From Phocaeicola coprophilus (GTDB taxonomy: Bacteria > Bacteroidota > Bacteroidia > Bacteroidales > Bacteroidaceae), in NCBI GenBank assembly GCA_016900015.1, contig JACJJM010000002.1, positions 186,001-250,000 on the forward strand: DNA of 64,000 bases, written 5' to 3'. Below are positions 1 to 64,000 of this stretch, piece after piece. Both the position numbers and the translations under genes were made by a program. Every line of letters starts with the position of its first letter. The stretch's first letter is position 1. The notes beneath the pieces were generated by a model. It was not told the DNA's origin. It ran no database searches and saw only the letters and a list, made by a program, of their open reading frames with translations.

Positions 1-197
1 TGGACAAATTGATGTGGGGGTCGGACTATCCGCGTACCATTACGGCCATTACTTACCGCATGTCTTACGACTTTATTCAGAAAACCACGGAACTGACCGA
101 CGATGAAAAGGCTCAGTTCCTGGGCCGTAATGCCGAGCGTTTCTACGGCTTCAAGCATTTGGTGGATTTGCCCTATATTAAGAATATGTCAGAATAA
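1..197 (+). CDS. amidohydrolase family protein, C-terminal end (5' part outside window)
   Basis: The reading frame is open from base 3, so only the last 65 or so residues are present. The visible piece holds MWGSDYPR, which matches the end of the TIM barrel in the amidohydrolase_2 family where the Asp is a metal ligand. It is followed by a helical end with FLGRNAERFYGF, the usual C-terminal block of these lactone hydrolases and decarboxylases. The stop lies 12 bp before a FucP-like permease, and a zinc dehydrogenase follows. This suggests a sugar-lactone hydrolase in a deoxysugar or sugar-acid catabolic operon; the substrate is inferred from context only. Confidence 0.8.
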   Translation, partial: DKLMWGSDYPRTITAITYRMSYDFIQKTTELTDDEKAQFLGRNAERFYGFKHLVDLPYIKNMSE

Positions 198-209
198 ACG
201 AGTTGTACT

Positions 210-1472
210 ATGAAAAAGAACACATATCTCATTCCACTGTCGCTTATCTTTTGTCTCTTTTTTCTCTGGGCTATAAGTAGTAATCTGCTTCCCACGATGA
301 TTCGGCAGTTGATGAAAACCTGCGAACTGAACACCTTCGAAGCATCATTCACGGAGACATTCTATTGGCTGGCTTACTTTATTTTCCCCATACCCATCGC
401 CATGTATATGAAGCGTTACAGCTATAAGTCGGGCATCATTTTCGGCTTATTGCTGGCAGCGTGTGGCGGTTTGCTATTCATCCCGGCCGCCATGATCAAG
501 GAGTATTGGGCTTATCTGTGCATTTTCTTTGTCATTGCCACGGGCATGTGCTTCTTGGAGACGGCTGCAAACCCTTATGTGACGGCCTTGGGTGACCCGA
601 ACACAGCTCCGCGTCGTCTGAATTTGGCACAATCGTTCAACGGGCTTGGTGCCTTCATTGCGGCTATGTTTTTGAGTAAGTTGGTGTTGAGTGGTCATAG
701 CTATACCCGGGAGACGCTTCCTGCGGATTATGTAGGTGGATGGGAAGGCTACATTCAGGCGGAAACTGACTCCATGAAGTTGCCTTATATCATATTGGCA
801 ACACTGTTGATTGTCATTGCCGTGGTGTTTATATTTTCTCATTTGCCTAAGATAAAAGAAGGAGACCATATGGAGGGCGAAACGACAGACAAAGCGGAAA
901 AACTCATCAATTTTGGAGTACTTCGTCGTTCGCATTTGCGTTGGGGTGTCATTGCACAGTTTTTTTATAATGGTGGGCAAACAGCGATTAACAGTTTGTT
1001 CTTGGTCTATTGTTGCACCTATGCCGGACTTCCGGAAAGTACGGCAACTACTTTTTTTGGCATTTACATGCTTGCTTTTCTAGCCGGTCGATGGATAGGC
1101 ACTTGGCTGATGGCCCGTTTTCGTCCGCAAAACATGTTGTTGGCTTATGCCGTGATGAATATTTTGCTTTGTGGAGTGGTGATGTGTTTTGGTGGTTGGG
1201 TAGGTCTGTATGCCATGTTGGCCATTTCTTTTTTCATGTCCATCATGTACCCTACACAATTTTCTTTGGCTCTGAAAGGCTTGGGTAGTGACACGAAAAG
1301 TGGTTCTGCTTTTTTGGTAATGGCTATAGTCGGCAACGCATGTTTACCGCAACTGACAGCATACATTATGCACGTCAATGCCGAAGTTTACCATGTGGCC
1401 TACATTGTGCCGCTCGTATGTTTTGCGTTCTGTGCTTACTATGGGTGGAAAGGTTATAAAGTAATTAATTAA
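210..1472 (+). CDS. MFS sugar permease of the FucP family
   Basis: This 420-residue, 12-helix protein aligns without gaps to the start of E. coli FucP. It keeps FFLWA (17-21), the YFIFPIP segment, SYKSGIIFGL and the family signature FLETAANPYVTALG, with Glu117 equivalent to the essential Glu135 of FucP. The position of the other essential acidic residue (FucP Asp46) is Pro28 here (SSNLLP instead of NNLNDI). Coupling or substrate may therefore differ from L-fucose/H+ symport. It sits between an amidohydrolase end and a zinc dehydrogenase in one operon, so it probably imports the sugar or sugar acid they process. Confidence 0.85.
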   Translation: MKKNTYLIPLSLIFCLFFLWAISSNLLPTMIRQLMKTCELNTFEASFTETFYWLAYFIFPIPIAMYMKRYSYKSGIIFGLLLAACGGLLFIPAAMIKEYWAYLCIFFVIATGMCFLETAANPYVTALGDPNTAPRRLNLAQSFNGLGAFIAAMFLSKLVLSGHSYTRETLPADYVGGWEGYIQAETDSMKLPYIILATLLIVIAVVFIFSHLPKIKEGDHMEGETTDKAEKLINFGVLRRSHLRWGVIAQFFYNGGQTAINSLFLVYCCTYAGLPESTATTFFGIYMLAFLAGRWIGTWLMARFRPQNMLLAYAVMNILLCGVVMCFGGWVGLYAMLAISFFMSIMYPTQFSLALKGLGSDTKSGSAFLVMAIVGNACLPQLTAYIMHVNAEVYHVAYIVPLVCFAFCAYYGWKGYKVIN

Positions 1473-1505
1473 CAACAAAAAAGTTTTCTAAAACAAATAA
1501 TAAAA

Positions 1506-2522
1506 ATGAAAGCAGTAAAGATTACAGCACCTCAAGAAATGCAGGTGGTTGAGATTGACAAACCGGCGTTGAAAGCCGGAGAGGTTTTGGTTAAGTTAAG
1601 CTATGTGGGTTTTTGTGGTTCAGACTTAAACACATTTCTGGGCCGTAACCCGATGGTGAAGATGCCGGTTATTCCCGGACATGAAATCGGGGCCGTAATA
1701 GCTGAAGTGGGAGCAGATGTTCCTGCGACATTGAAGCCGGGCATGATCGTTACGATTAATCCTTATACAAATTGTGAAAAATGTCCTTCTTGTCTACATC
1801 ATCGTCCCAACGCATGTGAACATAATGAGACGTTGGGTGTGCAACGCAATGGTGCCATGTGCGAATACATAGCTGTACCTTGGACCAAGATTATTCCGGC
1901 AGAAGGCATTACTCCTCGCGATTGTGCTCTGATAGAACCGATGAGTGTAGGCTTTCATGCTGTTAATCGTGGACAAGTGACTGACATTGATACGGTAATG
2001 GTGATCGGTTGTGGTATGATTGGCGTGGGAGCTATTGTGCGTGCATCGTTGCGTGGAGCTACTGTTATTGCAGTTGATTTGGATGATGAGAAGTTGGCTC
2101 TGGCCAAGACATTAGGAGCTGCTTATACTATTAACTCCAAGACTGAAGATTTGCATGCACGTTTGCAGGAAATCACGGCAGGTGAAGGTCCGGATGTCGT
2201 TATAGAAGCTGTGGGCAGTCCTATGACCTATGTGACAGCAGTCAATGAAGTCGCTTTTACCGGACGTGTGGTGTGCATCGGTTATGCCAAATCCGACGTG
2301 TCGTTCCAGACGAAACTCTTCGTACAGAAAGAACTCGACATCCGTGGTTCTCGCAACGCATTGCCGGAAGATTTCCGTGCCGTCATTCGCTACATGCGTC
2401 AAGGCACTTGTCCTGCTGACCAACTGATTAGCCATATCGCTGAGCCGGAAGGTGCTTTTCAAGCTATGCAAGACTGGGCAGCTGCCCCGGCTAAAGTGTT
2501 CCGCATACTGGTTAAGTTCTGA
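1506..2522 (+). CDS. zinc-dependent alcohol/polyol dehydrogenase (MDR family)
   Basis: This 338-residue medium-chain dehydrogenase has the catalytic zinc site (GFCGSD near 37-42, GHEIGAVIAEVG) and the structural zinc cysteines in CEKCPSCLHHRPNAC. Its Rossmann fold contains VIGCGMIGVGAI followed by VDLDDEK, where Asp binds the adenine ribose and favours NAD+. It follows the permease by 33 bp and ends at a strong terminator, making it the last gene of the operon. Relatives act on L-galactonate, L-fuconate-type sugar acids, sorbitol or threonine. With an amidohydrolase and FucP-like permease next door, oxidation of a sugar acid is the best guess. Confidence 0.88.
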   Translation: MKAVKITAPQEMQVVEIDKPALKAGEVLVKLSYVGFCGSDLNTFLGRNPMVKMPVIPGHEIGAVIAEVGADVPATLKPGMIVTINPYTNCEKCPSCLHHRPNACEHNETLGVQRNGAMCEYIAVPWTKIIPAEGITPRDCALIEPMSVGFHAVNRGQVTDIDTVMVIGCGMIGVGAIVRASLRGATVIAVDLDDEKLALAKTLGAAYTINSKTEDLHARLQEITAGEGPDVVIEAVGSPMTYVTAVNEVAFTGRVVCIGYAKSDVSFQTKLFVQKELDIRGSRNALPEDFRAVIRYMRQGTCPADQLISHIAEPEGAFQAMQDWAAAPAKVFRILVKF

Positions 2523-2541
2523 TATACGAATAAGATTTGAG

Positions 2542-2575
2542 AATCCTCGTCATGTTTCATGGCGGGGATTTTTTA
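2542..2575 (+). terminator. intrinsic terminator after the dehydrogenase operon
   Basis: AATCCTCGTCATG pairs with CATGGCGGGGATT over 13 bp (G-U pairs included) around a TTT loop, followed by TTTT. It lies 20 bp after the dehydrogenase stop. Confidence 0.85.
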
Positions 2576-2852
2576 GTTTGTATGGTTATGAGGTAAGGGG
2601 ATGAATAAATGTGTTTTTGATATGCAAATTTATTTATATTGTATGTGTAGTTTTTATAATCATGATTATAAATTTGTTATGTCTTCATGAAATGTTGAGA
2701 GCGTCACAAAATCAAGGCTAACTTCATTTTAGGCTTTCCATCCATAAAGATAGTCATAACTATATATGCAAGTAAGTCGCTGAAAATGACATATGATTTT
2801 TGCTGGGATGGACATTAGGGAGACGTAGGTGGCTACATTGAGGAGTTGGGCA
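2576..2852. other. AT-rich gap between convergent operons
   Basis: No credible gene is seen. A 20-nt perfect palindrome lies at 2653-2672 (core TAATCATGATTA), and TTCATGAA is centred 25 bp further on. Nothing else is recognisable. Confidence 0.6.
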
Positions 2853-2904
2853 TAAAAAATCCGGCGACTGCCAGTAGGTTTGAGACCGTGTGACAGTGCC
2901 GGAT
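2853..2904 (-). terminator. intrinsic terminator of the bamD-rpoZ-DUF4293 operon
   Basis: ATCCGGC (2859-2865) pairs with GCCGGAT (2898-2904), and inner ACTG pairs with CAGT. On the minus strand the stem is followed by TTTTTT. Confidence 0.75.
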
Positions 2905-2949
2905 GAAGTTATTCCCCTTGCGGGGAAATGAAGGAAACGGGTAGGGAAA

Positions 2950-3408
2950 TCAGCGTAATCGGTCAGCTGCTTTGACGAGTCGTTCGTCGTGGCGTATGCC
3001 GCGGAGGGCAAGCAAGTCCAGTATGATGGCTATGAAGGGGAGAACAGCTCCCGACGCGCAGACGAATGCCGTGCCTGCCAACAGTTCGCCATAGGAAATG
3101 ACGAAGGCGGCGAAGGCTGCATACCATCCGATGGTGACCAATATGTTGAAGATGGTCAGCCGCATTTGCAACTTCCTGTTCTTGTAGAGGAAGATAGTAG
3201 CAAAGGCGATGATGGCAGCCAGCAACGCGATGGCGAAGAGCCCCCAGCACGCACTGTCTTGTTGCCCACCGACGATGTCAAGCTCGTAGGCATAGAGTGT
3301 GGAGATGCCTGTGGCTTTCCCCACATATGTGCCGAGCGGCATACCCATCGTGGCACCCATGAGGGCGACGACGAGCAGGAGGTAGGCACTTTGTATGCGT
3401 TGGATCAT
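2950..3408 (-). CDS. DUF4293 family membrane protein
   Basis: This 152-residue protein has four predicted membrane helices and begins MIQRIQSAYLLL, the signature start of the Bacteroidetes-specific DUF4293 family. The charged tail (RHDERLVKAADRLR) is also typical. It is the last gene of an operon after bamD and rpoZ, 33 bp after the rpoZ stop. This linkage is common in Bacteroidales and suggests a housekeeping role, but no biochemical function is known to me. Confidence 0.85.
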   Translation of the reverse strand: MIQRIQSAYLLLVVALMGATMGMPLGTYVGKATGISTLYAYELDIVGGQQDSACWGLFAIALLAAIIAFATIFLYKNRKLQMRLTIFNILVTIGWYAAFAAFVISYGELLAGTAFVCASGAVLPFIAIILDLLALRGIRHDERLVKAADRLR

Positions 3409-3441
3409 GATGCTTCAGGGTTGGGCGCGTGTCCGCGCGGA

Positions 3442-3777
3442 TTATTGAAGTTTCTCTTTCTCCTTGGCCGGGTTGCGGTAATATACCTTGCCTTCGATGT
3501 ATTCCTGTGTGGCGATTAAGGTCGGTTTGGGGAGTTTCTCGTAGTAGCGTGAGATTTCGATTTGTTCTCTGTTTTCAGACACTTCGTCCATGCTGTCGTT
3601 GTAGGATGCAAATTCTTGCAGCTTCTTGGAAAGGTCGTTTTTGATTTCCACGCTAATCTGGTTTGCACGTTTGCCGATGATGGCGACAGTTTCGTAGATA
3701 TTACCGGTGTCTTCACACAGTTCCATCAAGTCGCGGGTCACGGTCGTGGTGGGTGCATTTGTCTTTCTGTAATCCAT
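3442..3777 (-). CDS. rpoZ: DNA-directed RNA polymerase omega subunit, Bacteroidetes type
   Basis: This 111-residue protein contains the omega/RPB6-like core: TGNIYETVAIIGKRANQI followed by a charged helix. The C-terminal extension (LPKPTLIATQEYIEGKVYYR) is typical of Bacteroidetes omega proteins. Omega helps fold the beta' subunit and assemble RNA polymerase. It lies 26 bp downstream of bamD and upstream of the DUF4293 gene, all in one operon with a shared terminator. Confidence 0.88.
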   Translation of the reverse strand: MDYRKTNAPTTTVTRDLMELCEDTGNIYETVAIIGKRANQISVEIKNDLSKKLQEFASYNDSMDEVSENREQIEISRYYEKLPKPTLIATQEYIEGKVYYRNPAKEKEKLQ

Positions 3778-3803
3778 AATACTTTGTATCCTTTTATAAA
3801 CTA

Positions 3804-4613
3804 TTATTCTGTAATATTTTTGCTGGCTTCTTCAAACATCTTGTCGGCTTCCTTCGCGTGTTTGCTTTCCGGGAATTCGTTCTTGAAAGCGTAGTATTCA
3901 TCGACAACATCACGGTAGCGGTCTTCTCGTTTTTCGACGACACTTTCCGTGGCCATCTTGTATTTAGCTTGCAGCACGAGGTAGGAGAGGTCTTCGCGCC
4001 GTTTGCAGTAGGGGAAGTCCTGGAGGGCGTTTTGTGCGGTGATGACGCACGACTGGTAGTTGTTGCCCATGTAGTTGCCCAGATTGTAGTATAATTGTGC
4101 CGAGAGATATTCTTTCTCGACGAGTTTGTCCTGGAGTTCGAACATCATCTGTTGTGCTTCGTCCTTATGGACACTGTTGGGGTAGTACTCGCAGAATACC
4201 TGTATTTCGTTGATGGCTTCAAACGTACTAGTCTGGTCAAGCCGTGGTTCGGGCGTGTCGTTGTAGAGCGCCTTGCAAGTGTAGAAGCGTGCCAGTTCGG
4301 CAAACTCCCCGCGGGGATAGGTGGTGTAATATTTCTTAAAGGTGGACGAAGCCTCAAGCCAGTCTTCCTGCCCGTAGTAGCACATGGCAAGCATATAGAG
4401 TGATTCTTCGGCCTTGCCGCTGCCTTTGAGGATGGTGATCATGTCGCCCAGCACGACAGAGGCTTTGTTATACTGTCCGCTGAAGAAATACTCTTTGGCA
4501 GCTTCGTATCGATAAGAATAGTCTTGGCTTTTAAGCACCTTATTATAGTCGCCGCATGATGTCATCACGCAGGCGGAAATCAAGGCTATCGCAGTTATAC
4601 TTTTCTTCATCAT
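3804..4613 (-). CDS. bamD: outer membrane assembly lipoprotein BamD
   Basis: This 269-residue lipoprotein has an N-terminal signal ending in the lipobox TSC-G (Cys20), then repeated TPR-like helices (YEAAKEYFFSGQY, EESLYMLAMCYYGQEDW, SSTFKKYYTTYPRG) as in BamD. BamD is the essential periplasmic partner of BamA in inserting beta-barrel proteins into the outer membrane. Two ATG codons are adjacent, so the start may be 4610. A TACATTTGC promoter box lies 16 bp upstream. It is the first gene of the bamD-rpoZ-DUF4293 operon. Confidence 0.9.
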   Translation of the reverse strand: MMKKSITAIALISACVMTSCGDYNKVLKSQDYSYRYEAAKEYFFSGQYNKASVVLGDMITILKGSGKAEESLYMLAMCYYGQEDWLEASSTFKKYYTTYPRGEFAELARFYTCKALYNDTPEPRLDQTSTFEAINEIQVFCEYYPNSVHKDEAQQMMFELQDKLVEKEYLSAQLYYNLGNYMGNNYQSCVITAQNALQDFPYCKRREDLSYLVLQAKYKMATESVVEKREDRYRDVVDEYYAFKNEFPESKHAKEADKMFEEASKNITE

Positions 4614-4628
4614 TCTTCAAAATATTGC

Positions 4629-4637
4629 GCAAATGTA
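4629..4637 (-). promoter_or_regulatory. -7 promoter box of the bamD operon
   Basis: TACATTTGC on the minus strand fits the Bacteroidetes TAnnTTTGC box; the implied start of transcription falls just ahead of the bamD ATG. No clear -33 TTTG. Confidence 0.6.
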
Positions 4638-4716
4638 CAGAGAAGTGCTGAGATACACAATGAATGCTTTTATTTTTAAACTATTTTTCGATGAGATACG
4701 GTATTTGCGTTGTCGT

Positions 4717-6747
4717 TTACTCGGCTTTTTCTTTCAGCATGTCTTCCAGCTTGATAAGTTCGTCTCGATATTGTGCGGCTTGGATGAACTCGAGCTTCTT
4801 GGCAGCGTCCTGCATCAGTTTGCGGGTGCGTTCGATGCTCTTCTCCAGTTGTTGTCTGCTCATGTATTCCACCACAGGGTCAGCGGCCACGCTGTTGTAT
4901 TCCGGTTCGACGTAGGCTTTGGGCGCCTTGCTTGCGGCCGGCGTTTCTTCTTGATTGGCAAGCAATGCCGTCTTGCGGGCTTTTTTGATTTGCTGCGGAG
5001 TGATGCCGTGTGCTTCGTTATAGGCCAACTGTTTAGCTCGTCGGCGGTTGGTCTCGTCGATGGTCTGCTGCATGCTGTCGGTGATTTTGTCGGCATACAT
5101 GATGACTTTACCGTTGACGTTGCGTGCGGCTCGCCCGGCTGTCTGTGTCAGTGAGCGGTGGCTGCGCAGGAAGCCTTCCTTGTCAGCGTCAAGAATGGCG
5201 ACGAGCGAGACTTCGGGCAAGTCGAGTCCTTCGCGCAACAAGTTTACGCCGATGAGTACGTCGTAGAGTCCCTGGCGCAGGTCGTCCATGATTTTGACCC
5301 GCTCGAGGGTGTCCACGTCGCTGTGGATATAGTTGCAGCGGATGTCGTTACGGGCCAGATAGTCTGTCAGTTCCTCCGCCATGCGTTTGGTGAGGGTGGT
5401 CACGAGCACGCGTTCGTTCTTTTCGATGCGCTGCTGTATTTCTTCCATCAAGTCGTCGATTTGATTCAGGCTTGGACGTACTTCGATGACGGGGTCGAGC
5501 AGGCCGGTCGGGCGGATGACTTGTTCGACGACGACGCCTTCGCTCTTATTCAGTTCGTAGTCTGCGGGTGTGGCACTCACATAGATGACTTGCTTGGTCA
5601 TTTCTTCAAATTCTTCGAACTTCAGCGGACGGTTGTCCAATGCGGCCGGCAAGCGGAATCCGTAGTCCACCAGGTTGGTCTTTCGGGCACGGTCTCCGCC
5701 ATACATGGCCCGGATCTGCGGAACGCTGACATGGCTTTCGTCGATGACAGTCAGGTAGTCGTCCGGGAAAAAGTCAAGCAGGCAGTAGGGGCGTGTGCCG
5801 GCGGCCCGGCCGTCGAAATAGCGCGAATAATTTTCGATGCCGGAGCAATGTCCCAGTTCGCGTATCATTTCCATGTCGTAGGTCACGCGCTCATAAAGGC
5901 GTTTTGCTTCCAATGGCTTCCCTATTTCTTTGAAATATTCCACTTGTTTAGTCAGATCGTCTTCGATTTGATGGATGGCGCGGAGCGTACTTTCCTTGGT
6001 GGTCATGAAGAGGTTTGCCGGATAGATGCGGAATTCGTCGTAGTCCATCAGCCGGTGTCCGCTGACGGGGTCGACTTCTTCGATGGCGTCGATTTCGTCA
6101 TCCCAGAACACGACACGCAGCAAGTTGTCACTATAGGCCAGAAAGATGTCCACCGTGTCACCTTTCACGCGGAAATTACCACGGTTCAGGTCGATGTCGT
6201 TGCGTACATAAAGGCTGTCGACCAGACGGCGCAAGAAGACGTTGCGGTCGATTTTCTGTCCGCGCCGGACATCGATCACATTTTCATAAAAGTCAGCGGG
6301 ATTTCCCATGCCGTAGATGCATGACACGGATGACACGACCACCACGTCTTTCCGTCCCGACAGCAGGGCTGAAGTGGCAGCCAGACGCAATTTGTCGATT
6401 TCGTCATTGATGGCAAGGTCTTTTTCTATGTAAGTATCGGTCGAAGGCAGATAAGCTTCCGGCTGATAGTAGTCGTAATAGGATACGTAGTACTCCACAG
6501 CATTGTTCGGGAAAAAACTTTTAAACTCTCCATAGAGCTGTGCTGCCAATGTCTTGTTGTGACTCAGAATGAGAGTCGGTTTGTTCACATTCTTGATGAC
6601 GTTGGCGATGGTAAACGTTTTGCCCGAGCCTGTCACGCCCAGCAATGTCTGTGCCGGCATGCCTTGAAGCACACCTTCTGTCAGCTGTGCGATGGCTTCC
6701 GGTTGGTCTCCGGTGGGCTGGTAGTCTGAAATCAATTCAAAGTCCAT
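4717..6747 (-). CDS. uvrB: excinuclease ABC subunit B
   Basis: This 676-residue protein is full length for UvrB. It has the Walker A motif GVTGSGKT (37-44), the DNA-clamping beta-hairpin with the tyrosine-rich [14 protein letters not shown] stretch (about 86-99), helicase motif DESHVSVPQ and motif VI ([10 protein letters not shown]). The C-terminal UVR domain that contacts UvrC begins near [15 protein letters not shown]. It loads onto DNA damage with UvrA and recruits UvrC in nucleotide excision repair. It is monocistronic with its own promoter; bamD follows about 100 bp downstream. Confidence 0.97.
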
Positions 6748-6786
6748 AACTCTGCGACTCCTTTCTTTAAATGGTCAATGGTGTGT

Positions 6787-6795
6787 GCAAAGGTA
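6787..6795 (-). promoter_or_regulatory. -7 promoter box of uvrB
   Basis: TACCTTTGC on the minus strand, 40 bp ahead of the uvrB ATG. No convincing -33 box, and no LexA-type palindrome noticed. Confidence 0.6.
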
Positions 6796-6841
6796 AGGAA
6801 AATAGCAGTAAAACCAATCACTAGACCAATGTGGGTTATCA

Positions 6842-6929
6842 GGCCCTTTACTCCGCGCTTCCTTGCCTTCCTTTCCGTCCAAGCACGGATACCTATCCGT
6901 GGTCGGGCGGATACCTGTCCGTGACAGGC
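6842..6929 (+). repeat. array A: four 22-bp units, family TwCCTdTCCGT
   Basis: Four units begin at 6842, 6864, 6886 and 6908, exactly 22 bp apart. Aligned cores are TTTACTCCGC, TTCCTTTCCGT, TACCTATCCGT and TACCTGTCCGT. The last two units each form a small hairpin (CGGAT...ATCCG type). The array lies between the SDR 3' end and the uvrB promoter. The same unit recurs at 23.05, 41.1 and 56.3 kb. Confidence 0.8.
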
Positions 6930-6994
6930 CACTTTTAATTAGGAAAGAAGGAGGCCTCGAGAAGTTTGTCGGGGCGTGAAGGAATGTCGCTCGT

Positions 6995-7807
6995 TCAGTC
7001 GTCATAGAAATAAGTGGCTGTCGCACCTCCATCCACCAGGAAGTCAGCTCCTGTGATAAAAGCTCCACGACTGCTCATCAACAGCTCTGCGACATTCGCC
7101 ACTTCGTCGGCTGTGCCGGGGCGGCCTGCTGGACATTTGGCAAACATGTTTTTGTAAAAATCGCCTCGTGGGCCGTTGAATTCGTCGAGAGCAAGCGGTG
7201 TGACGATGATGCCGGGCGAGATGGAGTTGATGCGTGCGCCTCGTTTACCCCATTTGACGGCCTCCGCCATAACGCGTTTTGTGTTGCACCGCTTGGCCAG
7301 TTGATAGGCATGGAGCGTGTCGCGGATATTCTGCGGTTGCAGGACATCCAGATCCAGCAGTTTTTCAGTCGGTGTGCAAGCCAGCAGGCGATTGGTTTTT
7401 TCTCCAAGGGCAGGCAGGCGGTGGCCTGACTGGCTGGAAATCGTTATGCCTGCTCCTTCAGGTTTGATGACTTTGCCCACTTCTTCCAACAGTACTGCCG
7501 TTCCGTATAAGTCCACTTTTAGAATCGTTTCTATGGATGCCTGCGAGGGAGAGACTCCTGCGGCATTGACCAGATATTTTATATCCCCAACTGTTTGTGC
7601 TTTTTCTATCAAGGCAAGGATGGAGGAGCGTGTGGCCAAATCCATTTCTACAGGCATCGCATCAAATCCTGCCTGATTCATCGTGTTTGCTACCAACATC
7701 GCGTTCTCCATGCGCCTGTCGCCGACGATTATCTTCATGCCGTATCCCATGCGCCGGGCTATTGCCATACCTATCTGTCCGGCTCCGGTAAGTATCATTA
7801 CGTCCAT
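6995..7807 (-). CDS. short-chain dehydrogenase/reductase
   Basis: This 270-residue SDR has the cofactor loop TGAGQIG near the N-terminus, NAAG (the structural NNAG motif with a change), the serine region SSQSG, and the catalytic YQLAK (Tyr-x3-Lys). The end reads GADFLVDGG, as in classical SDRs. A long insert between the serine and tyrosine regions (GHRLPALGEKTNRLL onward) is unusual for a 250-residue SDR. The substrate is unknown. The start lies 5 bp after the flavodoxin stop, so the two are co-transcribed under what was probably an AraC-controlled operon. Confidence 0.85.
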   Translation of the reverse strand: MDVMILTGAGQIGMAIARRMGYGMKIIVGDRRMENAMLVANTMNQAGFDAMPVEMDLATRSSILALIEKAQTVGDIKYLVNAAGVSPSQASIETILKVDLYGTAVLLEEVGKVIKPEGAGITISSQSGHRLPALGEKTNRLLACTPTEKLLDLDVLQPQNIRDTLHAYQLAKRCNTKRVMAEAVKWGKRGARINSISPGIIVTPLALDEFNGPRGDFYKNMFAKCPAGRPGTADEVANVAELLMSSRGAFITGADFLVDGGATATYFYDD

Positions 7808-7811
7808 AGCG

Positions 7812-8432
7812 TTAGAGTTTGAGTTTGCTTAACCAGTCCTTTACGCTCTCCTTGGCCTGAGCCTGCGCATTTTGTGCCGTAGCACCTCGTACAGCCAAGC
7901 CCTTCAGTATGGTTGTTCCTTTGCAGGCGGTTTTCAGTTTGTTTCCCGTGTCGGAGAGTCCGCTGCCTTCATGGGTACAGAATGGGATGACGGCTTTTCC
8001 CTGCCAGTGGTGTTTTCCGATGAACGTATAGACCGGCATCGGCATGTCTCCCCACCAGTTGGGATAACCGATAAAGATGATGTCATAATCCTCCACCGCC
8101 GCATCGTCTTTGATCGCTGGACGTGCTTGGGCGTTCAGTTCCCGTTTGGCGACTTCCGTACATTCTGTATAGTCATCGGGATAAGGAGTCTGTGGCTCGA
8201 TGTGGAAGAGGTCGCCCCTCGTTTCTGCGGCTATCATCTCGGCTATGATGTGGGTGTTACCTTTTTCGATGTGCCCTACGGCATAATTTTCGCCAGCCCG
8301 TGAGAAAAATGCCACGAGTGTTTTCTTTGCTTTCATGTTCTGTTCCTTTCTTTGATTTGCCTGCGCGTTTGTCGTGAATGAGAATGTGGCAAACAGCAGG
8401 GTGATGATTACTATAAATGTTCTTTTTTTCAT
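7812..8432 (-). CDS. exported flavodoxin family protein
   Basis: The chosen start (8432) gives 206 residues beginning MKKRTFIVIITLLF, a signal peptide or membrane anchor. A flavodoxin fold follows, with an FMN phosphate loop variant (FFSRAGENYAVG), YPNWWGDMP and the GSGLSDTG segment typical of the flavodoxin_4 family. Upstream in-frame codons translate a decayed neighbour, not a longer protein. Such proteins often sit with SDR, alpha/beta hydrolase and SnoaL genes in AraC-controlled operons. That context is visible here, but with the hydrolase and SnoaL genes broken. The redox partner is unknown. Confidence 0.82.
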   Translation of the reverse strand: MKKRTFIVIITLLFATFSFTTNAQANQRKEQNMKAKKTLVAFFSRAGENYAVGHIEKGNTHIIAEMIAAETRGDLFHIEPQTPYPDDYTECTEVAKRELNAQARPAIKDDAAVEDYDIIFIGYPNWWGDMPMPVYTFIGKHHWQGKAVIPFCTHEGSGLSDTGNKLKTACKGTTILKGLAVRGATAQNAQAQAKESVKDWLSKLKL

Positions 8433-8440
8433 GACTTCCC

Positions 8441-8828
8441 TTATGATAGGGTCCGCTTGAAAAATTCTGTCAGCTTCTTTATTGCGGGGCCGACCTTTGT
8501 TCCGCCAAACGGTAGGCATACAGCCCGGCTGACTGCTCCTTGACTGCTCCTTGACTGCTCCTTGACACTTCCGGCTGGATGATACTGAGGACGGCTGGAT
8601 AGCGTTTTTTCGAATCAAAGTCTTTTGGTAGGAACAGGTTGCCGACCAACACGATGCTGTTGCTCCGCAGAAATGAGACCTTGCGGACAATTACACCACT
8701 TGTCGTATCGATGGGGTGACTACGTAGCTTTCGGTTTGTGGAACTCTGGGCAGTCCGCTATTTTGTTGTGCCATTATACCCGACATGACGAGTAGCAAGG
8801 CAAATACGAATAAGATTATCTTCTTCAT
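8441..8828 (-). pseudogene. decayed alpha/beta hydrolase (dienelactone-hydrolase-like)
   Basis: An intact signal peptide (MKKIILFVFALLLVMSG) and LPRVPQTESYVVTPSIR are read until a stop at 8691. The next frame continues the family sequence VSFLRSNSIVLVGNLFLPKDFD, then GAVKEQSAGLYAYRLAEQ. After that the sequence jumps straight to the family C-terminus (AIKKLTEF...KRTLS) in a third frame. The gene therefore has at least two frameshifts and a large internal deletion that removes the catalytic residues. A tandem CTGCTCCTTGA repeat at about 8534-8570 marks one damaged spot. Confidence 0.8.
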
Positions 8829-8847
8829 ACTCTTTTTATATTTGATT

Positions 8848-9052
8848 TTAAGCTAACGGTGGCACGGACGAATAAATGAAGTGCTGTTCACGTTCGGCAA
8901 TCCACCAGCGGCCGTCCACGTTCTCATACTTGTCATAATAGCGCACGGCGTGCAGGGTCACGATAATAATCTTGGTTGTTTTTGTCTGATTCTATGGCAT
9001 AGCGGTCTACTAAATCCTTCAACGCCATGCGGTCTTCCATTTCTTGTTTCAT
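8848..9052 (-). pseudogene. decayed SnoaL-like (NTF2-fold) protein
   Basis: From the ATG at 9052 the frame reads MEDRMALKDLVDRYAIESD, the start of a SnoaL-like domain, and stops after about 40 codons. A different frame supplies the family C-terminus (HAVRYYDKYENVDGRWWIAE and REQHFIYS). The middle of the domain is missing. About 70 residues remain of a domain normally near 150. It sits first in the decayed operon, directly downstream of a good promoter. Confidence 0.75.
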
Positions 9053-9084
9053 ATTTCGTATCAATTTAGTTGTTAATTCCAAAT

Positions 9085-9229
9085 GCAAAGTTAGATGGGC
9101 TGTGACTGTCCATTGTTATATAAAACACAGACATGCTTCACATATCCCCTGATTTTTATCTTGGTTACAATCAGGATATTAGTTAATGTGATACAAAACA
9201 CGGATATGCTTCACGAAAACACAGATTTT
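9085..9229 (-). promoter_or_regulatory. promoter of the decayed operon with AraC-type direct repeats
   Basis: TAACTTTGC (9085-9093, minus strand) is a good -7 box for the SnoaL/hydrolase/flavodoxin/SDR operon. Upstream lie two direct repeats, AAAACACAGACATGCTTCAC at 9122-9141 and the 18/20 match at 9195-9214. They are 73 bp apart (about seven helical turns), and a partial third copy (AAAACACAGAT) starts at 9218. They lie between the operon and the divergent AraC gene, so they are probable AraC sites. Confidence 0.6.
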
Positions 9230-9291
9230 ATCAGCTCCTTATAAGAAAAAGTTGAGAATGTTTATACCTTTGTCATACCAATGAATGGTGT

Positions 9292-10197
9292 ATGGAAAAA
9301 GGATTATTAAATATAGAAACAGTGACAGAATATGACGACATGCTCGGTGTGGAAACTCTGCATCCGCAGGTCAGTGTGATAGACTTATCGAAAGCCAGGC
9401 CTATGCGTCACATGCGTCATACGTTCAGCTTTTATGTCGTATTTCTGAAAGATGAGAAAAACTGCGATTTGATTTATGGTCGCCAGCGATATGATTATCA
9501 AAAAGGCTCGGTCGTCTGTCTGGCACCGGGGCAAGTCATCGGCATTGAAGACACGGGCGAGGATTTCCAGCCGCAAGGCTATGCGTTGTGTTTTCACCCG
9601 GACCTTATACGCGGTACGAATCTCGGACGTAATATCAAGGAATATACGTTCTTCTCCTATGATGTCAACGAGGCTTTGCATCTGTCGGAACGGGAACGTC
9701 ATACTTTTATAGACTGTTTGATGAAGATAGAGGAGGAGCTTCAGCATTCCATAGACCGAATGAGCAAACGTTTGATAGCTACGAACATTGAGTTGTTGCT
9801 CAATTATTGTCTGCGTTTCTATGAACGTCAATTTATTACAAGACAGAATGCCAACCGTGATATATTGAACCGCTTTGAGGCATTGCTCGACTACTATTTC
9901 ACGGGAGACAATGCCTTACAAAAGGGACTGCCTACTGTAAAATACTGTGCCGGCGAACTTTGCCTTTCGCCCAACTACTTCGGTGATTTGATTAAGCGGG
10001 AAACGGGAAAGACAGCTTTGGAGTGGATTCAGGATAAAATTGTCGGCATGGCTAAAGAGCGGCTGCTTCTTCCGTCAAACACTATCAGCCAAATAGCATA
10101 CAGCCTTGGTTTCCAATATCCACAGCATTTTACAAGGGTGTTCAAGAAAGTGACAGGGATGACACCCAATGAATATAGAGGAGGTAATAGGCAATAA
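9292..10197 (+). CDS. AraC family transcriptional regulator
   Basis: This 301-residue protein has an N-terminal cupin-like sensing half and a C-terminal double helix-turn-helix. The first HTH lies around VKYCAGELCLSPNYFGDLIKR and the second around TISQIAYSLGFQYPQHFTRVFKK, ending in the usual GMTPNEYR. It is divergent from the flavodoxin/SDR operon, whose first two genes are decayed, and direct repeats that look like its operators lie between them. A weak -7 box (TACCTTTG, 9265-9272) precedes the ATG. No inducer can be inferred. Confidence 0.92.
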   Translation: MEKGLLNIETVTEYDDMLGVETLHPQVSVIDLSKARPMRHMRHTFSFYVVFLKDEKNCDLIYGRQRYDYQKGSVVCLAPGQVIGIEDTGEDFQPQGYALCFHPDLIRGTNLGRNIKEYTFFSYDVNEALHLSERERHTFIDCLMKIEEELQHSIDRMSKRLIATNIELLLNYCLRFYERQFITRQNANRDILNRFEALLDYYFTGDNALQKGLPTVKYCAGELCLSPNYFGDLIKRETGKTALEWIQDKIVGMAKERLLLPSNTISQIAYSLGFQYPQHFTRVFKKVTGMTPNEYRGGNRQ

Positions 10198-10409
10198 GTT
10201 TCTTCGTAGGGGAGAGAAGTATATAGAACACCGGTCGTGTAAAAAGCGTAAACGGCAGGTAATGAGTGGAAAACAATCCTGTTCTTGCACCGGTCTCTTA
10301 AGTTGTTGTTTTCGTTTTTGGTGGAATTTGTGATTTCCGTTGAGCTCTCTTATTCTCAATTCTTATTGAGTAAATTGAGTTTTACGGAGGTTTTTCCATA
10401 GATTCTTTG

Positions 10410-10418
10410 TAAATTTGC
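10410..10418 (+). promoter_or_regulatory. -7 promoter box of pyrG-yidC
   Basis: TAAATTTGC, 55 bp ahead of the pyrG start; -33 box not evident. A small CTCAAT...ATTGAG hairpin at about 10355-10370 lies just upstream and may end the AraC transcript, though without a T-run. Confidence 0.55.
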
Positions 10419-10473
10419 AACCTTGAAATCCTATATGGTAAAAGAAATACAAACTAATTAAAATCATATAACT

Positions 10474-12072
10474 GTGGCAGAAACAAAGTATATCTTCGTT
10501 ACAGGTGGTGTAGCATCTTCCTTAGGTAAAGGCATTATCTCATCATCGATTGGTAAATTACTTCAAGCAAGAGGTTACAATGTTACAATCCAGAAATTCG
10601 ACCCTTATATCAACATCGACCCGGGTACGCTGAACCCTTATGAGCATGGTGAATGCTATGTGACTGTGGATGGGCATGAGGCTGATTTGGACTTGGGCCA
10701 TTATGAACGTTTCTTGGGGATTCAGACGACAAAAGCCAACAATATTACGACCGGGCGTATTTACAAGAGTGTGATAGACAAAGAACGTCGTGGTGATTAT
10801 TTGGGCAAGACCATTCAAATCATCCCTCACATCACGGATGAAATCAAGCGTAACGTAAAACTGTTGGGCAATAAGTATAAGTTCGACTTCGTGATTACGG
10901 AAATCGGCGGAACAGTGGGTGACATCGAGTCGCTGCCGTATCTGGAGAGTATCCGCCAGTTGAAACGTGAGTTGGGACGCAATGCCCTGTGTGTGCATTT
11001 GACTTATGTGCCTTATCTGGCTGCTGCCGGAGAGCTGAAAACAAAGCCGACGCAACACTCTGTGAAAGAATTGCAGTCAGTGGGTATACAGCCGGACATC
11101 CTGGTGCTTCGCACGGAACATGAGTTGAGTACGAACTTGAAGAAAAAAGTTGCTTTGTTCTGCAATGTGGATGAATCAGCTGTAATCGAATCGCTGGATA
11201 TGCCTTCCATCTACGAAGTGCCCTTGCGAATGCAGGCACAGAACCTGGATTCGATAATCCTCGAGAAAGTGGGCTTGCCCGTGGGTGAGACTCCGACATT
11301 GGGTCCGTGGCGCGACTTCCTCAACCGCAGGAACAATGCGACTGAGACTGTAAACATTGGTTTGGTCGGCAAATATGATTTGCAGGACGCTTACAAATCT
11401 ATCCGCGAAGCCCTCTCACATGCAGCGACCTACAACGACCGTAAGGCTGAGATACATTTCATCAATAGTGAAAAACTAACAGACGAAAACATCGCCGATG
11501 CGCTCAAGGGCATGGATGGCATCATCATCTGTCCGGGATTTGGACAGCGCGGCATTGAAGGGAAGTTTGTCGCTGCCAAATATGCTCGTATGCACAATCT
11601 TCCGACTTTCGGCATCTGCCTCGGCATGCAGTGCATGGCCATCGAGTTTGCACGTGACGTGCTTGGATATGCCGATGCCAACTCCCGTGAGATGGATGAG
11701 AAGACGCCTCACAATGTGATAGACATCATGGAGGAACAGAAGTCCATCACGAACATGGGAGGCACCATGCGTCTGGGAGCATACGACTGCATCCTCGACC
11801 AGAATTCCAAGACATTCGAAGCCTACGGACAAGTGCACATCCAGGAGCGCCATCGCCATCGCTACGAGTTCAATAATTTCTACAAAGCCGAATTCGAGAA
11901 AGCCGGCATGCGTTGCGTGGGTGTCAATCCGGAATCGGACTTGGTGGAAATCATTGAGATTCCGGGACTGAAGTGGTATATTGGCACACAGTTCCATCCG
12001 GAATACAGCAGTACGGTGTTGAAGCCGCATCCCTTGTTCATGTCGTTTATTAAAGCAGCTATTGATAAATAA
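10474..12072 (+). CDS. pyrG: CTP synthase
   Basis: This 532-residue enzyme is full length. The N-terminal amidoligase domain holds FVTGGVASSLGKG (8-20), the KFDPYINIDPGTLNP nucleotide site and EIGGTVGDIES. The C-terminal glutamine amidotransferase domain has the nucleophile Cys382 in GICLGMQ and the His/Glu pair in FHPEYSS near 514. It makes CTP from UTP, ATP and glutamine. The start codon is GTG, fixed by the conserved MAETKYIFVTGG start. yidC follows after 20 bp in the same operon. Confidence 0.97.
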   Translation: MAETKYIFVTGGVASSLGKGIISSSIGKLLQARGYNVTIQKFDPYINIDPGTLNPYEHGECYVTVDGHEADLDLGHYERFLGIQTTKANNITTGRIYKSVIDKERRGDYLGKTIQIIPHITDEIKRNVKLLGNKYKFDFVITEIGGTVGDIESLPYLESIRQLKRELGRNALCVHLTYVPYLAAAGELKTKPTQHSVKELQSVGIQPDILVLRTEHELSTNLKKKVALFCNVDESAVIESLDMPSIYEVPLRMQAQNLDSIILEKVGLPVGETPTLGPWRDFLNRRNNATETVNIGLVGKYDLQDAYKSIREALSHAATYNDRKAEIHFINSEKLTDENIADALKGMDGIIICPGFGQRGIEGKFVAAKYARMHNLPTFGICLGMQCMAIEFARDVLGYADANSREMDEKTPHNVIDIMEEQKSITNMGGTMRLGAYDCILDQNSKTFEAYGQVHIQERHRHRYEFNNFYKAEFEKAGMRCVGVNPESDLVEIIEIPGLKWYIGTQFHPEYSSTVLKPHPLFMSFIKAAIDK

Positions 12073-12092
12073 TATATAAGGTATAGAAAAGA

Positions 12093-13961
12093 ATGGAGAA
12101 AAATACGCTTATCGGGTTTGTCTTGATTGGTGCAGTGCTGATAGGATTTAGCGTGTTCAATCGTCCGAGCGCTGAAGAACAGGCGCAGATGAAGCATTTC
12201 CAAGATTCTATTCAGGCTTTGGTGGATGAGCAGGAAGCCAAGCAACTGGAACAACAGAAGCTGGCCCAACAGCAGGCCGCAGCGCAGGATTCCACGTCGT
12301 TGCTCTTTTATGCTCACCAGGGGCAGGAGTCCGTCGTCACCTTGCAAAACGAGCTGGTCGAACTGAAACTGACCACAAAGGGCGGACGGGTGAAGTCGGC
12401 CAAACTGAAGGAATACAACGGGCAGGACCATCAGCCGCTTGTGCTCTTTGACGGTGAAGACGCTGCACTGAGTTTCGCATTCAATGGCAAAACGGAGAAT
12501 ATCCGCACAGAGGAACTTTATTTCGTACCGGAAAATGTGACCGACAGTACGGTGACCATGCGCTTGCCCATGAATGGAGGCGGTCATCTGGACTTCAACT
12601 ACAAGCTCCGTCCCGACAGTTATATGCTCGATTTTACGGTGCAGGCTCAAGGCATGGAGAACTATTTTGCCCCTGCTATAAAGACTGTGGACATCCACTG
12701 GAGCCAGCGTGCACGGCAGTTGGAGAAAGGATTCAGCTTTGAGAACCGTTTCACCTCGTTGTCATATAAGTTGAAGGACAAAGGCAGCGATTACCTGAGC
12801 GAGACGAAGGAGGAGACCGTGGAAGAGGCAACACCGATGGACTGGATTGCTTTCAAGAATCAGTTCTTCTCCTGTGTGTTCATTGCCGGACAAGATTTCA
12901 ACGGGACGACCTTGAAGTCTACGCCTCAGGCAGAGGGTAGCGGCTACCTGAAAGATTATGATGCGACGATGACGACCTTCTTCGACCCGACAGGAGGACA
13001 GCCGACGCAGATGCAATTCTATTTCGGTCCGAATCACTTCAAAACCTTACAGGCAACCAATGACTTGGCCGTCAACGGTAAAGATCTCGAAATGGAAGAT
13101 CTCGTCTACCTCGGATGGCCGCTCTTCCGCTGGATTAACCGATGGTTTACCATCAACCTTTTCGACTGGCTTTCCGGTTGGGGACTGAACATGGGCATTG
13201 TCCTGCTTCTGATGACCATCATCGTGAAAGCTGTCGTCTTTCCGGCTACCTACAAGTCCTACATGTCGTCGGCCAAGATGCGTGTGCTGAAACCGTATGT
13301 CGATGAAATCAACAAGAAGTATCCGAAGCCTGAAGACGCGATGAAGAAGCAGCAGGAGACGATGGCCCTTTACAGCCGCTACGGCGTCAGCCCGATGGGA
13401 GGCTGCTTGCCGATGCTTATCCAGATGCCGGTGTTCATCGCGCTGTTCAACTTTGTGCCGAACGCCATCGAGCTTCGCCAGCAGAGCTTCCTCTGGGCGA
13501 CTGACCTTTCGACCTACGACGACATCATCCATTGGGGTGTCCACATCCCGCTTTTGGGCGAGCATTTGAGCCTCTTCTGTCTGCTGTTCAGCTTGAGCAA
13601 CATCATCAATACGTTCATCATGATGAAGCAGCAGGACACGGGCGCCAACCCGCAGATGGCTGCCATGAAATGGATGATGTATCTCATGCCCGTCATGTTC
13701 ATCTTCATCTTCAACAGCTATTCCTCCGGTTTGAACTATTATTACTTCATATCCGGCCTCATCAGCATCCTTATCATGATTGTCCTCCGCAAGACGACTG
13801 ACGAGAAGGCTCTGCTGGCCAAATTGGAGGCGCGCATGCAGGCCAACAAGAACAATCCGAAGAAGCGTAGTAGCATGATGGAGAAACTCGCTGCCTTGCA
13901 AAAGGAGCAGGAACGCATGATGCGCGAGCGTGAGGAGCGTGAACGCGGAAAGCGCCGCTGA
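12093..13961 (+). CDS. yidC: membrane protein insertase YidC
   Basis: This 622-residue protein has an N-terminal membrane helix ([17 protein letters not shown]), a Gln-rich linker, then a large periplasmic beta-domain. The conserved insertase core follows from about residue 360, with five helices and [21 protein letters not shown] and the later [12 protein letters not shown]. The basic tail ([13 protein letters not shown] to the end) would bind ribosomes. It inserts inner-membrane proteins with or without Sec. It shares the pyrG transcript, and a terminator follows its stop. Confidence 0.96.
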
Positions 13962-13990
13962 CGTTTTTTTTGACTGCTATCTATAATGAA

Positions 13991-14044
13991 AGAAGCATGG
14001 ATTGCCGTGGAGATGTCTCCCGGCAGTTCATGCTTCTTCTTTTT
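13991..14044 (+). terminator. intrinsic terminator of pyrG-yidC
   Basis: AGAAGCATGGATTGCCG pairs with CGGCAGTTCATGCTTCT over 17 bp including G-U pairs, followed by TCTTTTT. Confidence 0.85.
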
Positions 14045-14067
14045 GTGCCTTTGTCGTGTTGCCGCAG

Positions 14068-14231
14068 GATAGGCACTCCGTGGCAGAGAGATACGTGTCT
14101 GTCTGTTCTCCGATGTACATCTCAGCGTTCTTCGATGTACATCCCAGCATTCTCGGATGTACATCCCAGCATACTCCGATGTACATCTCGGAATGGATTG
14201 ATACGTATCTCCTCATGACGGACATGCGTCT
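14068..14231. repeat. array B: palindromic decamers every 22 bp
   Basis: GATACGTGTC starts at 14090, GATGTACATC at 14112, 14134, 14156 and 14178, and GATACGTATC at 14200. All are exactly 22 bp apart. Weaker units flank them (GATAGGCACT at 14068, GACATGCGTC at 14221). The 12-bp spacers are alike but not identical (CCAGCATTCTCG type). The array lies between convergent yidC and bioD. Confidence 0.85.
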
Positions 14232-14267
14232 GTCTACGCCACGCAGTGCAGTACGCCGCTTCTGCGG

Positions 14268-14909
14268 TCAGAGGCAGGGGATGAGCCGAAACTCTGTCTC
14301 GGGGAAATGCGCGGCGAGATAGTCGCGGATGTATTCCTGCGTGTCGCGCTGGATGATTTTGTCCTCTTCGGGTGGGAAGAGGTTGTAAGCCACGGTATGG
14401 AGTCGGATGCCCCGCCGCTGGATGGCTTCCAGGCTGAGAAGCGTGTGGTTGATGCTACCCAGTCGCCCGGACGTGACGAGGATGAGGGGGTAGCCGTGCC
14501 GTGCCACGTAGTCGATGGTCAGCAGGCTGCGTGTGAGGGGAACCATCAGGCCGCCCGCACCTTCGAGCAGGACAGTGTCGAAGCGGCGAGAGAGTTCTTT
14601 CGTCGCCTCTTCGATGCGTGCGAAGTCGATGGGTCTGTGGTCGATTTCCTCAGCCAGGTGCGGGGAGCAGGGATAGGTGTAGATTTCCGGCATCGTGAGC
14701 CGTTCGCGGTCTTCGAGCAGCATCCCGGTGCCCATGATTCGGCGGTGGAGTTCGATGTCTTCTGATGAGTCGGTGTTGCCCGTCTGAATCAGTTTTTGAG
14801 TGATGGTGCGGATGCCGGCCTTGTTCCACTCGCGTGCGAGGAAGCCGGTGGCATAGCTTTTTCCGATGTTCGTGTCAATGCCGCTCACGAAGAATACGTT
14901 TTCTTTCAT
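14268..14909 (-). CDS. bioD: dethiobiotin synthetase
   Basis: This 213-residue protein has the P-loop variant GIDTNIGKS near residue 10, the EGAGGLMVPL motif and LVTSGRLGSINHTLLSLEAI, all typical of BioD. It closes the ureido ring by ATP-dependent carboxylation of DAPA to dethiobiotin. It is the last gene of the biotin operon and overlaps bioC by 4 bp. Confidence 0.93.
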   Translation of the reverse strand: MKENVFFVSGIDTNIGKSYATGFLAREWNKAGIRTITQKLIQTGNTDSSEDIELHRRIMGTGMLLEDRERLTMPEIYTYPCSPHLAEEIDHRPIDFARIEEATKELSRRFDTVLLEGAGGLMVPLTRSLLTIDYVARHGYPLILVTSGRLGSINHTLLSLEAIQRRGIRLHTVAYNLFPPEEDKIIQRDTQEYIRDYLAAHFPETEFRLIPCL

Positions 14910-15667
14910 GTTTGCTGTCTTTTAAGTATGATATAAATAGGATGATAAGTCAGTGTGACCTGTCCGTCAGGTGTGGTGAAGAGGCGTGCATAGTCGGCGA
15001 TGAAGTCGATTAGCTGTCCTTTTGTCCATGTCTCGCGCCGGATGCCGGTCACGCCGGTTTGTTTCAGATGCTGGAGCACGTCTTTGGGTGAAGAAAATGT
15101 CAGCGTGGTGTGTTCCTCCTCGGCAAGGGCGGGCCTGTATCCCCTTTGGGTTGCGGCTTCCAGCCAATAACCCAGTGGGTGGTAGGGCAGGGAAGCATTG
15201 GCGATGTCCCGGAGTTCGTGGAAGTTGTCTTCGCCGAATAGGGTGAAGGCCAGGTATCCGTCCCTGTTGAGGTATGCGTGACATGTCTCGAGGAAGCGGA
15301 GCGGCTCTTCGAACCATTGCAACGAGGAACACGATGTGATGAGGCTGAAAAGTCCGTCGGGAGCAGTCTGTTCGGCGTCGCCGGCGGTGAAGCGTGTCCG
15401 TTCGTTGAGCAGGTCGGCGAGCATGCGTTCCATCTCCGGGCAGAGGTCGTTGAGCAAGTAGTCGTCCGGCGTATGCTGTTTCAGATAGGCACGTGTGAAA
15501 AGCCCCGTCCCGCATCCGATTTCCCACACGCGGCGGTGGGCCGATGATGGCAGGTGCTCGTCGAGCAGTTCAGCCATGCGGCATGCGATGTGCCGCTGGA
15601 CGACGGCGTGCCGGTCATAAGTCGGGATGGCCCGTGCGAAGCGTTCGTGTATCAGATGTTTGTCCAT
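14906..15667 (-). CDS. bioC: malonyl-[ACP] O-methyltransferase BioC
   Basis: This is a class I SAM methyltransferase of 253 residues from the chosen start (MDKHLIHERFARA), which overlaps the bioG end by 16 bp. A longer upstream frame would only read bioG sequence. VWEIGCGTGLFT is the SAM-binding motif I, and the start with RFARAIPTYDRHA is characteristic of BioC. It methylates malonyl-ACP so that fatty acid synthase can build pimeloyl-ACP methyl ester. It works with BioG, encoded just before it. Confidence 0.88.
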   Translation of the reverse strand: MDKHLIHERFARAIPTYDRHAVVQRHIACRMAELLDEHLPSSAHRRVWEIGCGTGLFTRAYLKQHTPDDYLLNDLCPEMERMLADLLNERTRFTAGDAEQTAPDGLFSLITSCSSLQWFEEPLRFLETCHAYLNRDGYLAFTLFGEDNFHELRDIANASLPYHPLGYWLEAATQRGYRPALAEEEHTTLTFSSPKDVLQHLKQTGVTGIRRETWTKGQLIDFIADYARLFTTPDGQVTLTYHPIYIILKRQQT

Positions 15668-16320
15668 AGTTGTCCTTTCCCGTTGATGAGTTCTTGAAGC
15701 AGGAGTGCGTCGTAGTGCGCAGCGTTCACGGTCATGCATGCGGTCTCCGGCCACGCCCGCAATTGGTTTGTGGATGGGAAAATGCGGTCGTGCAGCCCGA
15801 CAATGGCTTTATCCCATTTCCAGGTGGATGGCCCAGCGTCGTTGACTGCGTCGCGGAGGGCTGCCAGTTCGTCGCGTAAGTCCGTCCACGGCCGTGCCGG
15901 GGCATGTGCCTTGAATGCTTGCAGTCTGTCTGCCGTACCGCACATGCGGCGTTGGAATTTCTCCCAAGCTTGTTGCGAGAAGCCGTCGAGCGTTCCTTGA
16001 AATACGGCTGTCGGGATACCCCGTTCGTCATCAATGGGGAAGTTTGTCCCGTTGAAGGCGATGCTTTGTTCCGGTTTTAAGGAACAGCGTTGCAATGCCT
16101 GTCCTGCCACCCACACGCCCATTGACCAGGCTGCCACCCGGATGCTTTGATAGCGGGTGAGGAGTGAGGGGTCGAAGTCCAGGTCATGATAGTCAAAGCA
16201 TATCATGCAGTCGCACTCCGCTGTGCCCGGTCGGTCGGCCAGACGCTCGTCCATCCCCCAACCGGCGAAAAAGAGCTGCAGTTCCGGTGTGTGTTGTTGT
16301 GTTATAAATAGTTGTTTCAT
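15652..16320 (-). CDS. bioG: pimeloyl-ACP methyl ester esterase BioG (DUF452)
   Basis: This 222-residue alpha/beta hydrolase of the DUF452/BioG family has the start LQLFFAGWGMDERL, the nucleophile Ser66 in AAWSMGVW and a C-terminal catalytic His in NAAHYDA. BioG removes the methyl group from pimeloyl-ACP methyl ester, ending pimelate synthesis, in place of E. coli BioH. It overlaps bioF by 4 bp and bioC by 16 bp, so it is tightly coupled to both. Confidence 0.9.
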   Translation of the reverse strand: MKQLFITQQHTPELQLFFAGWGMDERLADRPGTAECDCMICFDYHDLDFDPSLLTRYQSIRVAAWSMGVWVAGQALQRCSLKPEQSIAFNGTNFPIDDERGIPTAVFQGTLDGFSQQAWEKFQRRMCGTADRLQAFKAHAPARPWTDLRDELAALRDAVNDAGPSTWKWDKAIVGLHDRIFPSTNQLRAWPETACMTVNAAHYDALLLQELINGKGQLWTNI

Positions 16321-17468
16321 AATAGTTCAGTCAGTTGTTTAAGTTCATCCGGTGTTATTCCGGCATTCAGGGAGAAGCGGAGGCGGGATGTACCGGGAGG
16401 GACCGTAGGCGGCCTGACAGGCAGGACGTAGTAGCCTAATTTTTGTAGTTGCTCGGCTTTCTGCGTCGCTTCATGGCTGTCGCCTACAATCATCGGCACA
16501 ATATGGCTTTCCGACGGGCATGTCCACCCGTGCGCCTTGAGCGCATTGCGCAAGCAGGTGCTTGAAGAAGCCAGTCTCTGTCGGCGTTCTGTCATGTCGG
16601 CGAGCCGTTCCATGACAAACTGTGTCCAGGCTACATTGAGAGGTGGCAGGGCCGTCGTGAAGATGAGCGTGCGCATTTTGTTGACCAAGTAGTCGCGGAT
16701 GATGCGGTTGCACACGACGTATGCTCCCACGGAAGCCAAGGCCTTGCCGAACGTTCCGCATAGGAAATCGATGTCTCCGATGCAGTCCAACTCTTCGGCA
16801 AGTCCCAATCCTTGCCGTCCGCGTACGCCGATGCCGTGAGCTTCGTCGACGTAGAGCATCGTGCCGGGATACTGTTTCTTTAGTCCGGTCAGGCGCAATA
16901 GGTCGGCCGTGTCTCCGTCCATGCTGAAAATGCTTTCCGTCACGATGATGATGCGCGGAAAGTCAGCATGATACTTTTGCAGCAGATTTTCCAGTTGGGC
17001 ATAGTCTTGGTGTCGGAAGCGGATGCTGCGGGCTCCTGAAAGGCGGATGCCATCTATCAAGCTGGCGTGTACTAGTTTATCTGCCAATATCAACGTACTG
17101 CTGTCTGTGACGGCTGGTAAAATGCCCGTGTTCATGTGGTATCCACTGCCAAACACCAATGCTGCCTCTCGGCCAAACAACGCGGCAAGCAACTGTTCAA
17201 GCCGTGTGTATGCTGAGAAGTTTCCCGTCAGCAGGCGAGATGATGAAGCGGAAAGTAGTGTGTCCTCGCCGGAAAGTCCTTGCCAGAATTGTTCTTGCAA
17301 AGTCTTTTCGCCAGCCAGTCCCAGGTAGTCATTTGACGAAAGGTTAAGCATACGGCGTCCTGAAGCGATGATGTCTTGTCCGTCATGTGCTACGAGAGGC
17401 AGTGTGCGTAAGTTTCCTTGTGCTTGGAGGGTCTTCAGTTCATGTGCGAACGTCTCTTCATTTGTCAT
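16317..17468 (-). CDS. bioF: 8-amino-7-oxononanoate synthase
   Basis: This 383-residue PLP enzyme of the alpha-oxoamine synthase family has [12 protein letters not shown] (41-52), [25 protein letters not shown] (208-223) and the PLP lysine Lys242 in [13 protein letters not shown]. It condenses pimeloyl-ACP/CoA with alanine. Its start overlaps bioA by 11 bp and its stop overlaps bioG by 4 bp. Confidence 0.93.
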
Positions 17469-18768
17469 GGCGGTTCACGTTGATTTCCGAAACGATTTTA
17501 ATCAATGCAGAAGTCAGTTTATGCAGTTCTTGCGGTGTGATGATGAAAGGCGGCATGACATAGACAAGCCGTCCAAATGGGCGTATCCATACGCCTTCTT
17601 CCACAAATCTCTGTTCTATCCATTCCAGGTCTACGGGGTCACGGACTTCGATGACGCCAATAGCTCCCAGCACTCTTATGTCTACGACTTGGGGTAAGTC
17701 TCGTGCCGGAGTCAGTTCCTCGTTCAGTTGGCGTTCGATGGCCGCGACTTTTTCTTGCCATCCTGAGGACAGCAGCAAGTTGATGGAGGCGCGAGCCACG
17801 GCGCAAGCCAAGGGATTGCCCATGAAAGTCGGCCCGTGCATGAATGCGTAGGGGTAGTTGTCAGAAATCGTGTGTGCCACTTCGTCAGTGGTGAGTACAG
17901 CGGAGAACGTCATATATCCTCCTGTTAGTGATTTCCCAATACACATGATGTCGGGCTCTATGCCTGCATGTTCGCACGCAAAGAGTTTTCCTGTACGACC
18001 GAAGCCGGTGGCGATTTCGTCGAAGATGAGAAGGAGTCCGTAGCGTCGGCACAGTTCAGCCGCTTCGCGTAAATATTGCGGATGGTAGAACCGCATGCCG
18101 CCGGCACCTTGCACGATGGGTTCCAGGATGAGTCCGGCCAGTTCCTCGTGGTGTTGCTCGATGGTTTCTTTCAGAGGGAGTATGTCGGTCTCGTCCCATT
18201 CGGCATGGAACGAGCATTGTGGAGCTGGTACGAAATAACGTATCGGGAGGGCACGACCGAATAAGCTGTGCATGCCGGTCACGGGGTCGCATACAGACAT
18301 GGCGTTCCAAGTATCGCCGTGATAGCCGGAGCGGATGGTCACGAAGTTGTTCTTTTGGGGAAGATTCTTTGCAAATTGGTATTGCACGGCCATTTTCAAG
18401 GCGACTTCTACAGCCACAGAGCCACTGTCGGCATAGAATATTTTCTGCATGGAAGACGGCACGATACTAAGCAGGAGTTTTCCCAGTTCAATGGCTGGTT
18501 CATGGGTTAAACCGCCAAACATAACGTGTGACATGTGTCCCAACTGTTCTTTAATTGCTTGGTTCAGTACGGGGTGATTGTAGCCGTGGATGGCACACCA
18601 CCATGATGACATGCCGTCAATGAGTTTCGTGCCATTGTCCAGTGTCAACGTACAGCCTTCAGCATGGGACACTTTATATGCAGTGAGTGGATGAGTGGCG
18701 GAGGTGTAAGGATGCCACAAGTGTTCTTTGTCGAAACAATCAGTTTGATAGTTAGAGTTCATAGCCAA
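17458..18768 (-). CDS. bioA: adenosylmethionine-8-amino-7-oxononanoate aminotransferase
   Basis: This 436-residue class III aminotransferase has the start [25 protein letters not shown] (54-66) and the PLP lysine Lys279 in [10 protein letters not shown], all diagnostic for BioA and not a generic omega-aminotransferase. It converts KAPA to DAPA with SAM as amino donor. It overlaps bioB by 17 bp; a second ATG at 18762 is also possible. Confidence 0.94.
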
Positions 18769-19708
18769 TTTCTTTTATGCGTTGTTTGTCTGTGTCTACA
18801 TCGGAGCCAAGTGTTGTGAGCATATCACCCACGATGGCTGAGTTGATACCTATGGCAAGTGCCCGGTGGAGGGTGGCTTCGTCCAACTGTGCCCGCCCTC
18901 CGGCGAAGCGGAGATAAGCGGTCGGGTGGATGAAGCGGAAGAGGGCGACAGTGCGTAGGATTTCTCGAGATGTTAATGGGGACATCTCTTGAAGCGGAGT
19001 TCCCGAGATCGGTTGCAGGATGTTGAGAGGGATGGACGGGACTTGGAGTTCACGCAGGGCGAATGCCAGTTCGATGCGTTGCTCTTCTGTTTCTCCCATG
19101 CCGATGATGCCGCCCGAACAGATGTCCATTCCGACACGGCGTGCCGCTTGCAGGGTCTCAATCTTTTGTGCTTGCGTGTGGGTGGTGCACAATGTCGGGA
19201 AATGAGAAGGAGCAGACTCCAGGTTGCAGTGGAAGCGCGAAATGCCTGCTTCGTATAGTCGTCTTAACTGCTCTTCAGACAAAAGCCCTAAGGAAGCACA
19301 GACTTCGATGCTGCATTCGGCATGGATGGCATGTGCACGTTCACAGATAGCATCCACTTCGCTGTCAGAGAGCCGTCGTCCGCTGGTGACTAGCGAAAAG
19401 CGCTTGACGCCTTGAGCTGCGTGTGCTTTGGCACTGTTCACGCATTCATGAGTTGGGATGATGCCGTAGGTTTGGATGTTGGTCCGATAGTGTGCCGACT
19501 GTGCACACCATTTGCAGTCTTCCGGGCATCGGCCTGATTTGGCATTGATAATGGAACACATGTCAAACACCTTTGAGGCACATCGTTTGGTGATTTCTTC
19601 AGCCGCACGATAGAGTGCTTCATCGTGGGGGTGACTCGCCACTGCTTTCATCTCGGTCTGTGTCACCGGATGTCCTTGCAATACTTTTTCTTTTAGTTCT
19701 TCAATCAT
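18752..19708 (-). CDS. bioB: biotin synthase
   Basis: This 318-residue radical SAM enzyme has the [4Fe-4S] cysteines Cys61, Cys65 and Cys68 in [10 protein letters not shown] and the motif [11 protein letters not shown]. It is typical in length and inserts sulfur into dethiobiotin. It heads the bioB-A-F-G-C-D set, which is complete for synthesis from malonyl-ACP. A small gene overlaps its start by 8 bp, and a stable hairpin lies 15 bp ahead of it. These may form a leader that affects expression. Confidence 0.95.
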
Positions 19709-20093
19709 AATCGTGTGATAAAAAGAAAGGCAACACAGGGAATATAGTTCTTATTTCCTGTGTTGCCTTTTTGGGTCGAATGATATTAATAGGTATAATG
19801 GGGGCTGTCTTGTTTGCCGTTGACAAACAAGATAACATGATGTTTTTTAATGTGAGAAGTTCCAGAAGTTCCTTAAGAGCCCTGTCTCTGTTTGTAATTT
19901 CTTCCAAGGACATAGGTGAAGAGTCCGGCTCTTTGTTGGAAGTATCGGAGGTCTTTCTTGTGGAACAGAGTGTAGTTGTTTTGTTTAGCGATGCCTCCGC
20001 AATGCTTTTGCACACTTGTCCGATGGTTACATATTTGCCCAAACTGGCAAACGCGGCATAGGCTTTTCGTGTCCAGCGCCGAAAACGAATCAT
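19701..20093 (-). CDS. small FRRW-motif protein ahead of bioB
   Basis: This 130-residue frame begins [19 protein letters not shown] and continues with [17 protein letters not shown]. That start is a recurrent Bacteroidales motif in small proteins and at the N-terminus of some TonB-dependent receptors; its function is unknown to me. The upstream ATG (20123) is disfavoured because the -7 box ends only 5 bp before it, whereas 20093 leaves a normal leader. The end of the frame runs through a hairpin and overlaps bioB by 8 bp, so the true C-terminus may be frameshifted or the gene may be a leader. Confidence 0.5.
19724..19772 (-). terminator. strong hairpin ahead of bioB (terminator or attenuator-like)
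   Basis: AAAGGCAACACAGG pairs perfectly with CCTGTGTTGCCTTT around a 17-nt loop. It lies inside the end of the small gene and just before bioB. A minus-strand T-run is weak, so it could be a partial terminator or a translation-coupling structure. Confidence 0.6.
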
Positions 20094-20127
20094 GGATTTT
20101 GGATGTGTGCATAAAGTCTTCATGCTT

Positions 20128-20136
20128 GCAAAGATA
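20128..20136 (-). promoter_or_regulatory. -7 promoter box of the biotin operon
   Basis: TATCTTTGC on the minus strand, 35 bp ahead of the chosen start of the small gene. No clear -33 or BirA operator. Confidence 0.6.
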
Positions 20137-20274
20137 GGGAAATCTATAAGACTCTGCCACATCTTCTTCTTGGAAATACAAGGAATTACTTCTAAATTTT
20201 CTTTTAATAGAAATGGAATAAATGCATGGATGATTTAAAAAATGTTATATATTAGATGGTTAGAGTCTTTTCTT

Positions 20275-20371
20275 TTTGAACCATCACCAATAACTGCCTA
20301 TCTTTGCAATGTGTTTTTCATAGTATTAGATTTAAGGTTAACAAAGGTTGGGCTCAGCGGAGCCCTTTTTT
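20275..20371 (+). ncRNA. small RNA cassette, copy 1 (promoter, ~60-nt RNA, terminator)
   Basis: TTTG (20275-20278), 20 bp, then TATCTTTGC (20299-20307) form a full promoter. The predicted RNA starts near 20313 and runs through CATAGTATTAGATTTAAGG to the terminator hairpin GGGCTC-AGCG-GAGCCC with TTTTTT. A copy with the same 30-nt body but a different terminator stem lies at 42652-42753. No open reading frame is present. I recall a paralogous sRNA family in Bacteroides with this look (FopS), but cannot verify it here. Confidence 0.75.
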
Positions 20372-20513
20372 ATTGTCCCAATTCGTAATTTGAAATAGCA
20401 AAGTCTTTCATATTTCTTCCCTTTATTTTTATCTGTACGCTTGTGTTCGGAGCATGGAACCAGTTTTTAGGTTTTGTGTATTGGGAATATAAAGTCTATA
20501 TGTTTGCGACTTA

Positions 20514-20555
20514 TAAAAAGCGAAGGCGCAGAAATGATGACTTCTGCGCCTTCGC
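20514..20555 (-). terminator. intrinsic terminator of glnN
   Basis: GCGAAGGCGCAGAA (20520-20533) pairs perfectly with TTCTGCGCCTTCGC (20542-20555); TTTTT follows on the minus strand. Confidence 0.88.
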
Positions 20556-20581
20556 AATATGTGTATTCTTGAGACTATGAA

Positions 20582-22771
20582 TTATCGGATAAACAAAAGT
20601 TCGCGATATTTCGGAAGTGTCCAAAGTTCGTTGTCTACCATCAGTTCCAACTTGTCTACGTGATAGCGGATGGTTTCCAACATAGGAGCTACAGTGTCGT
20701 GATAAGCGATGGCTTTGTCACGTTCGCCTTCGATACGGTTTGCCACTTTACGGGCTTCGACGAGGCTGTCCACCTGTTCTTTCAGGATGCTGGTATGCTT
20801 GGCGATGTCGCGGATTAATTCGACATTGCGGGCCGACATATCTTGTGCTTCAGCCTTACTGAAGATTTGTTGCATTTTGAAGACATTGTCTACGAGCTGG
20901 CTTTGGTATTTTGTGGCGATGGGGATGATGTGATTCATTACCAGATCGCCCAATACACGGGCTTCGATTTGTATCTTCTTTGTGTACATCTCCCATTTGG
21001 CTTCATTGCGGGCAGCAAGTTCTTTGCGCGTCATGACACCTGTGGATTCAAACATCTTGATGCTGGATTCTGACAGATAATTGTCAAAGATGACCGGGCA
21101 GGATGTCTCGCAGTCCAGTCCGCGGCGCTTGGCTTCTTCTTGCCACTCTTCGCTGTAGCCATTTCCGTCAAAGCGGATAGGCTTGGAGTCTTTGATATAT
21201 TGGCGGATGACTTTCAGGATGGCATGTATTTTCGGTTCGCCTTTGTCTATCAGGCTGTCCACGTCGTTTTTGAATTCTTTCAGTTGTTCGGCCATAGCGG
21301 CATTTAGGGCGATCATGGCCGATGCACAGTTTGCTTCCGAACCGATGGCGCGGAATTCGAAGCGGTTGCCGGTGAAGGCAAAGGGCGAAGTGCGGTTGCG
21401 GTCGGTGTTGTCTATCATGATTTCCGGGATTTGCGGGATGCCCAGACTTTTGCCTTGTTTGTCGCTGAAATCCAGTTGTTCGTCATCTGACTCTTCCAAG
21501 TGGTCGAGCATGCGGCTTAGTTGTGTACCAAGGAAGGAGGATATGATGGCAGGAGGCGCTTCGTGTCCGCCCAGACGGTGAGCATTGGTTGCCGACATGA
21601 TGCTGGCTTTCAGCAATCCGTTGTGCCGGTAGACAGCTTTCAGTGTGTTGACGATGAATGCGATGAAACACAAGTTGTCGGTCGGTGTCTTGCCCGGAGC
21701 CATGAGCAGGCGGCCCGTGTTGGTGCTGAGTGACCAGTTGTTGTGCTTGCCCGAGCCGTTGATGCCTTTGAAAGGCTTTTCGTGGAGCAAGACGCGGAAG
21801 CCATGCTTGCGGGCGATGTTGCGCATCAGTGCCATCACCAGCATGTTGTGGTCGACTGCCAAGTCACACTCTTCATAGATGGGGGCCAGTTCAAACTGAT
21901 TGGGGGCTACTTCGTTGTGACGTGTCTTGCAAGGAATGCCCAGCTTCCAAGCTTCGATTTCCAGTTCCTTCATGAAGGCAGCTACGCGGGTGGGGATAGC
22001 TCCGAAGTAGTGGTCTTCCAACTGTTGGTTCTTGGCAGACTCGTGTCCCATCAGTGTGCGTCCGGTCAACAACAAGTCGGGGCGTGCTGCATACAGTCCT
22101 TCATCGACCAAGAAATACTCTTGTTCCCAGCCCAAGTTGGTATGCACACGTTTCACTTCCGGATAAAAATAATGGCAGACATCTGTCGCTGCTTGATCCA
22201 CGGCGCGAAGGGCTTTCAGCAGGGGAGTCTTGTAATCGAGAGATTCGCCTGTGTAGGCGATAAATATAGTCGGTATGCAGAGCGTGTCTTCCACGATGAA
22301 AGCCGGCGACGAAGGATCCCAAGCTGAGTATCCGCGGGCTTCAAACGTGTTTCGGATGCCGCCGTTGGGGAATGACGAGGCGTCGGTCTCTTGCTGGACA
22401 AGCAGTTTTCCGGAAAACTCTTCCACCAGTCCGCCTTTGCCGTCATGTTCGACGAAAGCATCATGCTTTTCAGCTGTGCCTTCCGTCAGTGGGTGGAACC
22501 AGTGGGTGTAGTGGGTGACTCCCAGCTCCATGGCCCAGCGCTTCATGCCTTCTGCCACAGCGTCAGCGATGTTGCGATCCAGATTGGCTCCATTTTCGAT
22601 GACGTCCATCAGCGCATTGTACACATTACTGGGAAGATACTTGAACATCTTCTCCTTATTAAATACATACTTGGCAAAATACTCAGAGGGACGTTCTTTG
22701 GGCATTTCCACCTCAAGCGGTTTCTTATGAAAAGCCGTCTCGACAACTTTAAATCTTAGATTGGATGACAT
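20582..22771 (-). CDS. glnN: glutamine synthetase type III
   Basis: This 729-residue protein has the size of GSIII (GlnN), much longer than GSI. It shows ERPSEYFAKYVFNKEKM near the start, KTRHNEVAPNQFELAPI (metal/substrate site), and the catalytic block IDNTDRNRTSPFAFTGNRFEFRA split around residue 450. It makes glutamine from glutamate, ammonia and ATP and acts as a dodecamer. It is monocistronic with a TAACTTTGC box 30 bp upstream and its own terminator. Confidence 0.96.
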   Translation of the reverse strand: MSSNLRFKVVETAFHKKPLEVEMPKERPSEYFAKYVFNKEKMFKYLPSNVYNALMDVIENGANLDRNIADAVAEGMKRWAMELGVTHYTHWFHPLTEGTAEKHDAFVEHDGKGGLVEEFSGKLLVQQETDASSFPNGGIRNTFEARGYSAWDPSSPAFIVEDTLCIPTIFIAYTGESLDYKTPLLKALRAVDQAATDVCHYFYPEVKRVHTNLGWEQEYFLVDEGLYAARPDLLLTGRTLMGHESAKNQQLEDHYFGAIPTRVAAFMKELEIEAWKLGIPCKTRHNEVAPNQFELAPIYEECDLAVDHNMLVMALMRNIARKHGFRVLLHEKPFKGINGSGKHNNWSLSTNTGRLLMAPGKTPTDNLCFIAFIVNTLKAVYRHNGLLKASIMSATNAHRLGGHEAPPAIISSFLGTQLSRMLDHLEESDDEQLDFSDKQGKSLGIPQIPEIMIDNTDRNRTSPFAFTGNRFEFRAIGSEANCASAMIALNAAMAEQLKEFKNDVDSLIDKGEPKIHAILKVIRQYIKDSKPIRFDGNGYSEEWQEEAKRRGLDCETSCPVIFDNYLSESSIKMFESTGVMTRKELAARNEAKWEMYTKKIQIEARVLGDLVMNHIIPIATKYQSQLVDNVFKMQQIFSKAEAQDMSARNVELIRDIAKHTSILKEQVDSLVEARKVANRIEGERDKAIAYHDTVAPMLETIRYHVDKLELMVDNELWTLPKYRELLFIR

Positions 22772-22799
22772 AGGGTAAATCTTGTTTGTTGTTAACGGC

Positions 22800-22808
22800 G
22801 CAAAGTTA
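22800..22808 (-). promoter_or_regulatory. -7 promoter box of glnN
   Basis: TAACTTTGC on the minus strand, 28 bp before the ATG. Confidence 0.6.
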
Positions 22809-23040
22809 GGAAAAAAACTCGGAATCCGACATAAAATGCAGGGTAAGGTTGGGACATGGAGGATTTAATGTTATGTATGAAGCCTGAATGCTTGTCAAAG
22901 TGCCAGTCCCGGATGATTTTTTATGAGAGATACAGATTGGTGTGTAGTCGGAAAATATGTAAACAAAAAGGTTTTGCTGTGAGCTTGTCATTCATCCTCA
23001 AGGGTGCACGCAGATGTGGAAACTGAAAGCCCTTTCGCTG

Positions 23041-23136
23041 GTCTCTTTATCCCGTCTATGCACGCCCTTTATTCCGTACTTGTCTGCCTTCCTTTCCGCT
23101 CTTGCTTACCCTTCTTTCCGCTCTTGGCTATCCTTA
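23041..23136 (+). repeat. array C: four 22-bp units, family TwCCTdTCCGT
   Basis: The CCG of each unit lies at 23052, 23074, 23096 and 23118, exactly 22 bp apart. Unit cores read TTTATCCCGT, TTTATTCCGT, TTCCTTTCCGC and TTCTTTCCGC, the same family as arrays A, E and G. Confidence 0.8.
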
Positions 23137-23256
23137 AGGCTTTTAATCGCGTTGTGTAAATGATGGATTATCAAATAGAAAAGGGAGGGGATTGGCTGTT
23201 TCTCGGACACTTAGCACCTGACTGCTGTTCGTTGTCGTGTGCAAATGAATTGTGAA

Positions 23257-23461
23257 TTAAACCCAAATCGGTCATTAGACCGCTCAAATGTTCTTTTTTC
23301 CAACTAAAGTAAAGCTCTTCGGTTATCTTGCCCACTTCTGCCAGCGTCTTGCTCCCCGCCTTGCCTCGACGTAGCCCGCTACGCCTTTTGCAAGTCGAAA
23401 AGCAATACGCAAGACATGAGTGGACAATCTACCCAAAGTCTAATGACCGATTTGGGTTTAA
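23257..23461. repeat. palindromic element 1 (~205 bp inverted-repeat element)
   Basis: A 24-nt left end (23257-23280) and right end (23438-23461) are perfect reverse complements, starting TTAAACCCAAATCGG. The inside also folds back imperfectly and is centred on CGTAGCCCGCTACG. There is no ORF. It abuts element 2 directly and resembles element 3 at 42.8 kb. Confidence 0.75.
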
Positions 23462-23656
23462 GAAGCTGTTTTGAATTTCTACAAAAAGTTTTTCCCTACT
23501 TGATGGTATCCGTTTTTCATGTATGCTTTGGGTGATTTTTTGGTCCTTTTCGTTCCTGTTCTTCGTCAGATAGCCCGCTATCTTCCTCATCACAGAAGCA
23601 AAAATCACTCAAAAACTCATCCCAAATCATCACACGATAAATTCAAAACAGCTTCT
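23461..23656. repeat. palindromic element 2 (~196 bp inverted-repeat element)
   Basis: Ends AGAAGCTGTTTTGAATTT (23461-23478) and its exact complement (23639-23656) enclose a folded interior centred on GATAGCCCGCTATC. It has the same architecture and centre as element 1 but different ends. Confidence 0.7.
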
Positions 23657-23834
23657 AAAAATACTGAATCTTTGATGATGTGTTGAAATGGGGGAAGGGC
23701 AAACACGAAAGCACAAAGATGAAGAGTTTATGCCCTTTATATCTTTGCGTTTTCATGTTTGGTTTGACATAAGAAGGCTCAACTCAAAATATGCAAAAGA
23801 ATAAGTGTCAAGGCTTTAAATATGTTAAGACTGA
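23657..23834. other. intergenic segment with a long imperfect hairpin
   Basis: 23700-23720 pairs with 23741-23761 over 21 positions if G-U pairs are allowed. TATCTTTGC inside the right arm resembles a plus-strand -7 box, but no gene follows. It may act as a terminator region for the island operon. Confidence 0.4.
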
Positions 23835-24293
23835 TTATAAAGTCTTGTATCTGGCCATCCAGTGTGCTGCTTTTTCGTCCTCAAACGCACTCCGGTCTAT
23901 GTCCGAGTAATCGTCGAAGGTATGCAATATGGCGTAATTCCCATCTTCATGATGTTGAGCCCAGGTGAGTTCAGCAAGGGGAGAGGTGGTCAGTTGTCCT
24001 ATGTGATGCAGTTCATACGGGTCTCCGTTTTCGTCGTGGGGCGGATACCCTTCGCCCATCAGGTCACTGTTGCTCCATCCGCGCCAGTTTTCTCCATATT
24101 CCCTGATCCACCATTCCGGCATCAGATAGTCCGGGTCAATCCGAGGTTGAATCAATGCCGGTTTTCCGTTTACGATCATTTCTTTCAGTCCGGCTTTCAT
24201 GTAGATGCGTGCTTCTTCTTCCGTCCGGATAGCATTGACCAAAGCGTCTGACCATCCGGTCATTTGCTGAATCTTTTTCCTAAAATCTTCCAT
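23835..24293 (-). CDS. stand-alone LHH-type HNH/endonuclease VII family nuclease
   Basis: This 152-residue protein starts at MEDFRKK, preceded by AAGGA; an earlier ATG at 24329 is less likely. TGWSDALVNAIRTEEEARIY and NGKPALIQ lead into PPHDENGDPYELHHIGQ (LHH at 95-97), SPLAELTWAQHH and ILH, then SDIDRSAFEDEKAAHW. This order is the LHH toxin domain of the HNH/ENDO VII superfamily, normally the C-terminus of large secreted polymorphic toxins. Here there is no delivery domain and no recognised immunity gene beside it. It is last in the AAA+ island. Confidence 0.75.
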   Translation of the reverse strand: MEDFRKKIQQMTGWSDALVNAIRTEEEARIYMKAGLKEMIVNGKPALIQPRIDPDYLMPEWWIREYGENWRGWSNSDLMGEGYPPHDENGDPYELHHIGQLTTSPLAELTWAQHHEDGNYAILHTFDDYSDIDRSAFEDEKAAHWMARYKTL

Positions 24294-24379
24294 GTCTTGT
24301 TCCTTTTTTAAGTTGTTTTGCTTGTGCAAATGTAGTCGGGTGTTACGCCAAAACGTTGCACAAGCAAAACAAAAAACAT

Positions 24380-24601
24380 TTAATCTAACTTCTTAAACTC
24401 GAAGTCGTTTACAGAGCAACATGCTTTCTTGTAATCAAAATTGTAGAGCCGCATGTATGCTTCCTGCACTTCCTTTGCTCCATTATAAAAAGGAGTAGAG
24501 GTGTGTGACTGTGTTGTGACGGTGATCACCATTTCCGGTGTAAGCACTGTCCCGTTCGTGCGCTTGATGCGCTTCGGGGTGATTTGGAATACTTTTGACA
24601 T
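24380..24601 (-). CDS. conserved small protein of the AAA+ island
   Basis: This 73-residue protein (MSKVFQITPKRIKRTNGTVL...) starts 6 bp after the AAA+ ATPase stop, so it is translationally linked. It is mostly beta-strand by pattern, with TPEMVITVTTQSHTS and a pair of cysteines in KKACCSVNDFEF. No known domain is recognised. It may be a substrate or adaptor of the ATPase, judged only from position. Confidence 0.6.
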   Translation of the reverse strand: MSKVFQITPKRIKRTNGTVLTPEMVITVTTQSHTSTPFYNGAKEVQEAYMRLYNFDYKKACCSVNDFEFKKLD

Positions 24602-24607
24602 GATACT

Positions 24608-26143
24608 TTATTTATTTGAGGTATTAGTTATTTTTCCTGTTGTAGCATCTTTGAAGCTGTTTTCGGCAAAGGCTTTCTTCATGTTTTCTATCTGTTGCTT
24701 GCACGATTTGAAAATGCTGACCGTTCTCTTGGCTATTTCTATCAGTTTGTCTGTGGAAAGCGATGTTTTGTTTTCTAAAAAACTTTCTTCGATGGCTTCA
24801 TTGACAACCGATTCAATATCAGCACCATTAAAGCCTGTGGTCGCCGTTGCTAATTGTTGATAGTCTATTGTTCCCTTTACGCATCCTTTACGTTCCTTTT
24901 TATTTAGGTGTACAGTAAAAATGGCTTTTCGCTCTTCAGAATTTGGAAGATTCACACAGAAAATTTCATCGAAGCGTCCTTTACGTTTCAATTCTGGAGG
25001 GAGAGCATCGGCATTATTGGCGGTGGCTATGACATATACACTGCTGGTTTTATCTTGCATCCACGAAAGGAAGTAACCGAACATGCGAGTCATGATGTCG
25101 TTGTTTCCACCAACGCCCGAAAAGCCTTTTTCTATTTCATCAATCCATAGTACACAGGGAGCGGCAGCTTCGGCAATGCGGATGGCTTTCCGCAGGTTAG
25201 CTTCGCTTTCGCCTACATATTTCCCCATCATGCTGCCCATATCCAATTTTAATAATGGAGACTCGAATAAGGCAGCTGAAGCCTTGGCACAAAGCGACTT
25301 TCCGCAACCGGGCATTCCCACAATAAATACGCCTTTGGGTACAGCCACCCCATACCGACGTGCATCGGCTATTCGTTTTACTATTTGTGCTTTATTGGTC
25401 AGGTATTTCTTTAAAGCATCCATACCGCCAATGCTGTCCAAATTTTCCGGCGTATCAATCAGTTCCAGCAATCCGGATTTTTTAACCATTTGTTTCTTCT
25501 GTCGGAGAATCATTTCGGTATCTTCCGCACTGAGCGAACCATTGCTACTCATTGCCATGTCCAGCATTCGGTCTATCTCGAAAGCTGTCATACCTTTCAG
25601 TGAAGGCATCAGTTTTTCACGGTCTTCTTCTTTAAACTTATTTTTGTCGTAGAAGTTCACCTCTATATGTTCATCAATCAAGCGATTGATTTCTTCTTCG
25701 TTTGGAAAATCTATTTCCAAAAAAGAAACATATTTCTCTATTTCTTGTGGTACACGTAGCACGGATGATACAATGATGATCGTCGTGTCGTATTCCCGGT
25801 CGTATAAACGACGTTGTGACATCAATGCCAACAGCGTTTTTACTTTCGGTTCTTCGATAAAGTCTTGGATTTCTCTTAAGACTAAATATTTTTCTTTGGC
25901 TTCTTCCTCATTGTATTTTTCTTGCAGAAAGTTTTCCAATGTCTGCTTTTCGCCAAATCCTTTCGGAAACCTTGTGGTGAAATCCGTCGTACCTGTTGCC
26001 GGATTCCATTCGAATACTTTTTTCCCAGCCACAACTTGCCGGATAAGTTCATCCATTCGTACAAAGTCGTAGTCATGTATATAAATGATAGGTGTGTTGA
26101 CATCTATCATCTTTTGGAAGGAGGATATTACAGTGCTATTCAT
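24608..26143 (-). CDS. Ycf46-like AAA+ ATPase
   Basis: This protein has 511 residues from the first ATG (26143). The N-terminal third resembles the degenerate AAA half of Ycf46-type proteins (TPIIYIHDYDFVRMDELI; DTTIIIVSSVLRVP). The active AAA domain follows with Walker A GMPGCGKS (278-285 counting two residues upstream), the pore loop GKYVGESE, Walker B CVLWIDEIEKG, sensor ATANN and the finger region RKGRFDE. It overlaps the preceding gene by 8 bp. Such ATPases remodel or unfold partner proteins; the partner here is unknown. Confidence 0.85.
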   Translation of the reverse strand: MNSTVISSFQKMIDVNTPIIYIHDYDFVRMDELIRQVVAGKKVFEWNPATGTTDFTTRFPKGFGEKQTLENFLQEKYNEEEAKEKYLVLREIQDFIEEPKVKTLLALMSQRRLYDREYDTTIIIVSSVLRVPQEIEKYVSFLEIDFPNEEEINRLIDEHIEVNFYDKNKFKEEDREKLMPSLKGMTAFEIDRMLDMAMSSNGSLSAEDTEMILRQKKQMVKKSGLLELIDTPENLDSIGGMDALKKYLTNKAQIVKRIADARRYGVAVPKGVFIVGMPGCGKSLCAKASAALFESPLLKLDMGSMMGKYVGESEANLRKAIRIAEAAAPCVLWIDEIEKGFSGVGGNNDIMTRMFGYFLSWMQDKTSSVYVIATANNADALPPELKRKGRFDEIFCVNLPNSEERKAIFTVHLNKKERKGCVKGTIDYQQLATATTGFNGADIESVVNEAIEESFLENKTSLSTDKLIEIAKRTVSIFKSCKQQIENMKKAFAENSFKDATTGKITNTSNK

Positions 26144-27308
26144 AATCAAATAAATGGTCTTTTATAAAAGTAAGTTGGTGTTGAAAAGGTATTCTTCTAA
26201 AGTCTACGCCATCTATCGTTTGGACCTTATATAGCATATAGTTTGCTAGTCTGTAATTTTTTATTTCAGTAAAGATAGCTTCTGCACGTGTTCTGTCCGA
26301 GATATGCGTATAAATAAGTCCAATTACAAACTGTTTCTCATTATTCAATATATCATATTTGTCATTTTTGAACATTTCAAGAGCTTCATCTAAAGCCTTT
26401 TGAAAGCCCAAATGTTCAGAAATCCATCCAATACGGTATATTCGAGTGATAAACTTAACAATACGCATTTCTCTATTGTCCATATTATCCTTATTCGTAG
26501 GTTGTATGATATTGTAGCTTCTAAAATTATTATCCCAAGCTTTATCAATCCATGATTTTAGCTTCTTTATATCGACATTATTAAACCTAATATTTGTCTT
26601 TTTGTCTTTTTCTGCTTCTATTACGTCGAATTTGTTTATTGTTTCTTTTTTTATGGATTCATAAATTTCCATGATGATTTGATAAGCCTCCTTATTTCCT
26701 AAACGTGCAGCTTTATCAATCAATTCAAAGCCAAGTTTTTTTCTTTCTCGGTAGCTATAATTTTCTATATGCGCATCATCTTGATATAATATCGTACCTA
26801 ATATGTAAGTGACTTCAGGATCTTCTTTAGTACAATTTTTGTGTAAAGCAGAAAATATTGCATACCAATCTAATTCTGGGCATTTAAGTTCTTTTTTATG
26901 TTTGTATAATTGTTTGATAATATTGATACTTTCTGGATTATTTGAACTTTTTGTTATATAGCATAAAAGATGCTTGCCGTTATTTCTAAATGATGAGGAA
27001 TTCAACCATGAAACAATAAGTTTAAATACATTGTCAATACTGTAAAGTTGTAAATATTCAGCAAAGAAAACTTGCATGAATTCCATAACACCATTTGGAG
27101 TATGCAAACTTGATGGATTAAAATTATTTACTGTCTCGGCCAACTCATTATCTCCTTGTTGTTTTAACCATCTGACCAATCGTCCATCCAACAACGGTTG
27201 AATATCGCTAATGTTGAAGTTACGCTTCAACGAATCAAGTGAAGAGTGTTCTTCTCCGCCTGATTTGATGCGAATCTTTACGGGCTTTGCTTTGGGTATA
27301 AGTTTCAT
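26136..27308 (-). CDS. alpha-helical protein of the AAA+ island
   Basis: This 390-residue protein is AT-rich and Asn/Lys-rich, unlike its housekeeping neighbours, which suggests transfer. Its start holds SSLDSLKRNFNISDIQPLLD then GRLVRWLKQQGDNELAE, a motif I have seen at the head of various uncharacterised bacterial proteins. The rest is helical, with Sel1/TPR-like stretches (KKLGFELIDKAARLGNKEA). It begins 3 bp after the next upstream gene and overlaps the ATPase start. The function is unknown; a scaffold or sensor is possible. Confidence 0.65.
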   Translation of the reverse strand: MKLIPKAKPVKIRIKSGGEEHSSLDSLKRNFNISDIQPLLDGRLVRWLKQQGDNELAETVNNFNPSSLHTPNGVMEFMQVFFAEYLQLYSIDNVFKLIVSWLNSSSFRNNGKHLLCYITKSSNNPESINIIKQLYKHKKELKCPELDWYAIFSALHKNCTKEDPEVTYILGTILYQDDAHIENYSYRERKKLGFELIDKAARLGNKEAYQIIMEIYESIKKETINKFDVIEAEKDKKTNIRFNNVDIKKLKSWIDKAWDNNFRSYNIIQPTNKDNMDNREMRIVKFITRIYRIGWISEHLGFQKALDEALEMFKNDKYDILNNEKQFVIGLIYTHISDRTRAEAIFTEIKNYRLANYMLYKVQTIDGVDFRRIPFQHQLTFIKDHLFDYE

Positions 27309-27311
27309 AGC

Positions 27312-27980
27312 TTATGCTTTTAAGAAGTTCAGCACTTTTCTTGCCACAGACTTTACCTTAGTCGCAACTTGTTTCACAATCGGTTTAGCAGCTTGCGCCA
27401 AAGTACGTATGCCTTTTCTTACTATTACTTTAGTAGCAACAGTTATATATCTTTCTGCATGCTTAATTACAGGAACAACGGTTATGGCAGGTGGGTAAAC
27501 TTTTGTCATTACCATACAAAGTTTATCCAGTATAATCGGCATTCCTTTTTCTATCACTTTGTCTGCTATAGCTACAGCTCTCACCGCTACACGGTCTACC
27601 AAAACATCTACCGCTTCAATGGAATCAAGTTCCCCCGTAGCTGTTTTATAAGCAACTTTCATCTGTGTCAAACTTTCGTCTACGACACTCGCTATTGCTT
27701 CGGGCGACTCCGGCACTTCAAACGGAAGCAACCCTTTGCTCTTTGCAATGACAATGGATGTTGCAAACAATTTTTTCAAGATAGCTTCTTTCTTGTCATT
27801 AATAGGCAAATCAAGAAACTCTTTAACGCATTTAAACTCACGAATCAAAGGAAGCTCTTCCGCCGTCAGTTCGTTTCCCAGTAGCAACGATTGCAATGCG
27901 GTCATTTGTGTAGCTTCTCTCTCGAACTGATTACCAAACTCGTTTCGTCCGTAATCTTCATTATATTCAGCAAATTTCAT
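27312..27980 (-). CDS. hypothetical protein of the AAA+ island
   Basis: The protein has 222 residues from MKFAEYNEDYG (27980). The N-terminal half is acidic and helical (LTAEELPLIREFKCVKEF). The C-terminal half is Val/Ala/Lys-rich with repeating helices (KHAERYITVATKVIVRKG, KPIVKQVATKVKSVARKV). This may be amphipathic and bind membrane or nucleic acid. No known family is recognised. It is 7 bp after the first island gene and 3 bp before the next. Confidence 0.6.
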   Translation of the reverse strand: MKFAEYNEDYGRNEFGNQFEREATQMTALQSLLLGNELTAEELPLIREFKCVKEFLDLPINDKKEAILKKLFATSIVIAKSKGLLPFEVPESPEAIASVVDESLTQMKVAYKTATGELDSIEAVDVLVDRVAVRAVAIADKVIEKGMPIILDKLCMVMTKVYPPAITVVPVIKHAERYITVATKVIVRKGIRTLAQAAKPIVKQVATKVKSVARKVLNFLKA

Positions 27981-27987
27981 AGGGCAA

Positions 27988-28332
27988 TCATTCTTTAGCG
28001 GTTGTGTCTTCAATCATCTTTTCGTTCGTTTCAGAAATGGCTGAAACGATTTGAGCCTTTTCTTCTTCTGAACGTCCTTCGGTAATTTTGTCAATTTCTT
28101 CTAGCATCCAGCGTTTTCGAGATTTCCCTTCGGATTTTGCATTTTCTAATGACGTTGCTTTGTCTGTAAATGTATCTATGTAAGTTATAATATCTTTCAG
28201 CAAAGCAATTTGTTCTTCTAGCAAGTTCCATTCTTTACACTTTTCGTTAATCAGTGTATCTATATTTTGCGTTGGATTGCTTTCGTAACTCTCTAATAGA
28301 GAAGTTAGGATAGTGTCAAATGTTTGTTCCAT
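27988..28332 (-). CDS. small acidic coiled-coil protein, first gene of the AAA+ island
   Basis: This 114-residue, strongly helical and acidic protein (LLEEQIALLKDIITYIDTF; EEEKAQIVSAISETNEKM) is probably a coiled coil. No family is recognised. It is the promoter-proximal gene of the island. Its upstream region is AT-rich and has no consensus TAnnTTTGC box that I can find. Confidence 0.55.
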   Translation of the reverse strand: MEQTFDTILTSLLESYESNPTQNIDTLINEKCKEWNLLEEQIALLKDIITYIDTFTDKATSLENAKSEGKSRKRWMLEEIDKITEGRSEEEKAQIVSAISETNEKMIEDTTAKE

Positions 28333-28411
28333 GATTTATAAATGTTATAATGCTATTTCTTCATCATTCTTAATTATGTCACAAATTCTTTGAAGGTTTT
28401 ATATATAGGAG

Positions 28412-28765
28412 TTACAAAGCCGGAGCATGCCCGCCTTTATTACTTCCTTTCGGATGATTCACGCATAGTCCGCCCACCATCACTTGGATGCTGGGGAACT
28501 TCTTGCCGCAATATTTGCAGGTGTATTCTGATTTTTCACTGCCTTCGTAGAGTTTATGATGGCCTTTGTTGGTACCGTCTGGATGACGGGGGCAAGTGGC
28601 GGATGTCAGTTGACGCACGGAGGGGAATTTGTGTCCGCAATATTCGCAATAGTAATGGGTGGATGGAGTCATAGGCTTTTCTCTTTCGGGGTTGATGCTC
28701 GAAGTGAAAAGCATGTACAGGCAGGCTGCCATGCTTATGGTTATTAACGTTTTCATGTTTTTCAT
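28412..28765 (-). CDS. exported protein with two Cys/His zinc-finger-like repeats
   Basis: An N-terminal signal (MKNMKTLITISMAACLYML) is followed by two repeats: YYCEYCGHKFPSVRQL...CPRHPDGTNKG and YTCKYCGKKFPSIQVM...CVNHPKGSNKG. Each has CxxC, then a Cys and His, as in C2H2/zinc-ribbon sites. Zinc fingers behind a signal peptide are unusual. The start is uncertain: 28771, 28765 or 28756 are all possible. It stands alone between the island and the divergent HTH gene. Confidence 0.65.
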   Translation of the reverse strand: MKNMKTLITISMAACLYMLFTSSINPEREKPMTPSTHYYCEYCGHKFPSVRQLTSATCPRHPDGTNKGHHKLYEGSEKSEYTCKYCGKKFPSIQVMVGGLCVNHPKGSNKGGHAPAL

Positions 28766-28882
28766 GTTCATCCTTATATAGTGTGTATTCATTTATGCGT
28801 TAAAAGTAGCAGTTTAGCATCATATAGATGTTATTTGAATTGGTTCAAAGCGGTTCACGCATCGTAGAAATATCTTTTTTAG

Positions 28883-28891
28883 TACATTTGC
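28883..28891 (+). promoter_or_regulatory. -7 promoter box of the HTH gene
   Basis: TACATTTGC ends 20 bp before the ATG at 28912. It rules out the longer upstream reading frame from 28828. Confidence 0.55.
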
Positions 28892-28911
28892 AAGCTGTAG
28901 AACATATCGAA

Positions 28912-29508
28912 ATGAATAAAGAAGAACTTATAGGCTTGTTGAAGACCAAAGTGGAGGAAAAAATGGGGCGGTCGTTGGTGACACCGACGGACTTTAACCG
29001 TTTGAGTTTGCAAATGCAGCAAGAAATGGGTGAATCCATCAGTGTATCAACTGTGAAACGCGTGTGGAATTATGTGTCTTCACATCATCATTCGAGTGTG
29101 GACACATTGGCCTGTCTGGCCCGTTTTGTGGGATATAGGGACTGGGCCGGCTTTGTCGATGCATGCAGCGATGGCGGAGGAGAAGAGGAATCTGCATTCC
29201 TTTCGGAGCCTCAAATCCGGACAGATGAGCTGTCTCAAGGGGATATGTTGGAATTCAGTTGGGCGCCAGACCGGTTTTGCCGTGTGATGTATTTGGGAGA
29301 CAATAGATTTCAAGTATTGGAGTCGCTTCACGGGAAATTGAGAGACGGCGACACCTTTCAAGCTACGATGTTTTCATTAGGCTTGCCACTGATTGTGACA
29401 GGGCTTCATCGGAATGGTGTGTTTTTGGGTGCATATATAGCCGGACGTAGAGGTGGCATTTATCAGTTGAACCGTTTGTCGGGGAAGAATCATGCTGATG
29501 TGGAATGA
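28912..29508 (+). CDS. Bacteroidales HTH-domain protein
   Basis: This is a 198-residue protein. The first 90 residues (MNKEELIGLLKTKVEEKMG; DFNRLSLQMQQEMGESISVSTVKRVWNYV) form a helix-turn-helix region seen in many Bacteroidales proteins, where the STLKRxWgY-like helix is the recognition helix. The second half is beta-rich (GDMLEFSWAPDRFCRVMYLGDNRFQVLE), perhaps a ligand or protein-binding barrel. It is monocistronic upstream of xpt-gph. The regulatory target is unknown. Confidence 0.7.
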   Translation: MNKEELIGLLKTKVEEKMGRSLVTPTDFNRLSLQMQQEMGESISVSTVKRVWNYVSSHHHSSVDTLACLARFVGYRDWAGFVDACSDGGGEEESAFLSEPQIRTDELSQGDMLEFSWAPDRFCRVMYLGDNRFQVLESLHGKLRDGDTFQATMFSLGLPLIVTGLHRNGVFLGAYIAGRRGGIYQLNRLSGKNHADVE

Positions 29509-29559
29509 TAGTCTGTCGATATTCGCTATTTTTGCACATCTATTATAATAATAAATGAG

Positions 29560-30129
29560 ATGAAAGTACTAAAAGAACGGATACTTCGTGATGGCCGGTG
29601 TTTGCCGGGTGGTATTCTGAAAGTCGATAGTTTTATTAATCATCAGATGGATCCGGTCCTGATGAAATCAATCGCTGTGGAGTTTGTCCGTCGATTTGCC
29701 GGCGAACATGTTAACAAGATCGTGACGGTAGAGGCCAGCGGCATTGCGCCGGCTATTATGGTTGGCTATTTGCTGGAACTCCCGGTCGTGTTTGCAAAGA
29801 AGAAAAAGCCAAGCACGATGGACAACATGTTGGTGACATCCGTTTTTTCTTTTACAAAGAATCACTCTTATGATGTGTGTGTCAGCCGCGACTTTTTAGG
29901 CCCTGATGACAGAGTGCTTTTTATTGATGATTTCCTGGCTAACGGCAATGCGGCCCGTGGCATATTGGATTTGGTGGCTCAGGCCGGGGCTGAATTGGTC
30001 GGGATGGGATTTGTCATTGAAAAGGCGTTTCAGCATGGGGGCAACATGTTGCGCGATATGGGCATCCGAGTAGAATCCTTGGCTGTCATAGAGAGTTTGG
30101 ACGACTGCAAGATCGTGATTAGGGAATGA
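29560..30129 (+). CDS. xpt: xanthine phosphoribosyltransferase
   Basis: This 189-residue protein has the start [25 protein letters not shown] and the PRPP-binding loop [14 protein letters not shown] of the Xpt/PurR family. [11 protein letters not shown] segment is also typical. It salvages xanthine to XMP. A TATTTTTGC box (29527-29535) lies upstream; a phosphatase gene follows after 18 bp. No purine riboswitch was seen. Confidence 0.93.
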
Positions 30130-30147
30130 GGTAAAGAAGAGTAATAA

Positions 30148-30798
30148 ATGAAGAATTTGGTCATTTTTGATTTAGACGGAACATTGCTCGATACGATAGC
30201 CGATCTGGCTGCGAGCACCAACCATGTATTGGAGGCTTTTGGCTTTCCTACGCATCCGATAGAGGCATACAACTATTTTGTGGGTAATGGTATCAACAAG
30301 CTTTTTGAACGGGCATTACCCGAGGGGGCACAGACTGAGGCAAACATTCAGAAAATCCGTTCTGCTTTTATTCCATATTATGATGTCCATAACCATGATT
30401 TGAGTAAGCCTTATGCCGGTATTCCCGAACTGTTGGCAGCTTTACAGGCTAAGGGGTTGCAGTTGGCTGTCGCTTCAAATAAATATCAAGCAGCCACTGA
30501 AAAATTGATAGCATATTATTTTCCTGAGATACATTTTATCTCCGTGCTGGGGCAGCGTGAAGGTGTTCCTGCTAAGCCTGATGCCGGTATTGTGCGTGAC
30601 AGTATGCGGCGTGCTGGAGTGCTTGAAGCTGCGACGCTTTATGTGGGGGACTCTAATGTCGACATGCAGACAGCGCGAAATGCCGGAGTCGATGCTGTGG
30701 GAGTCACGTGGGGATTTCGTCCACTTGCCGAACTGGAGGCCTATCATCCACGGTATATAGCCCGTGAGCCTGCGGATATTCTGACGTTTTTAGGTTGA
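30148..30798 (+). CDS. gph: HAD hydrolase, phosphoglycolate phosphatase-like
   Basis: This 216-residue HAD protein has motif I VIFDLDGTLLDT (nucleophile Asp8), motif II VASNK, motif III KPDAG and motif IV VGDSNVDMQTA. The helical cap between residues 15 and 85 fits the Gph/PGMB branch. It follows xpt in the same operon, so a role in nucleotide or sugar-phosphate clean-up is also possible. Its 3' end overlaps the convergent EFR1 gene by 9 bp. Confidence 0.8.
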   Translation: MKNLVIFDLDGTLLDTIADLAASTNHVLEAFGFPTHPIEAYNYFVGNGINKLFERALPEGAQTEANIQKIRSAFIPYYDVHNHDLSKPYAGIPELLAALQAKGLQLAVASNKYQAATEKLIAYYFPEIHFISVLGQREGVPAKPDAGIVRDSMRRAGVLEAATLYVGDSNVDMQTARNAGVDAVGVTWGFRPLAELEAYHPRYIAREPADILTFLG

Positions 30799-31557
30799 TG
30801 GCGGGCCGGAGTATTGTCCCTTCTTTTTGGTTTGTTTCCCGAATTCGATTGCATGGTGCGGGCATTTATGATAGCAGCGCAGGCATCCGGTGCATTGTCC
30901 TTTCCAATGAGGTGTTCCTTGGATCACCTGAATATTCCCCATTGGGCAAATGCGCTCGCACAAAGAACAGCCATTGCATGCTTTATTGGTGTGAAAAGGG
31001 CGGTCTGTGACCAAGAATCGATTGAATAGTGGCCGTAATACATAACTTTTCATGCGGGGAAACTTTCCCGGGTAGACATCAAAACCGTGTTCTCTTTTCA
31101 AAAGTGTGTGAACTATACTGGTAAGCCGTTGAGGCAAAGCTTTCAGCTTCTGCTGTGTGGTCTGTGGGTCGTCTATGTCAAATCCCGGCAAGCAAACGTA
31201 TGTATTGGGCATTGTGACAGAAAAACCACTTGCTAAATCCCATCCTTTCTCGTATAAGGCTTTTTGAAAGATGTGGCGTGTGCATCCGCAGTCGTCGCCA
31301 CAAGTGCAGACCAGGTAACAATAGGGATGTTCGTTTCCGATGATGGTCAGTTTCCGAATACATTCCATAAGTAAGGCAGGTGGTCCCCAAGCATAAACCG
31401 GGAATACAAATCCCAAACGCTCGTCCGGTCGTAAGGTATAAGTCCATTGATGTTTTTTCCATGCATCAAATATTGATAGTAAGCTTTCCTGAGTTTGTGT
31501 GGCTAGAAAAGATGCTATGTATGCAGAGTTGCCGGTTCCTGTAAAGTAGAATATCAT
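30790..31557 (-). CDS. EFR1-type flavodoxin-ferredoxin protein
   Basis: This 255-residue protein starts with a flavodoxin domain (MIFYFTGTGNSAYIA; FVFPVYAWGPPALL) and ends with two [4Fe-4S] motifs, CNGCSLCERICP and CTGCLRCYHKCP. This order defines EFR1 family ferrodoxins, thought to move electrons in anaerobes. Its own promoter is complete (see next entry). It ends inside the last codons of gph. Confidence 0.88.
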   Translation of the reverse strand: MIFYFTGTGNSAYIASFLATQTQESLLSIFDAWKKHQWTYTLRPDERLGFVFPVYAWGPPALLMECIRKLTIIGNEHPYCYLVCTCGDDCGCTRHIFQKALYEKGWDLASGFSVTMPNTYVCLPGFDIDDPQTTQQKLKALPQRLTSIVHTLLKREHGFDVYPGKFPRMKSYVLRPLFNRFLVTDRPFHTNKACNGCSLCERICPMGNIQVIQGTPHWKGQCTGCLRCYHKCPHHAIEFGKQTKKKGQYSGPPST

Positions 31558-31612
31558 ATGGAGAGAGTCTATGTGTTTGATTCAATTTGTTTCTTTGCTT
31601 GAATTTCCAGTC

Positions 31613-31644
31613 GCAAAGATAGCTTCCCTTGTGAGTCAGGCAAA
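31613..31644 (-). promoter_or_regulatory. promoter of the EFR1 gene
   Basis: On the minus strand TTTG (31641-31644), 19 bp, then TATCTTTGC (31613-31621). Confidence 0.75.
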
Positions 31645-31944
31645 ATCAGTGAAAGGGTTGGTGCTTGAAAATATGTTAACAGGAGACTTGTTGCAAAGAC
31701 CAGTTTCCGTCGTTGTGTATCATTCTATTGTTGTTGTATGTAATGAACCAAACTATTTTGGTGCTATCGTTATGTAGGTTAATAATTTCCAAACATAAAA
31801 AATAAGTTCTGGACGATGTATATATTATTAAAGGAGAACAGGCTTGTTGGGCAGCTTGGAATAACAAGCGTCTTATTGTTGGGTGGATGATATTTACTAA
31901 TTTGGAAAATAGTGTTTTAAAACATGAAAAAAGCCCTCTTTTGA
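31645..31944. other. intergenic stretch upstream of the xylose promoter
   Basis: AT-rich. A weak GCTTGTT...AACAAGC hairpin is present near 31845-31870. No gene or clear operator was recognised. Confidence 0.5.
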
Positions 31945-31977
31945 TTTGTTGGTTAAATATAACTCGACTATATTTGC
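31945..31977 (+). promoter_or_regulatory. promoter of the xylose operon
   Basis: TTTG (31945-31948), 20 bp, then TATATTTGC (31969-31977): a full Bacteroidetes promoter, 26 bp ahead of the regulator gene. Confidence 0.8.
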
Positions 31978-32003
31978 ATAAATAAAAGATTAAAGCTAAG
32001 GTC

Positions 32004-32744
32004 ATGAATACGCAAACAAGTGATGATAAACGTGAGGTAAGCCCGAATATTTCGGTCGATTGCTCTCTCATCGGGTTTGATGGGGAGAATCTTCGAGTGT
32101 TGCTGGTGAGGCAGATTGGGGCTTCAGAAATAGCAGACGAAAGCATGTATAAGCTTCCTGGAAGTTTGATTTATGCAGATGAGGATTTGGACGATGCTGC
32201 AAAAAGAGTGTTGTATGAATTGACGGGGCTAAAGAGTGTCCCGATGGTACAATTCCGTGCATTTGGCTCTAAGGATCGTACGCGTAATCCTCGAGATGTT
32301 AGATGGTTGGAGCGTTTTCATAGTTTGCCTAATCAGATAGACCGTATTGTGACGGTGGCTTATTTGGCTTTGTTGAAGATAGACCGTAAATATACACGCC
32401 TTTCACATAAATATGAAGCTTGCTGGGTTCCGGTGAAGGATGTGAAGGAGCTTGCTTTCGACCATAATCAGATATTGGAAGCGTCATTGGCATATATACG
32501 TCAGTATGTAGACATGTCACCGGCTGTATTATTTGATTTGTTACCGCGTAAGTTTACGGCTGCACAGTTACGTCGCGTATATGAGATTGTTTATGATCGC
32601 GTGTTTGATGTGCGCAATTTTCATAAGCGCATTTCGATGATGAAATACGTTATACCGTTGGATGAGAAAGAGCAGGGCGTTTCACATCGGGCTGCAAGGT
32701 TCTATCGCTTTGATCGTGTGATTTATAATCAGATGAGAAATTAA
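32004..32744 (+). CDS. NUDIX-family transcriptional regulator of xylose use
   Basis: This 246-residue protein combines an N-terminal NUDIX-fold sensor domain (SVDCSLIGFDGENLRVLLVRQ; KLPGSLIYADEDL) with a C-terminal winged helix (PRKFTAAQLRRVYEIVYDR). The catalytic Nudix box is degenerate, as in NrtR/AraR/XylR-type regulators that bind sugars rather than hydrolyse nucleotides. It heads the operon with xylB and xylA (21 bp spacing), so a xylose-responsive autoregulator is likely. Confidence 0.85.
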   Translation: MNTQTSDDKREVSPNISVDCSLIGFDGENLRVLLVRQIGASEIADESMYKLPGSLIYADEDLDDAAKRVLYELTGLKSVPMVQFRAFGSKDRTRNPRDVRWLERFHSLPNQIDRIVTVAYLALLKIDRKYTRLSHKYEACWVPVKDVKELAFDHNQILEASLAYIRQYVDMSPAVLFDLLPRKFTAAQLRRVYEIVYDRVFDVRNFHKRISMMKYVIPLDEKEQGVSHRAARFYRFDRVIYNQMRN

Positions 32745-32764
32745 TATTAGATAAAAGAAAGACT

Positions 32765-34246
32765 ATGTATTTATTAGGGTATGACATAGGAAGCTCTTCT
32801 GTTAAGGCTAGTCTGGTGAATGCGGAAAATGGCCAATGTGTAGCTTCTGCTTTTTATCCGAAAGTTGAGGCTGAAATTATGGCTATACAGGCTGGATGGG
32901 CTGAGCAAGATCCGGAAATGTGGTGGAATAATCTAAAATTGGCTACGGCCGATGTGATGGCAACTTCTCATGTGCGAGCTGAAGAAGTGAAGGCCATTGG
33001 CATTTCTTATCAAATGCATGGATTGGTCTGTGTAGACAAGAATTTAAAGGTGCTTCGTCCTGCCATTATCTGGTGCGATTCGCGTGCAGTCAGCTATGGT
33101 CAGAAAGCTTTTGAGACTATTGGAGAGTCCGTCTGTTTGTCACATTTGTTAAATTCTCCAGGAAACTTTACAGCTTCTAAATTGGCTTGGGTCAAGGAAA
33201 ATGAACCGGAAGTTTATAATCAGATATATAAGATCATGCTTCCTGGTGATTATATAGCGATGCGCATGACAGGAGAAGTGCGTACGACTGTATCCGGGCT
33301 GTCCGAGGGCATGTTTTGGGACTTTAAGAGTGAAAGCGTGGCAAGCTTTTTAATGGATTACTACGGTTTTGATTTATCTCTGATTCCAGATATATGTCCA
33401 ACTTTTGCAGAACAAGGTTGTTTGACTACTCGTGTAGCCCAAGAATTGGGTTTGCAAGCTGGCCTTCCGGTTACTTACCGGGCTGGAGATCAACCGAACA
33501 ATGCATTGTCACTAAACGTTTTCGAACCGGGTGAAATCGCGTCGACTGCAGGAACATCCGGAGTGGTGTATGGTGTGAATGGAAGTGTGAATTATGACCC
33601 TCGTTCGCGTGTCAATACGTTTGCTCATGTAAATCATACAAAGGAAAGTCCACGTTTGGGCGTGTTGCTTTGCATCAATGGCACCGGTATATTGAATTCA
33701 TGGGTGAGACGTACGATGGGAACAGATTTGTCATACTCTGAGATGAATGATGCAGCTTCACTTGTGTCTATTGGTTGTCAAGGGTTGAGCATTGTTCCTT
33801 TCGGAAATGGGGCAGAACGTGTTCTGGAAAATAAAGAACCGGGATGTGCCATTCAAGGATTGAATTTTAATTTCCATACTCGTGCCCATATTATGCGGGC
33901 TGCACAGGAAGGAATTGTGTTTTCTTTTAAATATGGTATGGAAGTAATGGAGCAAATGGGTATTCATATAACCAACATCCATGCCGGCAATGCCAACATG
34001 TTTTTGAGTCCGATTTTCCGGAATACATTGGCCTGTATTACAGGAGCGACAATCGAGCTTTATGATACGGATGGTTCGGTTGGTGCAGCGAAAGGAGCCG
34101 GTATGGGATTGGGCCTATATAAAGATCACAATGAAGCGTTTGCTACCCTGAAGAAGCTGCAAGTCATAGAGCCGGATGTCCGGCATAAAGAGCAGTATCA
34201 AGCCGCTTACGCTTTGTGGAAAGAACGTCTTGAGAAAATATTATAA
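32765..34246 (+). CDS. xylB: xylulokinase
   Basis: This 493-residue FGGY kinase begins YLLGYDIGSSSVKASLVNAENG, with the phosphate-1 motif. IWCDSRAV, GDYIAMRMTGE and AGDQPNNA are further FGGY motifs, and GTSGVVYGVN covers the nucleotide site. It phosphorylates D-xylulose. It lies between the NUDIX regulator and xylose isomerase in one operon, which settles substrate choice among FGGY kinases. Confidence 0.93.
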   Translation: MYLLGYDIGSSSVKASLVNAENGQCVASAFYPKVEAEIMAIQAGWAEQDPEMWWNNLKLATADVMATSHVRAEEVKAIGISYQMHGLVCVDKNLKVLRPAIIWCDSRAVSYGQKAFETIGESVCLSHLLNSPGNFTASKLAWVKENEPEVYNQIYKIMLPGDYIAMRMTGEVRTTVSGLSEGMFWDFKSESVASFLMDYYGFDLSLIPDICPTFAEQGCLTTRVAQELGLQAGLPVTYRAGDQPNNALSLNVFEPGEIASTAGTSGVVYGVNGSVNYDPRSRVNTFAHVNHTKESPRLGVLLCINGTGILNSWVRRTMGTDLSYSEMNDAASLVSIGCQGLSIVPFGNGAERVLENKEPGCAIQGLNFNFHTRAHIMRAAQEGIVFSFKYGMEVMEQMGIHITNIHAGNANMFLSPIFRNTLACITGATIELYDTDGSVGAAKGAGMGLGLYKDHNEAFATLKKLQVIEPDVRHKEQYQAAYALWKERLEKIL

Positions 34247-34282
34247 TTCGAATATGTTATTGACCTTAAAAGTATAAATATT

Positions 34283-35599
34283 ATGGCAACAAAAGAGTAT
34301 TTCCCCGGATTGGGAAAAATTAAATTTGAAGGAAAGAATAGTAAAAATCCATTGGCTTACCATTATTATGATGCTGAAAAAGTCATCATGGGCAAGAAAA
34401 TGAAAGATTGGTTGAAGTTCTCGATGGCATGGTGGCATACGCTGTGTGCCGAAGGTGGTGACCAGTTTGGCGTCGGGACAAAAAAATTCCCGTGGAATGG
34501 TGACTCTGACAAGGTGCAAGCTGCAAAGAATAAGATGGATGCAGGCTTTGAGTTCATGCAGAAGTTAGGCATTGAATACTATTGCTTCCATGACGTGGAC
34601 TTGTGTGAGGAAGCCGATACGATTGAAGAATACGAAGCCAACTTAAAAGAAATCGTGGCTTACGCCAAACAAAAACAAGCAGAAACCGGCATTAAACTGT
34701 TATGGGGAACTGCTAATGTATTCGGTCATGCCCGCTATATGAACGGTGCGGCCACTAATCCTGAATTTGATGTAGTCGCTCGTGCTGCTGTGCAAATCAA
34801 GAATGCCATTGATGCCACGATTGAGTTGGGCGGAACTAATTATGTGTTCTGGGGCGGCCGTGAAGGGTATATGAGCCTTCTCAACACAGACCAAAAACGC
34901 GAGAAGGAACATTTGGCCCAAATGTTGAAGATGGCTCGCGACTATGCCCGCTCGAAAGGCTTTACGGGGACTTTCTTGGTGGAACCGAAGCCCATGGAGC
35001 CGATGAAGCATCAATATGATGTGGACACGGAAACAGTTGTCGGATTCTTGAAAGCACATGGATTGGACAAGGATTTCAAAGTCAACATCGAGGTGAACCA
35101 CGCCGTGTTGGCCGGGCATACGTTTGAGCATGAATTGGCTGTAGCTGTGGACAATGGCATGTTGGGCTCGATTGATGCCAACCGCGGAGACTATCAAAAT
35201 GGATGGGACACCGACCAATTCCCGATTGACAATTATGAATTAGTGCAGGCTATGATGCAGATTATCCGTAACGGAGGTTTGGGCAATGGTGGCTGCAACT
35301 TTGACGCTAAGACACGTCGTAATTCGACCGACTTGGAAGATATTGCCATTGCACATATTTCAGGAATGGACGTGATGGCACGTGCTCTGGAGTGTGCTGC
35401 CCAGTTGTTGGAGGAGTCTCCTTACAAAAAAATGCTTGCCGACCGCTATGCTTCGTTTGATTCCGGAAAAGGCAAGGAATTTGAAGAAGGCAAGATGTCA
35501 TTAGAGCAGTTGGTTGACTATGCCAAAGCCAATGGTGAGCCCAAACAAGTCAGCGGCAAACAAGAATTGTATGAAAGAATCGTCAGCATGTATTGCTAA
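34283..35599 (+). CDS. xylA: xylose isomerase
   Basis: This 438-residue class II xylose isomerase has YYCFHDVDL (catalytic His), the signature [10 protein letters not shown] and the metal-binding [14 protein letters not shown], and ends in the usual [14 protein letters not shown]. It converts xylose to xylulose. It is last in the operon; a strong terminator follows. No xylose transporter gene lies in this operon, although one is often linked in relatives. Confidence 0.97.
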
Positions 35600-35625
35600 C
35601 CGGACCTGATACAGTTCTCTGATGA

Positions 35626-35672
35626 AAAGAATGATAATCTCTGATGAAAAGGAGGTTATCATTCTTTTTTTT
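35626..35672 (+). terminator. intrinsic terminator of the xylose operon
   Basis: AAAGAATGATAA (35626-35637) pairs perfectly with TTATCATTCTTT (35656-35667), followed by TTTTT. Confidence 0.85.
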
Positions 35673-35843
35673 GAATGCCGCGGCATGTCGGTCTGGCCCG
35701 TGGTACACGTGCGCAGGACCCCTTGCAAGGGGTATCACCGCACCCCTTGCAAGACCTACCTTCATACCCCTTGCAAGGGGTATTCAAGTACCTCTTATAA
35801 AGCTATCGCGATACCCCTTGCAAGGCCTTCCGGGGCATCTTCC
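35673..35843. repeat. array D: palindromes every ~24 bp (CCCCTTGCAAGGGG type)
   Basis: Palindrome centres lie at CGCG 35679, GTAC 35703, TGCA 35724, 35748 and 35772, TATA 35796 and TGCA 35819. Steps are 24, 21, 24, 24, 24 and 23 bp. Three units carry CCCCTTGCAAG, and two of these are complete ATACCCCTTGCAAGGGGTAT-like palindromes. The array lies between the xylA terminator and the next promoter. Confidence 0.8.
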
Positions 35844-36004
35844 CAAGGCCGGGACAGGCACCTTGCCGCAACCTGGGATGTTGCCATGCGGAAGCGGGTG
35901 GGGGAACTTCCTTCCCTTTTGCTCATGGGCTTCGCATATTTCCCTGCCACCTATGTATTCAACTTCTTTTTATGCGATTTCTTCGTGCGACGTAAAATAT
36001 TCCC

Positions 36005-36013
36005 TAATTTTGC
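36005..36013 (+). promoter_or_regulatory. -7 promoter box of the guanylyltransferase gene
   Basis: TAATTTTGC, 25 bp before the ATG at 36039. Confidence 0.55.
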
Positions 36014-36038
36014 CTTAGAATAAATTAATAGTTTGAAT

Positions 36039-37109
36039 ATGACAAAGAGTGATAACCATTTAGTGATTATGGCTGGAGGCGTCGGAAGTCGTTTTTGGCC
36101 CATGAGTACTCCGGAGAAACCTAAACAGTTTATTGACGTATTGGGATGTGGACGCACATTGCTTCAGTTGACGGCAGATAGATTCAAGGGTATATGTTTG
36201 CCTGAAAATATATGGGTGGTGACGTCGGAACAATATGCGGGCATTGTCAGAGAACAGTTGCCTGATATTCCGGAAGAAAATATTCTGAAAGAGCCATGCC
36301 GGCGAAACACGGCTCCATGCATTGCATACGTGAGTTGGAAGATCAAAGCGCGTAATCCGAAAGCGAATGTTGTTGTCACTCCGAGTGACCATGTTGTAAT
36401 GAATGTGCAGGAGTTTCAGCGGGTGATTAATTCAGCCATGAACTTCACGAAAGATTCGGATGCGATTTTGACTTTAGGAATGAAACCCACACGTCCGGAA
36501 ACAGGCTATGGATACATAGAAACCGATTTGCGTGCATCTTCGGTGACGAATAAAGAAGTGTTCCGGGTGGACTCATTCAAGGAAAAGCCTGATGCAGATA
36601 CGGCTCAACATTACATTGAACAAAATAATTATTTCTGGAATGCCGGGATTTTTGTGTGGAATATAAGTACCATCGTAAATGCTTTCCGCATTTATTGTCC
36701 TGCCATTGCTAAGATATTTGAGAATCTCCGGCCTTATTTTTATACACCGCAAGAACAAGAGGCTGTCAACCGTGAGTTCCCTAATTGTGAGAATATCTCA
36801 GTCGATTATGCCATCCTGGAGAAAGCGGAAGAAATATTTGTGTTTCCTGCAGATTTTGGTTGGAGTGACCTTGGCACTTGGGGGGCTCTATACGAACAGA
36901 TGCCTCAGGATTTGAATAAGAATGTATGTATCGGGGAGAATATACAGTTGTACGATACGCGTAATTGCATCATTCATACAGCGCAGGAGAAGAAAGTCGT
37001 CGTAATGGGATTAGACGGTTTTATTGTAGCGGAAAAGGATAATGCATTGTTGATTTGCAAGGCAAGTGAAGAACAGAAGATAAAGTTGTTTACAGATGCA
37101 TCTAAATGA
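36039..37109 (+). CDS. manC: mannose-1-phosphate guanylyltransferase
   Basis: This 356-residue nucleotidyltransferase starts at ATG 36039; a TTG two codons upstream is not favoured. It has VIMAGGVGSRFWPMSTPEKPKQF-type GTP-binding motifs, NTAPCIAY, TPSDHVV and FKEKPD, and the end lacks the isomerase domain of bifunctional forms. It makes GDP-mannose, the precursor of GDP-fucose, capsule and glycoprotein sugars. It is followed by fkp, giving both de novo and salvage supply of GDP-sugars in one place. Confidence 0.92.
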   Translation: MTKSDNHLVIMAGGVGSRFWPMSTPEKPKQFIDVLGCGRTLLQLTADRFKGICLPENIWVVTSEQYAGIVREQLPDIPEENILKEPCRRNTAPCIAYVSWKIKARNPKANVVVTPSDHVVMNVQEFQRVINSAMNFTKDSDAILTLGMKPTRPETGYGYIETDLRASSVTNKEVFRVDSFKEKPDADTAQHYIEQNNYFWNAGIFVWNISTIVNAFRIYCPAIAKIFENLRPYFYTPQEQEAVNREFPNCENISVDYAILEKAEEIFVFPADFGWSDLGTWGALYEQMPQDLNKNVCIGENIQLYDTRNCIIHTAQEKKVVVMGLDGFIVAEKDNALLICKASEEQKIKLFTDASK

Positions 37110-37137
37110 GTTGTATTCTGTTAATGAAAATAGATTT

Positions 37138-39978
37138 ATGAAGAAATTGCTATCGTTACCCCCTAATTTGGTGGAATGTTTTCATGAATTGGAAGGAGTG
37201 AGCCCGGATGAATGGTTTTGCACTTCCGATCCGATTGGTGAAAAATTGGGTTCAGGTGGTGGCACCACCTGGTTGTTGGAAGCCTGTAATCGCCAGTGGG
37301 CCCCAGAGAAGTCATTTATAGAGTGGTTGGGCGAAGATAAGCGCATCTTGTTGCATGCGGGAGGACAAAGTCGGCGTTTGCCGGGTTATGCTCCATCGGG
37401 GAAAGTATTGACTCCCATACCGGTTTTCCGTTGGGCCAAAGGGCAGCGTTTGAAGCAAAACTTGCTTTCTTTGCAATTGCCGCTGTATCGGCAAATCATG
37501 GAGAAAGCTCCGGCCTCATTGCATACGCTGATTGCAAGTGGAGATGTCTATATCCGAAGTGAGAAGCCTTTGCAGGAAATACCTGAGGCAGATGTAGTCT
37601 GCTATGGTTTGTGGGTTGACCCTAACTTGGCAAAGAATCATGGTGTATTTGTCTCTTCCCGTCAGACTCCAGAGCGTTTGGATTTTATGCTTCAAAAGCC
37701 TTCTGTGGAAGAATTGGGCAAATTGATGCAGACGCATTTATTTTTGATGGACATCGGCATTTGGCTTTTAAGTGATCGCGCTGTGCAGTTGTTGCAAAGC
37801 CGTTCGAAAGAAAATGGCAGATGGAAATATTACGATTTGTATTCTGACTTTGGACGTGCTTTGGGCGAACATCCACAAATCGTAGATGATGAACTTCGTC
37901 AGTTGAGCGTAGCTATTTTGCCTTTGCCTGGAGGGGTGTTTTATCATTATGGGACAAGTCGGGAATTGTTGTCGTCGACGGTTGCCATACAGAATCTGGT
38001 AAGTGACCAGCGTGAAATCATGCATTTGAAAGTGAAACCTCATCCGGCCATATTTGTCCAAAATGCATTAGTAAACATCCCGCTCCGGGCTGACAATTCC
38101 GAAGTCTGGATAGAAAATAGCTGTATTGGAGCGAAGTGGACGCTGAGTCATCAGCATATCATTACCGGAGTCCCATGCAATGATTGGGAGTTGACATTGC
38201 CTGCTGGCGTGTGTGTGGATGTCGTACCTATGGAAGAAGACAGATATGTGTCCCGTTGTTATGGTTTCAATGATGCATTCCGGGGGGCTTTGAGCGATGC
38301 CACTACGTTGTTTATGGGCAGTCCGATGAAAGAGTGGTTGGAGGCCCGTGGATTGCAAGGTGACGACATTGAAGGGAATGCTGATCTTCAATCAGCACGA
38401 ATTTTCCCGGTGTGTGACAGTGTGGATGAAGCTGGCAAAGTGTTCCGTTGGATGATTATGGATCCTTCTTATGAGGAAGGACGGATGATATGGATGTCAA
38501 GGCGGCGTATGTCGGCAGATGAGATTTCAGCATATGCCAATCTGCGTCGTTTGGTCCGCCAGCGAAAAACATTCCGTGCAGAAAATTGGCCGATGTTGGC
38601 ACACAACTATGAGAAAAGTGTTTTTTATCAGTTGAATCTGAAAGATGCGGCAGAAGAGTTCGTCGCAAATCAGTTGGAGTTACCTGCGTCTTTGTCAGAT
38701 AAAGCTCCTTTGATGACGCGAATTCATGATCACATGTTTCGTTCTCAGTATCTGAAATTGAGAGGGGAGGATGGAATGGGTGAAGATATGGAAGCTTTCC
38801 GACTGTTGCGTGAGGGGTTGACCTCAACGGTGTTGGCAGACAAGCAGAACCCACATTTGGATGTCTATGCTGATCAGATTGTTTGGGCACGTAGTCCGGT
38901 ACGTATTGACTTGGCTGGTGGATGGACTGATACTCCTCCATATTGTTTGAATGATGGAGGCAATGTGGTGAATATGGCGATCGAATTGAATGGACAGCCT
39001 CCTTTACAGTCTTATGTCAAGCCGTGTAAAGAATATAAGATTGTGCTTCGTTCGATAGATCTGGGAGCAATGGAAGAGGTGAAGACCTATGAAGAATTGC
39101 GGGATTTTGCCAAGGTGGGTTCTCCATTCTCTATACCGAAGGCTGCATTGGTGTTGGCAGGTTTCCAACCAGGATTTTCAACAGAATGTTATGCTTCGTT
39201 GGAAGCGCAGCTTCGTGCTTTTGGTTCTGGCATTGAAGTCACGTTGCTTTCGGCTGTTCCTGCAGGTTCAGGACTGGGAACGAGTTCGATTCTTGCTTCT
39301 ACAGTGCTGGGTGCTGTGGCTGATTTCTGTGGATTGCCGTGGGACAAGAATGAAATTGGCCGTCGGACACTGGTGCTTGAACAACTGTTGACCACCGGTG
39401 GTGGTTGGCAGGATCAATATGGAGGCGTATTGCAAGGAGTCAAGTTATTGCAGACCGGAAGTGGTTTTGAACAATGTCCGGTCGTGCGTTGGCTTCCTGA
39501 TTTTCTCTTTACGAATCCAGAATATCAAAAATGTCATTTGCTCTATTATACCGGTATAACTCGTACGGCTAAAAATATTCTGGCGGAAATCGTGCGCGGC
39601 ATGTTTCTCAACTCCACGGAACATCTGGAGATGCTCAATGAGATGAAGGCCCATGCGCTTGATGTGTTTGAAGCCATTCAGTGTGGTCGGTTTGAAGACA
39701 TGGGCCGTCTGATTGGCAAAACTTGGGAACAGAATAAGCGGTTGGATGCAGGCACGAATCCTCCAGCCGTAGAGCAGATTATCAGTCGTATTCATGACTA
39801 TTGTTTGGGCTATAAGCTGCCGGGAGCAGGTGGAGGAGGTTTCCTCTACATGGTAGCTAAAGACCCTGAAGCAGCAGCTCGCATTAAGACTTGTCTGACG
39901 GAAACGCCACCGAACGATCGGGCACGTTTTGTCGACATGTATCTTTCTGAAAAAGGATTGAAAGTGAGTCGAAGCTGA
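37138..39978 (+). CDS. fkp: bifunctional L-fucokinase / GDP-fucose pyrophosphorylase
   Basis: This 946-residue protein starts at MKKLLSLPPNLVECFHELEG, which matches the B. fragilis Fkp start; an ATG 42 bp earlier is not favoured. The N-terminal pyrophosphorylase half has GSGGGTTWLL and LLHAGGQSRRLPGYAPSGK. The C-terminal GHMP kinase half has SPVRIDLAGGWTDTPP, PAGSGLGTSSILA and GYKLPGAGGGGF. It turns free L-fucose into GDP-fucose for capsular polysaccharide and surface glycoproteins. A strong terminator follows. Confidence 0.96.
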   Translation: MKKLLSLPPNLVECFHELEGVSPDEWFCTSDPIGEKLGSGGGTTWLLEACNRQWAPEKSFIEWLGEDKRILLHAGGQSRRLPGYAPSGKVLTPIPVFRWAKGQRLKQNLLSLQLPLYRQIMEKAPASLHTLIASGDVYIRSEKPLQEIPEADVVCYGLWVDPNLAKNHGVFVSSRQTPERLDFMLQKPSVEELGKLMQTHLFLMDIGIWLLSDRAVQLLQSRSKENGRWKYYDLYSDFGRALGEHPQIVDDELRQLSVAILPLPGGVFYHYGTSRELLSSTVAIQNLVSDQREIMHLKVKPHPAIFVQNALVNIPLRADNSEVWIENSCIGAKWTLSHQHIITGVPCNDWELTLPAGVCVDVVPMEEDRYVSRCYGFNDAFRGALSDATTLFMGSPMKEWLEARGLQGDDIEGNADLQSARIFPVCDSVDEAGKVFRWMIMDPSYEEGRMIWMSRRRMSADEISAYANLRRLVRQRKTFRAENWPMLAHNYEKSVFYQLNLKDAAEEFVANQLELPASLSDKAPLMTRIHDHMFRSQYLKLRGEDGMGEDMEAFRLLREGLTSTVLADKQNPHLDVYADQIVWARSPVRIDLAGGWTDTPPYCLNDGGNVVNMAIELNGQPPLQSYVKPCKEYKIVLRSIDLGAMEEVKTYEELRDFAKVGSPFSIPKAALVLAGFQPGFSTECYASLEAQLRAFGSGIEVTLLSAVPAGSGLGTSSILASTVLGAVADFCGLPWDKNEIGRRTLVLEQLLTTGGGWQDQYGGVLQGVKLLQTGSGFEQCPVVRWLPDFLFTNPEYQKCHLLYYTGITRTAKNILAEIVRGMFLNSTEHLEMLNEMKAHALDVFEAIQCGRFEDMGRLIGKTWEQNKRLDAGTNPPAVEQIISRIHDYCLGYKLPGAGGGGFLYMVAKDPEAAARIKTCLTETPPNDRARFVDMYLSEKGLKVSRS

Positions 39979-40005
39979 CGTATTTTTGTGCGTTTCGTAT
40001 ATACG

Positions 40006-40055
40006 ACAGCAAGAAGCCGGATGGATTTCCAATTCGTTCTTCTTGCTGTTTTTTT
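40006..40055 (+). terminator. intrinsic terminator after fkp
   Basis: ACAGCAAGAAG (40006-40016) pairs with CTTCTTGCTGT (40039-40049), followed by a run of seven T. Confidence 0.85.
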
Positions 40056-40165
40056 GAGTCTGTCGCTAAATAGCCAGTATCGGATGTCAAACCTTTATAT
40101 TTTGGGAAAAATAATGAGAAAAATCTTATCTTTATACTGTTAATAATAGTAAAAGCTAGAAATCT

Positions 40166-40822
40166 ATGGACAAAGACTTAAAAAACAAAGAAGTTTTGAG
40201 CTGTATAGATTGCGGAACTCAAAATTGTAAATACAAAGTGCGTACCTATCCTGAATTTTGTCTGACGACAAATCTGAGTGAAGAGGATGAAAAGTGGGCC
40301 TTAGAACGGTATGCCGAAGAGAGAAATCATGATGTGATGGTGGCGAGTGCTGAGGTGGAATATGAGGGATATTGCCAGTGGACAAGGGTGCAGGAAATCA
40401 TGGAATTTGCACGCAAAATAAAAGCCCATAAAATCGGCATTGCCAACTGCATTGGTCTTATAAGTGAAGCGCGTATCTTCGCCCGAATTTTGCGAGCGAA
40501 TGGATTTGAACCCTATGCTGTCATTTGCAAAGTGGAAGGAAGGGCCAAATCATCGGTCGGGATTCCTAAAGAATGTGAACGAATAGGTAGCGCGATGTGC
40601 AATCCTATTTTGCAAGCACGTTTGCTCAATCGGGCGCACACGGATTTAAATGTAGTAGTTGGTCTTTGCGTGGGACATGACAGCTTATTCTATAAATATT
40701 CCGATGCGTATGTCACGACATTGGTCACCAAAGATCGAGTGACAGGTAATAATCCAGTTGCAGCTTTATATACGGCACAATCGTATTATAAGAAAAAATT
40801 TGGCTTGGACGAAGACAAGTAG
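40166..40822 (+). CDS. DUF1847 family protein
   Basis: This 218-residue protein has a cysteine cluster at the start (SCIDCGTQNCKYK) and more conserved cysteines (ANCIGLISEA, VICKVEGR, AMCNPILQA, GLCVGHDSLF). This is the pattern of DUF1847, a family with probable metal or Fe-S binding found in anaerobes. It is monocistronic with a weak promoter (TTTG at 40101, TATCTTTA at 40127). The function is not known to me. Confidence 0.85.
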   Translation: MDKDLKNKEVLSCIDCGTQNCKYKVRTYPEFCLTTNLSEEDEKWALERYAEERNHDVMVASAEVEYEGYCQWTRVQEIMEFARKIKAHKIGIANCIGLISEARIFARILRANGFEPYAVICKVEGRAKSSVGIPKECERIGSAMCNPILQARLLNRAHTDLNVVVGLCVGHDSLFYKYSDAYVTTLVTKDRVTGNNPVAALYTAQSYYKKKFGLDEDK

Positions 40823-40847
40823 GGATAAATATTTCTTGGAATACGAA

Positions 40848-40883
40848 AAAAGGCAAGTCACATTTTTTGTGGACTTGCCTTTT
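40848..40883. terminator. bidirectional terminator between DUF1847 gene and tRNA-Lys
   Basis: AAAAGGCAAGTC pairs with GACTTGCCTTTT. T-runs flank it on both strands; the minus-strand run (TTTTTT) serves the tRNA. Confidence 0.82.
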
Positions 40884-40885
40884 CG

Positions 40886-40958
40886 TACACCCTCAGGGGC
40901 TCGAACCCTGGACCCATTGATTAAGAGTCAATTGCTCTACCAACTGAGCTAAGAGTGC
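40886..40958 (-). tRNA. tRNA-Lys (anticodon CTT)
   Basis: A 73-nt cloverleaf: acceptor GCACTCT/AGGGTGT (two G-U pairs), D-stem GCTC/GAGC, anticodon stem ATTGA/TCAAT with loop CTCTTAA giving anticodon CTT, and T-arm CAGGG-TTCGAGC-CCCTG. CCA is not encoded. Confidence 0.95.
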
Positions 40959-40975
40959 ATTTCTTATTTGCGTGT

Positions 40976-41007
40976 GCAAAGGTATAGAAATTCTTTGTTC
41001 CTGCAAA
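40976..41007 (-). promoter_or_regulatory. promoter of tRNA-Lys
   Basis: On the minus strand TTTG (41004-41007), 19 bp, then TACCTTTGC (40976-40984), 17 bp before the tRNA 5' end. Confidence 0.8.
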
Positions 41008-41104
41008 ATATTTGCTCGTTTTTTATGCATTTAATCACGGTTCTTTCATCTAAATCGTAGATAAACATCTTATAGTCTGCGCTTTCTTCCTCTTCCGCAT
41101 CCGA

Positions 41105-41230
41105 ATGTTTGATGCCTTTCCGGCCTCCATCACGACCTCTGCCCGGTAGCCCTTGACACTGCCCGACCACGGAAAGGAGGGTAGCCGGGGACGGATAGTA
41201 CTCCGTGGTCGGACGGAAAGGAATGCTTGG
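41105..41230 (-). repeat. array E: 22-bp units, family TwCCTdTCCGT, minus orientation
   Basis: GGAAAGG, GGATAGT and GGAAAGG cores lie at 41171, 41193 and 41215, exactly 22 bp apart; weaker units extend left to about 41127. On the minus strand they read TTCCTTTCCGT, TACTATCCGT and TCCTTTCCGT. CCACGGA and TCCGTGG make adjacent units fold together. Confidence 0.8.
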
Positions 41231-41314
41231 TCGTCTTCACTTTAAGGTTTGTTTTGCCCCTTTATTTTTAAGTGAATGGAGGATGTTTCTTGGACTGCTG
41301 TTCGCCTGCTGCCA

Positions 41315-42391
41315 TTACGCAAGGACAGGCAGCAGGTATTTAGCCATTAGGTAGCCGCCACCTAAGAGCCAGATATAGATGATGAAAGCCAGTATGAAAG
41401 GTTTTGCTCCGGCTTGTTTGAATTTGTCGAAGCTGGTCTCAGCTCCGAGGGCGGTCATGGCCATGGTGAGCAAGAAGTTGTCCAGCGTAGTGATGGCCTT
41501 AAGTCCGCTTTCCAATGTGCCTGCTGGGATAAAACTGCATCCTTGGAGCAACGAATTGATTCCGATGACGAGGATGAATCCAAAGGCGAACCAGGGAACG
41601 GTGATTTTGCTTTTGCCATCACTGGTCACATCTGTATGTCTGCTGTGCCTCACTCGGGCGATGATGTAACTCATGATGAGCAGTACGGGGGCAAGCATCA
41701 TCACGCGGATCATTTTCGTGATGGTGGCTTGATCGGCCAGGTGTAGTGCTCCTGTGGCATCCATGGCATTGCCTGCTCCGACGACGTGAGCCACTTCATG
41801 AAGGGTTGCTCCGGTATAGATGGCCATCGCTTGTGGGTCGAGGTCTAATAATCCTGTACGGTAAAGGATGGGATAGAGGAACATGGAAATGGTGCCGAAT
41901 ATGACCACCGTCGACACAGCTATGGCAGTTTTATAAGGTGCACATTTCACGACGGGTTCTGCGCCTAACACAGCTGCGGCTCCGCAGATGGCACTTCCGG
42001 TGGAGGTCATTAAGGCTGTCTTTTCATCCATCTTCAGCAGGCGACCGGCAATGACACCCAGTGCGATGGTTATAAAGATGACGATGGCATCAATGACTAC
42101 GGCCGGGAGTCCGATTTCCATGACTTGTTGGAATGTTAGTCGGAAACCGTAGAGGACAATACCTGTCCGCAAGATTTGCTTCGTGCAGAGTTTGATTCCT
42201 GGAACCCAAGTTTCGGGTAATTGGTTTCGCAAACTGTTAGCATAAAGCATACCCAATATAATGCCGACGATGAGCGGGCTGAATGAGAATTTCTGTACAA
42301 AGGGAATTTCGGCAATGTAGAAAGCCGAGCAAGAGAAAAGCACGATGAGTAGTACGCCATGAAGGGTGCTGGCTTTTTTTTCTGAGATCAT
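41315..42391 (-). CDS. YeiH-family putative sulfate exporter
   Basis: The protein has 358 residues from ATG 42391. The promoter box at 42438-42446 lies inside the longer frame from 42469 and excludes it. It has about ten membrane helices, with GIVLYGFRLTFQQV, TGSAICGAAAVLGAEPVV and ATLHEVAHVVGAG, the conserved motifs of the YeiH/UPF0324 family (PSE, putative sulfate exporter). The real substrate is not established. It stands alone. Confidence 0.88.
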   Translation of the reverse strand: MISEKKASTLHGVLLIVLFSCSAFYIAEIPFVQKFSFSPLIVGIILGMLYANSLRNQLPETWVPGIKLCTKQILRTGIVLYGFRLTFQQVMEIGLPAVVIDAIVIFITIALGVIAGRLLKMDEKTALMTSTGSAICGAAAVLGAEPVVKCAPYKTAIAVSTVVIFGTISMFLYPILYRTGLLDLDPQAMAIYTGATLHEVAHVVGAGNAMDATGALHLADQATITKMIRVMMLAPVLLIMSYIIARVRHSRHTDVTSDGKSKITVPWFAFGFILVIGINSLLQGCSFIPAGTLESGLKAITTLDNFLLTMAMTALGAETSFDKFKQAGAKPFILAFIIYIWLLGGGYLMAKYLLPVLA

Positions 42392-42437
42392 GATGGCTTG
42401 CAGATTAGTTGTTAATATTAGCTGTTTGTTGACGCCT

Positions 42438-42446
42438 GCAAAGGTA
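42438..42446 (-). promoter_or_regulatory. -7 promoter box of the YeiH gene
   Basis: TACCTTTGC on the minus strand, 46 bp before the chosen ATG. Confidence 0.6.
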
Positions 42447-42651
42447 CGGGATCTGTTAAGGATATGCAACTCCTATTTTATTATGGCATATAACTAAATG
42501 TTATAGTCTTATGTGATTTTTCTTCTGAATTTTCAGAATGCACTTAAGCGGCTGAGCCAGTCAGTAAATCTCTAAAACTTAGTCACTAACAGAATGGTTT
42601 AATGCGAATGAGTTAAATGTTGTTATAAAAGTCACTCTAAAGTCTCGAATG

Positions 42652-42753
42652 TTTGCAGGCAATCAAATCTGTCCTTACATTTGCACTGTGTTTTTCATAG
42701 TATTAGATTTAAGGTTAAGTAAAAGGTTGGGTCAAGGCGTTGACCCTTTTTTT
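42652..42753 (+). ncRNA. small RNA cassette, copy 2 (promoter, ~60-nt RNA, terminator)
   Basis: TTTG (42652-42655), 20 bp, TACATTTGC (42676-42684) form a full promoter. The RNA (from about 42690) carries the same body as copy 1 (CATAGTATTAGATTTAAGG) and ends in GGGTCAA-GGCG-TTGACCC with seven T. Between copies the terminator stem differs in sequence but keeps pairing, which supports a real RNA. Confidence 0.75.
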
Positions 42754-42782
42754 ATGCCACATACCCAACAAGGGTATTTCTT

Positions 42783-42966
42783 AATTTAACCCCAAATCAT
42801 TAGCACGTTTGTTCAAACTCTTTGTCCGCTTTTCGATTTCTGTCGGCATCTTTTCCCGCCCTTTCTCTTGACATAGTCCGCTATGCCTTCGGAAAAGAAC
42901 AGAAAAACCTGCCTGGCATAAATCAAAAATCGTCTCAAAGCCTAATGAACCGATTGGGGTTAAAAT
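42783..42966. repeat. palindromic element 3 (~185 bp inverted-repeat element)
   Basis: Ends TTTAACCCCAAATCATTAG and CTAATGAACCGATTGGGGTT are near complements (the left end lacks a few bases). The centre is CATAGTCCGCTATG. Ends and centre resemble element 1 (AACCCAAATCGGTCATTAG ends, TAGCCCGCTA centre). Confidence 0.7.
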
Positions 42967-42967
42967 G

Positions 42968-43056
42968 GAAAGAGGACGTGTCATAATCAGAAAAACAGAA
43001 TACAGTATTAAGTTAAAGCTCTGCGTTCTGTTTTTTGTTTGACACGTCCTCTTTTT
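42968..43056. terminator. long hairpin downstream of the GH13 gene
   Basis: AGAGGACGTGTCA (42971-42983) pairs with TGACACGTCCTCT (43040-43052), with an inner AAAACAGAA/TTCTGTTTT pair. The T-run is good on the plus strand and weak on the minus strand, where the GH13 gene ends. Confidence 0.6.
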
Positions 43057-43074
43057 GCGGGCAATCGAAGCCTA

Positions 43075-44772
43075 TCAGAATGTGAATTTCAAGATACGAC
43101 CGTTGAAACTACCCACTTCCATTTGTACAGGTTTGTCGGGCAGTATGTTGACAGATTCTTCTTTGCCAGTCAGCAGATCGACTGCCGGATGTTGGGTGAG
43201 GGGTGGAATGCCCAAACATTCGAAAGCATGTGCTGGGATGTTTACACTTACATGGGCCGGGATGTCATCAAAATTGGCTATTATGAGCAACACTTCATTG
43301 TCCTGTTTACGCAGGAAAGCAAATTGTTTGTTTGGATTGAAGTTCCAATTTTCATAATTGACATACATAAGGTCGAAGAATTGCCCTTCCGTGATGGCTT
43401 TCTCTTCTTTACAGATACGCATCAGGCGTACATAGAAGTCATAAAGTTCTTTTTCTTCTTTAGTAAGCAATGAACCGTCAAACTTGTTTTTGTTTCTCCA
43501 GCGTGCGATGGTGTCCACATTCCAATAGTCAAATATAGTCGTGCGTCCGTCACGCCCGCTGAAACCTTCACTTTGCATACCGCGTTCGCCGAATTCTTGT
43601 CCGAAGTAGAGCATGACGGGGTTGGAGTTCATGCAGGCTGAAACTATCATGCCCGGTCTGCCTTTCCGCCCGTTTCCAGCAAAGAAATCAGAGGCTATGC
43701 GTTGTTCGTCATGATTTTCAAGGAAGTTGAGCATGTGGTCTGCAATGCCTTCCACGTTTTGCCAGCATCCGGTGATGGCAGAAGCCGGAGTGTTGCCGCA
43801 AGTCACATTGCGTAAGGTGTCATAGAGTCCCACTTTGTCGTACAGGTAATCAAAGTGTCCTTTGAAAATGTAGTTGCGGTATTCAGCCGGGTTATAGACT
43901 TCTGCGATGAAGATTATATCGGGGTGTTGTGCCTTGACTTGTGGAATGACCCATTCCCAAAATTCCACAGGTACCATTTCAGCCATGTCGCAACGGAATC
44001 CGTCGACTTTTTTATCCGCCCAAAACAGGAGGATGTCGCGCATTTTCAGCCATGTGTCGGGAATCGGATTGAAATGGCACGTGCGTCCGTTGCAATAATC
44101 TACACCATAGTTCAGCTTCACGGTTTCGTACCAGTCTGTGATGTTCGGATAAGCGTCGAAACGGTCATTGCCTGTAGCTTTGGCCGGGATTTCCTTGTAT
44201 GCTTCATCTGCGTTGCCTTTCATGTCGAAAGAAGCCGTCAGCGGTGTGTCCGGGATGTAATAGAAGTTGTTTTGAGGGTCGAATGCTTTCTGTGGATTAT
44301 CTCCTTCGCCCAAGTCTTTTACCCCTTCAGGTTTTGCATCTGAAGCATATTGGCGGGCTACATGGTTTGGCACGAAGTCAATGATGACTTTCAGTCCGGC
44401 ACGGTGTGTCCGGTCGACCAGTAGGGTGAATTCTTTCATACGTCCCGGGACGCTGCTGGCCAAGTCTGGGTCTACATCATAGTAGTCTTTGATGGCATAA
44501 GGTGAACCCGCTTTCCCTTTTACGATGGCTGGATGGTCTGGACGGATGTAGTAACGAGTGTAATTGGTCTGAGTGGCATGTTCGATGATGCCGGTATACC
44601 ATATATAAGAAGCTCCCAACTTCTTGATTTCGTTGAGAGCTTTTATAGTAAAGTCCGCCATCTTTCCACAGCCGTTTTCTTTTATGGAGCCGTTTGGAGT
44701 CGTGGGTATTTGTGAATTTCCAAACAAGCGGGTGAATACTTGGTAGATGATGATTTTAGACTTCTCGTTCAT
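43075..44772 (-). CDS. GH13 alpha-amylase family glycosidase
   Basis: This 565-residue protein has no signal peptide, so it is probably cytoplasmic. The GH13 barrel motifs are DFVPNH (132-137), GFRCDMAE with nucleophile Asp262, IAEVYNP with acid Glu291 and ENHDEQR with Asp355. A C-terminal beta domain follows (about 470-565). It starts 17 bp after fabD and shares its transcript, an odd pairing. Specificity (maltodextrin, trehalose-like or other alpha-glucoside) cannot be read from sequence alone. Confidence 0.88.
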   Translation of the reverse strand: MNEKSKIIIYQVFTRLFGNSQIPTTPNGSIKENGCGKMADFTIKALNEIKKLGASYIWYTGIIEHATQTNYTRYYIRPDHPAIVKGKAGSPYAIKDYYDVDPDLASSVPGRMKEFTLLVDRTHRAGLKVIIDFVPNHVARQYASDAKPEGVKDLGEGDNPQKAFDPQNNFYYIPDTPLTASFDMKGNADEAYKEIPAKATGNDRFDAYPNITDWYETVKLNYGVDYCNGRTCHFNPIPDTWLKMRDILLFWADKKVDGFRCDMAEMVPVEFWEWVIPQVKAQHPDIIFIAEVYNPAEYRNYIFKGHFDYLYDKVGLYDTLRNVTCGNTPASAITGCWQNVEGIADHMLNFLENHDEQRIASDFFAGNGRKGRPGMIVSACMNSNPVMLYFGQEFGERGMQSEGFSGRDGRTTIFDYWNVDTIARWRNKNKFDGSLLTKEEKELYDFYVRLMRICKEEKAITEGQFFDLMYVNYENWNFNPNKQFAFLRKQDNEVLLIIANFDDIPAHVSVNIPAHAFECLGIPPLTQHPAVDLLTGKEESVNILPDKPVQMEVGSFNGRILKFTF

Positions 44773-44789
44773 TGTGTTTTATGTGTTTG

Positions 44790-45680
44790 TTAGGCGATGC
44801 CATGTGCATTGGCTGCTTTGTCGATTTTCTTAATCAATCCTTGAAGCACTGCTCCCGGGCCACATTCGATGAATTCGTCTGCACCGTCGGCAAGCATGTT
44901 TTTCACAGTTTGTGTCCAGCGGACTGAAGAGGTCAGTTGGGCTACCAGATTGGCTTTGATTTCTTCCGGAGATGTGTGAGGCAGGGCGTCTACATTTTGG
45001 TAAACCGGGCATTTAGGCTGATGGAATTCCGTTGCTTGGATGGCTGCTTCTAGTTCGATTTTTGCCGGATTCATCAGCGGAGAATGGAAAGCGCCGCCCA
45101 CTTTCAGTGGCAAAGCTCTTTTTGCTCCGGCTGCCTTCATAAGTTCACAGGCTTTGTTGATGCCTTCGATAGAACCGGAGATGACCACCTGTCCCGGGCA
45201 GTTATAATTGGCAGCGACTACGACTTCGCCGTCTTCTTTGCTCACTTGCGCACAGATTTCTTCAACCTTTTCATCAGGGAGAGCGATGATTGCGGCCATT
45301 GTGGAAGGAGCGGCTTCGCATGCTTTTTGCATAGCCATGGCACGTGCATATACCAGTTTCAGTCCGTCTTCGAAGGACAAGGCACCTGCTGCAACCAATG
45401 CGGAAAATTCTCCCAGGGAGTGTCCGGCTGTCATGTCCGGCTTGAATTCTTCACCCATGCAGAGTGCAGAAATCACCGAGTGGAGGAATACGGCCGGTTG
45501 GGTTACTTTTGTCTGACGCAAATCTTCGTCCGTGCCGGCAAACATGATGTCTGTGATGCGATAACCGAGAATATCATTAGCTTTTTCAAACAATTCTTTT
45601 GCCAATGGGTTTGTGTCATACAATTCTTTACCCATTCCTACAAATTGTGCTCCCTGTCCGGGAAATACAAATGCTTTCAT
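44790..45680 (-). CDS. fabD: malonyl-CoA:ACP transacylase
   Basis: This 296-residue acyltransferase has the start AFVFPGQGAQFVGMG, the nucleophile Ser88 in AGHSLGE, and the active-site His in GGAFHSPLM. It loads malonate onto ACP for fatty acid synthesis. It has its own promoter and is first in a two-gene unit with the GH13 enzyme. Confidence 0.95.
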   Translation of the reverse strand: MKAFVFPGQGAQFVGMGKELYDTNPLAKELFEKANDILGYRITDIMFAGTDEDLRQTKVTQPAVFLHSVISALCMGEEFKPDMTAGHSLGEFSALVAAGALSFEDGLKLVYARAMAMQKACEAAPSTMAAIIALPDEKVEEICAQVSKEDGEVVVAANYNCPGQVVISGSIEGINKACELMKAAGAKRALPLKVGGAFHSPLMNPAKIELEAAIQATEFHQPKCPVYQNVDALPHTSPEEIKANLVAQLTSSVRWTQTVKNMLADGADEFIECGPGAVLQGLIKKIDKAANAHGIA

Positions 45681-45723
45681 ATTAATAAGATGTTTAAATG
45701 ATTAGATTCTATGTTTTATGGCG

Positions 45724-45732
45724 GCAAAGTTA
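45724..45732 (-). promoter_or_regulatory. -7 promoter box of fabD
   Basis: TAACTTTGC on the minus strand, 43 bp before the fabD ATG. Confidence 0.6.
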
Positions 45733-45758
45733 GCCATTTTGCCTGTTCCTTACAATGT

Positions 45759-46583
45759 TCAGTCTCTTGTTTTCATGCAAATGGGACGAAAGAAGTGGTT
45801 CAATGGGCCATGTCCTGCACCGATTTTCACATCTTTTCCGTGAAGGATGCCTTGGTGTACGTATTCTTTAGCCTTGCTGACAGCTTCCGGCATGGAGTCA
45901 CCTTGTGCCAGCAAGGTCGCGATGGCTGATGACAATGTGCATCCGGTGCCGTGAGTGTTTTTGCTTTCCACTTTGGGGCTGACAAATGTATAAGGCTCCG
46001 GATTGTCAGCCGTCATCAGGATGTCAATCATCTGGTCGCCTTCCAAGTGTCCACCTTTTAATAACACAGCCTGGCTTCCCAGATGCAAGAGCCGGATGGC
46101 TGCTTGCTTCATGTCTTCGACGGTGTGGATGCTGAAGCCACACAGGACTTCTGCTTCTTTCAGGTTCGGGGTGATGAGGTCAGCAAGTGGCATCAGTTCA
46201 GCCGTTATCAGTTGGATGGCTTCATCTTTGATAAGCTTGTGACCGCTGGTCGACACCATCACCGGGTCGAGTACGACATACCGGGGATGGTAGGTGCGTA
46301 TGGATTCGGCTATAACGCGGATGACGCTTGGATCATTGACCATACCGATTTTGATAGCTTCCGGATGGATGTCTTCCATTACGGCTGCTATTTGTGCTTT
46401 AACAGTTTCAGCTGGGACGGGAAATATGTCGCTCACGCCGCACGTGTTTTGCACGGTGATGGCTGTGATGGCTGTTGCTGCATAACTGCCGAGAGCGGAG
46501 ATGGTTTTCAAATCAGCCTGGATGCCGGCGCCGCCGCTGCAATCACTTCCGGCTATGCTGAGGATGGGGATATAATGTTTCAT
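45759..46583 (-). CDS. thiD: hydroxymethylpyrimidine (phosphate) kinase
   Basis: This 274-residue ribokinase-fold enzyme has the start LSIAGSDCSGGAGIQADLKT, which is diagnostic for ThiD, TPNLKEAEVLCG in the middle and NTHGTGCTLSSAIA with the catalytic Asp region replaced by the usual GTGC loop. It phosphorylates HMP and HMP-P in thiamine synthesis. No TPP riboswitch precedes it, and no other thi gene is adjacent. Confidence 0.94.
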   Translation of the reverse strand: MKHYIPILSIAGSDCSGGAGIQADLKTISALGSYAATAITAITVQNTCGVSDIFPVPAETVKAQIAAVMEDIHPEAIKIGMVNDPSVIRVIAESIRTYHPRYVVLDPVMVSTSGHKLIKDEAIQLITAELMPLADLITPNLKEAEVLCGFSIHTVEDMKQAAIRLLHLGSQAVLLKGGHLEGDQMIDILMTADNPEPYTFVSPKVESKNTHGTGCTLSSAIATLLAQGDSMPEAVSKAKEYVHQGILHGKDVKIGAGHGPLNHFFRPICMKTRD

Positions 46584-46599
46584 GTCTGTTTGAACTTTA

Positions 46600-46644
46600 A
46601 AGAAAAACGATGACGCGGATTGTTAATTTGTTATCCGCGTCATC
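46600..46644 (-). terminator. intrinsic terminator of the GH28 gene
   Basis: GATGACGCGGAT (46609-46620) pairs perfectly with ATCCGCGTCATC (46633-46644); a T-rich run follows on the minus strand. Confidence 0.85.
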
Positions 46645-46688
46645 TGTATCATTCGTATTTGAAAAAACGTGTTGTGGAGATCTCCGGC

Positions 46689-48131
46689 TTAGAATATTTC
46701 GAAATCGCCTTCGGCATTGGATTCCACTTTCTTTACGGTCTTGCCGTTAATCTTCAGATTGTCGAAATGGATATTATGATATTTGCCTGTGAGCTTGTTG
46801 CCTTTGGACAATACATTGTTGAACTGGCAGTTCTTGATGTTTATGTCATAGATGTTGTCGTCTTCATCCAGCCCGTTGATAAGGATGCCGAACTTGCTTT
46901 TCTCACATGTGATGTTTTCCAGATTCACATTGCGCACCACGGGCGGAAAGCTCCGGTCACATTTCTCCTTGTTCTCATATTGCAAGTTGATGCGCATGAC
47001 GGCTTCATTGCATACGCCGACTTTGACATTGCGCACGAAGACGTTTTCGATGATGCCGCCTCGACAGTTGCTGGTCTTGATGCGTACCACGCGGTCGAGC
47101 AACGGGCTGTTCATCTCGCAGTTTTCCACGTAGAGGTTGCGGTAGCCTCCGGAAATCTCACTTCCGATGACCACTCCTCCGTGGCCGTTTTGCATCCGGC
47201 AGTTGCGTACGACGATGTTTTCGCTTGGCGTGGCCCAGCGGCGTCCGTCGGCATTGCGGCCTGACTTGATGGCAATGCAGTCGTCACCGGTGTTGAACGA
47301 GCAACCTTCGATGAGCACGTTTTTGCAAGATTCCGGGTCGCAACCGTCGTTGTTCGGGCCAAGTCCGTTGATAGTCACGTTACGTACAATGAGGTTCTCA
47401 CAAAATAGCGGATGGATGACCCAGAACGGGGAGTTCTTCAGGGTGACTCCTTCTATCAGCGCGGCGTTGCAACGGTAGAAATTCACCAGTTGCGGGCGCA
47501 GGGCGTCTTCCGGGGTCATGATGCGTTGGTCGATGGGGGCAAATGTTTCGGCCAGACCAAACAGACGGTCGCGTCCGCCCATCAGCTGGGTGCGTTTCCC
47601 TTCCTTCGCAAAGCGTCCGCCCTTCATGTACCACCAGGCATCCGGCGAGCCTTGTCCGTCGACAGTGCCTTTGCCCGTGAGAGCAATGTTGGTTTCGCCA
47701 TAGGCATAAATCAACGGATGTGCATTGTAGCAGTCGATGCCTTCCCAGCGTGTGATGACAGCTGGAAAATAATAAGATTGGTCTGTGGTGAATTTCAACG
47801 TAGCACCTTCCTCCAGATGGAGATTGACATTGCTTTTCAGGGTGATAGGTCCGGTGTAGAAGTCTCCGGCCGGGACGATGACGGTACCTCCGCCGGCTTG
47901 GTTGCAGGCCAGGATGGCCAAATTGATGGCTTCATGGTTCAACTTTTCCGGGTTGCCGGCTACAGCGCCGAAGTCCGTAATGCGGAATGTCCGGTCGGGG
48001 AACTGTGTCTTTTTGATGTTCTGCACGATTTGTTCAGCCGTCTTGAATGCTTCTTCCATCGTTTGTGCCAATGCGTGGCAGGCACTCAGAAGCACGGCCA
48101 GTAAGAATAGGGTCTTTTTCATAGTGTTCAT
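46689..48131 (-). CDS. exported GH28 polygalacturonase-like glycosidase
   Basis: The protein has about 480 residues with a signal peptide (MKKTLFLLAVLLSACHALAQ; the ATG at 48122 is also possible). The parallel beta-helix carries the GH28 motifs NNDGCDPESC, GDDCIAIKSG, GHGGVVIGSE and RIKTSNCRGG, so all catalytic Asp/His/Lys residues are present. It cleaves galacturonan or rhamnogalacturonan-type pectin, probably in the periplasm. It is monocistronic with no SusC/SusD pair nearby. Confidence 0.92.
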   Translation of the reverse strand: MNTMKKTLFLLAVLLSACHALAQTMEEAFKTAEQIVQNIKKTQFPDRTFRITDFGAVAGNPEKLNHEAINLAILACNQAGGGTVIVPAGDFYTGPITLKSNVNLHLEEGATLKFTTDQSYYFPAVITRWEGIDCYNAHPLIYAYGETNIALTGKGTVDGQGSPDAWWYMKGGRFAKEGKRTQLMGGRDRLFGLAETFAPIDQRIMTPEDALRPQLVNFYRCNAALIEGVTLKNSPFWVIHPLFCENLIVRNVTINGLGPNNDGCDPESCKNVLIEGCSFNTGDDCIAIKSGRNADGRRWATPSENIVVRNCRMQNGHGGVVIGSEISGGYRNLYVENCEMNSPLLDRVVRIKTSNCRGGIIENVFVRNVKVGVCNEAVMRINLQYENKEKCDRSFPPVVRNVNLENITCEKSKFGILINGLDEDDNIYDINIKNCQFNNVLSKGNKLTGKYHNIHFDNLKINGKTVKKVESNAEGDFEIF

Positions 48132-48144
48132 ATTACGAGTTTTC

Positions 48145-48153
48145 GCAAAGATA
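48145..48153 (-). promoter_or_regulatory. -7 promoter box of the GH28 gene
   Basis: TATCTTTGC on the minus strand. It lies within the longer frame from 48164 and excludes that start. Confidence 0.6.
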
Positions 48154-48340
48154 GAAGTTTCCACGGATGTAACAAAATGTTCCTACGTAAAAGCCCGGAG
48201 TGTCCATCTTCATAGCCTTTCCGTGAGGACGTGAAGTGAAGTGGTGCGTCTGCCTCTTCAGGATTGGTGGAGGATGAGTAGTGACTGGAAGAAACTTGGA
48301 TGAAAAAATACAATAACTCCAAGTGCCCAAAGTCAGATTC

Positions 48341-48452
48341 CCATGTTCGCGGACCTGATACTCTTATAATCGCGATTATGAAGGTCTGACAATCGCGAAC
48401 ATGAGGTCCTTATCTTCGCGATACTTAGAGTGTCATAATAGCGAAGATGAAT
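48341..48452. repeat. array F: CGCG-centred palindromes every 23 bp
   Basis: CGCG centres lie at 48348, 48371, 48394 and 48417 and an AGCG variant at 48440, all exactly 23 bp apart. Units include ATAATCGCGATTAT. Spacers also complement each other (GACCTGATACTC with GAGGTC and GAGTGTC). The array lies between the GH28 promoter and the response-regulator terminator. Confidence 0.8.
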
Positions 48453-48740
48453 CTATCATGATAGACTTGTGATAAGGGATTGATAATAAGTGGACTAGTG
48501 TAATGCTTGTAGGGCATTCCCGGGCTTGATGGGAACCGCAAGGGTGGATTTTTCGTGTCTGCTGTAAAATCGGAGCAAACAGAAAATGTACAAGAAGCCT
48601 TTTTCTTTTATTTGAATGTCCGCAAACAATGAACATCTTCCAGACGCTCCGACCGAGCGTCCCTACAAGTATATTGGACAGGATAAATGTATTTGAGTGC
48701 ATGCAGTCGATGGGGAAGGAACGTGATGGCAAATAAAGAA
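48453..48740. other. intergenic stretch with no recognised gene
   Basis: TCTATCATGATAGA at about 48452-48465 is a further palindrome out of phase with array F. Otherwise nothing is recognised. Confidence 0.5.
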
Positions 48741-48773
48741 CTGGGAGAAACATCTGCGTGACGTTTCTCCCAG
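48741..48773 (-). terminator. terminator of the two-component operon
   Basis: CTGGGAGAAAC (48741-48751) pairs perfectly with GTTTCTCCCAG (48763-48773), 16 bp after the response-regulator stop. The T-run is modest (TTCTTTATTT). Confidence 0.75.
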
Positions 48774-48789
48774 CTCTTCTTTAGAAAGG

Positions 48790-50160
48790 TTATTGTAGGT
48801 TATAGAGTTTGAGTTTGTTATAGAGCGTCTTTCGGTCGATGCCTAGCAGGATGGCAGCTTTGCTCTTGTTGTTGTTCGTCTGGCGCAAGGCATCCAATAT
48901 CTGTTTCTTTTCCAGTTCTTCATTGTGTAGGCTGAATGACGGTTTTATAGGCTGCGGGTCGTCTTGCTCCGTAAGTTCATTTTCGATTTCGCGCATTGTG
49001 ATGTAATCGCTTTGTGCCAATAGGGTGGCACGCATGACAATGTTGCGCAGTTGCCGGAGGTTGCCCGGCCATGAATAACGCTGGAGCGCGGCCATAGCCT
49101 GTGTGTCAAAGCCTGTCAGGTGGCGTCCAAGCTCGCGGTTTGCTTGGTCGAGGAAGAAGTTGGCAAAGAGAAGGATGTCCTCTTGGCGTTCTTTCAGGGA
49201 AGGCATGCGCAGAGTGAATTCATTGATGCGGTGATAGAGGTCCTCGCGGAATGTTCCTTTTTTGATAGCAGTCTCCAGGTTCTCATTGGTGGCGCTCACG
49301 ACCCTGACATCCACCTTTATCTCTTTAGTCGAGCCTACAGGCCGGATGCGGCGTTCTTGCAAAGCACGCAGTAGCTGGATTTGTACGTCATATCCCAGAT
49401 TGCCGATTTCATCCAGGAACAATGTTCCCCCATTGGCTTCCACGAATGCACCGGTTTTGTCGGTCACGGCTCCTGTAAATGAACCTTTGACATGTCCGAA
49501 GAATTCAGACGCGGCAAGTTCTTTGGGGATAGACCCGCAATCGATGGCGACAAACGGTTTGCTTGCACGTTTGCTCAACTGGTGGATGTGATGGGCTACG
49601 TATTCTTTGCCGGTCCCGCTGGCTCCGTTGATGAGCACTGACATTTGGGTGGGAGCCACCAGCCGAACGTAGTTATAGAGTTGGTGGGCTGCTTCGCTTT
49701 CGCCTTCCAAAAAGTTTTGAGGGTTTGTATAGATGGATGTGTCTGTGCCTTTTGCTGTCTCCTCTTGTATCGGTGTGGAAGTGGCATCATCATCTTTTCC
49801 TGTTTGCAGGGCTTCGCGGATTTTCTTCAGCAATTCATCCGGTTGCACCGGTTTGGATATGTAGTCATTAGCTCCGCACTTCATGGCTTGTACGGCTGAT
49901 TGGATGTCTGCATATCCGGTCATGATGATAAGGGGAGAAGTGATGCCGTGTTTGTGCATCCAGTTTAGCAGTGCAATGCCGTCTTCATCCGGAAGTCTCA
50001 AATCGGACAGGATGACATCATAAGGATTGTCCGTTAGTTCCCGGCGAGCACGAGAAATGTTGCTTACGGTGTTTACCTGAAAGCCTTTTTTTCCCAACCA
50101 CGTTTTCAGCATTAATGAAAACGTGAGGTCGTCTTCTACGATTAAGATAGATGTTGGCAT
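48790..50160 (-). CDS. sigma-54-dependent response regulator (NtrC family)
   Basis: This 456-residue protein has a receiver domain with phospho-Asp53 (ILSDLRLPDEDG), then an AAA+ domain with Walker A GASGTGKE (179-186) and the sigma-54 contact loop GSFTGA (226-231). It ends with a Fis-type HTH (KSKAAILLGIDRKTLYNKLKLY). It activates RpoN-dependent promoters when phosphorylated. It follows the hybrid kinase by 41 bp and is the last gene of the operon. Confidence 0.95.
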   Translation of the reverse strand: MPTSILIVEDDLTFSLMLKTWLGKKGFQVNTVSNISRARRELTDNPYDVILSDLRLPDEDGIALLNWMHKHGITSPLIIMTGYADIQSAVQAMKCGANDYISKPVQPDELLKKIREALQTGKDDDATSTPIQEETAKGTDTSIYTNPQNFLEGESEAAHQLYNYVRLVAPTQMSVLINGASGTGKEYVAHHIHQLSKRASKPFVAIDCGSIPKELAASEFFGHVKGSFTGAVTDKTGAFVEANGGTLFLDEIGNLGYDVQIQLLRALQERRIRPVGSTKEIKVDVRVVSATNENLETAIKKGTFREDLYHRINEFTLRMPSLKERQEDILLFANFFLDQANRELGRHLTGFDTQAMAALQRYSWPGNLRQLRNIVMRATLLAQSDYITMREIENELTEQDDPQPIKPSFSLHNEELEKKQILDALRQTNNNKSKAAILLGIDRKTLYNKLKLYNLQ

Positions 50161-50201
50161 TGCTTGTTGGTTTCTATACGTAAAGCAAAGTTATACCTTT
50201 T

Positions 50202-52742
50202 TTAGCTTCTTTTCTTTGCCGCGACTATAATTTTTTCCATTTGTTGCAATACGATGTTAATTTTCTGTGCGACGGGAGCTGTGAGTTCTGTGTAGTCTTC
50301 CCGCTCGAGCCAGATGATTAGCGGCAGGCATTCTTTCGCCTCCAGCATGGTCAGCAGAGGGAGGAGTTTATGAGCGATGGATTTCACTTGTTTGCAGTTT
50401 CCCGTTTTGAGCGCATCTTCCAACCGATTTTTATTTTGTTGTGTTTCTTCGGTGAAGGAGCGTAAAATTTCTGCTGATGCTTCGGCGTCTCCTTCAGAAA
50501 AGGCTGTCAGGGCAGAGAAGTTGAATTCGTCTTCTTCCGGGTGCAGTAATGCTGCGGCTGAGGGAGGCGAGGATAGGGGAGCTTCTGCCAATGTCCAGCC
50601 TGTGATGTCCTCGATGAGCTGTAACACTTCTTTCTGACTATAAGGCTTGTGCAGACATCCGGCGAATCCTTTGGCTACGAATTGCTGTTCGTCTATATCG
50701 CTACGTGCTGTCAATGCGACGACAGGGATGTTGTGTGCTTGTTCATAAGGTAGGCTTCGTAGTTTTTTCAATAGTTCAAAGCCGTTGAGCGTAGGCATTT
50801 GGATGTCGGTGAACAGCAAGTCGTATGTTTGGTTCTTAAGTTGCTGGAATAAAATGTCAGGACTGTCATAGCAGTTGATGTCCAGTTGTGGATGATGGAA
50901 CATGGCTTTGGTCAGGTCAAGTTGGATGCGATCATCGTCGATGAACAGCAGGTGCAGTTTTTGATTGTCCGGCAAGGATGCACGCCGGGATGACGGCAAC
51001 GATAACGCTCCTTCCGTGTTTTCCGGTTCTGGCAATGTCTTCAGCAAATCTCCGGAGGCCAGATAGAGCGGCAGGTTCACCGTGAAAGTGCTGCCTTTGC
51101 CTTGTTGGCTGGTCACTTGTATATTTCCGTTCATCAGGTTGACGAGGCGTTGTGTGATGGCTAGTCCCAAGCCGAAGCCTTCTTCTCCTTGCGCATTCTG
51201 CAAACGGGTGAATTCTTCGAACATGTGTTTTTGTTCGCTTTCTGACATGCCACTCCCGGTGTCAGTAACAGAGAATTGGAATTTCCCATCATTGAGGCGT
51301 ATGCGGAGTGTGATGCTTCCGGTGTGGGTGAATTTAAGTGCATTAGATAACAAATTATCGGCTATTTGACGCACACGGAAAGGATCTCCCATATAGAAAC
51401 GGTTGAGTTTTTCGTCTCCTTGGAAATAGAGATGCAAGTTCTTTTTCTCTGCCAGTGGCTGGAAACTGGTGTAAATGGTCTGGAAGAGTTGGGAAGGGTT
51501 GAACGGCACATGATTGACTTCCATCTTGTTTGATTCCAGTTTGTGATAGTCCAGCAAGGAACTTACAAGGTCCAGCAGATGGCGTGCCGAGCTTTTCATG
51601 TTCTGCAGATAGAAGCGTTGGCGGTCTTCTTTGAGCAGTCTGGTCATGAGGTCGATGTACCCCATGATAGAACCCACCGGAGCTTTGATGTCGTGTGTGA
51701 TGGTGAGCATGAGTTTTTCACGTGCGGTCAGTAGGCCTTCAGCACGCCGTTTGGCTTTCTCCAGTTCCTGTCGGTAATGGTGACTTCGCAAGATGTCTCG
51801 TTCGATGAGGAATAAAAAGACGACGACCAACACGATGGCTGTGATGGCAACTACGGCAATGGCATGTGCTGAGTTGGAACGGACATTTTGTTCTAGTTGC
51901 AGACGTTGGTCTATGAATTTTTGTTCTTCTTGGTCAAATGTTTGCAGGATTCGGTTCATCTGCTCGCTAAGTTCCCAGCCTGTTCTTTTGAATCGGTTTA
52001 CCTTTTGTTGGATATTGCCTTGGAGTTGCAGGATGCTGTCGTTGACTTGGGTTTGTATGGTACGCAGGATGGTAGCCAATGTGTCAGCCGGGTTATAAGC
52101 ATTGACCAAAGTGTCTGTCACTAATTCACTTTGTGTATTGGTGACCAGAGTCGAATCTTCTTTGGGCGGAACAAACACCTGTGCCAGCCGTTTGAAAAAT
52201 CCCGGGCGCTCTTTTTTTACGACATAGGATTCTTCCTGTACGACGATTTTCTTTTGGATTTTCTGTTCATGTTTGAGAATTGTAGTGTCTTGTGCCTGAT
52301 GAATGATATGCTCGATTTTCTGTTGGTAGATTTGTCCGCTATTAGCCTCGCTCATGGCTTTTAGCATATTGTACATATTGCGCTCTTTTTGTTTCAATAG
52401 GCGGGCTACGGTGTCCAGCCTGTTTTTTTGAATCGTGTCGCTTAATATGGCTTGAAGTTCTTTTAGTGTTTTATGTGAATTTTGTAGAGCGCGTTGGTAG
52501 CGATAGAATTCATTCACTTGTCCTGCGCTGACTGATTGGCCGACAATCTCTGCTTGATAAAGCTGATTCAGCACTTGATAGGTGTTACGCCGTTGTTTGT
52601 TCAGGCTTTGTTCGTAGTCTCCACTTTCGATCAGCACGGTCACTTTCTGATAGATGTAGTTGACAGAAATGAAGAGCAGCAGGCTGAGCAGGACATAGCC
52701 TATGATGACTTTGACTTGTGTTGATTTATAATTGTTGGGCAT
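50202..52742 (-). CDS. hybrid sensor histidine kinase with receiver and HPt domains
   Basis: This 846-residue protein has a membrane helix (11-30), a long coiled-coil-like periplasmic region (about 35-290), a second helix (293-313), and the H-box with His350 (LTITHDIKAPVGS). An HATPase domain follows (NALKF; DTGSGMS; GFGLGLAI), then a receiver with Asp646 and an HPt domain with His791 (SIAHKLL). This is a complete His-Asp-His relay feeding the sigma-54 regulator next to it. Its start overlaps the MATE gene by 17 bp. The signal is unknown; the neighbours suggest envelope or toxic-compound stress. Confidence 0.93.
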   Translation of the reverse strand: MPNNYKSTQVKVIIGYVLLSLLLFISVNYIYQKVTVLIESGDYEQSLNKQRRNTYQVLNQLYQAEIVGQSVSAGQVNEFYRYQRALQNSHKTLKELQAILSDTIQKNRLDTVARLLKQKERNMYNMLKAMSEANSGQIYQQKIEHIIHQAQDTTILKHEQKIQKKIVVQEESYVVKKERPGFFKRLAQVFVPPKEDSTLVTNTQSELVTDTLVNAYNPADTLATILRTIQTQVNDSILQLQGNIQQKVNRFKRTGWELSEQMNRILQTFDQEEQKFIDQRLQLEQNVRSNSAHAIAVVAITAIVLVVVFLFLIERDILRSHHYRQELEKAKRRAEGLLTAREKLMLTITHDIKAPVGSIMGYIDLMTRLLKEDRQRFYLQNMKSSARHLLDLVSSLLDYHKLESNKMEVNHVPFNPSQLFQTIYTSFQPLAEKKNLHLYFQGDEKLNRFYMGDPFRVRQIADNLLSNALKFTHTGSITLRIRLNDGKFQFSVTDTGSGMSESEQKHMFEEFTRLQNAQGEEGFGLGLAITQRLVNLMNGNIQVTSQQGKGSTFTVNLPLYLASGDLLKTLPEPENTEGALSLPSSRRASLPDNQKLHLLFIDDDRIQLDLTKAMFHHPQLDINCYDSPDILFQQLKNQTYDLLFTDIQMPTLNGFELLKKLRSLPYEQAHNIPVVALTARSDIDEQQFVAKGFAGCLHKPYSQKEVLQLIEDITGWTLAEAPLSSPPSAAALLHPEEDEFNFSALTAFSEGDAEASAEILRSFTEETQQNKNRLEDALKTGNCKQVKSIAHKLLPLLTMLEAKECLPLIIWLEREDYTELTAPVAQKINIVLQQMEKIIVAAKKRS

Positions 52743-54078
52743 GTGTCAGTTTGGTTTTCTGGCGAAAACGGAGATAGAAGGCGATTCCGGCACTGGTCAG
52801 GCCTATTGGGAATCCCATCCATATTCCGATTGTCCCCCAATGGAGGATAAAGCCGAATATATAACTTGTGGGTAAAGATAGGATAATATAGGCGACAAAA
52901 GCAATGTACATCATGGGTTTAACATCTGCTAATCCACGGAGGGCATTGGCAAATGCGATTTGGAGACCATCACCAAACTGATAGGCCAGCATCGGGATGA
53001 CTAGTAAGGCTACTAGTCGGCTGACTTCCAAGCTATCTGTATACCATTCCCCTAATTGATGGCGTAGGCAGAAGATAATGGTGCATAGTATGATGCCCCA
53101 TAACAAGATTAGATGGAAGCCTGCATAGGCCGACCGGCGCAGGTTGGGCAGATCTTCTTGTCCTCGAAAGTAGCTCACACGCACGGCAATGGCAGCCCCC
53201 ATGCCATAATAAATCATGAAACAAAGAGTCGTGATGGTATTCATGATTTGGTGAGCTGCCAGCGCGGTGCTTCCCAACCATCCCAACATGATGGCACAGA
53301 GGCTGAATGAAGCTGTCTCCATGCCCATTTGCAGGGCAATGGGCCATCCGAGCTTGTTCAGTTGCACGAAGTCGGGGCGATTGATACAAGACTTGCGAAA
53401 TCCCTCTTTGAAGGTCTTGTACCTTTTATTGTAAAAGAAAAGACAGACAAAGACCACAAGCATCATCAGACGTGCAAACAGTGTGGATAGTCCTCCACCG
53501 ACAAGCCCAAGTTCCGGGAATCCGAATGTACCGTAAATAAGCAGATAGTTTCCGGCAATATTGAGTACATTGCCTCCCAATAGAATCCACATGGGAGTGC
53601 GTGTGTCAGTGATGCCGTCTGCAAATTGCTTGAAGGCGTTGAACATCATGATAAGTGGCAATGATGTCCATAAGATAAGATAGTAGGGCTTGATGAAGGG
53701 CAATAGCTCTTCGGGTTGTCCCAAACGGTCCAGATTGAGATAGAGGATGCCCATGACTAAGCACAGAAACATAGCAATGAATAGATTGGCTATGAGGCTG
53801 TTTTTTAGTTTTCCTCCGGCATCTTGTTCTTCACCGCGTCCGTAGAGTGCTCCGATGATTGGAGTGAGTCCGTATGAAAAGCCCAGTCCAAAGATAATGG
53901 CCAGATTGAATATGGTATTTACAAAACCGGCAGCCGAGAGTTCTGCTGCACTGTGATGCCCGATCATCATCGTGTCGGCAAATCCGAGGATGATGGTGCC
54001 CAACTGGCCAATCATGATGGGAACTCCTAAATAGATAAGTTCCTTGTAATGTCTTTGGTAACTGATAAGCTGGTTCAT
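52726..54078 (-). CDS. MATE family multidrug efflux protein
   Basis: The protein has 450 residues from the ATG that overlaps the peptidase stop in ATGA. It has twelve helices in two MATE repeats (LGVPIMIGQLGTIILGFADTMMIG; LGWPIALQMGMETASFS), typical of the NorM/DinF branch. It exports drugs or organic cations with Na+ or H+. It is coupled in one operon to a sensor kinase and regulator downstream, which may control it. Confidence 0.9.
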   Translation of the reverse strand: MNQLISYQRHYKELIYLGVPIMIGQLGTIILGFADTMMIGHHSAAELSAAGFVNTIFNLAIIFGLGFSYGLTPIIGALYGRGEEQDAGGKLKNSLIANLFIAMFLCLVMGILYLNLDRLGQPEELLPFIKPYYLILWTSLPLIMMFNAFKQFADGITDTRTPMWILLGGNVLNIAGNYLLIYGTFGFPELGLVGGGLSTLFARLMMLVVFVCLFFYNKRYKTFKEGFRKSCINRPDFVQLNKLGWPIALQMGMETASFSLCAIMLGWLGSTALAAHQIMNTITTLCFMIYYGMGAAIAVRVSYFRGQEDLPNLRRSAYAGFHLILLWGIILCTIIFCLRHQLGEWYTDSLEVSRLVALLVIPMLAYQFGDGLQIAFANALRGLADVKPMMYIAFVAYIILSLPTSYIFGFILHWGTIGIWMGFPIGLTSAGIAFYLRFRQKTKLTHAQQL

Positions 54079-55316
54079 TTGCTTTGTGCTTTGTAGTAGA
54101 GCGTGCAACTGTTTTCCGGAATGAATGTTTCCTGTGCCACTCGTTGCAACTGTTTAGCTGTCACGTTGCGATACTTGCGTACTTCGTCGTTAATGTCCTC
54201 TGCGCGGCTTATCATCTCAAAATAAGCAAGATTGGTAGCTACGTTGAGGTAGTTGATATTGCCGAAGATTTGCTCGGACTCGTAGCGGTTTTTCACCTTT
54301 TCCAGTTCATGTTCGTCTGTTGGTGTGACTTTTAGACTTTCCAATTCTTCCCAAATGGCTTTTTCCACGTCTTGAAGTGTGAAACCGGAAGCCGGTTTGC
54401 CTACAATGTGGAAAAGGCCGGCATCCAAACTGCCGGATATATAAGCATCGATGCTCGAACAGATGCGTCTTTCGATGACCAGTTTGCGTATGAGCCGACT
54501 CGATTTTCCATTAGACAAGATGTCGGACAGCATGTCGAAAGCATAATAATCCGGATGCAGCCGGTCACACATGTGGAAACAGAGATATAACGCATCAAGC
54601 GGCACGGGACGTGTCACTTCCAGCTTGCGGGCTTCGGTCTGCCTGGGTTCTTGCGGCAAGCATCTCTCTGGGACATTCCTCGACGGTATGGGGCCAAACC
54701 ATTTTTCAGCCAAGCGCATGGTCTCTGCAAATGAGACGTTGCCCGTCACAGCCAGGATGGCATTGTTGGGCGCATAATAATGGAAGAAAAAGTCTTCCAC
54801 ATCTTCCAGCGTGGCATTGGCGATGTGACTGATGTCTTTACCGATTGTCGGCCATTGATAGGGGTGTATTTTATATGCCAGGCTACGTACCAGGTGCGAT
54901 GCATCGCCGTAAGGCTGGTTTAAATTACGTTGTTTGAACTCTTCGATGACAACTTGGCGTTGCACGTCCAGGCTTTTGGCATTGAAATTGAGACTGAGCA
55001 TGCGGTCCGATTCCAGCCAGAAAGCCAATTCCAGATTGTGTGCCGGGAGTGTCAGATAGTAGTTCGTGATGTCATTGTTGGTCCATGCATTGTTTTCACC
55101 TCCGGCGTTCTGTAAAGGGGTGTCATAATTGGGTATATTGATTGACCCTCCGAACATCAGATGTTCAAACAAGTGGGCAAATCCTGTATGCTCGGGATGT
55201 TCGTCGCGTGCTCCTACTTTATACAATAGGTTGAGTGCAGCCATATGAGTGTTTTTGTCCTCATAGTGCACGACAGTCAGTCCGTTGGGCAAAGTCTGTT
55301 TATGGATATTTATCAC
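54075..55316 (-). CDS. M16 family zinc metallopeptidase
   Basis: This 413-residue protein is a single-size M16B peptidase with the inverted zinc motif HLFEH (48-52) and the distal Glu in the following helix (about 120-130, VVIEEFKQR). No signal peptide is visible, so it is probably cytoplasmic or periplasmic by another route. Such enzymes process or degrade peptides, often as dimers. It starts 2 bp after the cyclophilin gene and overlaps the MATE start by 4 bp. Confidence 0.9.
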   Translation of the reverse strand: MINIHKQTLPNGLTVVHYEDKNTHMAALNLLYKVGARDEHPEHTGFAHLFEHLMFGGSINIPNYDTPLQNAGGENNAWTNNDITNYYLTLPAHNLELAFWLESDRMLSLNFNAKSLDVQRQVVIEEFKQRNLNQPYGDASHLVRSLAYKIHPYQWPTIGKDISHIANATLEDVEDFFFHYYAPNNAILAVTGNVSFAETMRLAEKWFGPIPSRNVPERCLPQEPRQTEARKLEVTRPVPLDALYLCFHMCDRLHPDYYAFDMLSDILSNGKSSRLIRKLVIERRICSSIDAYISGSLDAGLFHIVGKPASGFTLQDVEKAIWEELESLKVTPTDEHELEKVKNRYESEQIFGNINYLNVATNLAYFEMISRAEDINDEVRKYRNVTAKQLQRVAQETFIPENSCTLYYKAQSK

Positions 55317-55318
55317 GG

Positions 55319-56149
55319 TTATTCTTCTACGGTTATTTTTTCAATGGTCACATTCTGTATGGGGCGGTCGGCGCGGCCGGTCTTTACATTCTGAATAGCG
55401 TCAACCACGTCCATGCCTTCGATGACTTCACCGAACACGGTGTATTGCCCGTCCAGATGAGGTGCTCCTCCCATTGTGGTATAAGCTTTCTTTTGTTCGT
55501 CGTTGAAGCGGAACATGTGGGAGAGCACTTCCTGTTTGGCTTGTTCGAATAGGGTGTCTTCCAGTTTTTTCAGTCCCAGTGTGTCGTTGGCTTTCCGCAT
55601 CTTGAAGATGTCCTTCATGTGCTGGCGGGCCATCCGGTTGAATGCTGCTTGCAGTTGTTGTTGGTTGAGTTGCGATTCCAAAGCGGCAAGTTCTTCTTCC
55701 GTGAATTTTTTTCCGGTAACAATGTAGAACTGGCAGCCGGATGATTCTTGCTTGGGATTGACGTCGTCTCCCATACGTGCTGCGGCCACGACTCCGCGAC
55801 GGTGGAAATATTTGGGGTAAACAAATTCGGCAGGGATTGTATAGCCGGTGTCTCCGGAGCCTAACGTGGCTGTGTCTGAAGCATTCTTTGATTTTGGGTC
55901 GCCTGCCTGGATCATGAAGTCTTTGATGACGCGGTGGAACAAAGTCCCGTCATAGAAGCCTTCTTTGGCGAGTTTCACGATGTTGTCACGGTGTTTGGGG
56001 GTGTCGTCATAGAGTCTGATTCGTATGTCACCCATGCTGGTTTCCAGCAATAATACAGTTCCTTCCATAGATTGTTTGTGTTTGTTTCCGCAAGCGATCA
56101 AGCCGCAGAGGGTTAAAATGCAGATTATACTTAGGATCGTTTTTTTCAT
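55319..56149 (-). CDS. cyclophilin-type peptidyl-prolyl isomerase lipoprotein
   Basis: The protein has 276 residues from ATG 56149. A lipoprotein signal ends in LIACGN (lipobox Cys). The cyclophilin fold has GDIRIRLYDDTPKHRDN, FHRVIKDFMIQAGDP and SSGCQFYIV, and ends with YTVFGEVIEGMDVVDAIQ. A 60-residue helical insert (FTEEELAALESQLNQQ to FRFNDEQKKAY) interrupts the fold. It assists folding in the periplasm. It heads a five-gene operon; the promoter box TATCTTTGC lies at 56171-56179. Confidence 0.92.
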   Translation of the reverse strand: MKKTILSIICILTLCGLIACGNKHKQSMEGTVLLLETSMGDIRIRLYDDTPKHRDNIVKLAKEGFYDGTLFHRVIKDFMIQAGDPKSKNASDTATLGSGDTGYTIPAEFVYPKYFHRRGVVAAARMGDDVNPKQESSGCQFYIVTGKKFTEEELAALESQLNQQQLQAAFNRMARQHMKDIFKMRKANDTLGLKKLEDTLFEQAKQEVLSHMFRFNDEQKKAYTTMGGAPHLDGQYTVFGEVIEGMDVVDAIQNVKTGRADRPIQNVTIEKITVEE

Positions 56150-56170
56150 AATACGTATCGTTTTGGATGG

Positions 56171-56179
56171 GCAAAGATA
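56171..56179 (-). promoter_or_regulatory. -7 promoter box of the cyclophilin-M16-MATE-HK-RR operon
   Basis: TATCTTTGC on the minus strand. It excludes the longer frame starting at 56182. Confidence 0.6.
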
Positions 56180-56278
56180 CATGATTATTCTTGCATTCGG
56201 GATATTCTTCTTCTCCTTTTATAGCTCTTGGAAGGCATGTCAAAGCCCGTTTGACAGCTGTCGGGAAAGGTGTTAAGG

Positions 56279-56365
56279 GCGTCCGACCTGGGCATAGACT
56301 CGGTGCTCGCTTACCCTCCTTTCCGCTCTCGGCTACCTTCCTTTCCGTCCATGACCGGTCTTTAT
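56279..56365 (+). repeat. array G: 22-bp units, family TwCCTdTCCGT
   Basis: TCCTTTCCGC and TTCCTTTCCGT cores have their CCG at 56323 and 56345, 22 bp apart; a weaker unit (ACTCGGT) is in phase at 56301. It lies between divergent promoters of the cyclophilin operon and the WYL gene. Same family as arrays A, C and E. Confidence 0.7.
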
Positions 56366-56420
56366 GCATCGAAAAAGCAAACTTTTTTTCAGGACGACAT
56401 GTTTTGTCGTCTTGGCCTTT

Positions 56421-56429
56421 TATCTTTGC
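56421..56429 (+). promoter_or_regulatory. -7 promoter box of the WYL gene
   Basis: TATCTTTGC, 29 bp ahead of ATG 56459. A rare strong Shine-Dalgarno (AAGGAGG, 56446-56452) follows and fixes the start. Confidence 0.65.
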
Positions 56430-56458
56430 GTTGTCTGAATAAAGAAGGAGGTAAAACA

Positions 56459-57367
56459 ATGGCAAAACAACTGGAAATCATTTCGCGCATGCTGACGATA
56501 GTTGGCAAGTTGAAAGTGCCGGGTCGATATATGCCGACAGACGAGCTGGTGGATGCCGTGAATCGTAGTATGCAGGTCAGAGGCTATGAAGAAGTCTCGC
56601 TTCGCACCATCGAACGTGACTTTGCTGCCATTCGGGAAATGTTTGGCATAGACATAGATCATGACAAAAGGTCTGGATATTACATACGAGAGCAAGATGG
56701 ACTCAAGCTGGAATGTTACGAACAGTTGTTACTGAACTTCGACTTGCTGAACGCCTTGGCACAAGACACGCATCTGGATTCGTATGTCCTGGCCGAACAT
56801 CACCGTCCGCTCCATTGCGAATGCTTGCCTGCAGTGGTTTATGCCATCCGTCGTGCCCATCCGTTGACATTTCGCTATGTGCTGGTGAGGCAGGACGACA
56901 GGGTGGAGGATAAGAAAGTGTATCCCTACTATCTGAAGGAGTCAAACCAGCGTTGGTATCTTCTGGCATACGAAGGCGACGTCTTGAAGACATTTGGTGT
57001 GGACCGCATCCGCGATTTACATGTAGTGGAAAGCGAAACGTTCAAACGTCGTGAAACGGTCGATGTGCAGACTTATTTCAAGGATTGCTATGGGATATGG
57101 AATCAGCCAAGCATTCCGGTGGAGGAGGTCGAGTTGAAATACGATGCCTTGGATGGCAAATTCCTGAAGTCGTGCCCTTTGCATCATTCGCAGCAAATCT
57201 TGGTCGATGACAAGGATGAGTTTCGTATCACGGTGCGCCTGCGCATTACCAATGACTTTGTCATGGAGTTGCTTTCGCGCAGCCGTTCGCTGGAAGTCAT
57301 TCGCCCGCAACATTTGCGCGAGCGTATCAGGCAAGTGTATGAAGAAGCTTTGAAAAGAAACAAATAG
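56459..57367 (+). CDS. WYL-domain transcriptional regulator
   Basis: The protein has 302 residues from the ATG behind AAGGAGG. An N-terminal winged helix (SLRTIERDFAAIREMFGIDI) is followed by a WYL domain (FRYVLVRQDDRVEDKKVYPYYL; NQRWYLLAYE) and a C-terminal extension. WYL proteins are ligand- or nucleic-acid-sensing regulators, often linked to DNA damage or phage defence. Here it precedes a small secreted protein, with nuclease-like genes further on. Its ligand and targets are unknown. Confidence 0.88.
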   Translation: MAKQLEIISRMLTIVGKLKVPGRYMPTDELVDAVNRSMQVRGYEEVSLRTIERDFAAIREMFGIDIDHDKRSGYYIREQDGLKLECYEQLLLNFDLLNALAQDTHLDSYVLAEHHRPLHCECLPAVVYAIRRAHPLTFRYVLVRQDDRVEDKKVYPYYLKESNQRWYLLAYEGDVLKTFGVDRIRDLHVVESETFKRRETVDVQTYFKDCYGIWNQPSIPVEEVELKYDALDGKFLKSCPLHHSQQILVDDKDEFRITVRLRITNDFVMELLSRSRSLEVIRPQHLRERIRQVYEEALKRNK

Positions 57368-57390
57368 TCGAACCCATAAAAAACACAATC

Positions 57391-57813
57391 ATGAAAATAA
57401 CTGCAATCTGTTGGTTTAAAAGCCTTTTTGTGGCAGCATTATTCTTATGCTCCGGTGTGTTATGTGCTCAAAAGCAACATCGTTACGTTCTGGCCGTGGA
57501 AACGACTTCCCAGGTTCAGCTTGACAAGAAGAAATCTCCGGCTGATAAGTCAAAGACTAAACGTCCGAAAAAGTCTGTGGCCTATTATGAAATCATTTCT
57601 GCCAAACCGCTGACCCTTAAGCAATGTCAAGACCTTATTAAAAAGGGAAAAGCAAAACGCATTCGTGCTCCCAAGCGTGAGATTTCTGATTTGTTGAGCC
57701 GTAAGAATATGACACTTGAAGGTGAGACGGATGTCAACATCTGGGATGTAGAACCCACGGAATACGACTTGATGCATGAAGACCCAGACCTTTATGACTT
57801 CATAGCCGACTGA
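57391..57813 (+). CDS. small exported protein, unknown function
   Basis: This 140-residue protein has a signal peptide (SLFVAALFLCSGVLCAQ). A basic stretch (KKKSPADKSKTKRPKKS) follows, then an acidic C-terminus (EPTEYDLMHEDPDLYDF). It has no recognised domain. It starts 23 bp after the WYL gene and is probably on its transcript. Confidence 0.65.
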   Translation: MKITAICWFKSLFVAALFLCSGVLCAQKQHRYVLAVETTSQVQLDKKKSPADKSKTKRPKKSVAYYEIISAKPLTLKQCQDLIKKGKAKRIRAPKREISDLLSRKNMTLEGETDVNIWDVEPTEYDLMHEDPDLYDFIAD

Positions 57814-57839
57814 AAGTATAACAATATCCCCTGTATGAG

Positions 57840-58120
57840 TTTGTTGATTAATTAAAAGTTTGTATCTTTGTCTTGTCGGTCAGTAACGGCTGTCGGCAAA
57901 AATGCTTATTAGTTAATTGATGAAAGTGTAGCTTTTACCTTTGTCTTGAAGTCTGGTAAACTCAAAATGAATGTAAGGTATGGCAATCACGCTCATCACT
58001 TGTCTCGTATATGCTTGTTCAAGCCATATACTTTACAAGTGTGGGGATATTGTCTATTTACATTCGGGTTTACCAGAGCCTAAGACAAGATAGATGATTG
58101 ACTCCCACACTTTCTTTTTT
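57840..58120 (+). ncRNA. long rod-like structured RNA, 6S RNA candidate
   Basis: A full promoter (TTTG 57840-57843, 19 bp, TATCTTTG 57863-57870) precedes a ~200-nt region that folds as one rod. Outer pairs are GAAAGTGT/ACACTTTC and TTGTCTT/AAGACAA. Next come CTGGTAAAC/GTTTACCAG and GAATGTAA/TTACATTC. Then follow a central open region and an apical hairpin CACTTGT...GTATATG/CATATAC...ACAAGTG. TTTTTT ends it. The rod with a central bubble is the 6S RNA shape. No ORF is present. Confidence 0.6.
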
Positions 58121-58167
58121 TATAATTGGCCGTGAAGGAGTCCATGGCAATAGATAATTAATATACT

Positions 58168-59057
58168 ATGAAAATGGTGAAGTTCTATTGTTGTACATTG
58201 AGCGCATTCTTTTTAGCTTTAATGTTGTTTTCTTGCGAAAAGGATGATGCAGAACCTAGCCCTTATCTATCTTTTAGCATAGATGAGAGTTTTGTTAAAG
58301 AGGGCATATCTTTTGACTATAAGGGTGGCTCTATGGATATTGGTGTCATTATGGAAGGTACGGTTTCAGATTTTATTATGGCTTCATTACCTTCTGATTT
58401 TAATGACGGGTGGTGCAGTGTAAAAAAGTATGGTAATTCCGTTGAAATCTCAGTGAAAGAAAGTGATATTTATAGAGAAAGTCGGAATACAATTGTAACT
58501 ATAAAATTTGATTCAGTATTAATGCAAGCGAGTCATTTTACAAATTATGCAAAAAAGGAATATAAAATACCAATTCGCCAAACAGGTAATTTTGTCAGTT
58601 CAGAAGGCTCAACAGTGCGAGTATATGTAGAAGAAGGAAGAACATTGGCGAACAGTTATGGACGTGGAGATGGTTTTAATTGGTTTATTGTGGATTCTAG
58701 AGTTGTTTTCTTTTATCTACTATAACTCTGAGTGAGTCTATTGGTGAAATAAAGCAATATACATTTTACAAATGTGAAGCATTGACAAGAATAACAATAC
58801 CGGCTTCTGTTAAAGAGATACATTCAAGTTCATTTATTGGCTGTTCACATTTGAAGATTGTTCATTTAAAAAGTAAGACTCCACCAACTATATCTGATTT
58901 TCCATTTCTTTGTAGTAAGGAATATGAAGTAAATGAGGATAATGTGATTATAGGAGGTACACCACTTAAAATAATTTTATATGTACCTGCTGGATGTGAA
59001 GAAGCATATAAGAATAGTAGTTGGGCACAAAATGCAATTGAAATAATAGGTGAATAA
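58168..59057 (+). pseudogene. split lipoprotein with BspA-type leucine-rich repeats
   Basis: Two pieces in different frames form one gene. The first (58168-58725) has a lipoprotein signal (LALMLFSCEKDD) and a BACON-like beta domain. The second, from about 58701 through 59057, has LRR_5 repeats (LSESIGEIKQYTFYKCEALTRI; IPASVKEIHSSSFIGCSHLK). A one-base shift near the T-rich run at 58704-58716 separates them. Only two or three repeats remain of what is usually a longer array. The gene is frameshifted, truncated, or possibly phase variable. Confidence 0.65.
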
Positions 59058-59079
59058 TAACAATAAAAACACAACAATT

Positions 59080-59556
59080 ATGACAAACATTGAAGAAATA
59101 CTGAGGAAATTTGGTAAATATTCTCATAGTAAAGTTCAAGATCGCGATGAAGATTATGTAATAGATCTGTGCGATGAAGTTTTGGGCTTAAAAGCTTCTC
59201 GTCAACATCGCTTTGACTTTTTAACTGGTGATACAGGATGTAAGCTTCCTGTAGATGCATATTACGAAGAAAAGAAATTGGTTGTGGAATATCATGAAAA
59301 ACAACATACAGAAGATGTTCCGTTCTTTAATAGAAAGAAAACTGCCAGTGGCGTATCCCGTGGAGAACAGCGAAAAATGTACGATGAACGTAGACAAAAA
59401 GTTCTTCCAGATTATGGAATAAGTCTTATCATTATTTCATATAGTGATTTTGAGTACGACAAGCAGAAAAGAATTAAACGGGATAGAACGTCTGATTTGA
59501 AAATAGTCAAAGAAAAATTAGATAGATTCTTAAGCGAACCGGAAAATACCAAATAA
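59080..59556 (+). CDS. Vsr/DUF559-like PD-(D/E)XK nuclease
   Basis: This 158-residue protein has a core KLPVDAYYEEKKLVVEYHEKQH with Asp59, Glu70 and His76. This resembles the metal-binding centre of Vsr/DUF559-type restriction-fold nucleases. A basic region follows (RGEQRKMYDERRQKVLPDYG, then LIIISYSDFEYD). It is compact, without other domains. A small gene starts 11 bp downstream. The family assignment rests on this motif only. Confidence 0.55.
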   Translation: MTNIEEILRKFGKYSHSKVQDRDEDYVIDLCDEVLGLKASRQHRFDFLTGDTGCKLPVDAYYEEKKLVVEYHEKQHTEDVPFFNRKKTASGVSRGEQRKMYDERRQKVLPDYGISLIIISYSDFEYDKQKRIKRDRTSDLKIVKEKLDRFLSEPENTK

Positions 59557-59567
59557 ATGCTTAGATT

Positions 59568-59828
59568 ATGAAATGGAATGAACTTAAAGAATTAGTCATA
59601 GCTGAATATGACAGAAGAAATCTGAAATCCAATGTTCGTTATAGAGCGTTGGATAAAGTGGATGCTTTCATAAAAGAAAAACGTCCGGAAATGATGAGTG
59701 ATGTTCATGCGTCGTTTCCTTCGGATAAAGATACTTTAAAAAAGGCGTATGAAGCATATAAAGGTAAGCAAATTAATAGCGCGGAAAGCAGTGCTATAAA
59801 TGAAATCTATAATCAATTAAAATGTTGA
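59568..59828 (+). CDS. small partner protein of the nuclease-like gene
   Basis: This 86-residue, helical and charged protein (MKWNELKELVIAEYDRRNLKS...) starts 11 bp after the nuclease-like gene. No domain is recognised. It could be an accessory or antidote protein, judged only by position. Confidence 0.55.
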   Translation: MKWNELKELVIAEYDRRNLKSNVRYRALDKVDAFIKEKRPEMMSDVHASFPSDKDTLKKAYEAYKGKQINSAESSAINEIYNQLKC

Positions 59829-59911
59829 TTATAGGAATAATTTTCGTGTTGTTTCAGTGATCTGAAGTCAACGAGAAATAGTGATTTGCAAATGTTAGAT
59901 ATTCTTGTGCT

Positions 59912-60755
59912 ATGATACTCCCCACCATGACCCTTTCCGAATTGACAACAGAGCTTCGGAAAGACTATAGAGAAGTCTCAGTTCGCTGGAAGGCGTTTAT
60001 GCCTAAGTTTGAGAGAATGAGGAAACGACAGGCCATGTTCCCGTGGTTTTGGGAAGCGACTGTAAAAACAAAACGTAACAATAGCTGGTCTATAGTGTAT
60101 TACGCCTTCACGAAGAAGGATGCTGCTTGTATATGGCCTCAAATCTATATTACTTTTCGTCATGAAAATGCCACTTGGGCGGCTTTTTTTCGTGGATGGA
60201 GAAGACAGGAGTTTTTTGTTTCTGTTCACCTCGCATTTCTTTGAACGTTATGTCGAACGGCTTTTGAAATCTTCGCGTCAAGAAATGGGGTGTATGGTAA
60301 ATGACGTTGTGAAATATTTCTTCTTGAGAAACCATCACATAATGTCCAGGAAACCGGAGCTTGAAGGCAGTATAAAGGGGCTTTGTGAAGATGGAATATT
60401 TTTGGGTGACTTGCTATCGGGGGATACCGGACTTGTAAAGACGTATCTCTCACGTGATGAACTTAAGGTAAATCAATACACAGAGTATTTTGAGGCTATG
60501 ATGTCTGGGATTGTTTCAGACATGTTCATGTCACGTAACAGGCATACAATGACTGATGAAGAAGAAGCCGAGCTTTCCGATGAGCATTATTCGACTTTTG
60601 TTTGGAGAGAGTTTCTTTTTAGCAGGAACAATCCGATTTGGAATGAATTATTCGTTGATTGTTTGACATTCAGAAAAGAACATCTAGAGGAGTATCGGAA
60701 GATTTCCGATATGTTTGAAATAATAGCCGACAATCGAAGGAATGCATGCTGTTGA
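59912..60755 (+). pseudogene. uncharacterised protein interrupted at a T7 tract
   Basis: The first frame (59912-60244) encodes MTLSELTTELRKDYREVSVRWKAF-type sequence to TWAAFF. The continuation (SHFFERYVERLLKSSRQEMG to 60755) is in another frame. Removing one T from the run of seven at 60184-60190 joins them into one protein of about 280 residues. This may be decay, a phase-variable switch or an assembly error. No known domain is recognised. Confidence 0.65.
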
Positions 60756-60770
60756 ATATACTTAGCAAGA

Positions 60771-60813
60771 AAGCCAAGGACTTCACATTTTCATGAGAAA
60801 TCCTTGGCTTTTT
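60771..60813. terminator. bidirectional terminator between the frameshifted gene and rpsP
   Basis: AAAGCCAAGGA pairs with TCCTTGGCTTT, with TTTTT on the plus strand and TTTCTTG on the minus strand. Confidence 0.82.
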
Positions 60814-60835
60814 ACTTGAATGCTTTGCCTGAAGA

Positions 60836-61390
60836 TTATGCTTCAGCAGGAGCTTCCTCTGTTGCCGGAGCTTCTTCGGTAGCAGCTTCTGCATTGGCGG
60901 CAGCCTCAGCTTCAGCCTTGGCAGCAGCTTCAGCAGCTTTTTTCTCAGCTACTTTCTTCGCAATTTCTTCGTTTACTTTCTTTTCAGCTTCCAAGCGAGC
61001 TTGTGCGGCAGCTTTCTTCTCAGCATCTTGCTTTGCTTTGAAAGCGTTCAAGCCATTTTGTTTGTCGGCTTTCCATGCTTCGAATTTTGCTTGTGCCTGA
61101 GCTTCGTCGAATGCGCCTTTCTTTACACCACCAAGTAAGTGTTTCATCAGGTAAACGCCTTCTCTTGACAGGATGTTTCGTACGGTGTCGGTCGGTTGTG
61201 CACCGCAGTTGACCCAATACAGGGCGCGATCGAAATTCAAATCTACTGTGGCAGGATTGGTATTCGGGTTGTAGGTACCAATTTTTTCAGTAAATCTACC
61301 ATCACGTGGTGCTCTTACGTCTGCGATAACGATTGAGTAGAACGCATAACCTTTACGTCCTCTTCTTTGCAATCTGATTCTCGTTGCCAT
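60836..61390 (-). CDS. rpsP: 30S ribosomal protein S16
   Basis: This 184-residue protein starts with the S16 core ([41 protein letters not shown], read in parts). An Ala/Glu/Lys-rich tail of about 90 residues follows, as usual in Bacteroidetes S16. It binds 16S rRNA during 30S assembly. It is monocistronic with a promoter at 61458-61487 and a 60-nt leader. Confidence 0.96.
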
Positions 61391-61457
61391 TCTTTTAAAT
61401 TGTTTTTTTTGTTTGTTAATTGGATTTGAATTGTGCTAATAACTCGTATTAGCGGGC

Positions 61458-61487
61458 GCAAAGATAATGCTTTTATTCTGAATCAAA
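61458..61487 (-). promoter_or_regulatory. promoter of rpsP
   Basis: TATCTTTGC (61458-61466) with TTTG (61484-61487) 17 bp upstream on the minus strand, slightly shorter than the usual spacing. Confidence 0.6.
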
Positions 61488-61506
61488 ACTATTTGGACTT
61501 TGTTTT

Positions 61507-62298
61507 TTAGAGTTTTATTTCCCGAAGCCATTTTTCGAGCTCATCTGTCCACTGTCGTTTGTACGTAAAACTGTCACGGAATCCCCATCCGTGCCCTCCT
61601 GTGGGGTAGACATGCAGGGTGTAGGGGATACCGGTTTTGCCCAATTCTATTGCGTAATTCAGGCTGTTAGTCGGGGGAACAGCTTTGTCATCACTGGACA
61701 ACGCGATGAAGGCAGGTGGAGTCAAAGGATTGACTTGTTGTTCCAATGAATAGTGTTTGATGTCTTCCGCGCTGGGAGATTCGCCTAGCAGGCTTTTTTG
61801 TGAGCCTTTGTGAGTATCAGCATCTGTCATTGTGATGACAGGATAAAGGAGGATTTGGAAAGCCGGACGCAGTTCTTGTGGTGCCAGATTGGCCAACGAA
61901 GCGGCTAAGTGTCCTCCGGCAGAAGCACCCATGATACCAATCTTCTTTGAATCGATATGCCAATCTTCTGTATGCTGGTGTATTATTTGGATAGCTTGGC
62001 AAGCGTCTGTGAGAGGAATATGTTTGTGCCCATTGGGCATTCTATATTTCAGTACAGCCAATGTGATGCCTTGCGTATTAAACCAGTTTGCCATGTCTGT
62101 ACCTTCGTGTTCCATGGATAGATGAGAGTATCCTCCTCCTGGGCAGCAGATGATGGCCATTCCGTTGGGTTGTCTTGCTGGATAGATGTAGAGTGTTGCT
62201 TCGGATTCGTTTTCCCAAAGAGGCATGACGATAGGTTTTTGTGCGTGCATAGTCGAAAACAGTGTGAGGAGAATACCTACAAGAATATGTCTTTTCAT
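61507..62298 (-). CDS. exported alpha/beta hydrolase, carbohydrate esterase-like
   Basis: This 263-residue protein has a signal peptide (ILVGILLTLFSTMHAQ). The oxyanion motif is CPGGGYSHL, the nucleophile is in GIMGASAGGHLA, the acid in SSDDKAVPP and the His in GGHGWGF. This is the BD-FAE/acetyl-xylan-esterase-like branch, which removes acetyl or feruloyl groups from plant glycans in the periplasm. It stands alone between rpsP and the OPT transporter gene. Confidence 0.85.
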   Translation of the reverse strand: MKRHILVGILLTLFSTMHAQKPIVMPLWENESEATLYIYPARQPNGMAIICCPGGGYSHLSMEHEGTDMANWFNTQGITLAVLKYRMPNGHKHIPLTDACQAIQIIHQHTEDWHIDSKKIGIMGASAGGHLAASLANLAPQELRPAFQILLYPVITMTDADTHKGSQKSLLGESPSAEDIKHYSLEQQVNPLTPPAFIALSSDDKAVPPTNSLNYAIELGKTGIPYTLHVYPTGGHGWGFRDSFTYKRQWTDELEKWLREIKL

Positions 62299-62323
62299 GT
62301 TGTTCAGATTGTCTTTTAAAAGA

Positions 62324-62359
62324 AACGCAGACCGTCACATGTCAAGTGAGATCTGCGTT
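62324..62359 (-). terminator. terminator of the OPT transporter gene
   Basis: AACGCAGA pairs with TCTGCGTT; a T-rich run follows on the minus strand (TTCTTTT). Confidence 0.7.
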
Positions 62360-62380
62360 TTTGGTAGTCGAAAGATAGGT

Positions 62381-64000
62381 TTATTTCTTAAGATTCATGC
62401 TGGCTTTCACTAAGAAGGTTATGAGTATTGCATACATTATTATAGAAACAACTTCACTCATCGGGTTGGAAAGCCATTCGGCATTTACCAGATTTATACC
62501 TCCGAAACGCATGGCTGCACTGATAACTCCCATCAATGCTCCGCCGGCGATGAAGCCTGAAGCTAACAGCGTTCCTTTTTCGCCGCGTGCTGCATTGACA
62601 GCTTTGTCTTTGCTGCGAGTGGTTACATACCAGTTGATAGCTCCGCCGACGACAAGCGGGATGTTCAGTTCAAGCGGAATGAACATGCCCAACGCGAAAG
62701 CCAATGCCGGCACCTTGAAGTAGGTCAGTATCAGGGCGAGTACGGCGCCGATGGCATAGAGCAACCACGGTGCGCCTACACCGCTCATCAACGGCTCGAT
62801 GACAGCAGCCATGGCGTTTGCCTGAGGAGCGGCAAGTTGTCCGCTGGTGAATCCGTATGTGTGATTCAGAATCATGATGACGCCGCCCACGGTGGCTGCC
62901 GATACCAATGTGCCCAAGAACTTCCAACTTTCCTGTTTCTTGGGCGTCGTCCCTAGCCAATATCCGATCTTTAAGTCAGTGATGAAACCGCCGGCCATCG
63001 AAAGTGCTGTGCAGACTACACCGCCCATAACCAATGCAGCCACCATGCCGCCTGTGCCCTTTAGTCCGACAGCCACCATGATGACAGAAGCCAGGATAAG
63101 TGTCATGAGTGTCATGCCGGACACCGGATTCGTGCCCACGATGGCAATGGCATTGGCTGCCACAGTGGTGAACAGGAAGGCGATGACAGCAACGACCAAA
63201 ATCCCGACGATCGTATGTAGCAGATTGCCATCCATCACATCGAAATAGAAGAACAGTGTCACCAGTATCAGTGTCAGGATAGAGCCGATGGCTATGATTT
63301 TCATGGATAAGTCTTTTTGTGTGCGTTCCACTTCTGTGTTGCCTGTATTCTTACCCTTCATCTCTTTAGCAGCAAGGCCAACGGCTCCTTTAATTAGCCC
63401 CCATGATTTGACGATGCCGATGATGCCGGCCATTGCGATACCTCCAATGCCGATACTTTTGCCATAGGAGGCGAAAATTTGTTCAGGACTCATTTGGGAG
63501 ACGGTTTGCGTGATGCTCGGATCCCACATGTTTAGTACTTGGTCGCCCCAAATGAGTGCAATGCCGGGGATGATGATGAACCATACGCTCAGTGAGCCGA
63601 AGCAGATGATGGCCGCATATTTTAATCCGACAATGTAACCCAGACCCAATACGGCTGCACCGGTATTTACTTTAAACACAAGTTTGGCTTTCTCTGCCAG
63701 CATTTCGCCCCAGCCACACACACGGGTTGTGAAGTTCTCATTCCACCATCCGAAGGTCGCTACGATGAAGTCGTAGAGTCCACCGATAAGTCCAGCCATT
63801 AATAGCGGTTTGGCTTGGCTGCCTCCTTTTTCACCTGAGATAAGAACTTGTGTTGTTGCCGTTGCTTCCGGAAAAGGATATTTGCCGTGCATGTCTTTTA
63901 CAAAATATTTTCGGAAGGGGATGAGGAAGAGGATGCCCAACACACCTCCAAGCAAGGAGCTAATAAATACTTGGAGGAAATTGACTGTCATTTCCGGATA
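62381..64000 (-). CDS. OPT family oligopeptide transporter (5' end outside window)
   Basis: About 539 residues are visible and the frame is open to the window edge, so the N-terminus is missing; full-length relatives are nearer 650 residues. It has at least twelve membrane helices with IPFRKYFVKDMHGKYPFPEATA (OPT signature), NTGAAVLGLGYIVGLKYA and TNPVSGMTLMTL. It imports oligopeptides or metal chelates with protons. Confidence 0.92.
   Translation of the reverse strand, partial: YPEMTVNFLQVFISSLLGGVLGILFLIPFRKYFVKDMHGKYPFPEATATTQVLISGEKGGSQAKPLLMAGLIGGLYDFIVATFGWWNENFTTRVCGWGEMLAEKAKLVFKVNTGAAVLGLGYIVGLKYAAIICFGSLSVWFIIIPGIALIWGDQVLNMWDPSITQTVSQMSPEQIFASYGKSIGIGGIAMAGIIGIVKSWGLIKGAVGLAAKEMKGKNTGNTEVERTQKDLSMKIIAIGSILTLILVTLFFYFDVMDGNLLHTIVGILVVAVIAFLFTTVAANAIAIVGTNPVSGMTLMTLILASVIMVAVGLKGTGGMVAALVMGGVVCTALSMAGGFITDLKIGYWLGTTPKKQESWKFLGTLVSAATVGGVIMILNHTYGFTSGQLAAPQANAMAAVIEPLMSGVGAPWLLYAIGAVLALILTYFKVPALAFALGMFIPLELNIPLVVGGAINWYVTTRSKDKAVNAARGEKGTLLASGFIAGGALMGVISAAMRFGGINLVNAEWLSNPMSEVVSIIMYAILITFLVKASMNLKK

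Follow-up and report, generated by a model that had tools for sequence, protein, structure and literature searches.

MoxR-vWA ternary conflict systems combine an AAA+ engine with helical partners and a variable component, and some NTP-dependent ternary conflict systems employ FtsH-type AAA+ proteins and Sel1 repeats (PMC7159879). The island examined here, which lies in a 64,000-nucleotide stretch of the Phocaeicola coprophilus genome (the window), also has an AAA+ engine, helical partners and a variable component, but Pfam searches detect neither a MoxR nor a vWA gene in it, and Ycf46 and LHH are not mentioned in that paper. The IetAS anti-phage system likewise contains a CDC48/FtsH-like AAA+ ATPase, and the window ATPase matches the IetA model (E = 6e-29); however, its score of 94 bits falls short of the curated cut-off, 510 bits, and the IetS protease is not among its neighbors (Pfam). 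PADLOC returned only generic AAA similarity for the core. The LeoABC proteins, which have been tied to vesicle release (PMC4159319), have LeoBC and LeoA homologs in a sister island (L063), between the same outer genes, zn126 and LHH, that delimit the window island, whereas in the window an AAA core takes their place and a GTPase is lacking.

The nuclease gene of the island has described relatives of its own. Its domain is the Tox-LHH domain of polymorphic toxins (PMC3482391), with every motif residue, but the window protein stands alone, without a delivery part or a SUKH partner, appears to have its own regulatory element, and ends an NTPase island. In HerA-LHH-SUKH operons (Escherichia coli plasmid NZ_CP035852, G271 and G313), an NTPase operon likewise has LHH at its distal end; there, in contrast, HerA (with a dynamin in E. 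coli) replaces the AAA core, and SUKH is present. Unlike the Ycf46/DUF1257 gene sets, the window ATPase has no DUF1257 or DUF2997 neighbors (Pfam). Such neighbors accompany AAA relatives that are ~31-39% identical and occur in Bacillus and Paenarthrobacter plasmids, and these relatives are a different, more distant branch. We file the island as an NTPase-driven conflict system outside IetAS, LeoABC and the MoxR-vWA ternary systems.

Gene content of the island

The first-pass annotation of this DNA described six genes on one strand separated by gaps of 7, 3, -8, 6, and 86 bp, and with the called starts both the strand and the gaps are exact (Table 1). The island also includes the zinc-ribbon gene zn126, a seventh gene that has the same orientation and was absent from that list. 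Pfam confirms the annotated LHH domain and AAA+ ATPase, and identifies the conserved 73-residue protein as DUF6140. The p114, p233, and p390 proteins gave no Pfam match above the cut-off, and an Rfam scan across the island gave no match.

Table 1. Positions of the island's features in the window
Feature	Position	Strand	Description
zn126 gene	28412..28792	-	ORF of 126 aa; double zinc-ribbon; constant 5' gene
p114	27988..28332	-	Small helical/coiled-coil protein; gene 1 of the AAA core; no Pfam family
p233	27312..27980	-	222 aa; all-helical; no Pfam family
p390	26136..27308	-	N-terminal domain, 27308-27114; variable AT-rich C-terminal part, 27113-26136
AAA+ ATPase	24608..26143	-	511 aa; PF00004 (E = 6e-29) and AAA_lid_3
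DUF6140	24380..24601	-	73 aa; PF19637 (E = 7e-10)
17-bp inverted repeat element	24313..24372	-	Ahead of LHH; 26-bp spacer
LHH nuclease	23835..24293	-	152 aa; stand-alone HNH/ENDO VII; PF14411 (E = 2e-17)

Judged from gene order and sequence comparison, the locus is made up of three layers rather than a six-gene operon: an AAA core, an exchangeable C-terminal part of p390, and a set of outer genes. Because the 86-bp gap contains a promoter-like -7 box and a 17-bp inverted repeat, LHH does not appear to be simply the last gene of an operon.

The AAA core and its two-part subunit p390

The AAA+ protein is CDC48/FtsH-like and has an extra N-terminal domain. Read directly from the sequence, its Walker A motif (GMPGCGKS), Walker B motif (VLWIDE), and Arg-finger region are intact, and its nearest PDB relatives in a profile search are p97/VCP (CDC48) proteins (E = 4e-55). 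A scan with the AAA protein yielded 28 loci. The gene order p114-p233-p390-AAA is kept in ~18 other Bacteroidales loci, a count in which some loci are the same contig counted twice, typically with DUF6140 nearby; all four genes are present, in this order, in the window island, and p114 is conserved across ~20 loci. The further genes at these loci vary and include genes for bPH-like and DUF533/TerB-like proteins, an Arf/Ras-like GTPase, a glycosylase-like protein (recognized by eye), and a WYL regulator. Within the family, the AAA protein is found at E <= 1e-90 in 10 of the 399 genomes, with ~65% identity in three besides the window's own. The ATPase core belongs to no named family and has no described function.

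Relatives of the core extend to plasmids of other bacteria. In an Exiguobacterium plasmid, p233-, p390-, and AAA-like genes lie immediately 3' of McrB/McrC-type genes, with matches to the p233 HMM (E = 2e-19) and to the N-terminal domain of p390 (E = 2e-9). A p233-like gene (E = 7e-22) is located close to an AAA gene on a Microcystis plasmid, and AAA relatives are carried by Klebsiella and Enterobacter plasmids, one of the former having a p233-like gene 5' of the AAA gene, where both are grouped with genes for vWA, DUF1887 CARF, PP2C, and kinase proteins. Since longer p233 homologs (L117/L118) contain a stretch that p114 resembles, with a common G-K/R-S-x3-W-L/M motif noted by eye, p114 and p233 may represent a split protein.

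The p390 protein is conserved in only part of its length. An alignment of 19 members is good over the first ~65 residues only, where P9, R13, E20, W47, and L48 are invariant and the motif K-P-V-R-I-R-I ... G-R-L-x-R-W-L is found. The remainder differs in both length and kind, being helical in the window and consisting elsewhere of TPR, Sel1 (E = 4e-28), FGE-sulfatase (E = 6e-47), or pentapeptide repeat domains, the last of these in betaproteobacterial homologs (E down to 2e-37). Between the window and its nearest relative, L005, the AAA proteins are 96% identical, the DUF6140 proteins 93%, and the LHH proteins 84%, whereas the C-terminal parts of p390, where they can be compared, share 31% identity. 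At the DNA level, the match (84%) ends at the p390/AAA junction. Because L005 is truncated by the end of its contig and its p390 is incomplete, this swap counts as a single example. In three other close pairs (L006/L007, L008/L009, and L019/L020), divergence is gradual, and p390 either leads it or is one of the quickest to change, so cassette exchange is occasional.

The first-pass annotation had called the middle genes AT-rich. The AT-richness is real, but it is confined to p390 from about codon 60, where GC content drops from 39% to 29%, instead of being spread over the genes. GC content is higher in the N-terminal than in the C-terminal part of p390 in 17 of 18 loci, and higher in the AAA gene than in the C-terminal part of p390 in all 17 loci compared, although amino acid composition contributes to the step and a drop in third-position GC is absent in some loci. 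The simplest reading of these patterns is that a C-terminal cassette of p390 has been swapped behind a fixed, putative docking domain.

LHH and the frame around an exchangeable middle

In the alignment of LHH proteins, N75, L95-H96-H97, H114, H124, and W145 are invariant and E108 is nearly so. The window protein thus carries the complete HNH/EndoVII motif (N, LHH, E, H, H, and W) by which Tox-LHH was defined (PMC3482391). At 152 aa it starts just ahead of the toxin region, with no N-terminal delivery or repeat region. No SUKH immunity gene was detected in the island with Pfam, no gene for LHH immunity was identified there, and an LHH profile found no match in the PDB. LHH was also without matches in viral contigs and phage records, as was the AAA protein in viral contigs.

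LHH relatives are present in 19 of the 399 family genomes, and the only genome that they share with the 10 carrying the AAA protein is the window's own. Among the seven close stand-alone LHH loci, two have the AAA core (the window and L005) and five do not (L063, L064, L065, L066, which is the same as L032, and L067); conversely, of the ~20 core loci, all but two lack LHH. In L066, a p114-like fragment and a fragment of the AAA tail persist between other genes, in what looks like the scar of an AAA core deletion. The expectation that the six genes stay together elsewhere was thus not borne out, as LHH and the core are mostly apart.

The gap ahead of LHH also sets this gene apart. Here, a 26-bp spacer separates the arms of a perfect 17-bp inverted repeat, and the element includes a TAnnTTTG -7 box at 24334-24327. 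When the 86-bp gap was shuffled, none of 2,000 sequences reached even a 12-bp inverted repeat, and RNA folding gave z = -4.7. L005 and L064 retain the element, its arm having undergone a compensatory change from G-C to A-T, and the exact pattern is limited to 2 of the 399 genomes, in each of which it precedes LHH. As the middle module of L064 differs, the element travels with LHH and not with the AAA core. No copy was detected before LHH in L032, L063, L065, and L067, so the element marks a subgroup of the LHH loci. We describe the element as promoter-like, either a promoter/operator or a hairpin; calling it a promoter is an inference, given that no -33 box is evident at the usual spacing. An invertible promoter was considered, but a spacer of 26 bp seems short for one, and no copy in the inverted orientation turned up.

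These observations bear directly on the proposal, made in the first-pass annotation, that the ATPase complex gates the nuclease within a single six-protein machine. Adjacency of core and LHH in the window and L005 would fit such a machine. However, LHH elsewhere accompanies unrelated modules or stands alone, the core mostly lacks LHH, and LHH has a separate promoter-like element that is found behind different modules. Direct gating of LHH by the ATPase is therefore unsupported, and we consider it highly improbable.

The genes that LHH does accompany suggest a different arrangement. The zn126 gene, whose start is probably an internal Met giving ~86 aa and whose zinc-ribbon similarity rests on Pfam matches below the cut-off, is present in 17 of the 399 family genomes, seven of which also have LHH (hypergeometric P = 2.5e-6, uncorrected for kinship). 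It heads islands with different middles (L063, L064, L066/L032, L067, and L109). LeoBC and LeoA homologs (E about 1e-89) form the middle in L063, a bPH-like protein in L066, two unknown proteins in L064, and another unknown protein in L067, so that the named middles across the zn126 islands are LeoBC/LeoA, bPH, k328/k336, j389, and the AAA core. A genome of the same genus (G008) has zn126, dynamin-like GTPases, m700, a c16/DUF4112-like gene, and DUF6140, without LHH; its DUF6140 and zn126 genes are 78% and 72% identical to those of the window at the DNA level, and the intervening genes differ.

DUF6140 occurs in many related islands, either adjoining LHH or 5' of the core. AlphaFold2 models it (pLDDT 88.6) as a small domain rich in beta structure, for which the PDB gave no significant match. 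A role as the dedicated immunity protein of LHH found no support, because DUF6140 is often present without LHH, occurs in multiple copies, and was not seen next to LHH in L063 and L065. On this comparative evidence, zn126, DUF6140, and LHH are island parts placed around a middle module that depends on the genome. We grade conservation of the core, the two-part structure of p390, module exchange, and the autonomy of LHH, all read from sequence, as firm.

LHH could instead be a solo toxin cassette, left over from polymorphic-toxin systems and located next to the AAA core by chance. Solo cassettes are reported to accompany polymorphic toxins (PMC3482391), and the entire 152-aa protein is similar to the extreme C-terminus of longer LHH proteins; in G377, LHH is the C-terminal domain of a protein encoded beside type VI secretion-like genes, with SUKH. 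The promoter-like element would also suit a self-contained cassette. Yet no secretion or polymorphic-toxin gene is near LHH in the window, and the seven close copies are intact, 72-84% identical, spread over several genera, and mostly located behind zn126 or DUF6140 islands. Moreover, LHH relatives terminate NTPase operons: more distant LHH genes in L068 and L073 close HerA operons and are followed by SUKH immunity genes, and the conjugative E. coli plasmid NZ_CP035852 has the order dynamin-HerA-LHH-SUKH, an arrangement present in 1 of 5,426 complete E. coli genomes. The distant LHH gene in L072 closes an m730/DUF4112 operon with a WYL gene. We judge an origin of this kind, unconnected to the core, to be unlikely.

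Function and genomic setting

The p233 protein is probably membrane associated. Its AlphaFold2 model is all helix, of moderate confidence (pLDDT 74), and ends in a helix of ~60 residues; the C-terminal helix is basic and, by its hydrophobic moments, amphipathic, and distant homologs have glycine-zipper-like ends. The model has no significant fold match in the PDB, and weak matches to alpha-synuclein profiles (E of 0.3-0.7) were taken to reflect amphipathic-helix similarity. A serious rival to defense is that the island would serve membrane maintenance or the response to envelope stress, with the AAA core, dynamins, and PH-like proteins remodeling membranes, LHH a bystander, and no role against phages. 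Sister modules that are dynamin-like, bPH-like, or contain DUF4112 or DUF1232 agree with this idea, dynamin and PH-like partners being compatible with a non-defense role, as do the basic amphipathic helix of p233 and the reported link of LeoABC to vesicle release. However, maintenance genes would be expected to be kept more evenly than this very patchy distribution, and the plasmid location and conflict-gene neighbors, together with the swapped payload of p390 and the presence of a nuclease in several versions, argue against it. A membrane role, while serious, is in our view rather doubtful.

We suggest, with a probability of about one half, that this is an anti-parasite conflict island of modular build, in which a constant frame is combined with an exchangeable NTPase module and a separately controlled LHH. 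Defense is the best reading because of the patchiness, the carriage on plasmids, the McrBC, CARF, and Leo neighbors, and the nuclease and SUKH relatives. The earlier suggestion of a defense or conflict system is thus plausible as regards a patchy, conflict-type accessory island, given also the vWA, PP2C, and kinase neighbors and the LeoBC/LeoA sister islands, but not as regards an ATPase-gated nuclease. Counted against the conflict-island explanation are that most AAA-core loci lack LHH and zn126, that PADLOC similarity is generic, that searches of viral and phage collections gave no match to tie the island to phages, and that no LHH immunity gene was identified.

In such a conflict island, the zinc-ribbon gene, DUF6140, and LHH with its own switch would form the constant frame that houses the exchangeable p114-p233-p390-AAA+ module. 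The variable part of p390 would recognize an invader or a signal of cell damage, and its conserved N-terminal domain would dock onto the AAA+ ring or p233. The ATPase would then remodel a helical p114/p233 assembly, probably at the membrane, so that the invader is blocked or the cell stopped, while LHH, a predicted nuclease, would act as a separately controlled DNA-cutting effector for whichever module is present. The variable repeat domains of p390 could also be substrates or effectors instead of sensors.

More tentatively, the core may be a cross-phylum AAA+ immune platform with p390 as a socketed receptor, which would plug into the ATPase by a fixed part and carry an exchangeable recognition cassette; in Bacteroidales, the platform as a whole could be traded for dynamin or other NTPase modules in a constant frame with a separately switched DNase effector. 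If the conflict reading is true, the core would represent an AAA+ conflict module not described before, one subunit of which can be swapped, with a range that takes in Bacteroidales and plasmids of several phyla; the layout of constant frame and variable middle would offer a route to further modules. A nuclease domain of polymorphic toxins would, apparently, have found a second use as an internal effector that has a defined promoter-like element.

The window's genome (G000) is a 3.79-Mb assembly of 254 contigs. Among the window genes, no tRNA or integrase gene adjoins the island. The repeats noted on its downstream side are present as inverted repeats at 23257-23461 and 23457-23660; both are copies, side by side, of a dispersed element of ~205 bp that has ~40 matches in the genome, which rules them out as island ends. 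The glutamine synthetase gene on the left of the island is, in another genome of the same genus (G010), near sugar-kinase genes that are located at 33-40 kb in the window, and in G008 the left and right neighbors of the island are 280 kb apart. By this comparison of gene order, the island site is a variable stretch.

LHH relatives in an E. coli operon and a decayed LHH gene in an island

Among complete E. coli genomes, the operon linking dynamin, HerA, the LHH nuclease and the SUKH immunity gene is found in 1 of 5,426. In PADLOC, neither the LHH nuclease nor the SUKH protein of this operon has a match, while its HerA protein has generic HerA-type matches only. In another comparison genome (G035), three genes, for DUF6140, a protein of 724 aa and one resembling DUF4112, are followed by an LHH pseudogene: LHH can decay while the island persists.

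Other AAA-containing loci

The gene run of the Klebsiella locus is carried by a conjugative plasmid and looks like a large conflict system that is kin to the p114-p233-p390-AAA+ core. Within the window's own genome, two additional AAA proteins are encoded less than 9 kb apart; one shows 24% and the other 35% identity to the AAA protein of the island, and their locus may be another AAA conflict locus. Large unnamed proteins accompany this pair. A second AAA branch (~40% identical) is present in Bacteroidales (L081-L086), where it is linked to genes encoding a 1300-aa superfamily-1 helicase, an 800-aa protein and a 210-aa protein; this AAA/helicase set is possibly another mobile conflict operon. 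The gene sets adjoin XRE-like regulators and, in some cases, integrase-like genes as well.

Divergent gene and repeats in the window

The protein encoded by the divergent gene is possibly a member of a common Bacteroidota regulator-like family. Its look-alikes, with an SVSTLKRLWGY-type segment, are found near two LHH loci (L069 and L121). The dispersed element, with about 40 matches across the genome, is MITE- or REP-like. The short repeat is also present in DNA of G007 and of G010, which belongs to the window's genus, at 85-94% identity.

Coordinates of the features in the window and at related loci
Feature	Location	Strand	Description
Gene adjoining the island	window 28828-29508	+	Divergent; 226 aa; no match in Pfam search
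Dispersed element	window 23257-23660		~205 bp; two copies side by side; inverted-repeat arms perfect or near-perfect
Short repeat	window 20294-20378 and 42674-42755		Sequence shared between both sites
LHH operon	L116 (NZ_CP035852) 1-5842		E. coli plasmid; dynamin-hypothetical-HerA-LHH nuclease-SUKH
LHH pseudogene	L075 (G035) 6397-6817		Contains stops
Core-like gene run	L119 (Klebsiella plasmid) 3200-12978		Single run: vWA, p233-like, AAA, DUF1887 CARF, PP2C, kinase, further AAA
AAA pair	L122 (G000:C104) 5865-14698		Same genome as the window
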